Shown here piece after piece: positions 1 through 64,000 of a stretch of DNA of 64,000 bases; the first letter of the stretch is position 1, and each line of letters begins with the position of its first letter. The DNA comes from Neoscytalidium dimidiatum (taxonomy: Eukaryota; Ascomycota; Dothideomycetes; Botryosphaeriales; Botryosphaeriaceae). The DNA is taken from assembly GCA_037367355.1 (NCBI GenBank), contig CM074699.1:3844001-3908000 (forward strand), read 5' to 3'. Made by a program: the position numbers and the translations under genes. Below the pieces are notes generated by a model that was not told the origin of the DNA, did not search any database, and was given only the letters and a program-made list of their open reading frames with translations.

Positions 1-1
1 T

Positions 2-1441
2 GAGCTAGACAATAGAGGATTCCTCGACGACCTCATTTTTGAGTTCTTCCACAACAAGCCTGGCGCATATGTGAACTGGCATAGGCTCTATTCTCCCGAC
101 CAGCCAGCTCGAGGGATCAACTGGACAGCTCACGTGCAAGATGGAGCAAAGAGAGACAAAGAGTGGCTCATCCGAAGACACAGAATTCGTCGTCCATTAT
201 TCAACGCAGCGCGCTGGAACCTTTGGCGCGTTGTTGTAAAGCTCCTTTATGCAGGGGAAGATCCAAAGGCCTGGAACTCCGGAAACTGGTCGGCTCTGCA
301 CGTCGCAGCCCAGCAAGCATCTCTTCAATCCATGGAAACCTTAATCACGGTCGGAAAAGCAGACATCAATCAGGGCGATTGGGTTGGCTTCCGCCCATTG
401 CACAGCGCTGGTGTGTGGGCAAAACACCCTCCAGTTGTGGAATGGCTGTTGAGGAAAGGCGCCAATCCGTACTTGGCAAGCAGCATTGGGGGCCTTCCAC
501 TGCAAGGTGCAGCATTCGATGGTGCGGACGAGGTTGTGGATACATTGCTTCGCCATGGAGTTAACCCGAACGCTCTCTTCGAGCACTATCACAACGAGAC
601 GGTCTTTTTGCAGACATCAATGCAGCATGCCGCGTACACAGGGCGCATCCGCTGCATGGAGTTATTATTGGAGCATGGAGCCCAGCTTGAAAATCAGCCA
701 ATGAACTCGAGGATCGGATCCGCTTTGCATGCCGCTGCCCTCGGAGGCCAAATCGATGCTGCAAAGTTCCTCTTGCAGAGGGGCGTAAGTCCCCAGCTTG
801 AAGCGGGCCAGTACGGGACCGTGCTCTCCGCCGCGGGGTACGGAGGCAATAGGAACATGGTTGAATTCCTTCTTCACACCGGCGTGCCGTACGAAGAGTT
901 CAGAACGGGCAATGACACAGCTCAGCTAGATCTCCAGCATACAGGACGCCACAGCCTCGTCGAGCTAATCATCACGAAATCGGGTGAGAAATTTTGCCCA
1001 AATATCCTGGAGGCAGCCAAGCAAGGCTCCCTCACCATGGTGCGGCATTTTATTGGAAAGGGTGTAGATATCGAGGCCACCGAGAATTTCCACCTACGAT
1101 CCCCTCTTAACTGGGCAGCCGCGAAAGGCCATCTCGAGGTGGTCAAAATTCTCGCAGAAGCAGGTGCTTCAATTCACCATACCAACCGAGGCGCACAGTC
1201 GCCTTTCGTTGTTGCCTGCGAAGGCGGGCATCTTGATGTGGCTAAATACTTGCTTTCCAAGGGAGCTCATTTACGCCAGCGCGAAGCAAGGTCGTGGACT
1301 GGATTGATGTGCGCCGAGATGGGCGGACACACGCGTTTAGCGGAATTTTTAAGAAGCTTAGAGCACGATGGGGTAGCCTTTGAGTGCGAAGGAAAGGACT
1401 TTAAGTTCGACACTTCTCAAGGTCGGTGTGTTGAGTGTTGA
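2..1441 (+). CDS. Ankyrin-repeat protein, 5' end outside the window
   Basis: The frame is open from nucleotide 2 with no stop before the window edge, so the start lies to the left. About 480 codons are visible. They contain nine or ten ankyrin repeats with the usual xxTPLHxAAxxG-like and VVxxLLxxGA-like cores, for example SALHAAALGG, SPLNWAAAKGHLEVV and FVVACEGGHLDVAKYLL. The end is a TGA at 1439-1441. Ankyrin stacks are protein-binding scaffolds; in fungi such C-terminal repeats often follow a STAND/NACHT or other domain, which here would lie outside the window. No catalytic domain is visible. No intron is needed in the visible part. The product and partner are unknown. Confidence 0.85.
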   Translation, partial: ELDNRGFLDDLIFEFFHNKPGAYVNWHRLYSPDQPARGINWTAHVQDGAKRDKEWLIRRHRIRRPLFNAARWNLWRVVVKLLYAGEDPKAWNSGNWSALHVAAQQASLQSMETLITVGKADINQGDWVGFRPLHSAGVWAKHPPVVEWLLRKGANPYLASSIGGLPLQGAAFDGADEVVDTLLRHGVNPNALFEHYHNETVFLQTSMQHAAYTGRIRCMELLLEHGAQLENQPMNSRIGSALHAAALGGQIDAAKFLLQRGVSPQLEAGQYGTVLSAAGYGGNRNMVEFLLHTGVPYEEFRTGNDTAQLDLQHTGRHSLVELIITKSGEKFCPNILEAAKQGSLTMVRHFIGKGVDIEATENFHLRSPLNWAAAKGHLEVVKILAEAGASIHHTNRGAQSPFVVACEGGHLDVAKYLLSKGAHLRQREARSWTGLMCAEMGGHTRLAEFLRSLEHDGVAFECEGKDFKFDTSQGRCVEC

Positions 1442-1645
1442 TTGCAATTGATGAGTTATATATGAACGATAAACATGCTCTCATGAATTTAACACTCAGC
1501 ACCATAGACTTCTTTTACGAGTGCTTTGCGCCAAAAAAAAAAAAAAAGGCCGCTCTAGACTCGTGAAGGCGTACTTGTCTCATTCCAGCTGCGTAAGTTC
1601 AAGGACTTTCTGGCTAGCCCGTGGAATTGATTTCGAAATTGGTGC

Positions 1646-2710
1646 TCAGTCATGAAAGGGATGCTTGAAGCAGATCTTTCGAAAGTTGGAACCTTGCGCG
1701 CATTTCTCTTCCAAGTACTTCAGATTCTCTCCCACATCACTCTGTATCACCTCAACTGTGGGTATACGGAACTGGCTCCCATAAGTCTTGACCACCCAGT
1801 CAAGTGCCTTCAGGACTCTGACTGCTGACTCGGGCTGAGGTGGCACGGTCACTATTTTTTCTGTTCCGGGAACCTGAAACGTGAAAGGCAGCTCAGGGGT
1901 CGCTACTGGCATTTGAGCCTTCGGGTGTATTGTCGAAGATACAAAGATGGCGGAATCTACAGCACATTGAATGGCTGTGTCTGCCGTCTTTTGGTGCGGG
2001 TTGCCAACAGCATCGAAAACTCGATCCAGAGACACCTCAGCCTTGTTCGCTGCCGCCTGGATCTTGGAAACTACATCGGTATCCCTGTAATCAAATGTGT
2101 GCGTAGCGCCAAGTTGTTTCAGAGCCGCATGGTTTGTCGGTGAGGCGGTTGTAAAGACGTGCTTCACACCAATCGCCTTTGCGAATTGGATTGTCATGAA
2201 ACCGAGGCTGGACGCACCACCCCAGACCAGCAGAGCGGATCGACCGTTTTCCTGCGCAGGTTCGTTAGGCAATGGATACTTTAGATGATTAAAGAATGCA
2301 TCTGCTGCCGTACGAGCGGAGACTGACAAGCAGGCCGCGTGGTCGAGAGGCAAATTCTCTGGGACGGCAAAGGTAAGCTGATCCGGCGCTATGACATAAT
2401 TTTGGTGTGTCCCAAATTTTGCGGGCCTCCCGATGGATGACGGTGTACTGCCGGCAATTCTATCGCCGACGTTATATTTCGAGTCTGGCCCAACTTTCAG
2501 GACCGTACCGCTGAAGTCATAACCAGCGACGGTGTTGCGTATCCCGAGAACGCGCCCATGCTTAACATCAGCGGGATTGATCCCCGAGAACTCTACCTGA
2601 ACCAGTGTCTCCGCGCCTCCGGGTTCTGGAAGAGTACCGAAGTATCTGACCTCGAGTCGAGCCTCCGAGTTAACCCAGATACCGACGTTTTGGGTGGTAG
2701 TTGTGATCAT
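1646..2710 (-). CDS. Trans-enoyl-reductase-like MDR oxidoreductase (quinone reductase/ToxD type)
   Basis: Intronless gene of 354 aa. I start at the ATG at 2710 (MITTTTQNVG) because the open frame upstream encodes low-complexity sequence crossing a poly-A/T tract and fits no family N-terminus. It shows the medium-chain dehydrogenase/reductase layout: a GroES-like half with GINPADVKHG and the AGYDFSGTV segment (about 40-75), then a Rossmann half with WGGASSLG at 163-170 binding NAD(P)H. The structural and catalytic zinc ligands of true ADHs are absent, as in zinc-free quinone or enoyl reductases. Fungal members often act in trans with polyketide synthases, but the PKS here is of a type that needs no enoyl reduction, so a link is not implied. 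It lies 2.5 kb upstream of, and divergent from, the Zn2Cys6 regulator. Confidence 0.85.
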   Translation of the reverse strand: MITTTTQNVGIWVNSEARLEVRYFGTLPEPGGAETLVQVEFSGINPADVKHGRVLGIRNTVAGYDFSGTVLKVGPDSKYNVGDRIAGSTPSSIGRPAKFGTHQNYVIAPDQLTFAVPENLPLDHAACLSVSARTAADAFFNHLKYPLPNEPAQENGRSALLVWGGASSLGFMTIQFAKAIGVKHVFTTASPTNHAALKQLGATHTFDYRDTDVVSKIQAAANKAEVSLDRVFDAVGNPHQKTADTAIQCAVDSAIFVSSTIHPKAQMPVATPELPFTFQVPGTEKIVTVPPQPESAVRVLKALDWVVKTYGSQFRIPTVEVIQSDVGENLKYLEEKCAQGSNFRKICFKHPFHD

Positions 2711-3422
2711 GTTCGAGAGAGCCGAGCTTGCAAAAATGATGCGCTTGAGGTGGACCGCAAGGGTTGTGTAGAACGATAAGCTCGAGGTTGAAGTGGGAAA
2801 ACGGGGTCCTATATGCTCTTGCCAACCGATGTGGTCCACCCTCTGCTTACACGAGTTGTGTTTCTCGGCCGAGTTCGCACTAAACAAAACCTCCGCTGTA
2901 AATGAATTGGATATTAGCTCTCGATAACAAGAACGCGTTCCACGTATATTTTTTTTTTTTTTGAAAAAAAAGGCCAAAAGCTCAACCACACTTACAAACA
3001 GGCGATAAAAAAAAGGCGAATGTAAATTAATTCCGGATATTTGGCAGAACATTCTAAGCGCCTATCTCACATGTTAGGTGGGCTAGCTATTGATCTTTAA
3101 GTGGGGTGATTGTTGTAGAATGACAATAGGCTCATTAGGATGGAAACTTTAGTAGACTTTAATGTTTTTTGAAGAGACTAGCAACATGCCTGTTAATCAT
3201 CTCAACTGGCTTTAACGGTTGTTCCAGATGTGTCGAAGCCCGAAAAACGCCACGTGAGGGTAAATTTTAGCTGGTGAAATTCCATTAGTTTGGAAATTGG
3301 GGCATCCTATTCTATTTCACTTAAAAAATCTCTCTCGTACAAACCGTAGAGCATTGTTCCCACCGAGTGATGACGCCTCCTGCACACACACATCCAGGGT
3401 GGAATGTCTACATTCTTTGTCG

Positions 3423-3480
3423 AACTACCTACGCACGATAAGTTAGCCGAGCTTTCTAACTCGGCAGGGTGTAGGTAGTT
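3423..3480. repeat. Nested inverted repeat (hairpin)
   Basis: Outer arms AACTACCTAC (3423-3432) and GTAGGTAGTT (3471-3480) are perfect 10-bp complements. They enclose a second perfect stem, GCCGAG (3446-3451) with CTCGGC (3460-3465). Both stems are seen directly. No oligo-T tract follows, so it does not look like a simple terminator. It could be a remnant of a small inverted-repeat element. Confidence 0.6.
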
Positions 3481-4207
3481 TACATCTGTAAGCTGGTCTC
3501 GTGTTGCATGCTCGAACTGCAACTGCGTTAAGCATTAGCGGCAAGGCGAGCCTCCGTCGGTCTATAATAATAGTGAAAGTTTACTTTCAAGGCTAATCGC
3601 AATTGATGCAAGTGAAATAGACAACGATGAACAGCGATAGGGTCTTACTGAGTCATTGAAGATCCCTCCATGACCAGATCCTCGTGACACCGGGGTCTTT
3701 TACTCTCAAAGTTTACCTGTCAGGCATCTTGAGTCGGTTATACATCGTCGGGTCATGACGGCGATTTTCCGGGGCATTTTGCTGGCAATTTTAAGTCCTC
3801 GAGCCAGTGATGAGAAGTTTTCTTGGCAAACCGAGAGCATTGGCGCCAGATTAAGAGATTAGTAACCACATGTTCAGGGGGGATGTGGATTCTGGGTGCT
3901 ACGGTGGTTCACGTAACACACGGCCCTGCGCTGCTGCATGGACGAAACAGCACCCAGGAATTCCAAGCTCACCGGAGCAATCTACAGGGTCCACTAAGAC
4001 ATTTACCGTGGGCCGCAAAGCTTCCACTAGATCATGAAAGCAAATTTAATCAGGCTGTGGGCTCTTCTCGGTGCGTCGCCCATAATTTACTAGTGTGAAA
4101 GAAATGAAGCGCATGCGTTGCCAGAGTGCCGTTCTTCAGCGTCGTAAGCTGTATCATAGTTACTATCTGTAGGACTATATTAAGGCCACTAGCCAGCACT
4201 GAAAATC

Positions 4208-4241
4208 AGTGCGGCGTCGTACTTAGTGCGGCGTCGTACTT
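4208..4241. repeat. 17-bp perfect tandem duplication
   Basis: AGTGCGGCGTCGTACTT occurs twice head to tail (4208-4224, 4225-4241). Immediately upstream is the short palindrome CACTGA-AAA-TCAGTG. No function is evident. Confidence 0.8.
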
Positions 4242-5206
4242 TTTCAGTCCGACACTATCGCGTACTTCGTTCTTGCGACGTAGCCCTGATACCTGCAAGT
4301 TGTTGATGAGAACCGAGACATGCACCGCCCGAGGACAGGTTTCCTGCGGCTGTTACTAGAGATACCGCTCTTACCATCGGCTTCTGTGGTTCGCATAGTG
4401 TAATTATCCTTCTGTTCCGTGCTCGGGAAGAGTCGCAGCGGCAGTCTTTTTAGGTCTCAGGATGGTACTGGTTTCCACAGACATGCTCGGCTGACTGATT
4501 AGTGCTTGCAATGTTTGGAAAGCACTGACTCTGGCTGCAGACCCAGTCTTCGAGGCCACACTTTGGGGCCGCACTTCCGCTCCGACCGCACTGGGACTGT
4601 GTATCCACAAGGCTTCGTCCCTGGTAGGTTTTCTTGCACCAGCATGTCATTTATCCCTTTTCCTCATCTGCAAATGTAACAGAGCCATCCGGTTCAAAAA
4701 TGGATACACGGCTAAAACAGGCGCTTCTACGACAATATTGAGGGGAGAGGTGGAAGATGGGCGCGTGAAGAGCACTGCTTGTCTCGGAATATACACAGGA
4801 CTAATCAGGATGAAGAAATGATGGAGACGGGATTCCAGACGGATGAGGATATGATTTCGAGAATGTACAGTACATGAAGGTAGGGAGAACTATTAGAGAG
4901 TAATCCGTGGGCACCAACCATCTCCGGCGTGCGTACCTTCTGCAGCCCTCTCGGAGTGTTACAGCGCGAATTACTAATAAACCAGTTTCTCCTCACCGAA
5001 AGGCCAATCGGAGGCGGCGTTCGTGCTTCCCCACTCTGCAGGCATGCAAAAAAGAAGCCTCGGTAAAATCTTACGTCGGCCATCTCGGCTCCGGTGGGCT
5101 TGCACAATTTATGCCACTTCCGCGTTATGAGCCGGCTGAGCCGCTCACGGCGGGGGGAGGCTGCACTCCACCCGGTCGTGTCTTCGCTCTGTCCCGCGCA
5201 GGATCA

Positions 5207-7598
5207 ATGGAGAACCCATCCACGTCGCTTTCGCCAGCTCTTCCGAGTCCATCCACAAAAGCACGCCGTCGTGCCATCACCTCTTGCGACACGTGCAGAA
5301 GCCGCAAAGTGAAGTGTGACAGACAGCACCCCGTCTGCTCCGCCTGTCGGACCGCGGGCCGAAGTTGTCTGTACAATGAGAGCTCTACGAGGCAGCTTGG
5401 CATTGTCGCCCAGGGTGCTGCGGGATCCGTACGCGACTCTCCTCGCGGCATCCGCCGCCGACCCCGGGATTCTCCGCGCCTCGACACAATCGATGCGCGG
5501 CTGGAGAGGCTGGAAGGCCTTCTCGAGCAGATAGTTAAGAGTAACGCCGCACCCGGACCGCGATCCGGCACGCCTCAGGCATCTGTTGGCAAGCCCGTGA
5601 GCCCGAATCGCAGCCGCCGCTCCACATCTGCTTCTCAGTCCGGTCACAGGATCAGGGCCGAAGACAGCGGCGACGGCACGCTCTTGGTTTCGCCGGATGG
5701 GGGCTCCCAGTTCGTATCGTCTCACCACTGGTCTTTGCTGGCGACAGAGGTAAGGAAACCATCCTGTGCACAGTGGTCCATTCTCCTAACGCCATCCCAT
5801 TTCGACAGTTACAAGACATACGGGAAATTCTTGCTACCGAGAAGGTCTCCATTCCCGCAGATCTCCCGAACGATATCTACGACATTGCCAACTGCCTGCC
5901 TCTTGATGCCGAAGTCTGCTATGAGCTGCTCCGGATCTTCGAGACGAATGTCGACCCCGTGGTCCGCCTGGTGCACAAGCCGTCACTTAGACGACAATTT
6001 GCCTTGTTTGTGGAGGAGTATATCAATGCCTTGTCCTCATCACCACATACGACCACTGAAAGGTGAGCATATTATTCCCTGCAGGGAAGCCGTCAAGCTC
6101 ATGTTTCCAAGCATCGAAGAGAACCTCGAGAACAATGGACTTTTGAACTTCCGCCCTCTCGTCTTCGCCATTCTCTATTCTGCGATAAACAGTCTACCTG
6201 AGTCAACCGTGGCGCCACGCTTTGGATCCGACAAAGCACGATTGTTGGCCACATATCATAGAGGCTTACAGCTTTCCCTACAGGCCGCCGACTACTGCAA
6301 CACTTCAAGTATCGAGGTTGTCCAGGCATATGTTCTTTTCTTAGTCGGTCCCAATACGCCCACTGCTGCTGGCTACGCTGACAATGAGCAAGAGCTCCCA
6401 GATACGTGACGATAATATAGGACGGACCTTCGCTCTTCTCGCAGCCGCCGTCAGGATAGCCCTGTCGCAGGGACTCCATAGAGAGCCGACTATCTTTCGC
6501 CCGATCCCAGACGAGGTAAATGTGGAAGTTCGACGGCGAGTCTGGTCTCAGTTGCGCTACCTTGAATGGCGGTCCGCGGAGCTAAAGGGTGTTATTATAC
6601 CGTCATGCGACGAAGACGCGTTGACAACACGCCTGCCAAGTAACGTGAACGACTCGGATCTCATCGTCGGGCGCCCTCCGGGGCTGCTGGACCTCTCAGC
6701 AGTATCAGAACGCGGGAAGTTCACGGAGATGACATTTCAGATTTGCCTTTTTCGGATGGTTCAGTGTGCCCAGCAGATTGGGCAGAATATGCACCGACGC
6801 TTTGGCCACGCGAGTAAAGCACGCAGTCCTGCGGTGGAAAGTTTTTTTGACTTTGAGCCGCTCATCAATGAGACTAAGCGGCTATTACAAACCACACGTG
6901 AGAAGAACCTTAGAGACTGTCAATTTGACGGAGTGTCGGCGACTCCAATTCAGAAACTTGCGATAAATTACACCAAAGGTTTGGAGTGGAAGTGCTGGCT
7001 TATATTCTGGTGCGGAGTGCCGCGCGACCTTCGGAGAACCATGATGTCAAAGTACAGCCATCGAAAGTGAGTTGAAAGGATCATACTTCCGCAGGCCGGG
7101 TCAATATACTGAATACGTGGTGTAAGGGTTCTTCGAGAGTCTCTAATACTTCTAGAGATGATCAACGAGGCGACGGTGGATGAAAGCATGGAAGGGTTTC
7201 TGTGGTTCCTGCAAGCCCACTCAGGCCTTCAGACGATCATGGTGCTGATATCCGAGTTGCGTGATATGACGGTTACTGCAGAAGATGTTTCACTCAGCCA
7301 TCGCGCTATCGAAGCTCTGAAGAGTTGGCTCTCTATTCACGAAAGATCCGATGCGCGAGCGTGGGCAGTCATCAGAAAATATGTTGACCAACTGGAATCT
7401 GATCACAACGGCGGCTGCACACAACAGCCACAACAGCAACTTGACCAATTGTCCAATGGTTTGAGCAAAGTACCATTGGAAGGACTTCCCTCGCAAAATG
7501 ATATCTTGGAGATGATGAATCCTGCGGACTTTTCTTGGCCAGGGACACTTCAAGATTTTGAGTCTTGGGCGAATGGATCTCACCTTGTGTATGAGTAG
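5207..7598 (+). CDS. Zn(II)2Cys6 fungal transcription factor (5 exons)
   Basis: Model: join(5207..5749, 5809..6017, 6085..6343, 6402..7066, 7127..7598), 715 aa; the sum is an exact multiple of three. Introns are 59, 67, 58 and 60 bp with GT..AG borders. The binuclear zinc cluster is residues 27-54, spacing C-x2-C-x6-C-x6-C-x2-C-x6-C, followed by a basic Ser/Arg/Pro-rich linker. The middle and C-terminal parts fit the fungal-specific transcription factor domain: LLRIFETNVDPVVRLVHKPS, then NFRPLVFAILYSAINSLPES, then RDDNIGRTFALLAAAVRIAL and GLHRE. I chose ATG 5207 because it sits just ahead of the zinc cluster; the open frame upstream has no family-like sequence. The donor of intron 2 (GTATAT at 6018) is the least certain border. 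Lying 4.4 kb from the PKS, it is a candidate pathway regulator, which is inference. Confidence 0.88.
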
Positions 7599-10097
7599 TA
7601 TCACTTATGACGGGTTGGAGCCCCCGTACATGGCCCACGAAGCATGGAAAAACACCTAAGCAGTTAATGGTCCATAAAGCAGCGAATTAGCAGGACTCGT
7701 CAAAATAAAAAGGGATACTTCAGTAAAGCAACGTACCTGCAGACCTGACACTTCCTAGCCTCCGTATTCAATGCGAGGAAGATGGAAATGACATGGGCCT
7801 CATCATCGTGCACAGCTGTAGAAGTCGATGGTAAGTATACTCAAACTTCGGACAGTCCCGCACCGGGCCAATCAGAACCCCCGCACGCCGCAAATACCCG
7901 GAGCCGCCTTGAAATCGAGATTTGGGGACGAAACACCGTGTATGCGCCACATAACAGCAAGAAATATCTGAGAATGGCTCCAAGATGTTGCATCAGCTTC
8001 TACTGGGTAAGGAAAGCAGGAATATCGGGGTCCAGAAGTCGATTCTTACCGTCTTTCCTTGGGATTGCAATACCAACATCGGTTCCGATCATCAATGCTT
8101 CCAGGCTCTGGATGTGGATCTCTGCCTTGAACAAAAGCCACGGTGACTGGTAATTGAGACGCTCGAAGCGTGTCTTACCTTGAATAGCTTCACAATGTGT
8201 GACTGCAATACTGCTCTAGCGCGCTTAGCACCATTATTATATCAAACCTGTTTCATCATAACGCCGAGCGGTTACAAGGGCATTGTGATTGGATATGACG
8301 GGCAGTAGCCTGGGGCGGACGCGTCTCTGGAAGTGGGTCTTACGAAGCCGCAAAGTCATCTCGCCATCCAAGCCTGGACCCATCCCATGAAGATCGACAT
8401 CAATTTCCTGGGTGAATATCCATGCATGAGTCTAGATTTCTGAAAGCCGGCAAATTTGACATTTAAAGCGTAGCAATAATATAGCCATGTGCAGTGGAGT
8501 TAGTGCTGATCACTGCAGCTAATTTTTTGGAGCTCCGGAGCTCTTGCACTTCATCGAGATCATCAGCTCATCTGCGAAAGCCTTTCAAGGCCTCCCCTCC
8601 AGCGCTAAGGTGCTAATTTGAAAATGATTAATTCGTTCATGGTGCACTAGAAAGCTACATTGTACGGCATCGACATGGAACCATATGTGGCCCGTGAACG
8701 ATAGGTATGCGCGAGGAGTCTACCAGAAGTGCATATCCATGTGCGTATCCACTGAGCCGATGCTGTGTCAGTAGAAACATGCCACGACTTCTGCACAGTC
8801 ATAGCGAGACGACCTGTCACATCCAACTGGAGTGCAGTCCAAACGCGGAAAAGCGGTCATGCTGTCCCACTTTCACGTTCATGCAGGTTTCCAGATCTGC
8901 GTCAGTATTGACCGGATCCACCCAACGTGTTCACGACGGTGATTATTGGCTTGATCCACGAGGCGTACGTGAGGAGGATTGCGGTTGTCCACTTCCGCCG
9001 GCAGTCTTGTTCCTGAAGGATTGCGGGCACTGTGGAGAATATGTACGAGGGAGGGACTTGGCTACGGCGTTAGCCGGCAGGCGGGAAGGCATGCTGCAAG
9101 GATGGGGGGGGCCACTTCTGCAAAGACTCCCACCTCCGCGCGGGAGGGGGGGAAGAAGATCGGAGATAAGATGCCTGTTTTGATAAGAAGATCCACCATC
9201 CTCCCGGGCGTGCGGAGCAGGTTACGCGCACCCGAGAAGATTCCAGACGAGGCCCCCGGCCCGGTACGCAGGTGGGCGCGCCAGGATACTGTACGTCTGG
9301 CGCAGGAGAGGAGCTCGGGCGGAGAGGATCTGCGTGAAGATTGCGTGAGGATGGTCTTGCGGCAGGGAAGAGACTGGGCAAGAATTGCCGGAAGCAGCAA
9401 CCTAGCGGGCATCCAATCAGCTGACGAGCCTCGCTCACTCCGTGCCCAGTGGCGTGCCGTCCCGGTCCCGACGGCCCTTGCAGCCACGCCGGCCGGCCCC
9501 TGCATCGCTACCAGCGGTCAGGACTGAGCTTATCAGACGTCAGCACATATCGAAACATGGCCCCCCTCGGGACCTGTGGCCCGACGGAGCGCCCCAGCTC
9601 CCGAGTCGAAACGGACCGGATGGCGATCACTTGCTGAGATGAGTCCGAGGGCATCCGCCCGGCTGAAAATTTTCGCAATAATAGTGGTATCCACCGCCGT
9701 CGACTGCTGTGCCGCAGCAAGGTGCAAGGTGCAAGGCGATGTCAGCAACGGCAAAGCCAGAGCGGCCGCCAGCGCAAATGCGGCGGCCGGGGCCATCCGT
9801 TGTCGCCGGTAGGGCCGAGCAAGGTGGCATATCGAGCGAGTCGGACCAGATTCGATTCCACCGCCAGTTCGGCGCCAGGAACGCTGCCTAGCCAGTAGCA
9901 TCGCCAGTTCGTGACAGCGGCGGGCCTGCCCGCCGTGGCCGAAGACGGGAAAAGCAGAAAGCATGAATTTACCGACCATACCCGAAATGGTGAAAAAGGT
10001 ACACGTTTTGATCTAGCTGCCCAGGAATCCCACCTTTCAGCACGCAACGCCTACGCCGGGTTTTCAGTTGTTTACAATTCGAGTCATGGCTCTGGTT
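7599..10097. other. Intergenic, no supported gene
   Basis: 2.5 kb between the regulator and the beta-propeller gene. From about 8.98 kb the sequence becomes markedly GC-rich and throws off long overlapping open frames on both strands, none with a recognisable domain. One minus-strand frame (9533-9979) contains a hydrophobic stretch like a signal peptide, but I do not support it as a gene. A 32-bp motif at 7868-7899 recurs at 23393. Confidence 0.55.
7868..7899. repeat. 32-bp dispersed motif, copy 1
   Basis: A 32-bp block beginning CCAATCAGAACC and ending CGCAAATACCC recurs at 23393-23424 in the same orientation with a single mismatch (C versus G at the 13th base). Flanking sequence shows at most weak similarity. 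Confidence 0.85.
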
Positions 10098-11093
10098 CTA
10101 ATCTGATTTCTCCACCACCACCTCTTCTGTCACCGTCACCTCGGCCGTCACCTCGATCTCGAGGTTGAATTTGCTCAGTTCGGACAGCCTGTCGTCCTCG
10201 TTGACCCAGCCCACGCCGGCCTCGCCGCCACAGCACGTCACGTACAGCCTGTTCTTGTCGCCGACCTTGGTCATCTCGACGCTCGTCGGGCTGCTCAGCC
10301 CCCGGGTGAGGATGGAGGCGGTGCCCTTGCCGCTGCTCTCCATGTCCACCCTCCAGACCAGGCCGGCCATGTAGTTCGCGGTGAAGATGGCCCTGCCGTC
10401 CTCGGTGATGGCCAGCCCGTCGCAGTGGGGCAGGTCGGCGGTGATGATCTCCACGGGCCCGGTGGTCTTCACGCCCAGCTCGTCGTCGTTCTCGATGGGC
10501 ACGCGACACAGCAGGCCGGCGCTGGTGTTGGTGTACCAGACGTAGCCGTGGGACATGCGCAGGCGGTTGATGCCGAAGTAGTCCTCTTCGGTGGCGGCCT
10601 TCATGGTGTCGTCGGCAACCAGGACAGAGCTCTTGCCGGTGGGCAGGTCGAGGCGCCAGATGCAGTTCTTGTACGAGTCGGCAATCAGCAGCGTGCGCGG
10701 GCTGACCGCGATCAGGCCGATGCAGAAGCCGGAGTCGGGCACGCGGGCGAGCTCGGAGATGGTGGCCTTGTTGTCCTGGTCCAGCTTGACGTGCCAGATG
10801 ACGGCCGAGTCGAACTGGACGGCCTGCAGCTCGACGGTGGCAGCGATGACGGCATACTCGTCGCCGGGCCCGTCGAGGCGGCAGAGGTTGACCAGGCCGT
10901 TGGCGTTGGGGAAGGTGTGGACCAGCTCCGGGCGCGCGCTGGGATCTGCCGGATCGAAGGTGTACAGCTCGGGGGCGTCGAGGCGGGTTGCGAGGAACTG
11001 GCCATTGGGGCGGATGGCGAAGCCCTCGAACCACGAGTTGGGCGGGAGCTGGGTGACGGGCACAACTTGGATGTCGTCAGCAGCTTGAGCCAT
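10098..11093 (-). CDS. SMP-30/gluconolactonase-like beta-propeller protein
   Basis: Intronless, 331 aa, ATG at 11091-11093. The sequence reads as a six-bladed beta-propeller of the SMP-30/gluconolactonase/NHL-like group: repeated blades with G-x-L/I-x-T/V strands, NANGLVNLCRLDG, SPRTLLIADSYKNCIWRLDL, GINRLRMSHGYVWYTNTSAG, and HCDGLAITEDGRAIFTANYM. No signal peptide is apparent, so a cytosolic location is likely. In fungi this fold includes lactonases and, in some natural-product clusters (the EupF/AsR5 group), hetero-Diels-Alderases; which activity applies cannot be told from sequence. It is divergent from the PKS across an 888-bp shared intergenic region, so co-regulation and a tailoring or lactone-handling role are plausible but inferred. 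Confidence 0.8.
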   Translation of the reverse strand: MAQAADDIQVVPVTQLPPNSWFEGFAIRPNGQFLATRLDAPELYTFDPADPSARPELVHTFPNANGLVNLCRLDGPGDEYAVIAATVELQAVQFDSAVIWHVKLDQDNKATISELARVPDSGFCIGLIAVSPRTLLIADSYKNCIWRLDLPTGKSSVLVADDTMKAATEEDYFGINRLRMSHGYVWYTNTSAGLLCRVPIENDDELGVKTTGPVEIITADLPHCDGLAITEDGRAIFTANYMAGLVWRVDMESSGKGTASILTRGLSSPTSVEMTKVGDKNRLYVTCCGGEAGVGWVNEDDRLSELSKFNLEIEVTAEVTVTEEVVVEKSD

Positions 11094-11981
11094 GGCTGTC
11101 GGCTTGTCGGCGGCGAGGATGTGAGGGATGTGGAAAGTAAGTTGGACTGGAGGCGCGGGCTGGGCTGGGAAGCTGGGGATAGGGGCTGGCCGCCACGGGC
11201 CAATAGGGCCGACTCGGGGCAGCTCTTTTTTCTGTTGCGCCTGGTGCCCACGTGCAGGCAGGCGTTCGGCACGGTCCGCCGACCAGAAGGTTGCGATTGT
11301 CCTGTCAATATTGGCGCCCGAATCATGGGCGGCGGTCCGGCGTCGCGGCCGCTGGCTGCGTGCCCGGCGCTGCGGCCTCGTCTCCTCGCTTGCAGCCCGG
11401 GCGAGTCAGGGCCGTCCCGTTAAATGCGGCCCTAAGGAGCCCTAGGGAGCCTAGGATGCGGGCCAAGAGCGATGGACAATGCATCTGCTGATCCGGGTAA
11501 GCATAATGCTCCTGCTGCTCAATGCCGCCCCTGCGCCGCGCCATCACGACACCGCGCACGCCCACACGATAAGCGCGGTGCCTGCCCCGCTGGTGCTGCT
11601 CCCCTGCCGCGCGCTCCGACCACTGTTGTACTGCGCGCCCAGGATACGAACCGCGCCGTTGACCGCCGCCTACTACGCCGCAATCGCTACTTCTGTCGAG
11701 CGAAGCCCGCGCGGAAGGGCCCGTGAAATTCCCCGTAGCGTCAGCGAGGCCCCACTGCGTTGTGCTGGGGGGGGGGCCTGAGCAGCGCCAATGGCCATCC
11801 CCCACGTCTTATCACCGTCCTTAGGGCGGCCTCGAGTCTAAAGCTCTCGGATGAGAAGGGTCTGCCCTGTGGCGAGATAAGAGGCGGCGAGACACCACCA
11901 CTGCCAGCTGGGGCTCTGGACCAGCGCGGCAGAGGCCAGGAGACATTCATCGACACCATCTTGAGATACCCGTTTGCCACA
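11094..11981. promoter_or_regulatory. Shared divergent promoter region of the propeller gene and PKS
   Basis: 888 bp between two divergent start codons. It is GC-rich and contains a run of ten G residues at 11767-11776. I see no unambiguous TATA box and no clear CGG-Nx-CCG site that I would assign to the neighbouring Zn2Cys6 protein. Confidence 0.45.
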
Positions 11982-14900
11982 ATGGCCAACACTCCCAGCT
12001 CCTCGGCCCCCGCTCCCCAAGCCGTTCCCTCCTCCAGCAACTCCAGCTCCTTCGAGATGCTCAGCTCCTCCTCGGCTCCCTCGAAATCCGTAAGTGAAGC
12101 TTCACGCCCTTCCGGCCGCCCCGCGTCCCCATGCTGACCGCTGCCTCTCCAGGCCCAATATGAGGATGTGGCAATCATCGGCATGTCCTGTCGCACTGCG
12201 GGAGATAACACAAACCCCGAGAAGCTGTGGCAGTTCCTGATGGACAAGAAGGACGCCTCGGGAGAGGTCCCGAAGAAGCGCTGGGAGGCCTGGTACCGCA
12301 GAGACGTCCGCAACCCGAAGGTGATCGACAACGCAATCAACCGGGGATACTTTATCGAAGACCTGGAGAACTTCGACGCCGCCTTCTTTGGCATCTCACC
12401 AAAGGAGGCTGAGCAGATGGACCCTCACCAGAGACTCGGCCTCGAGCTGGCCTGGGAGGCTCTCGAGAACGCCGGCATTGACCCGAAGACCCTGGCCGGT
12501 TCCGACACGGCCGTGTACATGGGTGTTGACTCGGACGACTACTCCAGACTGCTGCTGGAAGACATTCCCAACATCGAAGCGTGGATGGGAATCGGCACGA
12601 CTGCCCACGGTATCCCCAACCGGATATCCTACCACCTCGACCTCATGGGCCCAAGTTCGGCCGTGGATGCCGCATGTGCGTCATCACTGATTGCTGTCCA
12701 CATGGGCCGACAAGCCATTGCCAACGGGGAGTCTCAGGTTGCAATCGTAGGAGCAGTGAATGTCCTGGTCGGTCCGGCGCTGTTCGTCATGATGGGAAGA
12801 GCTGGCGCTCTCTCGCCGGACGGCGTGTGCCTTTCGTTTGACGACGACGCGCACGGCTACGCCCGAGGAGAAGGTGGCGCTGTTCTTATTCTAAAACGTC
12901 TCTCCGATGCTGTTGCGGACAACGATAATATTCTCGCCGTGCTGAAGGGCAGTGCCATTGCTCAGGACGGAAAGACGAACGGCATCATGGCTCCGAATGC
13001 CAAGGCACAGGAGCTGGTTGCCCGCCAAGCGCTGGAGCGCTCTGGCGTGGACCCGCTGACGGTAGGCTATATTGAAGCGCATGCCACCTCGACGTCTTTG
13101 GGGGATCCGACCGAGGTCTCCGCCCTCGCCGCAGTCTACGGCAAAGGACGGCCTTTGGATGCGCCCGCAAGCATCGGTTCCATCAAGCCCAACGTCGGCC
13201 ATCTTGAGGCTGCGGCCGGTGCCATCGGTCTGGTGAAGGCTGTCATGGCTGTGAACAAGGGCGAGCTTGCTCCCCAAACCAGGTTGCAGAAACTCAACAC
13301 TCGTATCGACTGGGAGAAGTCTGGTCTCAAGGTCGTTCGGGAGAGGCAAAAATGGAACGAGTCCCAGGGACCTCGCCGTGCTGCTGTGTGTTCATATGGA
13401 TACGGCGGTACCGTCACCCATGCCGTCATTGAGGAGTTTTCTTCCAACGTCTCCGCCCCGAAGCAGCAGACTGCTGGTCCCGTGACCTTGGTTCTTTCTG
13501 CACCTCAAGAGAAACGGCTGGCCTCCCAAGCTACAGCTCTAGCAGACTGGCTGGCTGATGAAGGCAAGAGCGAAGACCTGCGGGCTATTGCCGCGACACT
13601 TGCTCTCCGTCGAGCCCCCCACCACTACCGCGTGTCCTTCGTAGTCACAAGTCATGACGAAGCAGTAGAATCTTTGCGCGCCTTTGCGAAGGGTTCCCCA
13701 ACCGAATGGGTTGCTGATGGCCGTGTCTTCGACAACGCCACTAAGAAAGATGCCGTGTGGGTATTCTCCGGGCACGGCGCGCAGTGGGCGGACATGGGCA
13801 AGGAGCTACTTCAGAACGCAGTTTTCAAGCAGGCCATCACGCCGCTGGATGAGATCGTTCAGGCGGAAGTAGGGTGCTCGGCCATTGACGCCCTAGAGAA
13901 AGGTGACTTCGAAGACTCGGACAGAATTCAGGTGCTCACCTACGTGGTCCAAATCGGCCTCAGCCAGGTCTTGAAGTCAAAGGGCGTAGAGCCTCAGGCA
14001 GTTATCGGGCACTCGGTCGGCGAAATTGCTGCGTCTGTTGTCGCTGGCTGCCTCACTGCGGAGGAGGGTGCTCTCGTCGTCACCCGGCGAGCGAGGTTGT
14101 ATGCTCAAGTCAAGGGTCTGGGTGGGATGGCCCTAGTAAATTCGCCCTTCTCCCAGGTCGCAGCAGAGCTCCATGGCAGGCGTGATATTGTCCCTGCTAT
14201 TGACTCTTCACCGAACTCGTGCGTAGTCAGCGGCGAGAAGGGCCCGCTTGCTGAGTACGTGGAAAGCCTGAAAGCGAGGAACATCAAGACTTTCCAAGTT
14301 AAGACCGACATCGCCTTCCACTGCCCAATGCTGGAGAAGCTGGCCGACCCCTTGGCAGAGGCACTATCGAAGGCGCTCAACCCGCGCCCACCCGTTGTCC
14401 CGCTCTACTCGACGTCGAATTCGTACCCGCGTGCCGACAGCCTCCGTAACATCGACTACTGGGTCAACAACATGATCAGCCCCGTCTGGCTGACATCTGC
14501 CGTCAACGCTGCCGTCGAAGATGGATTCCGCGTGTTCCTTGAGGTCTCGTCTCATCCGATTGTAACGCACTCGATCAATGAGACGCTTGCGGAGCGAGAC
14601 TTGAATGAATCAGCAACCATTGGGACCATGAAGAGGAACTCATCAGCCGAGAAGAGCATCCAGCACGCTATCGCTCAGCTGTGGACAAAGGGCTCGCAGG
14701 TCAACTTCAAGGCTCAGTTTGGGAGGGAATGGTCTCCCGCTGTTCCTGTCACGCCGTGGAGCCCCAAGCCGTACTGGAAGGAAGTCGAGACCGGTCCCAT
14801 CGGCGAAGGCACTCAGCACGATGTTGAGAAGCACACAATCCTTGGCCAGCGCACGCCCATCGCGGGCACTGACACCGTTCTCTACACTACGAAGCTCGAT

Positions 14901-17399
14901 GACAAGACTAAGCCCTTCCCCGGAACTCATCCGCTTGACGGGACCGAGATCATCCCGGCTGCTGTGTACGTGAACACCTTCCACCATGCAACCGGCGGCA
15001 CGGTGCTCTCCGACATCATGCTGCGCGTTCCCGTATCCATGAGCAACGACAGAAGAGAGGTCCAAGTCGTTGTGCAAGGCGAAGAAATCAAGGTGGCCTC
15101 TCGGCTGGAGCAGAAGAATGCCTCGGCCGACGATCTTGAGCACACCTGGATCCCTCACAGCTCGGCTAGATGGAGCACCCCGAAGACGCTCCCGCCCAAG
15201 CAGACATTCGATGTCGAAGGGATCAAGAAGCGCATCGGTACTATTCTTCCGAACAGTTTCTCGTGGGACTACTTGCAGAAGATTGGTGTTTCGGGCATCG
15301 CTTTCCCCTGGCAAGTCACAGAACACTACGGCAACACCAAGGAGATGATGGTCAGAGTGGACATGGATCCAGAGTCTGATTCTATGCACTGGGATCCTTA
15401 CTCATGGGCTCCTCTTCTCGATGCAGCAACTTCTGTCGGATCCACCATCTTCTTCAATGATCCGCGCATGCGCATCGTATCCCAGATTGACAAGGTCTTC
15501 CTTTTGTCCAATGAGCCACCACCAAAGATCGGCTATCTCTTTGTCGAGGAGGCCGCCGATGACAAGAGCCCAGCCGCCCATGTCAGCGTCTTGAACGAGC
15601 AGGGTGAGATGTTGGCGAAGTTTCAGTCTATGAGGTTTTCCGAAGTTGAGGGTGCATCTGGTATCAGTGGTAGCGTCGAGAGCCTTGTCCACCAGATTGC
15701 CTGGATTCCCCCGCAATTCTCAGAGAAGCCATTGTACCTCAGCCAGATGGTTCTCGTGTCAGACGACTCTGCTCTATTGGAGCGGTACGCAGACCAATTG
15801 AAGAGTCAAGTCCCCAAGGTACTTCAGGTGAAGTCAGCTGAGGAGTTGAGCAAACAGGACGTGCTCTCTGCTTTGAAGGTCAAGGGTTCCGCAGTCGTTT
15901 ACCTGCCTGGAAAGGTGTCGTCGTTGCAAGAAGTGCCTAACGCTACCCATAAATTTGTATGGGAGACTGTAAGCATCATCAAGCTCTTGGTAAAGTCTTC
16001 CGCGGCAGCCAAGCTCTTTGTCATCACAGATCAGGCCCACACCGGGGCATCCACGACTGCCCTTGCTCAAGGCGCACTCTACGGACTCGGTCGTATTGCA
16101 GCTCAGGAGCATCCTGACATCTGGGGCGCCCTGATTGACAATGAGGGCTCTCAGTTCCCTCTGATGGCAGTCAAGTACGTCCAAGAGCAAGACATCATCC
16201 GTATAGAGGATGGACTGCCCAGGGTCGGCCGTCTCCGCCCTCTGTCCCGTGAGCAGCGCCACGATGCCGATTCAACCAAGACTCTGCTGCCCAAGCCCGA
16301 AGGTACATATGTCGTGACCGGAGGCTTCGGCGACCTTGGTCTTGAGATCCTCGACTTCTTGGTGGAAAAGGGAGCGCGTCGTATTGTTGTCGTTTCGCGC
16401 CGCGCCCTTCCACCGCGCAGCAAGTGGCATAGTGTTTCCGACAAGATGGCTCCCATCGTCCAGAAAATTCAGAAGCTGGAGAAGGCGGGAGCTACTATTC
16501 ACGCCGTGCCGCTTGATATCGGTGCTGATGACGCGCATGAGCAGCTTCTTGACGTGCTTGACCGCCTCTCCCTACCCCCGGTACTTGGTGTCGTCCACGC
16601 TGCTGGCGTCCTCGAGGACAACCTGATCCAAGACACTACTGCCGACTCATTCGCTCGAGTCTTCAGCCCGAAGGTGTCTGGCTCCCTTGCCCTTCACAAA
16701 GCTTTCCCCCCAGCCACTCTTGACTTCTTTGTGTTATTCTCATCCATCGGCCAGCTCGTTGGAACTTCAGGTCAGGCTCCCTACGGCAGTTCCAACGCTT
16801 TTCTGGATGCTTTGGCAAAACACCGCAGAGTTCAGGGCGATAACGCCGTGGCCTTCCAGTGGACTGCCTGGCGCGGTCTTGGCATGGCTACCAGCACCGA
16901 CTTCCTTGCTGTGGAATTTGAGAGCAAGGGTATCACCGATATAAGCAGGGATGAAGGCTTCCGCGCTTGGGAGCACCTTGGGAAATATGACATTGACCAT
17001 GGTGTTGTCACCCGCATTCGTACCTATAATCAAGGCGAGCCCACGCCAATTCCCCTCATCGAGCAAGTTGCTCCTCGGCGTGTCGGAAATATTGCCGCGG
17101 CGGCTGAAGCCACGAAGGATGCCGAGTCTAGGCCTTCATCAGGCCCCGAGCTCAAGGACTGGCTCAATGTGAAAATTCGCGAATGCATAGCGGCTGTGCT
17201 CATGATCGGCGACATCGAGGAGGTTGACCCTCGCGCAGCAGTCTCTGATTTGGGCGTCGACAGCGTCATGACCGTTGCACTCCGGCAAAAGCTGCAGGCT
17301 GCCATGAACATCAAGGTTCCTCCGACCTTGACCTGGAATCACCCTACGGTTGTCCACCTTGTGGATTGGTTTTACGCCAAACTTACGGAGGAAAAGTAG
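11982..17399 (+). CDS. Partially reducing iterative type I PKS (6-MSAS/mellein-synthase type)
   Basis: Model: join(11982..12089, 12153..17399), 1784 aa, one 63-bp intron. The Ser-rich leader (1-36) precedes the KS. Domains in order: KS with active Cys211 (DAACASSL), EAHATST and KPNVGHLEAAAG; AT with Ser657 in GHSVGE; DH/thioester-hydrolase-like region with His962 in HPLDGTEIIP (HxxxGxxxxP) and a later LLDAATS Asp; KR with nucleotide-binding GGFGDLG near 1427 and Tyr1580 in QAPYGSSNAF; ACP with phosphopantetheine Ser1740 in LGVDSVMTV. There is no SAT, PT, ER, MT or TE domain. Length and layout match fungal 6-methylsalicylate and (R)-mellein synthases (about 1770-1800 aa). All catalytic residues I looked for are present, so it should be functional. 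The product (6-MSA, mellein or a related pyrone) cannot be decided by eye. Confidence 0.95.
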
Positions 17400-17871
17400 A
17401 CGGTAGCAGAGGATGTGGCTGCCTCACCCCATTTGTTTTCTCTCTTTCTCTTTTTGCTTCGAGCGTTGAGCGCCCTAGAGTCGCCTTTCCTTTATTGATT
17501 TTAGACACCGTGATGATTGATGAGCAGTAGCCGTATACAAGAATGGTAATAGAGTAATTGTTTACATAGAGAATGTTATTCAGATAGATAGCAACGACGT
17601 AATAACCGTTCTTAATTACAGAATGAGCTTCTAGCGTCCAAAAACCTATTTCCTATTCTTTGAATTATGATTGGGCCACTTTCCCCAGCGCTAAGCCTCC
17701 TGCTTATACATTGGTGCCTGCCAGCTGTCAGCCTAGCAGACTCAGCCTCGTTCCCAACCAGCCCGTTGGACGGGTACGCCTTGCCGCAGCAGTCCATCAG
17801 TATCACGGATGGGTGTATATATTTTTCTCGCAATCACCACGCCGGTACGCTAATTACTGAACGAAGCTTCC
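17400..17871. other. Intergenic, PKS 3' region and HIT gene leader
   Basis: 472 bp. The first part after the PKS stop is pyrimidine-rich and then AT-rich, as expected of a 3' UTR and terminator. No coding signal is seen. Confidence 0.5.
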
Positions 17872-18550
17872 ATGATAAAACTCTGCCAGCTCTGGCAAAA
17901 ATCGACCACCATTCTCTATCGCGTAGGCCGATACATTGCAGGCCTAGAGTGGAAAGAAAAGAAACAGGAAATCTGTGTTTTCTGCGGTAGTAGGAACTTT
18001 CAGAGCATTGTCTACAAGGTAAAGTCTGACATGGCGGGGCCTTTCTTACATTATATCCTTTTCAACTAACGCATCTCAAGGATGAGCATGTTATCGCATT
18101 CGAAAACACTCGACTAGCTGGGAAATGGCACTGGCTTCTCATACCGACTGTTCACTTGCGAGACATCGAAGCGCTTGCTGGGAAGCACGTCCAGCTGCGT
18201 AGGACCTCTTCTATGTTGATTTTTGGCTTTTACTGACAGATCGAGCAGTTGAACGGCTGGAACGAGTGAAGCATGCACTCTTAAACAAGTATTGCCCCGG
18301 AGTTCCACCACCCTCAGTTCACTCTGGCTTCCACAGAGGGCGCAGGAAGCTCTTCGGGTCAATATTCTGGCCAGATATTGTTTCCATTCATCATCTTCAT
18401 ATGCACGTCATTGTAGAACCCCGGGCAATCCTGAGGCTAGTCAAGTATCCCATTTGGCTGCCACTGATGTGGAAGTCCGATGTAAAGGTTCTATGTGAAA
18501 TGCAGCGCAGGCAACAAAAGGAGCACCAAAAAGCCATGAAGAAGAGATGA
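17872..18550 (+). CDS. HIT-family (HINT-like) nucleotide hydrolase/transferase
   Basis: Model: join(17872..18018, 18081..18198, 18249..18550), 188 aa. The histidine triad H-L-H-M-H lies at 137-141, preceded by an N-terminal ICVFCGSRNFQSIVYK segment typical of HIT proteins (CxFC, then I-V-Y-x-D/E) and WHWLLIPTVHLRD matching the usual P-x-x-H strand. Such enzymes hydrolyse AMP-lysine, phosphoramidate or dinucleotide substrates in the cytosol or nucleus. Intron 1 (62 bp) has the CTAAC branch motif. Intron 2 has two in-frame acceptors (18239 and 18248); I prefer 18248, which gives a 50-bp intron and the smoother alignment. The PKS is about 0.5 kb upstream on the same strand, but HIT proteins are housekeeping and this one is probably not part of a cluster. 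Confidence 0.8.
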
Positions 18551-18600
18551 ATCAAAATCACATATCGATCTACAATACCATATGTATAACAGACGCAGTT

Positions 18601-19023
18601 TCACACCTTCATACTCTCAAAGCGGCCCTTCTGGTACTTCCTCGTGGCCCGTACGTTCCAAATGACAAGAAATATGAACACTGCCAGCATCAAAGCAACA
18701 GCTATCAAGGGCGCAATAATAGAGAAAACTGTAAAACCATATGAAGCGTTCTGAAAGCGCTGGCTTTCCTGAAGTCCGGGTGTGCCGAGGCCAACTTGCA
18801 TGGCGGTCAAAACGATGACAATATACCCAAGAATGGAGGCGACGCGCGTGAAGTTCTCTTCAAAAAAGTCTGACTTCACCCTATAGCCAAACATGTATCC
18901 GCGAAGGTCAAGTTTCTTCATTCGATAGATTTTGTTCAAACGACTGAGCCGGAGTTCGCCATAAAGTTGGCCGAAGTCTGTTGCATCCGTTGTTTTTATG
19001 CTCGTATTGTTCCCACATAGTGG
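18601..19023 (-). pseudogene. 3' exon of a DUF6601-like fungal membrane protein
   Basis: An open frame of 140 codons ends at TGA 18603-18601. It carries the block I associate with the fungal DUF6601 family: DFGQLYGELRLSRLNKIYR, then RGYMFGY, then two hydrophobic helices around ILGYIVIVLTAMQVGLGTP and SYGFTVFSIIAPLIAVALML. A possible acceptor (TACAG) sits at 19024-19025. Upstream on the same strand I could not find the N-terminal half of the family, although a hydrophobic open stretch lies around 19100-19330. It is therefore either a 5'-truncated relic or a gene whose first exons are too diverged to recognise. Function in the family is unknown. Confidence 0.5.
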
Positions 19024-21609
19024 CTGTACCGCGCAATGACAAGGAAACTGTTAGCAACTCTGATGTGCATGTTGAGTTATTGCCTCTATTTGCGACACCG
19101 AATATGACAAGATCTCGCAATGGAATGGAGGGAAAAATTCAAGTGGCAGCCTTGTGCATATCAGCCTTGTCCGGAGGGTGAATGACTTGTGTAGGATGTG
19201 CTTACATCTGTGTGATGGGCATTTGTCGCACAAGTATAAGCGCCGGAGAGCTTTGTCGTTTTGAATGAATGAGGTCAGACTGGAAACCACAGCTCTCAGG
19301 CGGAAGTCGGCGACAATTATAAAGAGGTGCCAGGCTTCTCGTATCGCACGGTGTGGATTTTCGAGCTAGAGCTGCCTTGCTGATCTAAATCTTTGATTGG
19401 CCGCGAGAAGTTTACGTCAGCTGCAAGTCTTGCAGAGGAGATGCACAAAATCCGCCAATGACAAGTGCAAAAAGCAATAAAGGGTCGACCTCATCCTCGC
19501 CTCCTGCAGGAAAAATGATTGGCAAGAGAGTGCGTGGAAGAATCGTTTTAAGATTTGCTAATCTCCTCAAGAAAGTATTTCGGACCAAAGGAACTATTTT
19601 GAGTCCAGGACCATTTGCAATGCTATCCGGACGATCCAAACTGCCACAAAGACGATTCAGACGGTCGAGCGCAAGTTATAGGCTAAATGCGAAAGGTCTA
19701 AGAGACCAGTAATAGAGTGAATAGTCTGTTGTTATATGTGCTTGCCGGGAAGTGGTCATGAAGCTAGAAGGTGCGTAACGTGGCTTACAATCGATACTAG
19801 CCTGCTTAAGGTGTAAACCTTGTGAGACGAACCTGGATTACGATGGGATCACAGCAGCAATTTTGCCTGATTTTCTGGATTGTTCCTTCATCGTTAACAG
19901 TCAATAATCTCAAGGCGCGGAAAGCGCTGGAAGCCGAGAAAAAAGTGGATCCCGACAAGTTATTGACCTTTGATTCTCTAACTGATGTAAGAGTCAGCTC
20001 TAGGCAATATGTGCGGCTAGCTGTGAGAAGTTGGAGACTGTATTTCTTCTTCCAGTCGCACGTCATGCTGCAGCGATGTCCACTGCTTTCATTTTATATC
20101 AATATGTTCCTGAAATCCGCGATCCGGTAAATTCATTCTTTCAAGGATAGTGGCTCCCGGCAGGCTGCTTTTGCTTAGAGAGGCACGGAAGATCGTCGAG
20201 GTTATTGGAATTCAGAAAGCCACCCATGAAAATCATAAGGGCGAAATGGTCCCCGTAATGCATATGTCGATGGAGTCTGCAAGTATGGATTTGAACCGCG
20301 TTGTTTGCGCTAGTTCAATCTTTGTGATTGTTTTCGAATATGTGTAAGTCTTGAAGGGTCCTAGAGTGGGGTTGACACCGAAGTCGTTCACTATATGTTT
20401 CCCCAAAGCAAGACTGACGCTTATAAAAGGAACGATGAGAATTGCGACACCACTGAAGTTCAGAATTATGTCATTTAGACTTTTCGAGTGTAGGAGGGGC
20501 TTAAAAACTGCGGCTATAGAAGTTGCCAGTACTATCAATAGTTTATACGCATTTCGCACCCTTTCTAAAGGCCTTCAAAATAAGCATGTTTTGCAAGGCC
20601 GGCGCAACCATGAATTAAATGAAATCAGACTTCTTGGCGGTAGCGGTCGCCATGGCTGGTTGCTATTGCCGATTGGGCAAGTATACATGCTGCAGAAAAG
20701 TAAAGATCAGTTCAAGCAGCATCGTACCGGTGAAATGTGCGTATATGTAAGCCACTGATTGAAGAGACATATTGATACTAAGCGAGATTGTGAGAAATGT
20801 ATTGTAGTACAACAGAATCTAAATCATAAAATTCAGGAGCTTCTAGTATTAAACTGAGAAGCGCCGTTAGGCAGAGTTTCTTCAGGTATCGTTATACAAA
20901 ATTAAAAAGGAAGCTGTTGTGATTCTATTCGTGCGCAAGCTGCCAATGGCTGGCACATAACGTTAAAAATCATTTTAGCCGGACATTTTTGCTTGTGTCA
21001 GTGTGCGCATTCTGTAAATCCAACGATCTGGGATAAGTGGCTTCCGTAAGCACCTAGAACGACAAGTACTTCCTAGAGCTTATTACTACTAAAGTAGGCA
21101 GTAGATGGACAGCAGCTATGGCCCATTGGCCAATCCGCCTGCGATAAGCTTTCCGGCACGGAAAGGAATGCGCGGATCGCCACTCTCCCGTCGAAAGGTG
21201 CCCTCGCTAGCTGACGAAACACCTATTCGCTAGGTCTTAACAACTTAGAATTGCGTTCTATGGCTAAGAGTCTTGCACCATCCGCGATATGGAGACGCGG
21301 CCATGAAAAAATGAAACCGCCGCGATTGCGTCATTGCAGGGTATCCAAACCTCAGAGTTTTGCCGAGAAAAACCGGCAACCAGTCCGCTTGCACCGATAA
21401 GAATGTTGGATGCTACCCACCGTCTAAGAGATATCAGGCAAGTCCGGCCGTCGTCGTGATTGTTCTGAGGAATAATGCCATCCGGCCGATCGGAGCCTGT
21501 ACCGAGCCTCGCATATGAGGCACTATTTATCTCTTGGAGAGTTGCTAAATATCATCGCAGACCAGAGTGAAATCCCTCAACACCCAGTTAGTACGCCCCA
21601 AGTTACACC
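19024..21609. other. Unassigned stretch with unrecognised open frames
   Basis: 2.6 kb. Minus-strand frames at 19412-19639, 19806-20066 and 20233-20559 encode plausible-looking sequence; the last has two hydrophobic segments (RNAYKLLIVLATSIAAVF and GVAILIVPFISVSLAL). I recognise no family and cannot join them into a spliced model. The part after 20.76 kb is more AT-rich and appears empty up to the FMO start. Confidence 0.4.
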
Positions 21610-23228
21610 ATGGCTACCAAAGGAAAGAGAGTGGCTGTCATCGGGGCCGGCCCAGCGGGAGCCATAGCTGTCGACGCATTGGTCAAAGAGCAGGCATTCG
21701 AAACCGTCCGTGTATTTGAAAGGAAAGCTCTGCTAGGAGGAACTTGGTAGACGCTCTCTACTGACCTCTTTCCGTTTGACCCGCTGCTAACTGTTTTCGT
21801 ATTTGTGTAGGGTATTCACGCCGGAACTTCCCCCGAAAATTCCGTCATTGAAAGACCTACTGGATCGTACTGCGGATATTCCGGTCTCCATTCCATCAAC
21901 CTTCCCGGCGGAGACTCCCAAATCAGAGAGTGTGAACAGTCATCAACGCCGCTTCACTGATACCGCTGTATGGGGCCACTTGCATAGCAATATTCCGCCC
22001 TCTGTCATGAGCTACACGAAAGAACCGTTCCCGGAAATAATCTCTGAGCAGAGCCTTGCACGTTTCGGACCCAAAGCCCCGTTTAGGCACCGCGAAGTGA
22101 TTAGAGACTGGGTCGAAAGCATTTTTGTTGAAAAAGGTCATGAAAAGCTTGTTGAGTTTAGTACGACTGTAGAGCTTGCTGAGAAGAAGGGAGACGAATG
22201 GATTCTCACTTTACGAAAAGAGATCCCAGGGAAAACGAAAGACTACTGGTGGCAAGAGACGTTTGACGCTCTTGTGGTGGCATCCGGTCACTATTACATT
22301 CCTTTCGTTCCAAGACTTCCGGGCCTTCTGGAGTTCAACGAACGCTATCCTGGTGTGATTTCCCACAGCAAGCACTACCGCAACCCGGAAGATTTCAGGA
22401 ACAAGGTACGCACCTCTCAACGTATATTACCACCTTTCTGACTCCTTTACCAGCGTGTGGTGGTCGTCGGTGGATCCATTTCTGCAATTGATGTTCTCCA
22501 CGATATCAGAAGTGTTGTGAAACAACCCGTCTATGCTTCACTGCGACAGCCTCTTCCCAACTTTGGCTGGGTTCCCTTCACACATCCGCACATTGAAGTC
22601 AAGAAGGAAATCACTAGATTCGATCCAGACACTCGCCGGATTTATTTTGCAGACGGCACTTCTCTGACCGATGTTGATCATATCGTGTTCGCAACAGGCT
22701 ACGATTTCAGCTTACCCTTCCTGCCCAACGTCCAAATAAATAACCGCCGCATACCCGGACTTTATTTACACGTTTTCAACATTTCTGACCCAACCGTTGT
22801 CTACATTGGAGCCGTAAGTACTTTCACTCTTGCCGAGGCTTGTAACGCGTGCTAATAAACACCAGGTCACCGGCGGCTTCACTTTCCGAGCCTTCGAATA
22901 TCAAGCTGTTGCAGCTGCGCGGGTGCTTGCTGGACGTGCAAAGCTACCGTCGAAAGAGGAGATGCTCCAGTGGGAGAAAGACCGCCTAGCAGAACGTGGC
23001 GAAGGAAAGCCGTTCTACACGCTCGCGCCGGATTGGGAAGCCTACTTTGAGTCATTGCGGGCGATAGCTGGTGATCCTGCACCTGGAACGACAGGAAGAG
23101 TCCTCCCCGCATTTGACAAGCAATGGTTGAGAACCTTTGAAGAAGTCCTTGCGATTAGACTGAATTGGTGGAAAAGCGAGGCAGAGCGGGCACAGAACGA
23201 AATTTTGCAACCTAGGGCTCGGTTGTAG
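21610..23228 (+). CDS. Flavin-containing monooxygenase
   Basis: Model: join(21610..21746, 21811..22405, 22454..22813, 22866..23228), 484 aa; introns of 64, 48 and 52 bp, frame preserved. It has the FAD-binding VIGAGPAGA at 10-18 followed by an acidic-ended FERK strand, GGTW then VFTPE across intron 1, the FMO-type fingerprint YPGVISHSKHY, a second GxGxxS-type pyridine-nucleotide motif VVGGSISAID near 248-257, and FATGYDFSLPFLP. It fits fungal dimethylaniline-monooxygenase-like FMOs, which insert one oxygen into N, S or carbonyl substrates using NADPH. It is intact and lies 4.2 kb from the PKS, so a tailoring role is possible but unproven. The substrate cannot be inferred. Confidence 0.92.
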
Positions 23229-23568
23229 GTTGTGTTGACAGATCCGCCCGAAACAGCAAATTTGTACTGAATACTGTCGTCTCGTTGAAGACGTATCGAG
23301 GTAGAGTGAATTACGCTTTTTCATTGGCCTTTTGCATGCGATTGATCCAAAGCCCTCTTAACTCTTCGGAGGCCAGACAGGACAACCTGCAGCCAATCAG
23401 AACCGCCGCACGCCGCAAATACCCAACGACTTGTTTCACGTATATTGAATGACCCTGGGCTTTCGTTTTGGTCAATTCATTAAGTATCAAACATTCTTCT
23501 ACATGAAGTCCTCGCCAAAGGTCGTAAGCGATAGATTCACTTCCCATGCGTGCAGTACCAACTTAGAC
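23229..23568. other. Intergenic with the 32-bp dispersed motif
   Basis: 340 bp between converging FMO and CAP genes. No gene is seen. It contains the second copy of the 32-bp motif. Confidence 0.6.
23393..23424. repeat. 32-bp dispersed motif, copy 2
   Basis: 31 of 32 bases match 7868-7899, same orientation. Confidence 0.85.
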
Positions 23569-24467
23569 TCAGAAGTGCTGCAGCAGTTGATCGTCCGTAA
23601 TACAGCTCCCATCGGCGGCGCCAGAACCGATTTCAGAACAGATAGGAGGAAGAGGGTTTGCGATAATATCTCCGACGTTGTCTGCGTATTCGCCATCGTA
23701 GTTTCCTAGCCAATGGTAAGCATGGAAAGCAAGGGCCGAAATCGTAGTGCATCTTACCCGGCCCGCGGTAATTGCAGTACGACAAGAACATGCTTCCGCA
23801 GTTGGTGATGGCGCAGCCCACAGCGGTTGTCTGCCTCCACACAGCCTGTGTGAAGTGAAGAACGATCGGCTCACTCATCGGCACACTGGCTTGATGCCAA
23901 TATGGACCAAAATCTTTGACCTCCCCATAGAACATGCTCGTGTATGCAGCGGGCGCTGTGCCTTGCCCTGCCTCGCCCATGTTCTGGCCATAATCTCTGC
24001 AAAGACCGGTGAGTAAGCGGCATAGGCCGTTGCGGTTTTCAGGTGCACTTACTTTCCGGAGTTGGTGTGTTGAAACACGCACTGTTGTGCAGATTGCATT
24101 GCCTCTTGCGCCAGCTCGGGGTCCCAAACTACGGAGCAGGTGTTCGTGTGGTTTGCCCGGTGGGCATTATGTAAGGCCAGCCACATCCGGGCTTGAGGGT
24201 CAGTCGGCTGAGCAGTGGCTCCATAGCTGGTTATCTGAGGAACGCATTGCCTGCGATGATTTTCGTAAGCAAGGAAAGATAATAGTATTTGTAAAGGTGG
24301 AGCTCTGGGAAGATCCAAGGCCGATAGAGGGGATGGGATGATCTCTCAAACCAACTTGTCATTGTGTGGGAATTTCTGATGTTGACATACTGTTGAAGCC
24401 TGCTGGCAATGGGGGAAGCCAATGCGGCAGAACAGAGTGTTGCCGCGAAGAGACCGGATGTGCGCAT
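23569..24467 (-). CDS. Secreted CAP/SCP/PR-1-like protein
   Basis: Model: complement(join(23569..23705, 23758..23996, 24053..24250, 24391..24467)), 216 aa; all phases agree and the sum is a multiple of three. Exon 1 encodes a signal peptide (MRTSGLFAATLCSAALASPI). The body is a CAP domain: ALHNAHRANH, SVVWDPELAQEA, QNMGE, then the CAP signature around LHFTQAVWRQTTAVGCAI and CNYRGPGNYDGEYADNV. Cysteines are placed as in the family. Fungal CAP proteins are extracellular and bind sterols or fatty acids; some are virulence-related. The first intron is long (140 bp) but is the only solution that keeps frame. It converges with the FMO gene. Confidence 0.88.
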
Positions 24468-25836
24468 ATTGTCGACTTGTTGAAATGGAGACGAGACTAG
24501 TGAAATGAATATGAAGAGTGTTGTGAGAGTCTGTTTGCCTGAAAGAACGGATTGCTCGGGGGAAGCGATAGCGACTGGGTTGGCTGCAGTGCACCTGAAG
24601 GAACGTCAGAGGCAAGCTCAACTGGGCGGCAGATTGAACAGAGAAGCGGCGTGAGTGATCAATTTGTACGTTGGAGAGCAATGCTGCGGATCTTGCTGAT
24701 CACCTACGTGCGGGGAATAGGGCTATTGTACGAGGCGTCATTTTCAATGTTCGTATGCTCTGCTCGCGGACCGAATTAGGAAACTTCGCGGGCGAGCGTT
24801 CAGGGGAAAATCGCGGTGAACGAGAATTTTTGATGAAGAGTCGCGATCCCTACAGCCCAAAGCCTCAGGGTATATATACTAATAGCATCTTAAAAACAAG
24901 TTTCCGTTATCGCAGCATGCAAAGCTGCCCGAGAAAGTGTTAACGACTATGTTGTTTTCACAGTCGATGATGCGACAGTTAACGGCATGATCGTCGTGCG
25001 CCGGTTCGGAGTTACAGGCGCCGACCGTGCAGCGTCCGCGCGGATCTCAAAAGCCTCCCTGCAGTTCAATTTCACATGTCCGAGGAGCCTAGCCCATCTT
25101 CCACAAAAGCTGGCGTATCCTAGCCCGAATAGCACTAAACCGGTGCAACAAAGAGGATATGCCATTATCTGTCCTGTCGACCAAGCAGAGCAATTGGTAT
25201 AATTGATCATTTTAGAGATATGGTATCAGCTTCTCAGCACGGCTGGCTGGATCTTGTGCTTTCAGCACGCGCATCAGATCAAGAACATGAGGCAATGGAC
25301 CCGCCTTTCACGATGTGAATCATGAACGTACTCTATCGGATGGGTCATCATAAGAGGATCGAGCGTCACAAGCACGGTTAATGGATTTATGGAGTCGGGT
25401 GGAACTGCTCTGCCAGACTGCTTAATACGTCTTTAGATGTCTCTGGATTCACGAGATGCATTGGAGTACGGACATCAAGGGCATTGCAATTTAAAGGAAC
25501 CGAATGGTTACGAATGATTTCGGCTACTGGTGTTCCGTCCGCTCGGCTTGAAGTCCCTACTGTTAAGTGTAGCCTCGTATGTCTCAGGCAGATTTATTAT
25601 TTATTCTCATATTTACTTCACATGTCACACTGACCTGAGTTCGTGGAGTATGATATTCGCTTCCCTACATTTTCCGTACTGGATCGTGTCATCAGGCATA
25701 TTTCGGCTTATTCGGACTCCACTAGCTATATTCGCATCGGACCTTCCTGTGTACTCACCATACAAAAGCAATTATGTCTCGTAAAGCCGAAGTCCGTTTT
25801 AGACGCATGGTTCTCTTATCTGCTATAGAGTATCAA
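24468..25836. other. Intergenic, nothing recognised
   Basis: 1.37 kb. A TATATATAC stretch near 24870 could be a core promoter, but no gene follows on either strand. Short frames show no domain. Confidence 0.5.
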
Positions 25837-27064
25837 TCAGCCAGAACCTAGGAGGGTGCCAGAATGATATACCTTGGGGAATTTGAACCCTCCGGGCATT
25901 AGGCGTTGAAAAGCACCACGCGGATCGTATTTGGCAGCCACCGTACGTTTCTTAGTTTCCTTTTCTGGCCCATAGCTTGCCAGCGGATCTTGAGTCTCAT
26001 ATGCGTAGTTCAAGTACATCCACTCGTTGCCCTTTCCAATAGCATGTGAGAACTCGGTAACATCATCAACTAATTCTTTAGCAGTAGCATGGAACATTAA
26101 ATCCATCTGGGTATCCTGTCAAGTAATTATGATGATAAAGACTGCCCTAAGACTAGTAAGACCTCCGAAGAGGGTAAAAATAGCCAGCACATACCAACAA
26201 GATTTAAGCAGAATCTCTCGAGCCCAAGTACATTGCAATATTTCTCAGCAGGGCGCTGTGCAGAAATTCTGGGTATATGATGAGACTGGGTAGCTGCGAC
26301 CCAATCGCCTTGAATGGATTTGAGTTTGAGCTTTTCCGTCGCGAGCGTGTAGAGATGAAGGGCATGCCGTATGACGCATTCGTCATTCTGAAAGGGGCAA
26401 CTCATAAAGATTTGCCTGGTTGCTAATTAGCTTTGGAAGATATGTTTAGAGGTAGGGAAGAAGGAAACCGAACGAGAATTTGCTAAAGCGAAGGAGAGAC
26501 GTTCAGACGAGGGCCAACTACATACCGGAACCCGTAAGCTGGCTCTAATTGACTGGCTAGACTAGATATATTACTTATGCCAACAGATGAAGCGTTCGAG
26601 ATATTGTCCTGAATAGCGAAAAGCTCGCCGTAGATTAGTGGCCGCTCAAGCGGTTTAGTAGTATAGACCGGAAAGATGAAGATTATAATTTCACCAGCAG
26701 AGCTAATACGGGCGCATGCTGTAAAGAGGATATTTGATATGTTGGGGTCCTTCTCGATGTTGTCTATGAAGTGGACAAAGGCTTTGACATGCTAAGGCAC
26801 AGTGCTATTTCTATAGTACGGAAAGCCGCCCGAGATATCACCTTTTTTTTATCAAAGGTGTTCATGTCGATATTAGTTATGATGCCAAAGCTGAGAGAGC
26901 CACCCTTTGATGCTTACCAGAGGTCGGGGTTTTTTTGCTACGAGATCTGACAATTGGTCAGAGTTACAGCAATAGGTTATGGGACGGATCGGACTGAAGA
27001 GCGATCCGATGGAGAGGTCATATGAAACGGGTGTAATGTGTCCAATTGCCAACTTGCATGGCAT
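25837..27064 (-). pseudogene. FAD-linked oxidoreductase (BBE/berberine-bridge type), degenerate
   Basis: Recognisable from about the substrate/FAD domain to the C-terminus; the first part of the family (about 200 residues with the covalent-FAD region) is missing. Landmarks: NPDLW and GGSLSFGIITNIDM (26880-26930), DNIEKDPNISNILF and EIIIFIFPVYTTKPLERP, NVLGLE, then the BBE tail YLNYAYETQDPLASYG and AAKYDPRGAFQRLMPGGFKF. Lesions: a frameshift in an A8 run (26843-26850 on + strand); in-frame TAG at 26794-26792; a TAA after NPDLW; a TAG shortly upstream of it. Several stops sit where Gln is likely, that is C-to-T changes at CpA. Family members oxidise tailoring intermediates in secondary metabolism. 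It is divergent from the epoxide hydrolase. Confidence 0.8.
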
Positions 27065-27514
27065 AATATGAATGAGAATGAATCATGTTTAAGCTAACAC
27101 TAGCGTATGGCTTACTGATCTCTACCCTGCATCCGGGAAAATACACGAAGAAATAAGAGAATGGAGCTTACACTGACCAATGATACATCACTTAGCGGTC
27201 AGGTCCTGCCTCGTACGAAGATCGATCACGGCCTCTGCTGAGCATCGATTCGTTGGAACGCTGCAAGGATTATGCGGGGAGTCTTACGCGGAAAACGAAG
27301 TTCCGTGTTCCGTCGGCCGCACGATTCGTCTGTGGAATCTCTTTTCTCATAAGGTATAAAATCGTCTCCGCCCTCAATAAATGAACTCCAAATCTTTCAA
27401 GAAGTTCGTCGTTCAGATATCCTTTGGCGTTCCTTGGCCTCTTCCATGATCGTACTGTTGTCTCAGGCACCATTCAGCTCTCCCAAAAAAAAAAATCAAG
27501 AACACCAGGGAATC
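27065..27514. other. Divergent intergenic region between two broken genes
   Basis: 450 bp. The missing N-terminal part of the FAD oxidoreductase would fall here, but I cannot recognise it. It ends in an A-rich leader (27485-27495) just ahead of the epoxide hydrolase ATG. Confidence 0.4.
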
Positions 27515-28963
27515 ATGGAGGAGTCGAATTCTTTCGCAAAGTGCCCTCATGAAACAAGTCCTAAAGCAGACTTGAGGTTATTCAAGATGTCAGTTCCAGA
27601 AGAAGAGAGTCAGAAACTTAAGCAACTTCTGGAGCTTTCTCGCCTCCCGCCTCCTAGCTGGGAGAACTCGAATCAGAGCCCTTATTTTGGAGTAACGCAC
27701 GATTGGATGCAAAGCACTGTCGAGCATTGGTGCAATCATTACAATTGGTACATGCTTCAACATCTCATCGTGTAGTCTACAGACAATTCTAACATTTTGA
27801 TAGGCGTGAATGGGAAGCAAAGTTCAACTCGATTCCGCAATACACTATTAAAGTTGAGGATGACGACGGCCGCACGTATATTCTTCACTTTATGTGCCTC
27901 TTTTCCATGAATCCTTCCGCCGTTCCCATCGTACTACTACATGGATGGCCAGGATCTATCTTTGAGTTTCTTCCTTTGTTGCTTTACCTCCACTCCAGAT
28001 ACCCAACGCCAGAAGCTCTACCGTACCACATCATTGTACCGCACCTAGTTGGGTTTGGATATTCTTCTGCTCCACCACTTGACAAGGACTTCACTTGGAC
28101 AGACAACGCTCGTCTCATTTCAAAGATGATGCACCTATTGGGGTTCGGACAAACAGGTTACGTGGCTTAGGGAGGAGATCTTGGTTCGGCTGTTGCATGT
28201 GCCATCGCTGCATATGACTCGGCCTGCCGACTTGTTCATTTGAACATATTCATTATGCCTCCGCCAACAGGTGTGGATGCAGAAGCAGATATGGTGCAAG
28301 GGCAATATCGGGAAGAAGAAGTACGCGCTCTGGCGGGTGCAAACATGATTCGCACGACTGGTTTTGCCTATGCGCAGCTACAAGGAACGCGGCCGGCAAC
28401 GGCGGGATTCGTCATCGGTAGCAACCCGGTTAGCTTGCTTGCCTGGTATGAAATTCTCAAGCTTGAATCACCATCCGCTTTACTGACTAACAATCAATTT
28501 CTTTTAGGATCGCTGAGAAGATGCTGGCGTGGTCTGACAGCCGTATGCCGCTGTCAGTGGATATAATACTCACTAATGTCTCGCTCTACTGGTTTTCAGG
28601 CTGCTATCCTTCGTCTCAGTGGTGCTACAGAAAGTCGCTTCGCGAGGGAATTAGTACACCCTCGTGGTTGGAGACTGTTCAAGTGCCTGTCGGATACTCC
28701 TGGTTCGAAGGTGAGGCATCAATGGCTTCAAAGCAGTGGATCGACACCTTGAACAAGGTTAAGTGGTATAGGACACATGGAAATGTTTGTCTAAATATTT
28801 TTCTTTAATATTCTCCTCTGCTAGGCTGACTAGGAGGTGCAATTTTTAGGGTGGCCATTTTGCGGCATTGGAACAGCATGAGGAATTCTGGGACCACATG
28901 ACAGCCTTTGAGGTTGAATTCTGGGGAAACTCTGATAGAAATGGTGAAAGGGAAACCGAATGA
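27515..28963 (+). pseudogene. Epoxide hydrolase (alpha/beta fold) with one in-frame TAG
   Basis: Model: join(27515..27747, 27804..28445, 28508..28784, 28850..28963), 421 codons plus stop, introns 56, 62 and 65 bp, all phases consistent. It has an EHN N-terminal domain (FKMSVPEEESQKLKQLLELS), oxyanion HGWPGS, the nucleophile motif GGDLGS (Asp codon 28177-28179), cap-domain SLYWFS, and the catalytic His in GGHFAALE of the last exon. The only lesion is TAG at 28168-28170, directly before GGDLGS, where the family normally has Gln (GYVAQGGD): a single C-to-T change. Everything else, including splice sites, is intact, so inactivation is very recent, a population polymorphism, or a sequencing error. 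Such enzymes open epoxides to diols, which would suit a pathway with an epoxidising FMO. Confidence 0.85.
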
Positions 28964-29842
28964 GTAATTATTTGGACAGTCAACAAATTGTTCAAAATCT
29001 TCGGTGTAACATGGAATCTTTGAAAGAACTATCCATTAGAACAGCGCCTTACCCTCGCATCTCTTCGAGAATCCCATGCTTAAGCTTGCATCACATATCC
29101 CCTCAGTAAACATAGTGAAAAGCTCATGGACAAAGGGATCTGCCTCGGGAACGTGTTCCGGCTAATTCGCTTTGCGGCTATTGTAGCGACGCTGTGGAGG
29201 CAAACGATGGTGCCATGATAGCGGCAGTTGAAGTATCTCATCGCCGGGCTCTAGGTGGCTACAATGGCAAGCAGAGGGGTAGAGGAGTGTAGCATACGGC
29301 AATATGTTTGCTCATCACGGTGATGTAATTGGAGAGTATTATGAGACGGAAAATTTCCAAGAGATTGCTGATGTCATACAATTTGCGTCTCCCTTTAGTT
29401 GCCTAACTGCTAGCGCCGGGAGACGGCGCCACGGGTGCGGAAATGCTAAAATAGAAGCTTTAGGGCCAACCTGTCAATGTACGATCTCCGATCTCAACCC
29501 CTTCGCTTGGATATGACGCACGTAAGTTCGGTCGCATAATCAGTCCGGTCGAATCCGACAATGGGCCCGCGATTCTGGGATGTGGGTGGTCCTTTTATTA
29601 CAAATGAGGTGTGCGAGCTGTCTATACCGCCTGCTACGTGGCGGAAACGATCGACGAATGCGGCGCTCCATTAGCGATACTGGCTTAAGCCACGTACCAC
29701 ACCATCCCCGCACGGCGTTCTCAAATCTCCAGTCGATGCTCTGGGATACACTCTCACTGCCGTCATATTTCCGTCATATACTATGCTTTAAGGTGACCGC
29801 ATTAGTAGTGGCGCAGAGACGGCTGATTCTCTCCCCCAACAT
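28964..29842. other. Intergenic, nothing recognised
   Basis: 880 bp between the epoxide hydrolase and aquaporin genes. Short frames only; no domain and no repeat seen. Confidence 0.5.
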
Positions 29843-31097
29843 ATGTCATCCCCGCTGTCCCTTGTTTCATTGCATCGACTTTCGAATGGAGCCTCGAACG
29901 AACAAGGCGACAAAGAAGCAGGTATGTTTGGCAGAGTAAAGGACAATGCGCCAACGAGCGCATCGGTTCGGGAGCATCGTTTGCCTGTCATAGGGTGGCT
30001 ACCAAATAAAGCCCGAAACCATCTCATCGCTATGATTGGGGAATTCGTTGGGACTTTCATGTTTCTCTTCTTTGCTTTCTCCGCTGTAGAAGCTGCGAAC
30101 GTTGCCGCTGGCGGCTCGGTTCCCGGCCCACCAACGACTGTCAACTACCTCTACATCAGTTTGGGCTTCGGCTTCTCTTTGATGGTGAATATCTGGGTGT
30201 TTTTTCGCATCTCTGGCGGGCTATTCAATCCAGCGGTAGGTATCACGCAAGGCTTCCCCGCAATATTAGCTGATTTCAAGGTGACAACAGGTTACCTTAG
30301 GACTGTGCCTTATCGGTGCTGTCCCGTGGACTCGGGGAGTCCTCACCTTCATCAGCCAGATCATTGGAGGAATCACAGCGGCAGGCATTGTCAAAGTTCT
30401 CTTCCCCGATGCCCCGAATTTCCGCACCACCCTCCAAGGCACATCCATATCGCGCGGACTCTTCATTGAAATGTTTTTGACGACGGAGCTCGTCTTTACC
30501 GTCTTCATGCTCGCTGCCGAAAAGCACAAAGCAACATACCTTGCTCCTATTGGCATCGGCATGGCCCTTTTTGTCGCCGAGCTCTCAGGTCAGTCGCGAC
30601 AGTAATCATATTCTAGTCACAAAAAAGCCTCTTCTAACCTTGTTTCTTCCAGGCGTACCATTTACCGGCGGCAGCCTCAACCCCGCGCGCTCCTTCGGCC
30701 CGGACGTTGCCGAGGGCACTTTTGACGATTACCACTGGATCTACTGGCTGGGCCCTGCACTTGGTACTATCCTTGCCGTCGGTCTGTATCGCCTGATGAA
30801 GAAGCTCGAGTATGAGACGGCAAACCCCGGGCAGGATTTTGACGAGAATGAAGATGCTGTCTTCGACCCAGACCCGGACCCCGCGACCCGCGAGGATGTG
30901 CGGCGACCGGATGCTGGAGCCATTGCTGTGGCAAGTGAATCTGGTAAGTATTCCATCTTTAGGGATCAGTGGAGCTTGGGAGTATAGTTGTCTGACATTT
31001 GGATTTAGAGGCACCTTCTCCTTTACCGGGTCAACATCCGCGGGATAACTTGGTGTTTCAGAGAAGCCCTGAAGTAGAGAACGGGATACGAGCGTAA
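29843..31097 (+). CDS. Aquaporin/MIP channel
   Basis: Model: join(29843..30235, 30291..30588, 30653..30943, 31009..31097), 356 aa; introns 55, 64 and 65 bp, phases agree. Six hydrophobic segments carry the two half-helix motifs: LFNPAVTLGL, interrupted exactly after NPA by intron 1, and SLNPARSFGP in exon 3. The first helix begins IAMIGEFVGTFMFLFFAFSA. The C-terminal tail is acidic and Pro-rich (DFDENEDAVFDPDPDPATRE), probably cytosolic and regulatory. The intact NPA/NPAR pair and the compact loops suggest an orthodox water channel in the plasma membrane rather than an aquaglyceroporin, but selectivity is inference. The start at 29843 is the first in-frame ATG; a later start is possible. Confidence 0.9.
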
Positions 31098-32399
31098 TAA
31101 GTAGCATGACTGTGAGTTCATGACTAATGAGGAACTTGTAACTACGGAAAGGGAGAAGAAATGCTGAGTAGTCCGCTCTATTGGTCCAAATGTTATCTGG
31201 CTAATAAGGGAAATACAGATCATGACCAAGTACTGTGACAAGGTAATTTGCGGTATATACGTAGAAGTAGCATACAAAATCTCCATTGCCTCGCTTCTGT
31301 TCAGCATTTGTTCTTTTTCCCTTTTATAGGAATTGTGTATATGGAAGAAGCTCCTCAGGCCCGCACAGCTTCAGCGCAATGTCTTTGTCTAGCGTCTAGA
31401 TCTTCAGTGATACATATAATAAAGTCTAATTGTAACCGCGATTAATCAATTGGTTGCAGTATTGCTTTCGTGGTTCAGTTGATTAGCCTGGAACGGCGCG
31501 CCAAGCGTGGGACACGGCTGGCATACCATACGTGTTTCGATCGTGCAGCGACTACATGCTGCAGTGGAGCGCCAATACCTGTATCATCATATCATCGGTT
31601 ATCGAGCGGAAAGTGTTCCGTGGAACTGGTATATGGTGGGAATGGAATGCATACTTATCTTAGCTTACTACCGTGCCTCTGGGTAATCGTGCACTGTTAC
31701 GCCGAGACGTAATCCTCGTTTACAACGCTCATCTTCGATCCCTAACACCCTACACACTGGAACTTGAAGTATGCGAACAGTCTAAAAAGTTTCACCGCTA
31801 AGCATTCGAAGTATTCCATCGTCTGTAAGCGTGCTTACGCTACAAGATTTATCAGCCAGCTAATTTAAGCCCTGTTAAAATTATCCTTGACCATATTTGA
31901 TGATGTGGGGTGCGGGAGGAGTATGTGGGGGTAAGAAGCGCGGGGATGGGACGCGGGATACACTGACCAGAATATCTTGCGCATAATACAGCTGGTCATT
32001 CAAAGCCAGCGTGTCGGAGCTTGATCCACAGGAAATGACCTATATCCGCTTATTTTTACCCTTTTAAGCCGCAGTTGACAACACTTACGCGCTACTGGTC
32101 GCACCTCACTGGAAGCGACCTTGCCTCGGACCCTGCTTGCTCGTACAATGTGAGCACGAGGGAACAGTTGCGGGAGTACAAACAGTGCGGGGTCTTAGCC
32201 GTTTAAGCGCGTGGGATGAGACCCGCGGGGTTGGCGGGTATGTTTACCGCGTCCGGCATGGTTGACCTTTTAAAGCCACATTAAGGGACAGGAAGGAGAA
32301 CGGATGGCTTGGATCAGTCGAATTATTCCTTTCTCATCCAACAAAAGTCGGAAATTATCTTCATCTGCATCGAATCATTTTCTCGCCACAGTTAACGAA
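31098..32399. other. Intergenic, nothing recognised
   Basis: 1.3 kb. AT-rich 3' region of the aquaporin, then the promoter of the alcohol dehydrogenase. A frame upstream of the ADH start is continuous with it from 32304, so a slightly longer N-terminus (a possible targeting leader) cannot be excluded. Confidence 0.5.
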
Positions 32400-33676
32400 A
32401 TGCCATCCCTACTTGTGCCTGCGATTCCCGAAACTCAGATTGCGGCCCTTGTTCCTGAGCTCGGCAGCAGCGTCAAGTTTGTAGATAACTATCCGGTGCC
32501 AAAGCCGAGCCGCAATGAAGTTTTAGCGAAGGTACTCTATACAGGTGTCTGCCAGAGTGGTAAGCTGAATTACTTGAGAATAATGCACTGTTGAGTGACT
32601 TCACCGACGCGGGAGACAGATCTACATACGCGAAACGGAACGGCTTCCGGACCAGACGGCGAGCCCATAACGAAAGTTAAACTTCCACATGTTGGAGGGC
32701 ATGAAGGTGTCGGAAAGATTGTCGCATTGGGACCGGACTGTGACGATGACATCAAGGTGGGCAGTATCGTCGGCATTAGATTTGCAAGTCGAATTTGCAG
32801 GCGTTGTGAGTTCTGTCTGGCCGGTACGGAACAATACTGTATCAAGAGCACGAATCACCTGCATCATGAGGATGGCAGCTTCCAGGAGTATATCGCCCTG
32901 GACGCGGGCTACCTCACCATTCTTCCAGATGATGTCGATCCGGCTATTGTAGGTCCGGTACTGTGCGCGGGATTAACATCATACAAGGTGATATTTTCTC
33001 GTCTGGAATACCAATTCTCAAGATGCTAACAAATCCTTTAGGCCGTTAAGAATGCGAATATCAACGCTGGGGACTCGGTTGTGGTGGTCGGCGCAGGAGG
33101 AGGGTTGGGTCACCTAGCAGGTAGGTGTGCAAGCTGAGCTCCGCGAAGCATGTACTCCCAGATTGACTGTTTCCATCAGTACAGTACGCTTGCGCACAAG
33201 GAGCCCTGGTCATTGGTGTTGATGGAGGATCCGCGAAAGGCCAATTCGTCCGATCGGTCGGAGCGCGCGAGTACATTGACTTCGAAGCTACCCCGAACGT
33301 GGTGGAGAGAGTTCGAGAGCTCACAAATGGTGGAGCAAAAGCTGTCGTTGTAGCTGCAGGAAATGCTAGAGCATTTGCTCAGGCCGCCGACATGTTGAAA
33401 GTTGGTGGGACGTTGAGCTGTGTGGGTATTCCTCCTGGAAAGAGCTTCATTGAAGTCCCGATCAGTACAATCGTCATCAAGGGTCTCCACATCACAGGAA
33501 ACCTTGTAGGCTCTCTTAAGGAGTGTCTAGAAGCGGTTGATCTGGTCCGACTTGGATTCATCAAACCAAGGATTTCAATCCGGAACTTCACGGATCTGCC
33601 CGCAGTGTATGAGGAACTTGAGAAGGGTGACGTCGCAGGACGTATCGTACTGAAAGTTGCGAAGGACTTCGAATGA
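32400..33676 (+). CDS. Zinc-dependent alcohol dehydrogenase
   Basis: Model: join(32400..32559, 32620..32987, 33042..33120, 33180..33676), 367 aa; introns 60, 54 and 59 bp, phases agree. It has a GroES-like domain with catalytic-zinc positions GVCQSD and HVGGHEGVGKIVALG; structural-zinc cluster C-x2-C-x2-C-x7-C (ICRRCEFCLAGTEQYC); Rossmann GAGGGLGHLAVQYA spliced across intron 3, then VIGVDGG ending the NAD(P)-specificity strand. Closest by eye to fungal ADH1-type cytosolic enzymes that interconvert primary alcohols and aldehydes. The start ATG 32400 gives the usual length; an in-frame upstream GTG/ATG extension exists. Whether it is metabolic or pathway-specific cannot be told. Confidence 0.92.
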
Positions 33677-33897
33677 TCTTTTTATTGAACACATTTGTGA
33701 TAGCTATTATTGTCTATAGTAAAAGAACGTTGCATAGTGGAGGCCACGGACAACGCTCTCACGTGAATCCTTAGGCCAACACAGTCGCCTACATCTGGTC
33801 GCTAAATGGGTCACTGCCATCTGACCGCCAGCCTCCGCAGCTCTCACACACTAGCACAGAAGCCAGCGTGTAGAAAAACAACACCCTGCCCAATTCC

Positions 33898-35061
33898 CTA
33901 CGCCCGCACCCCAAGCGCCTCATATACGGCCTTCACCAATGCTTTCGTCCTCTCATTCCCGAATCCGACATTATTCATCTTGTTCATCACATAGCCAATT
34001 GCCATCCTTCTCCCCGTATCCGCCAGCCCCAAACTTCCACCCCAGCCACCCCAAAACGCCAGTCCCTCATCCGCCGGTAACCAATCTGCGATCGTATCTT
34101 TCCCACTCAGCCCGAGGCCCAGGCCGATCCGCATAACTTGTCCTGTCACCAAGTCCACACCGCGCACCTGATCCTCGAACACTTTCTTAACCGTGTCCTC
34201 TTTCAACAACCGCACGCCCTCTACCTCCCCACCCAACGCAATCGTCTCCAACATCCTCGCCACGCCCTTCGCATTTCCATGCCCGTTCGCGGCACCAAGG
34301 TCCGCCCGCCGCCACACTGCCGTATTCGCCGCACTCGCATCTGGTGGGGGGCTGCGAAAAGTCTTCGCCGCGATGCTCTCCGGGTTCGCCTGAGGTGGCA
34401 TGGCGCCGTCCAGCGCAGGCGGTGGTACAATATCGGCCACACGGCCCCAATCCTTCTCCTCAGCTCCGATCTGGAAGTCCGCGCCCACGCCTAGTGGGAT
34501 TGCAATGTCATCGGCAACGAATTTTCGCAGCGACTTGCCCGTCACGCGCCGCACGAGCTCGCCAATGAGGTGACCATAGTTCATAGCGTGGTACCCCGAC
34601 TTAGTGCCGGGCTCCCACCACGGCTTCTGCGCGGCCAGCAGCGCCGTGCTCTTTGGCAAGTCGCAGACCTCCTCGAGCGAAAGCTGCTTATCCCAGCCCG
34701 CGACTCCCGACGTGTGCGAGAGGATGTGGCGCACGAGCACGCGGTCCTTGCCCGCAGCGCCGAATTCGGGCCAGTAAGAAGCGACGGGCGCGTCCGGTTC
34801 GAGCTGGCCACGGTCAATGAGAATGAGGGCGGCGAGGGCGGAGATGGCTTTGGTGGTGGACCAGACGTTGGTGATGGTGTCACGGGACCAGGGGCGCGTG
34901 TGGGAAGTGTCGGCGTGGCCGCCGTAGAGGTCGATGACGGGGTGGCCGTCAATGGAGACATAGAAGGTGGCGCCGAGCTCGGCGCCTGAGTCGAGGTGGG
35001 ACTGGAAGAGCTGCTCGACAGCACCGAAGCGTGGGTCGCAAATACCTTGTGTCTTAGCCAT
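33898..35061 (-). CDS. Beta-lactamase-fold serine hydrolase/transferase
   Basis: Intronless, 387 aa. Serine beta-lactamase/penicillin-binding fold: catalytic S68-T-T-K71 (NVWSTTKAISAL), Tyr157 in the SGYHAMNYG segment, and the third box as WGGWGG near the C-terminus, which replaces KTG as in EstB/LovD-like proteins. LSHTSGVAGWD is the conserved region after the first box. No signal peptide, so probably cytosolic. Fungal relatives include esterases and the LovD type acyltransferase; the lack of KTG argues against true beta-lactamase activity. It is convergent with the ADH gene (221 bp apart). The region is strongly C/G-biased at third positions compared with the sequence to its right. Confidence 0.88.
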   Translation of the reverse strand: MAKTQGICDPRFGAVEQLFQSHLDSGAELGATFYVSIDGHPVIDLYGGHADTSHTRPWSRDTITNVWSTTKAISALAALILIDRGQLEPDAPVASYWPEFGAAGKDRVLVRHILSHTSGVAGWDKQLSLEEVCDLPKSTALLAAQKPWWEPGTKSGYHAMNYGHLIGELVRRVTGKSLRKFVADDIAIPLGVGADFQIGAEEKDWGRVADIVPPPALDGAMPPQANPESIAAKTFRSPPPDASAANTAVWRRADLGAANGHGNAKGVARMLETIALGGEVEGVRLLKEDTVKKVFEDQVRGVDLVTGQVMRIGLGLGLSGKDTIADWLPADEGLAFWGGWGGSLGLADTGRRMAIGYVMNKMNNVGFGNERTKALVKAVYEALGVRA

Positions 35062-35926
35062 GGTGGAGGATGGTGTGGGGGTGGGGTGATGTTGATAAAA
35101 TCTCGGCGATGGAGGGGAAGAGTTGCGGAGGCGGGGTTGATTTTTGTTTGGCCGAGGTGAGTACGAGTGAAAGCTGGGTTACCTGTCCGCTCTTTATGTA
35201 TGCCAATGTCTGCGGGAAGATGACGTTTGTGCAGCCTGCCTCTTATAGGCTGTGCTCTACACGTGATGCTTCCTTTGCCTGAAATTTCTGTAGAGCTGAA
35301 GCGGGCGACGTCCGTGCAACAAAAGCCAAGAATGATTCATTTTGTCTCAAGCCGAGCTCTCTCTGCCATTAGACACTCGGTTGCCTGAAAATCTCGTGGA
35401 GCTGAAGCGGAGGGGGTTCCGTGCATCACAGGCCAATAATGACTCATGTTGACTCAAGGTAAGCCCTATTTACTATTGGACTGTCCGCCTTTCTTCCCCC
35501 ATGCGCGCGACTGCAATGGGGAATGTTTACGAATTCTATATTGGTTGCTTTCTTTTCGGTACACCGTTGTTAAGCAACTTCAATCTTGATCGGGAAATAC
35601 AAATTTCTCTGAGTTATAGTGTCAGAGTGCTCATTTCGTAGGATGAGCGCTTGCCTAAAGGCTATGATTCGCAAATTATCTAGTGTACCGCAAGGCTCGG
35701 AATGCCGTTGACCTCCAGCTAGAGATGATCTCCATCAGAACGTTTCAGACGCTGAATATTATTCGACAACAAATGTGAATAGACGATAGAATTTCTCGCT
35801 GAAGTATAATTCCTTATAGAATCCAGCAACATCCTTTGACAGCAGAGAAAATAATCATTCCTGTTCCTATCCACCATGGCAGCGATCCCTACTTCCCCCC
35901 TCCCCCACTAATCAGTTTCACCTACT
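35062..35926. other. Intergenic with a 106-bp degenerate tandem duplication
   Basis: 865 bp between the beta-lactamase-fold gene and the 3' end of the dipeptidase gene. No coding sequence is seen. The repeat is listed separately. Confidence 0.55.
35276..35488. repeat. Two degenerate tandem copies, period about 106 bp
   Basis: Copy 1 starts TGCCTGAAATTTCTGTAGAG (35276) and copy 2 TGCCTGAAAATCTCGTGGAG (35382). Shared blocks include GAGCTGAAGCG, TCCGTGCA, GCCAA.AATGA.TCAT and GACTCAAG-like ends. The copies differ at many sites, mostly transitions. Confidence 0.65.
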
Positions 35927-37489
35927 TCAATCATCGTGATACAGCCCTTCCTCTGGTGGCTTCACCCCATACCAATCCAGCCCAAGCCTATCATCCGGAT
36001 CAGGATCCTCCATCTGGTAGTACCCATCGTACCGCCACCACTTCCGATCCTCCCAGACGTCTTCCACCGGCATCACTCCTTCTGCAGCCATCTCTTCCCT
36101 CACCTTCACTACGCACCGCCACACCCGCAGCACATTCTCCCCCGCGACCTTGGCCAACTGCTCCTCTGTCGCACCACGGTCCAGGATCGCCTGCAGCAAC
36201 TTGGGATAGCACCGCACGTCCTCTAGCCCCGGAATCACCGACGCAATCCCATCAAAATCCGACCCCAGCCCTACGTGGTCCCACCCGATGCGCCGCGCGA
36301 TGTAGAACAGGTGGTCCAGCACATCCTCCATGCGCGCATCGCGCCGTCGAGCCGCCACGTGCTCAGGCACGAAAGTCACCATTACGATCCCGCCGTTCGC
36401 CGGTACCAGGTCGAGCACGTCGTCCGGCACGTTGCGCGGGCAGTCAAAGACGGTTTGCGCGTTGCTATGTGAGAACATCACGGGCGCGCGGGTGAGGCGC
36501 AGGACTTGGGAAGCGCAGACCGGTGAGGTGTGCGAGATGTCGATAATCATGCCGATGCGGTTCATCTCTCGGATGGCGGCGCGGCCAAGCGGTGAGAGGC
36601 CGCCGTGGACAGGGCCAACTTTGGACGTCGACGAGTCGGCGAAGGCATTGTTGCAGACGTGGGTGAGGGTACACTACGGCGATCAGTTGGGTGTCTTTTT
36701 GCGGTGACTACGGTGCGGGCACGTACGTAGCGCACGCCGAGGAGGTAGAATGCGCGGATGATACCGATCGAATTTCCAGCCATGTGAAGCCTGCGTGCCT
36801 TGTCAGATACGTGGTAGTAAAATCGCTCTCGGAGTATTCGATGCTGGTTCACATCGGACGTTCATCTGAGGGCATACATCTCTCAGGGCACCCGCTCAGT
36901 TTGCTACGGACTTACCCCTCGATTCCTATTGAACATGCGATCTTGCCTTCCGAATAAACCCTCTTGACATCGTCGGGCTCCTTTACCAATTCGAAAACTC
37001 TGGGATATGACGTAATCAGACGCAGTGTAAGGTCGATCTGCTCAATAGCGTCACGGGCCATGTCACTATATTCCGGCGTGGAAAAATTCTCAGCGGAGCG
37101 AAGACACCTGAAGGGGTAATAAGCAAAGTAATATATAAGATGCATTTCTTCAATGCAATTCTGGACGTACGGTACACAGATTGACCAGAATTGTGCTCCC
37201 ACAGCTCCCTTGCGGAGACGAGGGATATCGGTCATTCCTATGTCGTGTGGTAAGTCTACCAGACCTGGAAGGCTGGCCATGCGATGGGACCCATACCACG
37301 CTGAAACCCTTTCTCCAGATCGAACTTCTCATTACCGTGAATCTTTCCATGAAAACATGCACGAGGTTGTTGTGGTAGATCATTATGGCCATCGATCAGG
37401 GGAGTGTCTTTGAGCACCCTCTTCACCCGCTCGTCAATGGCAAGGAGCTGTTATGGGTGCACGGTTGCAGGGACGTGGCTGTTACTCAT
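35927..37489 (-). pseudogene. Membrane dipeptidase (peptidase M19) with a premature TAA at codon 13
   Basis: Model: complement(join(35927..36673, 36727..36790, 36916..37107, 37171..37237, 37297..37489)), 420 codons plus stop, phases all agree. All zinc ligands and active-site blocks of renal-dipeptidase-like enzymes are present: LIDGHNDLP, TDIPRLRKG.VG.QFWS, GIEGLH, GVRYCTLTHVCNNAF, IDISHTS, MFSHSNA and GLGSDFDG. The one lesion is TAA at 37453-37451, twelve codons after the ATG at 37489; CAA-to-TAA is the simplest origin. No later in-frame ATG precedes the first active-site block. The start codon lies about 50 bp from the satellite block at 37541, so the original promoter is replaced by repeats. 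M19 enzymes cleave dipeptides; fungal copies also occur in thiol-containing metabolite clusters. Confidence 0.82.
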
Positions 37490-37540
37490 GTTGCGAGCTC
37501 TCATCCACTAGAGCTCCTGTCCTGTAGCCCTAACAGCCCA

Positions 37541-38215
37541 TCCGCCGTGGTTTTATAGGGAGACCGGGGTTTTACGGGAAATTCGAAAATTTCGCTATAA
37601 TTACGATCTATAGCTGAAATAACGCGGGTTTAATATACGAGCTTACGTAATATCTCTAACCCTCGCCGCGCTAGAGCCGGCCGAAGTTTTCGCTCGTTAA
37701 GAACGGTGTCCTCCGCTAGGGTTTTATAGAAAGGCTAGGGTTTTATAGGAAATTTAAAAATTTCGCTATAATCGTAATCTATAGCTAAAATAACGCGGAT
37801 TTAGTATACGGGCTTACGTAATATCTTTAACCCTCGCCGCGCTAGAGCCGGCCGAAGTTTTCGCTTACTAAGAACGGCGTTCGCCGCTAGGGTTTTAAAG
37901 AAAGACTAGGGTTTTATAGGAAATTTAAAAATTTCGCTATAATTATAATCTACGGTTAAAATAACGTGGATTTAGTATACGGGCTTACGTAATATCTCTA
38001 ACCCTCGCCGCGCTAGAGCCGGCCGAAGTTTTCGCTTACTAAAAACGGTATTCGCCGCTAGAGTTTTTTATAGATTTCTTAAATATTTTTATATAGTTCT
38101 ACTCTATAAATATATTAACGTAGATTTAGTATATAAGCTTATATAATATCTTTAACTATTATCGTACTAAAGTTAATTAAAGTTTTTATTCGTTAAGAGA
38201 AGCGTTACTATCGAA
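37541..38215. repeat. Tandem array, period 171 bp, four copies
   Basis: The block CTAGAGCCGGCCGAAGTTTT recurs at 37671, 37842 and 38013, exactly 171 bp apart. A fourth copy to about 38215 is recognisable only after allowing G-to-A and C-to-T changes. Mutation load rises from left to right. The first copy lies immediately upstream of the dipeptidase gene. Confidence 0.85.
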
Positions 38216-38229
38216 TCTAAGTTTTATAG

Positions 38230-39420
38230 ATTTCGAATCTTTAGCGGGCCCTAAAGTCGATAATAAGGGCCCTAATAAATACGTTTAAATAGTCTAATAT
38301 ACGTTTTTAAATATATAGAAAAAAGTAGTCTATTTAGATTTTTAGTATTCGTAGCGATTAGAACGGCTATTTTAGTAGTTAAAATCTTTAGCGGGCCCTA
38401 AAGTTAGTAACGGAAGCCCTAATAAATATATTTAAAGATTCTAGAATACGATTTTAAACGTATAGAAAAAGATAGTCTATTTAGATTTTTTATACTAGTA
38501 ATAGTAGAAACGGCTATTTTAGTAGCTAGAATCTTTAACGAACTCTAAAGTTAACGATAAGGGCCCTAATAAATATATTTTAATATTCTAAAATACGTTT
38601 TAAAACGCGTAGAAAAAAATAGCCTATTTAGATTTTTAATACTAGTAGCGGTTAAAACGACTATTTTAGTAGCTAAAATCTTTAGCGGGCCCTAAACTCT
38701 ATAACGGGGGCCCTAATAACTATCTTTTAGTAGTTTAAAATACGTTTTTAGCTACGTAGAAAAAAGTAGCTTATTTAGATTTTTTATATTAGTGGCGTTT
38801 AGAACGGCTATTTTAGTAGTCTAAATCTTTAGCGGACTAAACTCGACGGTAGAGGCCTTAATAAATATATTTAAATAGTCTAAAATACGTTTCTAACTAC
38901 GTAGAAAAAAGTAGCCTATTTAGATTTTTTATAATAGTAGTAGTAGAAACGATTATTTTAGTAACTAGAATTTTTAGCGGGCCCTAAAGTTAACGACGGG
39001 AACCCTAATAACTACGTTTAGATAGTTTAAAACGCGTCTCTTAACGCGTAGAAAAAAGTAGTCTATTTAGATTTTTTATACTAGTAGCGGTTAGAACGGC
39101 TATTTTAGTAGCTAAAATCTTTAGCGGGCTCTAAACTCGACGACGGGGGCCCTAATAGATACGCGTTAATATTTTAAAATACGTTTCTAAACGCGCTAAA
39201 AAAGATAGTCTATTTAGATTTTTTATATTAGTAGCGGTTAAAACGACTATTTTAGTAGCTCGAATCTTTAGCGGGCTCTAAAGTTAACGACGGGGGCTAT
39301 AATAAATACGTTTAGATAGTCTAAAATACGTTTCTTAATAAATAGAAAAAGATAGCCTATTTAGATTTTATATTAGTAGTAGTAAAAACGACAATTTTAA
39401 AGACTAAATTCTTTAATTAT
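38230..39420. repeat. Satellite array, period about 147 bp, eight copies
   Basis: The anchor CTTTAGCGGGCCCTAAA and its RIP derivatives occur near 38244, 38391, 38538, 38685, 38832, 38977, 39124, 39271 and 39416, spacing 145-147 bp. Each unit also carries a GGGCCCTAATAA block and TATTTAGATTTTTTATA. The same unit recurs at 53.8-55.25 and 57.9-58.64 kb in the same orientation. Confidence 0.9.
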
Positions 39421-39525
39421 ATTTTAATATATTTATTAAATATTTAAAATACCTTATTTAATAGTAAAAAAAAGTCTATTTCTTTAATCTTTCTAAAACT
39501 ATTTAAAAGGAAAAAAATAAGCTAT

Positions 39526-40309
39526 TTAATTATAAATATCTACTTCTATATTATTTTCTCTCTCTCTTTCTTCTACTTCTTTATTATAGCTACTATTATA
39601 GCTATTATTAAAGTTATTTTCTATATTATTCTTTTCTCTTAACTCTCTAATAAGCCGTTTATTCTCTACTTTAGTACTATCTTTAAATACTTTAAAGCTT
39701 ACTTCTTTAAATAAATCTATAGAGAGTAGCTTTAGAGTTAGTATAGATAAACTAAATAGAAATTAAAAAAGAGAGAGTAACGTACCTTTTTTATAGATTT
39801 TAAAGTTATTTCTACTATTATTAAATAGATACTTTACGTCTATAGATAGAATATATCTTAGAATAGTAAAGTCTCTATTATAGTAGTAAATAACGTTTTT
39901 ATTAATCCTTCTCTTAGTAGTCTTTAATATATAAAAAAAGCTCGGTAGCTTTAGATCTAGCTTATAGTATTTAAGGTTATTTCGCTTAAAAAAGACTAGA
40001 TCTTTTAGAGAGATACTATATAAAAATTAGCGTTTAACTTCTCTCTTTCTTTCTTTATTACTACTATTAGAATAGCCGCTTACTCTTTATTAAAAATCGG
40101 ATTTTTATCTTCTCTAACGTTATTCTCGTCTAAGACTTTAATAATCTTAATAGATATATTAAATCTAAGAGTTAAAGTAGTTAGTAATAGTACTCTAGCT
40201 AGATAAATAAAGCGTCTTACTTATAGTTATAAGGTTTTTTAGAAGAAGATTTTTCTATATTAGCCGTATTATTAGATTTTATATAGAAAGTAAGGGGAAG
40301 AATCGGCAT
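39526..40309 (-). CDS. Unrecognised 4-exon gene inside the RIP block (gene A)
   Basis: Model: complement(join(39526..39716, 39786..40015, 40084..40164, 40221..40309)), 591 nt, 196 aa, ending in TAA. Introns of 56, 68 and 69 bp start GTAAGA, GTAAGC and GTACGT and all end TAG; intron phases match and no internal stop occurs. The start codon (CAT on + at 40307-40309) is the only CpA/TpG I find between about 39393 and 40310. The protein has Met only at position 1 and no Cys, His, Gln or Trp, as expected of RIP-purged codons. Exon 3 (230 nt) is open throughout (for example FFKRNNLKYYKLDLKLPSFF); the C-terminus is Lys/Glu/Asn-rich and probably coiled. I recognise no family. It is divergent from the helicase frame across a repeat-bearing spacer. 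Expression is untested. Confidence 0.68.
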
Positions 40310-40444
40310 CTTTAATAAATAAAAAAGAGTAGTAATAGTAGAGATAGTAGTAGTAGTAATAGTAGCTTCTTATTTTTTTAAAATTTAGATAAGAGAATAG
40401 ACGGAATTTATATATCTACTAGAATATTTAATTAAAATTTAAAA

Positions 40445-40760
40445 AACTATCTAGCGTTACTTAATATAGTAACGTTAAGTCTTATTAACTATTTAACGTT
40501 ATCTAATATAGTAGCGTTAAGTCTAACGTTAACTTTTTAAAACTATCTAACGTTACTTAATATAGTAGCGTTAAATCTTATTAACTATCTAACGTTATTT
40601 AATATAGTAGCGTTAGATCTTATTAACTATTTAATATTACTCGATATAGTAGCGTTAAATCTAACGTTAACTCTTAAAATCTATTTAGTATAACTTAATA
40701 TAGTAGCGTTAGATTTTTTAAAAGAATCTTTAATATTATTCGATAAAATAACGTTAAGAT
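40445..40760. repeat. Short tandem array (42/54-bp steps) between gene A and the helicase
   Basis: The core ATATAGTAGCGTTA (with variants) starts at 40463, 40505, 40559, 40601, 40643 and 40697, so steps are 42 or 54 bp. AACGTTA palindromes lie between cores. It lies in the spacer between two divergent genes, where it could act as a promoter or origin; that is inference. Confidence 0.75.
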
Positions 40761-43700
40761 TTTAATAATAATAATATATAAAGACGTAATATCTAAGATT
40801 CTCTTTTTTCCTTTTTTCTTTTTATTAATTAGTTAAAAGAGTTATATCTCTACGCTATTTTATCTACTATTAAATATTCTACGCTAAAATCTCGACTTTA
40901 AGATCTCGATAAAACCCGGCTAAAAAGCTAAAAAAAAGAAGAAGAAAATTACTTTAAGTATTATTATCCCCGCTATTTTAATTATTTATTTAATTCTCTC
41001 TATTTAGAATTAAAGACTAACGTTTTTATAGATTAAATATTAAAGAAAACCCGATAAAAAATATCTATTTTACCTAATAACTTTAAAAACTTTACTAAAG
41101 TAGAGATTCTTTATAAGAATATTAATTATTTTAGTATTCTTAAGGTTTTATTTTGCGCTACGTATAAAATCGGACTAGAATCTAAAAACTCTACTATTAA
41201 ACACGTAGAAAATAAGCATTTAGATATATATTCTAAAGAAGAAATTAAAGAATTAAAAAATAAACTAAATAGTTTACTAGTTAAAGACGCTAAAGAGGTT
41301 AATAAAGTAAAAGATAACGTATATCTTTTTAAAGATTTAGAATTACTAGACGGTTATATTTATTTAAAATACGAGTATCGAACTATAGATTATTCTAATA
41401 TTAAAAAATACGTTAATAGCGTATACGTTAAAGATAAACTTATATCTAGTAATCCTATAGAGTTAAATAATTATTTAAAAAACTATTATAAAGTAGATTA
41501 TATATAGTCTTTATTTAAAAGAAAGCCTATAGTTTATTACTTTATTACTAGTTTTAATAAGCTAGTAAATAGTTATTCTACGCCTAATATAGTAGATCTT
41601 ACTACTAATAAAAGCGCGGTAGAAGATACTATAATTTCTAACTATAAAGAATTAGAAAATAAAGCTAGAACGAATATTTTATATAAAAATAAAGATAAAA
41701 GTCTAGAAGTATCTAGTAAAGACGTAGATAACTTTAATTTTAATAGTCGATTCTATCTATACGTTAAAGATAAAGACGTTAAAGAGCTTTTAAAGCTAAT
41801 AGAGCCGATAGTTATTAAAGACGTCGTTTTATCTAAAGAGAGCTATATCTTAGCTTTCTTAAAACTACCGTAGACTTAGCCTATAAATCTAACGACTTTA
41901 TACCGTATTTAAATTCTACGTATTACGTTATTTAAAGACGGAGAATCCGGTAAGAGAAAATCTACGTAAATTTATTAGTCTAGAGAAAAATACTAAGCCT
42001 AAATACTATAACGTACTAGGCGAGATAATAGTATATATATTTAGAGTATACGCGGCTTATAATAAAAACGAATTAAGCTATAAACAGCCGTTTTTAGCGG
42101 AAAAGATTAAGAATAAACTAGAAATCATTCTAGATTATACTAGGCTAATAGAAGAGAATACGGCTAAAAATAAGAGTAATAAAAATAGAATCGACGTAGA
42201 TTTTAAAACTAAAATAACCGGCTTATTCGACGTAGAGCTAGAAGAGAATAAATCCGTATTTACTCTTTTAGAGTATAATATTCTAGACCTATTCGTAATT
42301 TTACTAAAAGAAAAATTAGTATAAGTATCTTTAAAGGAATACCCGTTATTTAATAGCGTAATTATAACGTACTTTATAATTAAAAGCCTAGACGTTAATA
42401 CTAGTACGTTTAAAGACGTTAAAATAATCGAAAATATAGCTTCGTATATTATATACGACGTTAGACTTTTTTTTATTAGCTATCTAGCTTATAAAGAAAA
42501 GCTTAGTAAAGACGATACTATACTAGATAATAATATAAAACCGAGTTTTACTACTATAGACGAAGAGTTCGTCGACGGTTATAAATATTTAACTATTAGT
42601 AGTAATAACTACTTCGCTAAAATAGCTAGTATTAGAGCGTACGCTAGAAAAATCGTTAGTAATAGAAATAATCCGAGCCGAATTATAGATATAACGCCGA
42701 ATTTAATCGCGGTAAATAATAAAAAGATTAGTATTAAAGATTTAAAAACGTTATTTAATAGTCTATTCGATAGCCTAGAGGATATACTATATAGTAATCT
42801 ACTATTTACTTCTAAAAAAGACTTAAACGTAGACGTTTCTAATATTAAAGATAATAGAATAGATAAGATATTAGACTATTATTTTATAGATTTTAACGAC
42901 GACGAGTAAGATTTAAAGATATATAAAGAATTTTTAATTAGAAAAGTAACTAGAGTAGATACGTTAATTAGTAAAACGTTAGTATCTAAAATCTTAGAGG
43001 ATAATATAGTATTTAAAAAGGCTAAAATAAACGAATATCTAAATAATAGAGCTAGATTTTTAAATTTATTACTAGTAGCTATTTATTTAACGTCCGGCTC
43101 GCCGCTATAAGATACGGAAGTTACGTTATTAAAATATAAAAATAGTCTAGAAGCCGGCTATAGAAACGTAAGCGTAGACTCTAGTATTTTAAATTTAATT
43201 CGAATAGATACTACGTATAATAAAACGTTTAATATTAATAGAAAAGATACTACTAATATACGATATTTACCGCCTCGATTAAGCGAGATTTTAAAGGTTT
43301 ATCTACTAGTATTCGTTCCGTTTTATAACTTCTTAGAGCTTAACTATTTAAATAAAAGCTCTACTAGCTACTATTTATTCGAAGTTAACGATAAGCGGTT
43401 AAACTCTAATAATTTAACTAATACTTTAAAAGATTTAACCGTTAAATATTTAAAAAAAGAGCTCTCTATTAGCGCTTATAGATATTTAATTATTTATATA
43501 ATTAAACGTAGAATTAAACTAGAATACGCTATTAATTTAGACGATAGTAGCTCTAGTAGTAGTAATAGTATAGACGACGTATAAGCTAATTACTCTAGTA
43601 GAATATCTAGAGCGGTCTACGCTAGAGGGTTAGATTTAATCTTATTTAGAGATTATAAAATAGAAGAAGATTCTATTAAATTTAATATTAAATTCTTTAA

Positions 43701-44287
43701 ATTCTTCGATCTAATAGACGTAGACGCGGCTAATTTTAACGAGAAATTCTCTAATAATAAACGAGATAATAGCGTAATTAGCTCTAATATAGAGTATAGT
43801 TCTAAAAAAAAAGCTAGATTAGAGGATAATAGATTAAACGTAAATAAACTAGACGGTTTAAATAGGTTAAAAGATAAAACCGTAGTAATATCTTCTAATT
43901 CTAATAGTAGTAGCGATTTAGATCTAGAAGATAACGCTAATTTAATAGAAAATAACGAAGGTTTAATAGAAAACGACGAAGATTTAATAGAAAACGACGA
44001 AGATTTAATAGAAAACGACGAAGATTTAATAAAAGAACGAGTTATTAATAGAAATTTATTATCTTATAACGTAGATAATAGATTTACTAACGAGAATTTA
44101 GAGCTATATTTAAAAAGATTTTATAATAGCTCTACGGTTAAATTTAAATCTTTAGAACAACGAGAAGTAATTAAAAATATATTAAATAAAGAGCCGTACG
44201 TAACGTATATTAGCGGTACTAGTAGCGGAAAAAGTCTAGTATTTTTTCTACCTAGTTTTATATATTCTAATAGAATTTATTTAGTAG

Positions 44288-44292
44288 TAACG
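44288..44292. repeat. Target-site duplication TAACG, left copy
   Basis: TAACG precedes the left LTR and is repeated at 50964-50968 after the right LTR. Removing the element and one copy restores the helicase frame across motif Ia. Confidence 0.95.
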
Positions 44293-44676
44293 TGTTACGC
44301 CGGGACTCTTTCTGGGGGAGTCGAGGCGCGTCGTCAGGCAGCTTGGGCTTTCTAGGGGCCAATACAGTGGTAGGCAGGGGAGGTTCGTACAATAGTAGGG
44401 TAGGAATCAATTGACAAGTTGACCACGGGGGTCCTATCTACTGTGAACGAGTGTGCTCTATATACTGTAGGAGATGGTGGGTGTGACCGCTGGCCGTGAC
44501 CGCGGTGGTTCTGGTGGTCAGGTTGAGTGGTCAGGCCTTGGCATTGTGACCGCGGTGTTGTTGCTGAGTCATCGGGGTGGCCACGGGCGTCTTGTATCTT
44601 GGCTGTGTTGTGTTGGTGGGTCCGATTTCCTCCAGCTCAGCACTTCCTCTCCTTCCCTTCTTGCTGCGCCGTAACA
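44293..44676 (-). repeat. LTR (3' LTR of the minus-strand element)
   Basis: 384 bp, same sequence as 50580-50963 by eye, TG...CA ends. A TATATA box (+ strand 44459-44464) lies within the LTR and would direct minus-strand transcription. Confidence 0.95.
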
Positions 44677-44762
44677 CTATCCCCCTTCTAGGCAGCTTTC
44701 GGCCCGAAAGCTTTTATAAGGTGGTCTTCCTGCTGTTTCCTTTGTTTCCTTAGTCGCGCACG

Positions 44763-45544
44763 ATGTCGTCAGCGCGGACCCTTCGCCGTCGCAATCAGGC
44801 TCAACGCATTCAATCTTGGGGCGCCTTGCTGACATTCCCTGCAGACGCTGTGTGAAGCGTGGGGAGTCGAGTTGTATTCTTGCAGATTTTTATTCGGCGT
44901 GTGCTTGTTGTGCCTCGGTGGGTCGTACTTCCTGCGACGCAATGGCGAGTCCTCTGGATGCTGAATGTAAGTTATTCCTGTAACGTCTTGACGGGTTGTT
45001 GACTGGTCTCCTAGTTCGTCGTCTGGATAGGGCTCGTGAGTTGCTTCGCCGCCTTGAAGCGGCTGAAGGTCAGGTAGCTGCTGAAGAGGCTGGGGCTGAC
45101 GCTGCTGCGGAGGCTGCTGATCGGGCTGCCGAGGCTGCGGCTGCGGCGGCGCGTGAGGCGCAGGCGGCCGCTCGTCGTTTTCGGGACGCCCAGCGGAAGG
45201 AGCGTCAATTGCGTCGGTTATTGCGCCATGTGGAGCGTCGGAATGCTTCTTTGTTTGCCCGGGAAATGGCTGCCTTGGAAGAGGAGGAACGATTGGAGCG
45301 GGAGGCTGCGGCTCGAGAGGGGCGGGAGCCTCAGGATGTTCCCGCGGGTTCGGATGATGAGACTGGCTTGTCACGTTGGTCTGCCGGGTCTCCGGGCGGT
45401 GGGCGCGCACTCGAGCACGGTGGCGTGCCTGAGGAGTCTCTTGATCGTTATCGAGTGGCCTTGACCCCGCCTGCCGGGTTCGCGTCGTGGGAGGATGCTC
45501 TGGGTTTGGGCGGTCAGGGTTTCGTCGGTGGTATTCCTGGATGA
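44763..45544 (+). CDS. Antisense accessory gene in the chromovirus: Zn2Cys6-like cluster plus coiled coil
   Basis: Opposite strand to gag-pol, between the chromodomain and the 3' LTR. Exon 1 (44763-44966) starts MSSARTLRRRNQAQRIQSW and, after one apparent 1-nt frame slip near 44815, encodes a cysteine cluster with spacing C-x2-C-x7-C-x8-C-x2-C-x7-C, very like a fungal Zn(II)2Cys6 motif. A 48-bp intron (44967-45014, GTAAGT...CTCCTAG) joins it in frame to exon 2 (45015-45544), which encodes an Ala/Glu/Arg-rich coiled coil of about 110 residues (for example RARELLRRLEAAEGQ) and a Gly-rich tail ending at TGA. The intron signals and the cysteine spacing argue that this strand is coding here, rather than the overlapping minus-strand frame. 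Its role is unknown; DNA binding is inference. Confidence 0.58.
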
Positions 45545-48500
45545 GTTCCTCGCAGTTAAGGTAAGAGATTGGTTCCCATGAGGGTTCCCACGGGTTCCCG
45601 GCGGGATCCACTCCTTCCCATTTGATGAGGTACTTGAATTGACCGTCGATCCAGTCTCCATCCAGGATTTTCTCTACGTTCCATTCTTTGTCTGCGTCAT
45701 CGGGGTGTATTTCAAGTTCTGGGTCAGGTTCGGCGTTGCTGTGTGCGGTTCAAGTAACGAGATGTGGAAAACTGGGTGTATTCCCACTTGTTCTGGCAAT
45801 TTGAGTTTAAAGGAAACAGGTGAAAGTTCTTTCTCAATTTGGTAGGGTCCGATTTTCTTGTGGTCCAATTTGTCGTTCGATCGTGTTGTTTTGATGTTTT
45901 TTCTGAGGAGCCAGACTTTATCCCCCTCCTTTAGGGGCGGCGACGCCTGGCGCCGTCTGTCGTAGTACATGGCCATTCGGTATGCGGTGAATTTGATGTC
46001 TCGGGCCAGTTCCTGGTGTAGCTCGCGTAACTGGTCTGCTCTGAGCATAGCTTTTTGGGCGAGTACTTCGCAGATCTGGGGTTCTCCGAAGGCGGTGGGG
46101 TCGAATCCGTAGTTGGCGTAGAAAGGCGTGGTTTGTGTGGCTTCCGTTGATGTGCTGTTGTACGCGTATTGGGCTAGTGGCAGGAGTTCGACCCAGTTGT
46201 TTTGCCTGTAATTCAGGTAGAATCTTAGGTACTGTTCTAGCGTTTGGTTGGTTCGTTCCGTTTGTCCATCGGTTTGCGGGTGTGCCGTTGTTGACATCTT
46301 GTGTTTAGTTCCTAACTTGTGGACCAAGGTTTGCCAGAACTTAGCTCTGAATCGTGGGTCTCGGTCCGTGATTAGTTCCTTGGGCATCCCGTGGTGGGCG
46401 AAGACATATCTGAGGAAGAGGTAGGCGCAGCCTTCTGCTCCGATTTTTGTTGCAAGGGATGAAGTTTGCCCATTTTGTCAAACGGTCGACAATGACCAGG
46501 ATGGCGTTGTGTCGCGCTTTAGTCACAGGGTCTACTGAATTTGGCAGGTCGGTGATAAAATCCATTGTGACCGATTCCCAGGGTTTGGTTGGTGTTGTGA
46601 TGAGCTGTAGTTGTCCGTATGGTGCATGTCGTGCCACCTTGTTTTTTGCGCATTCGTCACATTCCTGGATGACTTTCTCTACTACTTTCCTCATTCGGGA
46701 AAGTAGAAGTGTCTTAAGCCGTTCCAAGGTTCTTGTCATTCCTGGGTGTCCGTGAACTGCGGACTCGTGGTATTCCTTTGTCAGCCGTTTGCGCAGAGGT
46801 GTGGGTACGTAGATTTTTCCGCGGAATAGTATGTTGCCTCTATGGTCTTGGACTAGGTCGGGGTCGTCATGTTCGGGGGTGCCTATTCGTTGAAGCAGTT
46901 CTTGGGATAGCGGATCATTGTTATATTTTCCTTGGATGATTTGTTCCCAAGTGGCGGTGTCATCTTCTTCCTCGTTTACTGCCTCTTCCGTGGTTTCTTC
47001 AAGTGTTGGTATGGGTTCCTCGTCCTGCGGTTCCTCTTCGTCCTCCGGCTCCTGCTCTGGTGTTGGGTTTCGTGGAGGTTCGTCGTCGTCGATGGGGCTC
47101 CTAGCCTTATGATGGGTGCCAGTATTCGTTCTTCCCAGGGTGCGTCGGATTCTTCAATGATTCGGGGCGGTTGGGGCCTAACGTGCCGTCGTCATTTTGT
47201 CGTAGTACTGCTGGTGATAGTTCTGGCTTTCCTTCCACGTGGTCGGCTCTGCGGCTAAGTGCGTCGGCCTTGCCGTTTTCACTTCCCCGCGAGTGGATCT
47301 TGAAGTAGAAGGGGGCGAGTTGTTCTGCCCATCGTACTTGTCTTCTGTTTAACACCTTGGTGGTTGTGAAGTATCCCAGGTTCTTGTGATCCGAGTATAC
47401 CGTGATTTCGTAGTTAGCTCCCTCAAGGTAGTGTCGCCATTCCTTGAACGCTGTGACGATCGCAAGCAGTTCTTTGTCGTGTATCTCGTAATTGAGCTCG
47501 GCGGGTGACATTTTGCGAGAGTAATACGCGATAGGGTGTAATCTTCCCTCGTCGTCTGGCTGGCTGAGGGTAGCGCCAATGGCATAGTCGGATGCGTCAG
47601 TTTCGAGGTAGAGTGGCTTGTCAGGATCGAACATGAGGAGTACCGGCGCTTCTACGAAGGCCCTTTGAGTTGATCAAACGCCTCTTGTTGGGGTGCTTCC
47701 CAGGTGAAAGGGTATTTTTCGGGTGAGTCGGATTAGGGTTCGGCTACATGCGAGTATCGTTTGATGAATCGTCGGTAGAAGTTGGCAAACCCTAAAAAGG
47801 CTTGTACTTCTTTGACGTTCCTTGGTTCTGGCCACTTCAGGATGTCTTCCACCTTTTTTGGGTCCATGACTATTTTTCCTGGTTCGATGATAAAGCCTAG
47901 GAATTCTACCCTTTGGGCATGGAAGGTACATTTTTCTGGTTTGACGGAGAGGTTGTATTCGAGTAGTTTCTGGAGGACTTTGGATACATGTTCCTTGTGT
48001 TCTTCAAGGGTTTCTGAGTAGATCAGGATGTCGTCGAGGTAGGCTGTGCAGAATCGGTCCAGATATTCTCGTAGGACGTGGTTGAGGGCTTGGAATGTGG
48101 CAGGGCGTTGGTAAGTCGAAAGGCATTACCAAGTACTCGTACAAACCGTATCGAGTTCTGAATGCGGTTTTCCATTCATGTCCTTCCTTGATTCGGATAA
48201 GGTGGTACCCATCCCGCAGGTCTAACTTGGTGAAGAATCGTGCCCCGGAGAGGCGATCCCTAGTTCATCGATGCGGGGTGAGGGTAGCGGTCTTTGATGG
48301 TAATGTCGTTCAGGGATCGGTAATCCACACAGAGGCGTAACTTGCCTCCGGGCTTTGGTACGAAGAGGACGGGGAATCCTGCTGAGGATTGAGAGGGTCG
48401 GATGTATCCTTCTTCAGTAGTAAGTCCAAGTGTTCCCTCATTGCTTGTAACTCCTTTTCCGACATTGGATATAGGGGTCCAAATCGGGGTTCAGTGCCTG

Positions 48501-49410
48501 GTTTCAAGTTGATCTCGTGGTCCCATGGTCTGTGTTCCGGTAGTGCGTCTTCGATCTTTTCTCTGAAAATTTCCTTGAACCGGTGGTATTCCTTAGGAAC
48601 GCCATCAAGGTACTGTTCGTGTATCCTGGTGGGGTCATCTCCTCCCACGGGTGTCGGGTAGTCTGGTTTTTCTCGTCTGGTGGCACTAATCTGTCGGGTT
48701 CTTTCTTTGTTTGTAGTGGTGGGGCGATACCACATCATTCCAATTGCTTGCCCCTTCTTTCGGGTCCTTTCCAGCGCAGCTTTCGAAATTAGGCTTACGT
48801 GGGTAATCGGTTCGGCTATGGTGCGTGGTTTCCATTCTGGTTCTTGGTTTCGTTCTCTGGACTTGAGGGTAATTCCTCCATTGTCCCAATCGTATTGTAT
48901 TTTCCATTTCTTCTGCCAAGGGATGCCGAGAATGACATCATACTTGGGGATCTTGGTAACGTCTAGACAGATACGTTCCCTGTGGTTTTTGTATTCGAGG
49001 TCAGTTTCGGGGTTTCGATGATTACCTTTCCATCTCCAAAGGAGCTGGGGATCCATCAACAGTTCTCAGCTGATATGGTTGGTCCTTTTCTCTGGGTTTT
49101 AGGTTGGCTTTTTCTGCAAATCGGTTTGAGACGTAGTTCCTTGTGATGCGGAGTCGATGAGGGTGAGCGCTCGGCGTCCATTGATTTTTGTCACGACAAC
49201 CCAGTGGTTCCCGTATTCTGCGGAGTCTCCTTTGCTTTCTGGTGGGTGTCCTGTGGTTTTTCCGGTCGATGCTGCTATGGTCCTGTGGGGCGGGGCCTCG
49301 CCTGCTGTAGCCCCAGTTCAGTAGGCGTTTCTAGTTTTTGGGTGGTACCCGCTGATGTTCTTAGCTTCCTGGTGAATGGGGAGGCTTCGATGCTACAAGT
49401 GGACCAGTGG
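44769..49410 (-). pseudogene. Chromovirus pol: protease, RT, RNase H, integrase, chromodomain (frame-broken)
   Basis: Minus-strand order. Protease with a LIDS active-site box near 49150-49160. RT region from [20 protein letters not shown] (about 48450) through the YLDDILIYS catalytic box (near 48020). RNase H from [18 protein letters not shown] (47634) with ELLAIV and ALSRRAD. Integrase with the zinc-binding Cys pair CDECAKNK, VTMDFITDLP and the DRDPRF and GQTERTNQTLEQYL core blocks. Chromodomain with YLIKWEG and the paired PWEPSWEP near 45580-45640. At least seven frameshifts separate these blocks, usually one base in a homopolymer, so no full polyprotein is encoded as given. The frame runs on for about 265 codons past the chromodomain to 44769, but that tail overlaps the antisense gene and may not be real. 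Confidence 0.85.
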
Positions 49411-49416
49411 ATGGTG

Positions 49417-50524
49417 TCATGGTTGGGGTCTCCGGTCGTCCTTCAGTAGCCGAGGTGGTTTTCTTGTCGTTGGTTCGCTGGTTGCTGGTTCGTTTGTCTG
49501 GGCAGTTTCTGCTGATATGTCCGTGCTTTCCACAGTGGAAGCAAAGACCCTTTCACGCCGTCGCTGTTCTTCCTCCGGCGCCAGCCGAGGTTTTCGTCGT
49601 TGGTTGGCATCTAAGTCCATGGGGTCCCCGGGTAGGTTGTTTCGAGGTTGCGCGGTGTTGGCCGAGTATCGGGTTTGGCCTGTCTCTTGTCTGAAATTGA
49701 ACAGTTGTTGGTCGACTCGGATGGCCGTGTCGATGGTCTCGCTAAGGTCCTTGGGTAATCCGGTGCGGGCGAATTCGGCCTTCACATTGTGCTTTAGGCC
49801 CTTGTAGAAGATGTATTTGAGGGATTGGTCGTTCCAATTGAGGTAGGAGGCGAGCATGCGGAATTCCGTGACATATTCCGAGACTGATCGGGTTTGTCGG
49901 AGGTCCTGAATTCGAAGGGCGGCCTCCTGCTCCTCGTTCTTGCTACCAAAGGCTTGTCTGATTGCGTCGGCGAAGCGATTGTAGTTGGCGAACAGGCTAC
50001 TGGTTTCCGTACGTGGGATGGCCGAGCGGAAATCCTTTCGATAGGTTCGAACCACCGTGCTGCGTTACCTCGGAGGTAGGTTCCTGCAAAGCGGACCCTT
50101 TCTCATCGTCCTTGAATGATGCTTTGTAGAATTCGAAGTAATTCTCTAGTTGGGCCAGGAAGTCGTTGAGCTTACGCCGATCCCCATCGTAGGTGTCGGG
50201 GTCTTGATCTTTAGTTTGGTGTTGTGGGGTCGATTCTGATGTCGCGGGGGTGGCTGGGGTGGAGGGCCGCATAGTACGGTTGACAGTAAAGGCTTGTCCT
50301 CGAATGAAGTACTCCAGAAGGACTTGGCCGCAGTCCTCACTGGCGTTCTCTGGTACTCTGGGTCCGTTGATTGCTCGACTCAAGGAGGCTATGCCCGAGG
50401 AATATGCTTCCGAAATGAGCAGCCTCATGTTAAGAGCTGGGTTTCCAGGGATCAAGGGACGGATTGACTGAAGCTGTTCCTCCTCCGTCGGAAGGTTGTT
50501 CCTGATTTCGGTCCAGGATGTCAT
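49417..50524 (-). pseudogene. Chromovirus gag with CCHC zinc knuckle (frame-broken)
   Basis: Starts at ATG 50524 (MTSWTEIRNNLPTEEEQ). Capsid-like blocks: DGDRRKLNDFLAQLENYF, GNAARWFEPY, FRMLASYLNWNDQSLKYIF. A nucleocapsid knuckle C-x2-C-x4-H-x4-C (CFHCGKHGHISRNC) is encoded at about 49500-49545 but in a different frame from the capsid part. Two or three one-base slips in homopolymers separate the pieces. Confidence 0.85.
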
Positions 50525-50579
50525 GGTTAGTAGTTTTCAGGGTGGGGTTACCTCCGGTGCCTAAGAAAGGTGGTCAAAG

Positions 50580-50963
50580 TGTTACGCCGGGACTCTTTCT
50601 GGGGGAGTCGAGGCGCGTCGTCAGGCAGCTTGGGCTTTCTAGGGGCCAATACAGTGGTAGGCAGGGGAGGTTCGTACAATAGTAGGGTAGGAATCAATTG
50701 ACAAGTTGACCACGGGGGTCCTATCTACTGTGAACGAGTGTGCTCTATATACTGTAGGAGATGGTGGGTGTGACCGCTGGCCGTGACCGCGGTGGTTCTG
50801 GTGGTCAGGTTGAGTGGTCAGGCCTTGGCATTGTGACCGCGGTGTTGTTGCTGAGTCATCGGGGTGGCCACGGGCGTCTTGTATCTTGGCTGTGTTGTGT
50901 TGGTGGGTCCGATTTCCTCCAGCTCAGCACTTCCTCTCCTTCCCTTCTTGCTGCGCCGTAACA
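50580..50963 (-). repeat. LTR (5' LTR of the minus-strand element)
   Basis: 384 bp, same sequence as 44293-44676 by eye. Immediately inside it (50579 downwards) there is no TGG-type tRNA primer site; the sequence starts CTTTGACCACC on the minus strand, and a near-complement (GTGGTCAA) occurs within the LTR, so self-priming is a possibility. Confidence 0.95.
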
Positions 50964-50968
50964 TAACG
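50964..50968. repeat. Target-site duplication TAACG, right copy
   Basis: Matches 44288-44292. Confidence 0.95.
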
Positions 50969-53819
50969 CCTCGCGTTAGTTTAAAAGAAGATCTATTAAG
51001 AAGAGCTAAAGAGTCGAATCTTTTAGCCGAAATATTCGACGCTAAAAACGAGCCTAATTACGAGCCTACTAGTAAACTTATATTCTTAAGCGTAGAAGAT
51101 TTAAGTAACTCTAAACTACTAGCTTATCTATTAAATCTAACCGCTAATAAAATAGAATTTACCGTTTATTTCGACGAAATACACTTATTTTTACTCGAAG
51201 AGGATTTTAGATTCTACTTAAAAGAGGTATCTAAAATAGTAGAATATACTAAACAACTAGTTTTTTTAACGGCTACTCTACCTACTAAATTACTCGATTT
51301 ACTAGAGCTTAAATTTAATTTAACGTCTAATAAAATTATTAGAGGTAGTACTACGCGTACTAACGTTAGTTATAATCTAATAGATAGTACGGGTAAAAAT
51401 AAACTAGATTTAATAAAAGAGTTATTAAATAAGCTCTACGATAGCTTAGAAAACGACGAAAAAATTATAATCTTTTACTCTACTACTAAAGAAGTAATTA
51501 AGATTAGTAAAGAATTAAATATTATACCGTACTATAGTAATTTAGAAAATAAAGAGAAGAATTTAGACTTATTTTTAAATAACGACGACTATAAAGCTAT
51601 AGTAACTACTAACGCTTTAAGCGTCGGTATAGATAAATCTAATATAAGATATTCTATATACGGTAGTATATTTAACTACTATATATTAGCTAGTTTAATT
51701 AATATAGAGTAAGAAATCGGCCGTATAGGCCGAGATAATAAGTATAGCGAGTCGTTTATTATAGAAGACTTTAATAAAATAGAATATAAAGAGATAGACT
51801 CTAATATAACCGACGATTATAATAAACGGCTAGAAAACTTTAAAATAGAAGACTATAATAAAGTAGCAGATCTATTTAAAGAGAAAACGTGTTTAAGACG
51901 TATAATAGAGGCTTATTTTAATAATAAATACGTAAATAATTATTCTATTAGCGTAGCTAAGTGTTATTTATATAAAAATAGAGAAGAAAATATAATCTTA
52001 ACGGTTAATAAAGAGATAAATAGAGATAATAATAATAAAAGCGGACTTTATAAACTATTAAATAAAGTAGAATACCTTAAAAATTATTGTTATTATTGTT
52101 TATTATTTAAAGGCTACGAAAATAGCATTAATCACACGATTTTTACGTGTAAAATAGACGAAAATAGAGTTTATTTTAGTAAAATTAAAGAGCTAGAGCG
52201 CGAGATTAAGCGTAATAAATTATTAGCTAAAGGTAGCTACTATTTTAGATGTTTTTTACCGAGTAAAATATGTTATAATCGAGATAATTATAATACTCCG
52301 TATAGTAACGAAAACGTAGTACTCGGTTTAAATATATTAGCTATTTCTCTTTATAATAAAGATATATTAGCTAATAAAGAGTTAAATAATAACGTAGATA
52401 AGAATAATCTAAGCGATTTTAACTACGTAGCTAAAATAATAGCTAAAAAGATAGAATTCTATAATATAGACGCTATAAGAGCTATTAAGATAATAGAAGA
52501 TATAGATTTAAATAGACTAGAAGATTTAAAAATAGATACTAATTTAGAAGATAATAATAGTACTAGTAGCGAAGACGACGAAGATAATAGCGAAAGACGA
52601 GGATAATAGCGAAGACGACGAGGATAATAGCGAAGACGACGAGAATAATAGCGAAGATAACGAAGATATTAATATAAATATAAATAATAGTAAATCTTTA
52701 AGCTCTAGTATAGAGGATTTAAACTATAACGTTTATAACTTTAAAAATACTTCTACTACTAGTAGTAGTATTAAAGAGAATTTGAATAAAGTATTTAATT
52801 CGACTATAGCTCCGTCTATTATAAATAGCGAAGAGATTAGAAATAATAAAAGTTTAAAATCTAATATAAAAGATAACGAAAATAAAAAATTAGATATAAA
52901 TAAAGAGAAAGAGATAAGTAAAGATTTTTATTTAGATATAGATACTTATAATTTATTACCGAGTTCTATAGAGGTTTTAAATTTAGAATCTAGTATTAAT
53001 AACTCTAACGAGTTAAATATAAACGAAGATAAAAATAGCTCAGTAACTATTCTATAGATTTAGATCTAAAGATTTAGAGAATCTTAACGTAATAGTAGAT
53101 AAAGAAGAAGATAAGTATAAAAAAACGTTAAAAGAGAAGGAATTTAATAGAGAAATAATAAAATTATTTGATCTATTAGAATCTAAACTAGATTATATAG
53201 TTAAAGACTGTTTATTATATCGATTAAATAAGAACTCTAATTATTATATAAAACCGCACTTTACTTTAAAGTGTAACGTATATATAAAAGAATTAGAAGA
53301 GTATTCTAATAGTTTAAAAGAAGCTAATAGGCTTTATAATAAAACGTTCGGTAAAACGTCTAATTTAGACTTAATATCGTCTACGAAAAATTTAGAAATA
53401 TGTACGGATTGTTTTTTACCCGTATATATATGCTTAAATTATAGATCTTACTTTACTAGTAAGCCGACTAAGTGTTTAATAGGGTTAAACTTATTAATTT
53501 TATTAATTACGCTTTATAAACGTCGTTTAAGTAGCGTTATATCTAGCTATTTATATCTAGATTTTTACGTTAAAAATACCTCTATATTTCTTAATTATTT
53601 AAGTAATAAATTAAGTAATAAATATCTCTATAATAATATTATAGAAGGTAGTAATAGTCTAAAGATCTTATTAGACGTAGAGTTAGATACTATAAGAGAA
53701 TTACTAGAATTAAAAGACGGTTCTAACGAGTTATAAAAGACTTATTTAGTTTATATAAAATAGAGTAGTTAGATTAGAGTATGAAGATATTAAAGTTAAG
53801 ATTTAAGTCGGTTATAAAC

Positions 53820-54243
53820 GTTAGTTAAAGCGGCTATTTTAAGAGTTCGATCTTTAGCGGGCCCTAAAGTTAACGACGGGGGCCCTAATAAATACGTTTA
53901 GATAGTCTAAAACGCGTCTCTTAACGCGTAGAAAAAAGTGGCTTATTTAGATTTTTATATTAGTGGCGTTTAGAACGGCTATTTTAGTAGCCCGAATCTT
54001 TAGCGGGCCCTAAAGTTAACGACGGGGGCCCTAATAAATACGTTTAGATAGTCTAAAACGCGTCTCTTAACGCGTAGAAAAAAGTGGCTTATTTAGATTT
54101 TTATATTAGTGGCGTTTAGAACGGCTATTTTAGTGGCTAGAATCTTTAGCGGGCCCTAAAGTTAACGACGGGGGCCCTAATAACTACGTTTAGATAGTCT
54201 AAAACGCGTCTCTTAACGCGTAGAAAAAAGTAGCTTATTTAGA
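53820..54243. repeat. Satellite array (about 146-bp unit), near-identical copies
   Basis: Anchors at 53857, 54003 and 54149. The first two units differ by only a few bases in one short stretch, much closer to each other than units of the left array, yet they already carry the RIP changes. Confidence 0.88.
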
Positions 54244-54253
54244 ATTTTTATAT

Positions 54254-54778
54254 AGGAAATACTAAAGACCGAATAGATAGAGACTATTCTAGGGAAGAGA
54301 CGTAAGGTAAAAGGTAAAGGACTAAAAGAAAGGTATATAACTAGGTAAATCGGTAAGATATCTTACGAATAATACTATAAATGCTAAATAGTATAAGTAA
54401 CATTATTTCCTTTTATGTTAAAATTAACTTTTTAGCTAGATAACCTTCCCCTTTAGGAAATACCTATATGGGAGGTCACGGGTTCAATTCTAAGTAGGGA
54501 AGAAAAAGATTTTCTTTTATTATTTCTTTATTATTACTAACTTTTCTATAATCGAATTTTATTTATTTTTCCGTATACCGGGAGGGTTAGGTCCCTAAGC
54601 GAGATACGAGGCACTCTTAAAAGAATAAACTGAAAAGATATCTAGAAACACGGTATAAACGTAGTAAATACGTAAATACTCGTAGATAGGACCGCGGCCT
54701 AGCCGCCGTCTCTAATAGTCTAAGACTCTAGAAGAACGTTAAACTAAATAAATAAATAAAAATAATAAAAATAAATAG
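54254..54778. mobile_element. SINE-like insertion in the satellite
   Basis: The distance between adjacent satellite anchors (54149 and 54832) exceeds the repeat period by about 536 bp. The extra segment contains a Pol III B-box-like GGTTCAATTC (54481-54490), ends in an A-rich tail (AAATAAATAAATAAAAATAA, from 54746), and is flanked by near-identical ATTTTTATAT (54244) and ATTTTTTATAT (54779), as a target duplication would be. No A box or complete tRNA is clear. Confidence 0.5.
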
Positions 54779-55250
54779 ATTTTTTATATTAGTAGTAGTA
54801 GAAACGGCTATTTTAGTAGCTAGAATCTTTAGCGGGCTCTAAAGTCGATAACGAGGGCCCTAATAAATACGTTTTAATATTCTAAAATACGTTTCTAAAC
54901 GCGTAGAAAAAAGTGGTCTATTTAGATTTTTTATACTAGTAGCGGTTAGAACGGCTATTTTATTAGCTAGAATCTTTAATGGGCTCTAAAGTCGATAACG
55001 GGGCCCTAATAACTACGTTTTAATATTTTAAAATACGTTACTAAACGCGTAGAAAAAGATAGCCTATTTAGATTTTTTATAATAGTAGCGGTTAGAACGG
55101 CTATTTTAGTAGTTAAAATCTTTGTAGACTATAAACTCTATAATAAAAGCTCTAATAAATACGTCTAAATATTTTAAAATAGATTTTAAAGTATAAAAAA
55201 AAGATAGTCTATTTAAATTTCTCTTAGTAGTAGTAAAAACGACTATTCTA
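54779..55250. repeat. Satellite array (about 147-bp unit), continuation
   Basis: Anchors near 54832, 54979 and 55125; the last unit decays into unrelated AT-rich sequence before gene B. Confidence 0.85.
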
Positions 55251-55445
55251 ATAGTTAAAAATTAAAGTAAATTAAATATTAGTTAGTTATTATAATTAAA
55301 GTAACGTTAGTTAAAAAATATTTAATTTATTCTATCTAAAATCTATTTTAATAACGCCTAAGAAATCTATATAAAATTCTAATCTATTAATAATCTAAGT
55401 TAGTTATTATTCTCCTTAGTATTTAATTAGTTAGACTACTTACTC

Positions 55446-56911
55446 TTAGAGAATAGAATTAGAAAAATCTAAAAGCTTATCCCAACTATTATCCTCTACT
55501 AAAGAGGGGCCTAGAGAGTAGAAATATATTAATAAAAAATAAACTAACTTACTTAGTAGAAAAGAGTTATCTAAGAAGTCTATAAGATAAAAATTAGTTA
55601 TCTACTAGTAGTCTACTAATATTCTATATTAATTAAACTTACTATCTTCTTTTAACCCTATAAAACTATCTAGAACCGGCGAGTTATAGAATTCTAGTAA
55701 GATTTAGTTAGTATAAGTCGGTTTTTTAACCGATTAAATTAGAGATTTACTTACTTTTCTCTTCTAGATTAAAGTTATTAATAGGGAAATCTCTATTAAT
55801 AAAGTCTTCGTCTAGAAAATAGTCTAAAGATAAATAAATTAGCTAATAAAATCTTAATTTAAGTAGAATTAAGAGATAAAACTTACTTTCTTCTTCTAGA
55901 TTAAAGTTTCTACTAGTATTACTAGTAAAACTAGTAGAATCTAGTAGAAATTAAGTTAGTTTTAAACGGCTAGAGTCTAAAAATATTAGTAGTAAACTTA
56001 AACTCTCTCTACAAAGAGAAAAAGTATCTAATTAATTAGTTAGTAAAGACTCTACTCTATAAATATACTAAGTACTTACTTTTAATAGAGTCGTCTAGCT
56101 CTATAGCCTCGAATATACTCTTAGAAAGAGTAAGCCACGCCTTAAAAGTCGAGAGGCTAGATAGATAAAAATATTAGTAGCTAAACTAAAGGGTAAAACT
56201 AGAAGTAAAAGCTAAAACTAAGATTACTTACTTAAAAGCTAGGCTTTTAGACGCGGAATCGCTCTTAGAAACTCGAGTACTAAAGCTATTAATAGACTAT
56301 ACTAAGTAGTCTCTTAGAAAGATAAAGAGTATCTAGAAAAGAATTAAAAAAGTAAGAAAATAAGCTAGAAATAGTTAAAATTAACCTACTTTTCTCTTTC
56401 TTTAGAGGTTTTCTCGCCGGAGCTCTTTCGATAGGGTACGTAGAGCTCGTTTCTATTAAAATAATTAGTAAAAGTAGGTAAATAGCTAGAAAATAAGCTA
56501 AAAAACTAAGAACTTACCCGATTTTTACCGAGTTTTTTAGCCTATCTTTAGGCTCGGCCGGTTTAGCTTTAATATAAAGCTTTCCCCTATAGTATAGTTA
56601 GTAGACGGACCTAAATAGAGCGTAAAATAAGAGAAACTACTGGAAAAAAACCGAAAACCTACCTAAAAAGCTTAGAATTCTTAGGTCTTCCTAGTCTTTT
56701 TCTATATATTTAGTTAGTATTAGCCGGTTCTCGAGTTTTAGTAGGCGGGAATAGTACTTACGAGATCGAGGACGAAGAGATAGCCTCGCTAGATAGATAG
56801 TTAGCTAGATTTAGCCGAAAAATAGCGGGTTTTTTTTTAGAAAAAATCGACTTACTTTCTCTTCGTAGAGGGAATAGAGACGTAGTTAAAGGTTCCGATA
56901 GTAGAAGACAT
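55446..56911 (-). CDS. Unrecognised 12-exon gene inside the RIP block (gene B), AT-hook-like motif
   Basis: Model: complement(join(55446..55510, 55553..55579, 55643..55693, 55755..55811, 55887..55940, 56080..56156, 56232..56285, 56390..56452, 56518..56586, 56663..56701, 56762..56788, 56856..56911)), 639 nt, 212 aa. All eleven donors are GTAAGT or GTAGGT, all acceptors TAG; introns 42-139 bp; frame is open from ATG to TAA. Residues 29-38, KRLGRPKNSK, resemble an AT-hook. NFNLEE occurs at 140-145 and 159-164, each at an exon end, suggesting exon duplication. Met only at 1; Trp at 110 and 201; no Cys, His or Gln. Of five CpA/TpG in the locus, three are the start codon and the two Trp codons. The acceptor of exon 8 is least certain (a better pyrimidine tract lies upstream but leads to a stop). 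No family recognised; a nuclear DNA-binding role is inference. Confidence 0.7.
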
Positions 56912-57254
56912 CGTAGTAGAGGTCGAAAATCGCGTAAAGTTGATAGATAGTCGTAGATAGTCGTAGTTAAGAGTAGAAGTCTCTTAAAGCTAAGAAAAAG
57001 AAGAGAAAAGCCGGCTTCTTTTATAGACTAATTAGAGGGCGGATTTAAGCGGGCTTAAACGGATCTAGACGGAGTTAAATTAGATTTTTAATAATTAATA
57101 ATTAAGAAAACTTAATATTATTAATCTAGAAGTCTAGATCTTAGAAAAGAGGGGATAAAGATAAGAGTAGAGTTAAAAGTAAAAGTTAAAGCTAAAAGAC
57201 TAATAAAAATTAGATAAAACTAACTTTATAGTTTAATATTATAATTATCTAATA

Positions 57255-57345
57255 GATAGAGTAGATATCGCGTAGTCTAGTTATTAAAATTTAAATTATA
57301 ACTAGTAACTTCTAAGATTTCGAGTTCGATTCTTATTAGGAAAAG
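57255..57345 (+). other. RIP-mutated tRNA-like/SINE head
   Basis: An A-box-like TAGTCTAGTTA (about 57273-57283) is followed about 40 bp later by a good B box, GAGTTCGATTC (about 57322-57332). The spacing fits a tRNA-derived Pol III promoter. Stems cannot be closed well, as expected after C-to-T and G-to-A changes. Function as a tRNA is unlikely. Confidence 0.4.
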
Positions 57346-57405
57346 TTTAGACTTTATTATCTAACTTAACTATCGGATATTTAAGCTCTAGAATTTAAAT
57401 TTCTT

Positions 57406-57670
57406 AAAAGTAAATTATAGTTTTTTATTAGAATAGACTAGAAACTTAAGATTTAAATAGATTAAAGTAGTAAAATAGCGGTTTTAGTAGAGATAACTAA
57501 TTTACGTTATAAATTACTTAGTAAAACTACTAATAGAGAAAAGTAAATTATAGTTTTTATTAGAATAGACTAGAAACTTAAGATTTAAATAGATTAAAGT
57601 AGTAAAATAGCGGTTTTAGTAGAGATAACTAATTTACGTTATAAATTACTTAGTAAAACTACTAATAGAG
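57406..57670. repeat. Tandem duplication of about 133 bp
   Basis: 57406-57538 is repeated at 57539-57670 with one T indel as the only difference I see (both start AAAAGTAAATTATAG and end ACTACTAATAGAG). The near identity shows duplication after RIP. Confidence 0.9.
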
Positions 57671-57889
57671 CTAGCTAGATAGATATTATATATCTAAATT
57701 ATTAAATATCGAGTTAATCTAATAAAAAGTCTAGTAATAAAGCTTAAAGACTTATATAATAGTTATTAATAAGTAAATCTCTATTAGAATAATTACTATA
57801 TCTATTAATCTAATTAGTAGAGTTACTAGCCGATTAAAAGCTACGATATAAAAAGAATTTAATTAGTATATTTAGATAATCTATCTTAT

Positions 57890-58640
57890 CTTATTAAATA
57901 CGTAAAAAGAGACGACTTATTTAGATTTTTTATACTAGTAGCGGTTAAAATAATTATTAAAGTAACTAAAATCTTTAATTAACCGCGTATAAGCTAACGG
58001 AGGCCTTAGTAGATACGTTTTAATATTTTAAAATACGTTTCTTAACGCGTAAAAAAAGATAGTCTATTTAGATTCTTTATACTAGTAGCGGTTAGAACGA
58101 TTATTTTAGTAGCTAGAATTTTTAGCGGGCTCTAAAGTTAATAACGGGGCCTTAATAAATATATTTTAATAGTCTAAAATACGTCTCTTAACGTAGAAAA
58201 AGTAGTCTATTTAGATTCTTTATATTAGTAATAGTTAGAACGACTATTTTAGTAGTCTAAATCTTTGGGCTTTAAATTTAATAACGGGGCCCTAATAACT
58301 ATATTTTAATATTCTAAAATACGTTTTTAAACGCGTGAGAAAGATAGCCTATTTAGATTCTTTATATTAGTAGTAGTAAAAATAGCTATTTTAGTAGTTA
58401 GAATCTTTAACGGGCTAAAAGTCTATAACGAGGGCCTAATAAATATATTTAAAGATTCTAAAATACGTTTCTAAACGTATAGAAAAAGTAGCCTATTTAG
58501 ATTTTTATACTAGTAGTAGTAGAAACGACTATTTTAATAGCTAGAATCTTTAGCGGGCCTAAAGTCTATAACGAGGGCCTAATAAATACGTTTTAATAGT
58601 CTAAAAATACGTTTCTAAACGTATAGAAAAAAGTAGCCTA
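57890..58640. repeat. Satellite array (about 147-bp unit), right end
   Basis: Anchors near 57977, 58124, 58269, 58410 and 58553. The final unit stops abruptly at about 58640 against unique coding sequence. Confidence 0.85.
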
Positions 58641-61563
58641 TAGCGGCTTTGGAAAGAACGGAAACGGTAGCATCGGCAGCGAAGGTGGAAGCGGCGGCCG
58701 ATACGGCATCAATAAGCTCGCGTCCGTTTTCGCCTACGGGAAACGACGACAAGCGGCCAAAGACGCCAGGAACATCCGGGGGAGACACGACCAATTCTGT
58801 GATCGCCAGTCCGAAGGGGTACGCACAGTCGGTCAGATCCTTTAAATCTCTCAATCATTACGACTACCAACACTACGACGACCCCAACCGCCGCTCTTCT
58901 TCCCAGACTGCGCGCGCCGACCTCGACTTCTCCTACCTATACAAGCCTAAGGTCAAGCTTGGCCCTCGGCCTACCCAGGAACCGCACCCACACACTACCG
59001 AGTCCAAAAGCGCTAAACTGCCGGCCAGCTTGAAGGCGGCTGTGCGGAATAAGGGGAGCTCCTCTAGGCCCAAATCCAGGGATTCCAGTATGGTGCCCAG
59101 TATAGGCCTCCCGCCACCGCCGCCGATTCCTACGATATCTGAAATGCCTGCCACTGCTCCCTCGCGACCAACATCCAGCCCTGGCTTGAAATCGAGCTCG
59201 AATTCCGTCAAGTCGCCAGGCATCACGCCGGAAAAACAGCGTTTGATGAGGGCAGTCGAGCTTCGCAAAAAGCAGAAGGCGGCGCAGCTGGCGAGACAAA
59301 AGTCGAATGGAAACCCCGAAGACGCCGACGCCACGGCTGGCGCCGAGGAGAAAGCAGAGCCAGCGGAGCCAGCGGAACCAGCGGAGGAGAAGGAGCTAGA
59401 GGCCGCTGTGAGGGAAGGAGAGGGCATTTCGTCGCATCGCGAAACGACGTCTAGCACGGAGTCTGGCTCGACTTTAAAGCCTGATGACGCTCCAGGCACG
59501 CCCGACCACACTAAGGCTGACTCCGGCGTGCAATTGATGATCAGTGGAGCCGGAGATGAGGAAGACGCTCGGCCTCCCACTCCTGTCGCGTCCTCGCCAA
59601 TATCGGTTCAGGAGTCGTCCAACCCGTCCTCTACGCGCCCTTCGTCCATCTCAGATGGTGGCGAACGCAAGGAGCTACTGGATACGGAAGACAAGGCGGA
59701 GGATGCGCTGCCGCATGATGAGGCTAGGGAACCTTCGCTCGGTGTTCCATCGGCGGCGGTTCCAGCATCAGCGCGGGCCACCGGTGCCGAGCATCCCAAT
59801 CAGGATGTTTCATCATCTCCTGACAGGGGGGGCACGGGAGAACATCAAACAGAGGCCGCCAAGGGCCCGGAAGCATCAGAGGATATTACCACGGCGCTGC
59901 CGTCTTCTTCTTCCCTTCCAGAACGTCGCTCCACCACGAAGAGCAAGCGTCGAGTTCCCGTCGACCCCATCCGTGTCGACCCGGACGCGGAAAGTTCCGA
60001 CGACGACTGCGACTACCTCTCCGACGACTCCCTAATGGAGGAACTGCAGAGCGCAACGGTCGAAGAGGCCAAGCCAATGTCCGTATCCAAGTCGCCCATC
60101 ATGCCTATTTTCCCTCGCCGGAAATCTCAGGCCTCGACCCTGTCAACCAAATCGGCTGAGCAGCGCGTTAACTCAAACCCTCTATCCCTTTACAGGACGG
60201 CTACCCCAACCCGGCTTTCTCCTTCACCGGAGGATCAGATCGGCGTCGGCCAGCGGTCTTTATCCGCATCATATGCGAGTGAGGCGCAGCCAAAAGCTCC
60301 GCTAGTCAAGAAGAGTAATGTCTCGTCAGGCATCTCGCAACGCATTAAGGCTCTCGCAGAAAAATCCAGCAAGGATGCTGCTCCGGTTCCGATACCCAAA
60401 GTCGGCTACACCCCGGAGAAAAACTCCATCAGCATTGCTCAACGCTCGAATTCTTTCAGGGTATCGCACTCCTCTTCTGGCCCAGACAGCAAGCACTTGA
60501 AACGTCTCAGCAAATCCTCGTTCATTTCGGTCCCGCCCTAGAGCGCCCTACTCTCGGGGCGAGAATTCAAGCGAAAGCATCCAGGCTGTCTACAACAAGA
60601 ATGCGGATAACAAGACTGAGTCGGTCACTGTTACCGCTCGGATCATTCGCCGCAGACACCCAGCCAAGAGCTTGATGCCTCGCCCTTAGATCTGCAACAG
60701 AGCCCGATCACTATCGATCGCAACAAGTCCGACGCTACACCTCCTCCGTCAATCGTCGTCCCTCCTCCCGCTGAAGAATCGACTTTGTCACCTAAGTCTG
60801 GCGATGCTTCTCCCGCGCAACCCTCAAATGCGAATCTTGAATCCCCAGCGCAAGCCCTGCCTCGTTCGTCGTCGGAGAGCAGTTGGCGTTCATTCGGTCG
60901 CCGGCGTAGTGAAGCCACCTCACCGCCTCCTATGCCGCGAAGCCAATCTGTCACTAGCCTCGACAGCACGGCAACCGAAGAGGGAGAGGAGAAGAAGAAG
61001 GGAAACAGGGCGAGCAGATTACTCAAGCGTATGAGCAATAGCCTTTCCTCAAGCAAAAAGAGCTTGAACCAAATGATGAGTTCTGCAGTGCAGGAAGAGC
61101 TTCCGGAACCTATCCAAGAGAAGAAGGAATCGCAACCTGGGATTGTGATCGGCGATCTGAATGTTCAGTTCCCCGATACCCTTGTGAGCGCTCTCTTCTC
61201 CATCGCGAGTTCTGCAGTGCTAACAGAGCCACAGCTATGGAAGAGAAGATGGGTCGAGATCGACGTTCAGGGTAACATTGTCCTCTCCCTATCTAAGTCA
61301 AACGAGGTATTTCATGGTTACATATCGACACGATAAGGTTGCGCTAACCAAATTAGCAGCAGTCAAAAGGCATCACCAAGCGCTACCACCTCAGCGAATT
61401 CCAGTCTCCCTTCGCGCCAGACCAAGAACGTCAGGAAATGCCAAACAGCGTAATTCTTGATTTCCACGACGGCCGCACGCTGCAGTGTGCTTGTGAGAGC
61501 GCCTCGGGACAGGTTCACGTTCTTGGCCTTCTGAAGGAGGCTCACAAGTCCTGGACTCAGTGA
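58640..61563 (+). pseudogene. 5'-truncated, frameshifted Ser/Pro-rich fungal protein with PH-like C-terminus
   Basis: Coding sequence begins at the satellite junction with no start codon: the frame is closed by TAG at 58634 inside the repeat. The first 630 codons (to 60541) are Ser/Pro/Glu-rich, with TPEKQRLMRAVELRKKQKAA, a coiled segment, SDDDCDYLSDDSLMEELQSA, and GISQRIKALAEKSSK, which I associate with a conserved but uncharacterised fungal family. Frame changes near 60540 and 60655 separate this from the rest (KSDATPPPSIVVPPPAEEST onward). The last part has two good introns (61184-61234, 61307-61362) and a PH-like domain: VIGDLNVQFPDTLLWKRRWV, VLSLSKSNE, KRYHLSEFQSPFAPDQE, NSVILDFHDGRTLQCACESA, ending at TGA 61561-61563. 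The family looks cytoskeletal or scaffold-like, but the function is unknown. Confidence 0.72.
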
Positions 61564-64000
61564 ATGTGCTCCTCCAACCTTTTCTAATAAGCTGTGCCTG
61601 CTTTGGTCTTGTCACGCTTGCCTTGACTTTTGCAGTTGAGAGCTCACGATCGATAGTATATCGAGAGAGACTCTCTGCGTCTTCAAATATTTCCTTTTGG
61701 CATGAAATACCCGTTACCCGCGCAAAAATCTCCTTGCCCAAAGCTGTTCACAGCAATTTTTTTCTGCAGCATGACCGCACGATCATCATCACAGTCAGCA
61801 ACTCCTTGCGTATTCCCCTTTTTTAGTGGTTGTTGGAGCATCAGGTCTGAGAGGTCCGTCCAATGGTTTTCTTCTACTTCGCATTACTTCTCTCTTCTAT
61901 CGAGTATTTGTTTGGCTTGTGGCTTGCTTTTCCATTGGAGCAATGTGGGGCAAAAAGAGCTAGGCTCATTACATCGAAGTCCGGCGATCAAAGATGTTAC
62001 TCTCGGTGGCAGGTCGGCGGCGCAAATGTAGGCAGGCTTCTCTGGAAACAGAAAGAACGTTGTCCTCTCTTCTCGACTTGTCTCGAGGTCCTTGCGTACT
62101 TGGAGCGTCATACCTTATATTACCCTTCTTATTTGCATGACCAGGTCTGCAAGCTCGTTATTGTTTGAAACGGCCTCAATGGTCCCGTCGACTGAAAGAC
62201 AGAGGAAAGAATCAGAACGCGATTATGCGGTTGCATCGGCTCATTTTCTCTTGCCTTAACTCCCCACGGGATCCCAGCACTCCTTTTTGTACGCTTTATT
62301 TTTCTTTTTCTATTTTGGATTGGGTTGTCGTTAATTTTTTTTTTTAAAGCGGTGTCTTTGTCTCCCTTTTTCCCTTCTCAATTTCTTTTTCATCCCGATG
62401 ACCTGGCGGTATCTGCGCTGTCGTCGTTTGCTGGTCGATCGCCTACTACATCTTTCCACTCCCCTTTTGCGCGGGCGACAAAACTGGCAATATATACATA
62501 CCCTTTATTAGTCTCCCTCATACACACACCCACCGCACCTCTCTTCCGTTAAGAAGTCCTGGTAGCCTTTCCTCTTCTTCCCCGTACCGGTTGTGCTGCA
62601 GCGAATGGAGGAATAAATGAAGAACAATACGCGTAATGCAAAAACATGCGGCTCCTGTGGCCAGCTTTCCGTGTGTTTATGAACGTCTGTCTGTGGCTCT
62701 GTTCTAACTGCTCGTGGCCGGCAGCATTTGCTGTAGATACGTCGAAATCGTCAGAGGCATATCAGTTATTTTAATATTAATTCCTCGCGAGCTGAAAAGT
62801 TACAATATATCGTAGATCCCAGGGTGCGAGTTCATGGGGTCCGGACAAGCAAGTCCACAGATAAGCCCGTCTAACGAGTTGAGATGGATCTCATAACAAA
62901 AGAGAGCACACGAGTAGCTCAAAGCTCATGCCGGTGCACCAGTCAACGCGGAACCCCGGCGCATATATGCCGCATAGGTGTGAATGGCAGCACGAATGAT
63001 ACCTGGCTCTGTTAGCTTACCAGATCATTTCTATTCCCCCCACTCATGAATACCCATGCTACTTCCACGAGCATCCAGGCACTGAGATCGTTCTTCGCTC
63101 AGGTACGGTAGGCAAATCTTGGGAATCGGCAGCTAGAGTTCCCAAGCTATGTTCCGTATTTTGGAGCCCGCACGGCTATCCATGTGAGTTCGGGACTTGC
63201 ACCCACATGCCTTTGTTCACATAATAGGCTAGACCAAAGTCCCCTATGGGGACTGCTGCCGAGAGAAGCCCGGGCTACGACAGGGACTGCCGTGCGGGCA
63301 AAAGAAAGTTTCGTAAGAGAGTCAGATCAGGGCCGGCCCGAGTCAGAGTGAACAGGGCATTACGACCTCTTTCAGCTTTCGCCCCATGGGACGAAAGAGC
63401 AGCGGGGCACCCGAATCATGTTCACATCAGCTCTCCCCGTTACATGATCACCGTTGAGAGCGACGGAGTGGTGGACTTTCTGGCGAGGCTGCCAATCGGG
63501 AGTGGTGCGTAAGTAAACCACTGCCCTGTGATCAGGGTGTAGAAGAGGGGAGCGACTCACAGCTCATCGCGATGCCTGAACGTTCACGGGCGGTGATCGT
63601 CGCTGAAGTCTAGAACGCGGGTAGAGTGAGGGGATCGCAATGTCTCGGTGATTGATTCGACGTGATCAGCGTGCGAAAGGCACTCTGGCCGGTGATGCCC
63701 ATGTACGGTGCCCACTCCTGAGGCGGATGTCCGGACGCAAGATCGGTTGGTACGTGGTTGACGACGCGGCGGGCTCCGCGGTGTTGGCTTCGTCCGATTT
63801 GTGGGGACGCCGAGTGGAGCCCGACTCCTCGAAAAGGGTGTTTGCGAAGGTAGATCACCGGCGGATCAAGATACTTGGAGCGGTAGGTGTGACGTAGTCG
63901 CACAAAGCTAGTTGGAAGTAAAGCGGTCGGTCCGTGAGCTCGCAGTGCACCTGGCTGGCAGGTTTACAGCCAGGAACCGCCTGGGAAAGAGACACACGGG
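61564..64000. other. Non-coding or unrecognised
   Basis: 2.4 kb. The first 1.2 kb is pyrimidine-rich, with T runs near 62335-62345, and looks like a long 3' region or promoter. From 63.2 kb GC content rises and overlapping open frames occur on both strands (63246-63512, 63610-63903), none recognisable. Confidence 0.45.

What the first reader, a model, noticed from the sequence alone, without database searches (positions are those of the whole stretch)
55446..56911. Intact 12-exon gene inside a RIP-saturated block, with CpA/TpG surviving mainly in the start codon and Trp codons
Seen: eleven introns with GTAAGT/GTAGGT donors and TAG acceptors join twelve open pieces into 639 nt without a stop, ending at TAA. 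Only five CpA/TpG remain in 1.47 kb; three are the ATG and the two TGG codons (W110, W201), the other two lie in introns. Neighbouring helicase sequence in the same block lost Trp and Gln codons to TAG/TAA. Random RIP decay would not preserve exactly these codons, so the pattern suggests purifying selection on a gene that RIP keeps hitting. Splice signals and codons free of CpA/TpG (no CAG acceptor, no GTATGT or GTGAGT donor) would then be an adaptation to RIP. An AT-hook-like motif and an exon-end duplication (NFNLEE) add interest.
Basis: partly seen in the sequence, partly recalled or inferred. Interest (0 to 1): 0.88.

Follow-up and report, generated by a model that had tools for sequence, protein, structure and literature searches.

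The report
Split gene kept through saturating RIP
Near a chromosome end of a fungus, a many-exon gene and its neighbouring helicase gene seem to have stayed readable although the fungus's repeat-mutating defence changed almost every letter it could, sparing mainly letters that encode irreplaceable amino acids.

Summary
The minus-strand locus 55446-56911 is a real intron-dense coding gene in RIP-saturated DNA near a contig end. Eleven GTARGT donors lie on one strand (shuffle mean 1.0, maximum 6). Exons 1-5 chain open from the ATG; exons 7 and 9-13 chain open to the TAA. Corrections: the inferred ancestor has 13 exons; 639 nt is one of 10,800 open chains; exon 6's acceptor is unsettled; RIP itself yields GTAAGT and TAG, so no splice adaptation is needed.

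The strongest support lies next door. Five RIP-saturated copies of a telomere-linked-type RecQ helicase carry 15 stops in 6,464 aligned codons, and each of the seven stop sites is a sense codon in another copy. A nearby RIPped retroelement has 89 stops in 1,181 codons. RIP-able residues were kept at 12 of 15 columns invariant in homologues, 8 of 14 majority and 2 of 59 variable ones.

Best reading: RIP-hardened chromosome-end genes, kept by past purifying selection. The four long helicase copies are broken now, and the small gene's activity is unproven. A weak EST1-type match (25-28 bits with exon 8, 17-19 without) is only a lead to function.

The parts
56856..56911 (-). exon 1 with start ATG
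   Evidence: donor GTAAGT; open from the ATG
56762..56788 (-). exon 2
   Evidence: branch-point CTAAC before TAG, donor GTAAGT; all three frames open
56663..56701 (-). exon 3 (KRLGRPKNSK, AT-hook-like)
   Evidence: only one open frame, in phase
56518..56586 (-). exon 4; C4 copy lacks 23 nt here (frameshift)
   Evidence: only one open frame, in phase
56390..56452 (-). exon 5
   Evidence: two open frames, one in phase; donor GTAGGT
56232..56285 (-). exon 6, start uncertain (56285 or 56279; branch-point-supported acceptor at 56333 gives stops)
56080..56156 (-). exon 7 with retained TGG (TpG at 56137)
   Evidence: only one open frame
56004..56027 (-). exon 8; GTAAGT donor in C4, scrambled here
   Evidence: raises the EST1-type score from 18.9 to 26.3 bits
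55887..55940 (-). exon 9 (ends NFNLEEE)
   Evidence: only one open frame, in phase
55755..55823 (-). exon 10 (ends NFNLEEK)
   Evidence: only one open frame, in phase
55643..55693 (-). exon 11
   Evidence: only one open frame, in phase
55553..55579 (-). exon 12
   Evidence: only one open frame, in phase
55446..55510 (-). exon 13 with retained TGG (TpG at 55484) and stop TAA
   Evidence: only one open frame, in phase
57020..57025 (-). TATAAA 109-114 nt before the ATG, possible core promoter
   Evidence: sequence match only
41061..44292 (+). RIP-saturated RecQ-type helicase, first part (start codon lost in this copy)
50964..53736 (+). same helicase, continuation after the retroelement insertion
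44293..50963 (-). unRIPped LTR retroelement inside the helicase; its RIPped copies on C3 and C4 served as the control
   Evidence: LTRs 99.7% identical over 388 bp, TAACG on both sides

Best explanation
The finding is one of two protein genes of a repeated unit near contig ends whose DNA is RIP-saturated: a RecQ-type helicase on the plus strand and, tail to tail with it, a short gene of 12-13 exons on the minus strand. RIP removed nearly every CpA/TpG that could go without loss of function. Selection on working copies kept the reading frames open and kept RIP-able codons where the residue cannot be replaced: start Met, zinc-ligand-like Cys and His, helicase-motif Gln and His, and perhaps two Trp in the short gene. 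The result is a RIP-hardened gene: few targets are left, so another round of RIP seldom kills a copy, and when it does it hits those last codons, as in today's helicase copies. Shown here: saturation, donor cluster, open frames in phase, a sense codon opposite every helicase stop, retention at conserved residues. Inferred: recurrent RIP as the agent, selection as the cause, and any function (a DNA- or RNA-binding role at chromosome ends, suggested only by a weak EST1-type match and the neighbouring helicase). Present activity of the short gene is open.
For: Short gene: 11 donors against 1.04 expected; 8 of the 11 exons tested (exons 6 and 8 left out) have a single open frame and all chain in phase; shuffled exons 1-5 are open in 5 of 4000, exons 7 and 9-13 in 0 of 4000; ordinary ORFs RIPped in silico leave 0 of 10,000 stop-free 213-codon stretches. 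Start ATG and both TGG kept although TGG's context is RIPped in 111 of 116 and 62 of 64 cases in the retroelement copies. Helicase: 15 stops in 6,464 aligned codons, seven sites, each sense in at least one other copy; frame-breaking gaps private to single copies; 89 stops in 1,181 and 64 in 610 codons in RIPped retroelement copies; 32 of 47 remaining CpA/TpG sites in Cys/His/Gln/Met codons, 31 of 37 without sites that are CpG in another copy; kept residues at 12 of 15 invariant, 8 of 14 majority, 2 of 59 variable columns (invariant versus variable p = 1.7e-9). P0003, a 1,678-aa helicase homologue, has 1 Met and 1 Trp.
Against: No transcript or peptide data. No homologue of the short gene (201 and 508 candidates, none at E <= 10) and no diverged paralogue, so the need for its two Trp is untested. 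No open chain with introns of 40-120 nt, and exon 6 avoids stops only with an unusual acceptor. All C4/C5 differences fall inside the gene, one of them frame-breaking. Codon-position signal is weak (46 or 158 of 2000 nulls reach it). The four long helicase copies have 2-6 stops, some frameshifts or insertions; two have lost the ATG; pairwise differences are mostly nonsynonymous. Three invariant Cys/His columns were lost in every copy that covers them.
Confidence: 0.72

Rival explanations
1. A dead relic: an intron-rich gene killed by RIP. Its splice signals survive because RIP products of ordinary signals are still splice-like, and the open frame owes much to freedom in choosing acceptors.
For: 10,800 open chains but none with introns of 40-120 nt; exon 6's branch-point-supported acceptor leads to stops, and C4 is frame-broken; all C4/C5 changes lie in the gene; no homologues.
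Against: A RIP-killed gene should hold about 4-7 stops per 100 codons, as the retroelement does. With acceptors fixed, 8 exons have one open frame each and all chain. It may still be a relic that died recently, after long maintenance.
Confidence: 0.17
2. No selection was needed: RIP spares some sites by context or local chromatin, and the spared sites happen to be in these codons.
For: Remaining sites are few in the short gene (5 in the window copy).
Against: In the retroelement copies every NCA context is changed in 82-100% of cases, CCA in 43 of 46 and 111 of 116 on C3 and 22 of 23 and 62 of 64 on C4. Kept helicase sites coincide with residues invariant in homologues, and the frame stayed open as well.
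Confidence: 0.05
3. A spliced non-coding RNA: the introns are real but the open frame is incidental.
For: Splice signals are the clearest feature; the codon-position signal is weak.
Against: One open frame in phase across eight exons; EST1-type match above the curated cut-off in 5 of 5 full-length or near-full models with exon 8, and in 0 of 6 shuffled or reversed controls.
Confidence: 0.06

Closest known systems
Telomere-linked / telomere-associated RecQ helicases of ascomycetes
   Same: The neighbour gene has the OrsD, DEAD and Helicase_C domains, is repeated, and several copies lie near contig ends. Low-GC and RIP-affected families of this kind are in print: PMC4522978 (passages) and repeat X26 of PMC3017866 (passages), which also counts 26 putative functional RecQ gene models.
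   Different: Kept open at RIP saturation, with RIP-able codons left mainly at conserved residues; I did not see this described in the passages read. Two copies lie 50 and 118 kb from contig ends.
FoTeR telomere-associated retrotransposons of Fusarium oxysporum (PMC12857005; abstract and passages)
   Same: Chromosome-end repeats with some copies under purifying selection and others decaying by RIP, beside telomere-linked helicases.
   Different: Retrotransposons; RIP detected by moderate indices, not saturation; no residue-level retention in the passages read.
EST1-type DNA/RNA-binding proteins (Pfam PF10373)
   Same: Exons 6-10 match the last third of the domain at 25-28 bits when exon 8 is included.
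   Different: First two thirds of the domain absent; many tiny exons; 17.2-18.9 bits without exon 8, under the cut-off of 22; no pairwise similarity to this genome's own member beyond chance.

Membership tests
EST1-type DNA/RNA-binding protein (short gene) | PF10373 above the curated cut-off of 22 bits | tested here: inconclusive
   25.3-27.9 bits in five models with exon 8, 17.2 and 18.9 without it, 21.3 for exons 7-13 alone; 0 of 6 controls hit
EST1-type DNA/RNA-binding protein (short gene) | full domain, profile 1-282 | tested here: not met
   only profile positions from 170 or 196 to 275 are matched
EST1-type DNA/RNA-binding protein (short gene) | sequence similarity to a family member | tested here: not met
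   local alignment to the C1 protein: 115 of 500 shuffles reach the score; no hit in the protein database or the PDB
AT-hook protein (short gene) | AT-hook recognised by a profile | tested here: not met
   no AT-hook family at E <= 10; KRLGRPKNSK is a resemblance only
Telomere-linked RecQ helicase (neighbour) | DEAD and Helicase_C domains, RecQ-like | tested here: met
   38.5 and 43.9 bits; best PDB match ATP-dependent DNA helicase Q1, E 2e-13
Telomere-linked RecQ helicase (neighbour) | N-terminal OrsD-type domain | tested here: met
   27.2 bits against a cut-off of 26.6
Telomere-linked RecQ helicase (neighbour) | subtelomeric position beside telomere repeats | tested here: inconclusive
   C3, C4 and window copies within about 31 kb of contig ends, C6 about 50 kb, C5 copy 118 kb; telomere repeats were not looked for
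RIP-mutated repeat | CpA-to-TpA change on both strands of repeated DNA | tested here: met
   90-98% of CpA changed on both strands between unRIPped and RIPped retroelement copies; gene and helicase present in 3 and 5 copies
RIP-mutated repeat | mutation during the sexual cycle by a RID-type methyltransferase | not tested

The most novel reading that the evidence does not exclude
RIP-hardened genes: coding sequences that have lived through so much RIP under selection that every dispensable CpA/TpG is gone, leaving proteins built from about 15 kinds of amino acid plus a few irreplaceable Met, Cys, His, Gln or Trp. Such a gene is nearly immune to further RIP, and its leftover CpA/TpG are a natural map of essential residues. 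The 13-exon gene beside the helicase would be a second hardened gene of the same chromosome-end element.
Probability: 0.55. Interest if true: 0.88.

Novelty: new variant of a known kind. Interest (0 to 1): 0.78.

Why it matters
RIP is usually taken to kill duplicated genes. If genes can be kept open through saturation, RIP-saturated DNA, often masked before gene prediction, can hold real genes; RIP becomes a saturating mutagenesis read out by selection; and repeats can escape a genome defence by running out of targets. RNA-seq and population resequencing would test it directly.

Tried and rejected
Rejected or downgraded: the 639-nt model as the solution. Context protection of TGG codons. Splice signals as an adaptation (products of RIP on ordinary signals). 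An alternative frame for exon 5 and the start of exon 6, in phase with C4's shorter exon 4 and with two in-frame stops: it adds only about 1 to 2 bits to the EST1-type match, so homology does not decide it. Similarity to the genome's own EST1-type protein: not above shuffles.

Led nowhere: protein-database searches with two spliced models, PDB, NCBIfam. The own-genome protein search gave 29 matches, all in the three loci; the own-genome EST1 family search found two places on C1 and not this gene. Literature: nine searches; I saw no report of genes kept open at RIP saturation in the listings or in the passages read. Subscription papers are mostly not held. Editing of TAG codons in the sexual stage was considered from memory and not tested. 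No structure was predicted.

Choices that bear on counts: branch-point acceptors were picked by eye. Exons 6 and 8 were left out of the shuffle test. Helicase stops were counted in C3's frame, so frameshifts in other copies do not add stops; past codon 1393 the C5 118-kb copy is broken and its few aligned codons are unsafe. Columns with fewer than three homologues were left out. A 4-nt gap in the alignment is my join's leftover of the target-site duplication.

Full report
What is there. The window is C5:3844001-3908000 of an unnamed 43.8-Mb genome and ends about 18 kb short of a contig end. Two blocks, about 38-44 kb and 51-58 kb, have 23-34% G+C per kb and 0-14 CpA/TpG per kb, against 138 per kb in five ordinary ORFs. 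The gene is on the minus strand, 56911 to 55446. The DNA search found two more copies: an identical one on C3, about 21 kb from a contig end, and a 96% identical one on C4, 1.6 kb from the start.

Is the gene real? Eleven GTARGT donors lie on the coding strand, against a mean of 1.04 and a maximum of 6 in 2000 dinucleotide shuffles; TACTAAC occurs 4 times against 0.56, though plain CTAAC is not enriched. In about 67 kb of mostly RIPped DNA, no 1.5-kb stretch outside the three copies has more than 3 donors on one strand. With acceptors placed by branch points, exons 1-5 read open from the ATG and exons 7 and 9-13 read open to the TAA; exons 3, 4, 7 and 9-13 have one open frame each, in matching phase. 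Shuffles of exons 1-5 are open in 5 of 4000 cases, and of exons 7 and 9-13 in 0 of 4000, best of three frames. Five ORFs of the window, RIPped in silico at rates near those measured here, leave 0 of 10,000 stop-free 213-codon stretches. The codon-position signal is weak: 46 or 158 of 2000 stop-free nulls reach it.

What needs correcting. With introns of 30-200 nt there are 10,800 open chains, so openness alone is cheap; with 40-120 nt there is none. The reason is exon 8: C4 has a 24-nt exon with a GTAAGT donor, which the window copy has lost, so the window must skip it or use a weak donor, both in frame. Exon 6 cannot start after its branch-point-supported acceptor without stops; starts at 627 or 633 keep the frame and make intron 5 104-110 nt long. 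C4 also has a 63-nt intron 11 (42 nt in the window) but a frame-breaking 23-nt deletion in exon 4. Each copy thus has a defect, and by parsimony the ancestor had 13 exons and an open frame; this is inference. The only substitution between C4 and C5 in the gene is synonymous in this frame. All C4/C5 differences over 55200-57538 fall within the gene, which is no sign of constraint now.

RIP measured in place. An LTR retroelement at about 44293-50963 (Ty3-type by my reading of its frames; no profile test) is unRIPped here, with LTRs 99.7% identical, and has RIPped copies on C3 and C4. Between them 90-98% of CpA is changed on both strands, 22-29% of CpC and 16-20% of CpG; the CCA context that TGG codons present is not spared. 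Its frames hold 89 stops in 1181 aligned codons on C3 and 64 in 610 on C4; some frames overlap.

The neighbour settles the principle. Tail to tail with the gene lies a RecQ-type helicase with OrsD, DEAD and Helicase_C domains in five copies: C3, the window (split by the retroelement), C5 at 118 kb, C6, and a fragment on C4. Over 1621 codons these have 4, 6, 2, 3 and 0 stops (1621, 1612, 1383, 1618 and 230 codons aligned). The stops fall at seven sites, and each site is a sense codon, six Gln and one Arg, in at least one other copy. Frame-breaking gaps, three in C6 and a cluster in the window copy, are each private to one copy. The saturated ancestor was therefore open here; C3 against the retroelement gives p = 2e-29. 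Of 47 CpA/TpG sites left in any copy, 32 are in Cys, His, Gln or Met codons; without ten sites that are CpG in another copy, 31 of 37. On C3 it is 21 of 29 against 407 of 1470 in ordinary ORFs (p = 1e-6). Against five homologues at 28-42% identity, RIP-able residues are kept in at least one copy at 12 of 15 invariant columns, 8 of 14 majority columns and 2 of 59 variable ones. Kept residues include the Gln before EIGRIGR, the His of DEIH and a Cys-Cys-His-Cys cluster; lost ones include two Cys invariant in the homologues. P0003, 1678 aa long, has 1 Met and 1 Trp, against 33-43 of each in P0006 and P0007, which suggests an intact hardened helicase elsewhere; its DNA was not seen.

What the short gene may do. 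With exon 8, exons 6-10 match the last third of Pfam's EST1-type domain at 25-28 bits (cut-off 22); without it 17-19 bits; 0 of 6 controls hit. The genome's own EST1-type protein shows no similarity beyond chance. A role at chromosome ends is a guess, at about one in three.

Present state. The four long helicase copies have stops, some also frameshifts or an insertion, two have lost the ATG, and pairwise differences are mostly nonsynonymous (27-60 codons against 6-33). So the evidence speaks for past selection at RIP saturation and perhaps decline now. That the retroelement is unRIPped suggests that RIP has not acted there since it inserted.

Known or new. RIP-affected telomere-associated helicases are in print (passages). 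The kept-open-at-saturation pattern I did not find in nine searches.

Noticed in passing
window 44293-50963: An LTR retroelement, nearly identical LTRs and no RIP, sits inside the RIP-saturated helicase and is strongly strand-skewed; RIPped copies of part of it lie on C3 and C4.
   Followed up: partly
window 39526-40026 (-): Two stacked open frames of 78 and 87 codons, one stop between them, in RIP-saturated DNA; possibly a third gene or transposase relic.
   Followed up: no
window 38236-39415, 53831-54253, 54776-55181, 58018-58641: Arrays of a related repeat of about 143-147 bp flank and separate the RIPped genes.
   Followed up: no
L003, gene positions 358, 894-917 and 1376: The three complex differences between the C4 and C5 copies; two look like changes at hairpin-forming sequence (my reading), so assembly error or template switching is possible.
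   Followed up: no
protein P0001: A helicase homologue poor in Met (6) and Trp (2) but with 86 Gln in 1423 aa, as if only TpG and not CpA had been lost on the coding strand.
   Followed up: no
L040, around C5:117400-118000: The helicase copy at 118 kb is broken by a short unRIPped stretch (42% G+C, 43 CpA/TpG in 500 bp).
   Followed up: no
window 12168-17399, 33898-35061, 4907-6409, 1646-3052: Polyketide synthase, beta-lactamase-like, Zn2Cys6 and dehydrogenase ORFs in the ordinary part of the window, perhaps a metabolite cluster.
   Followed up: no
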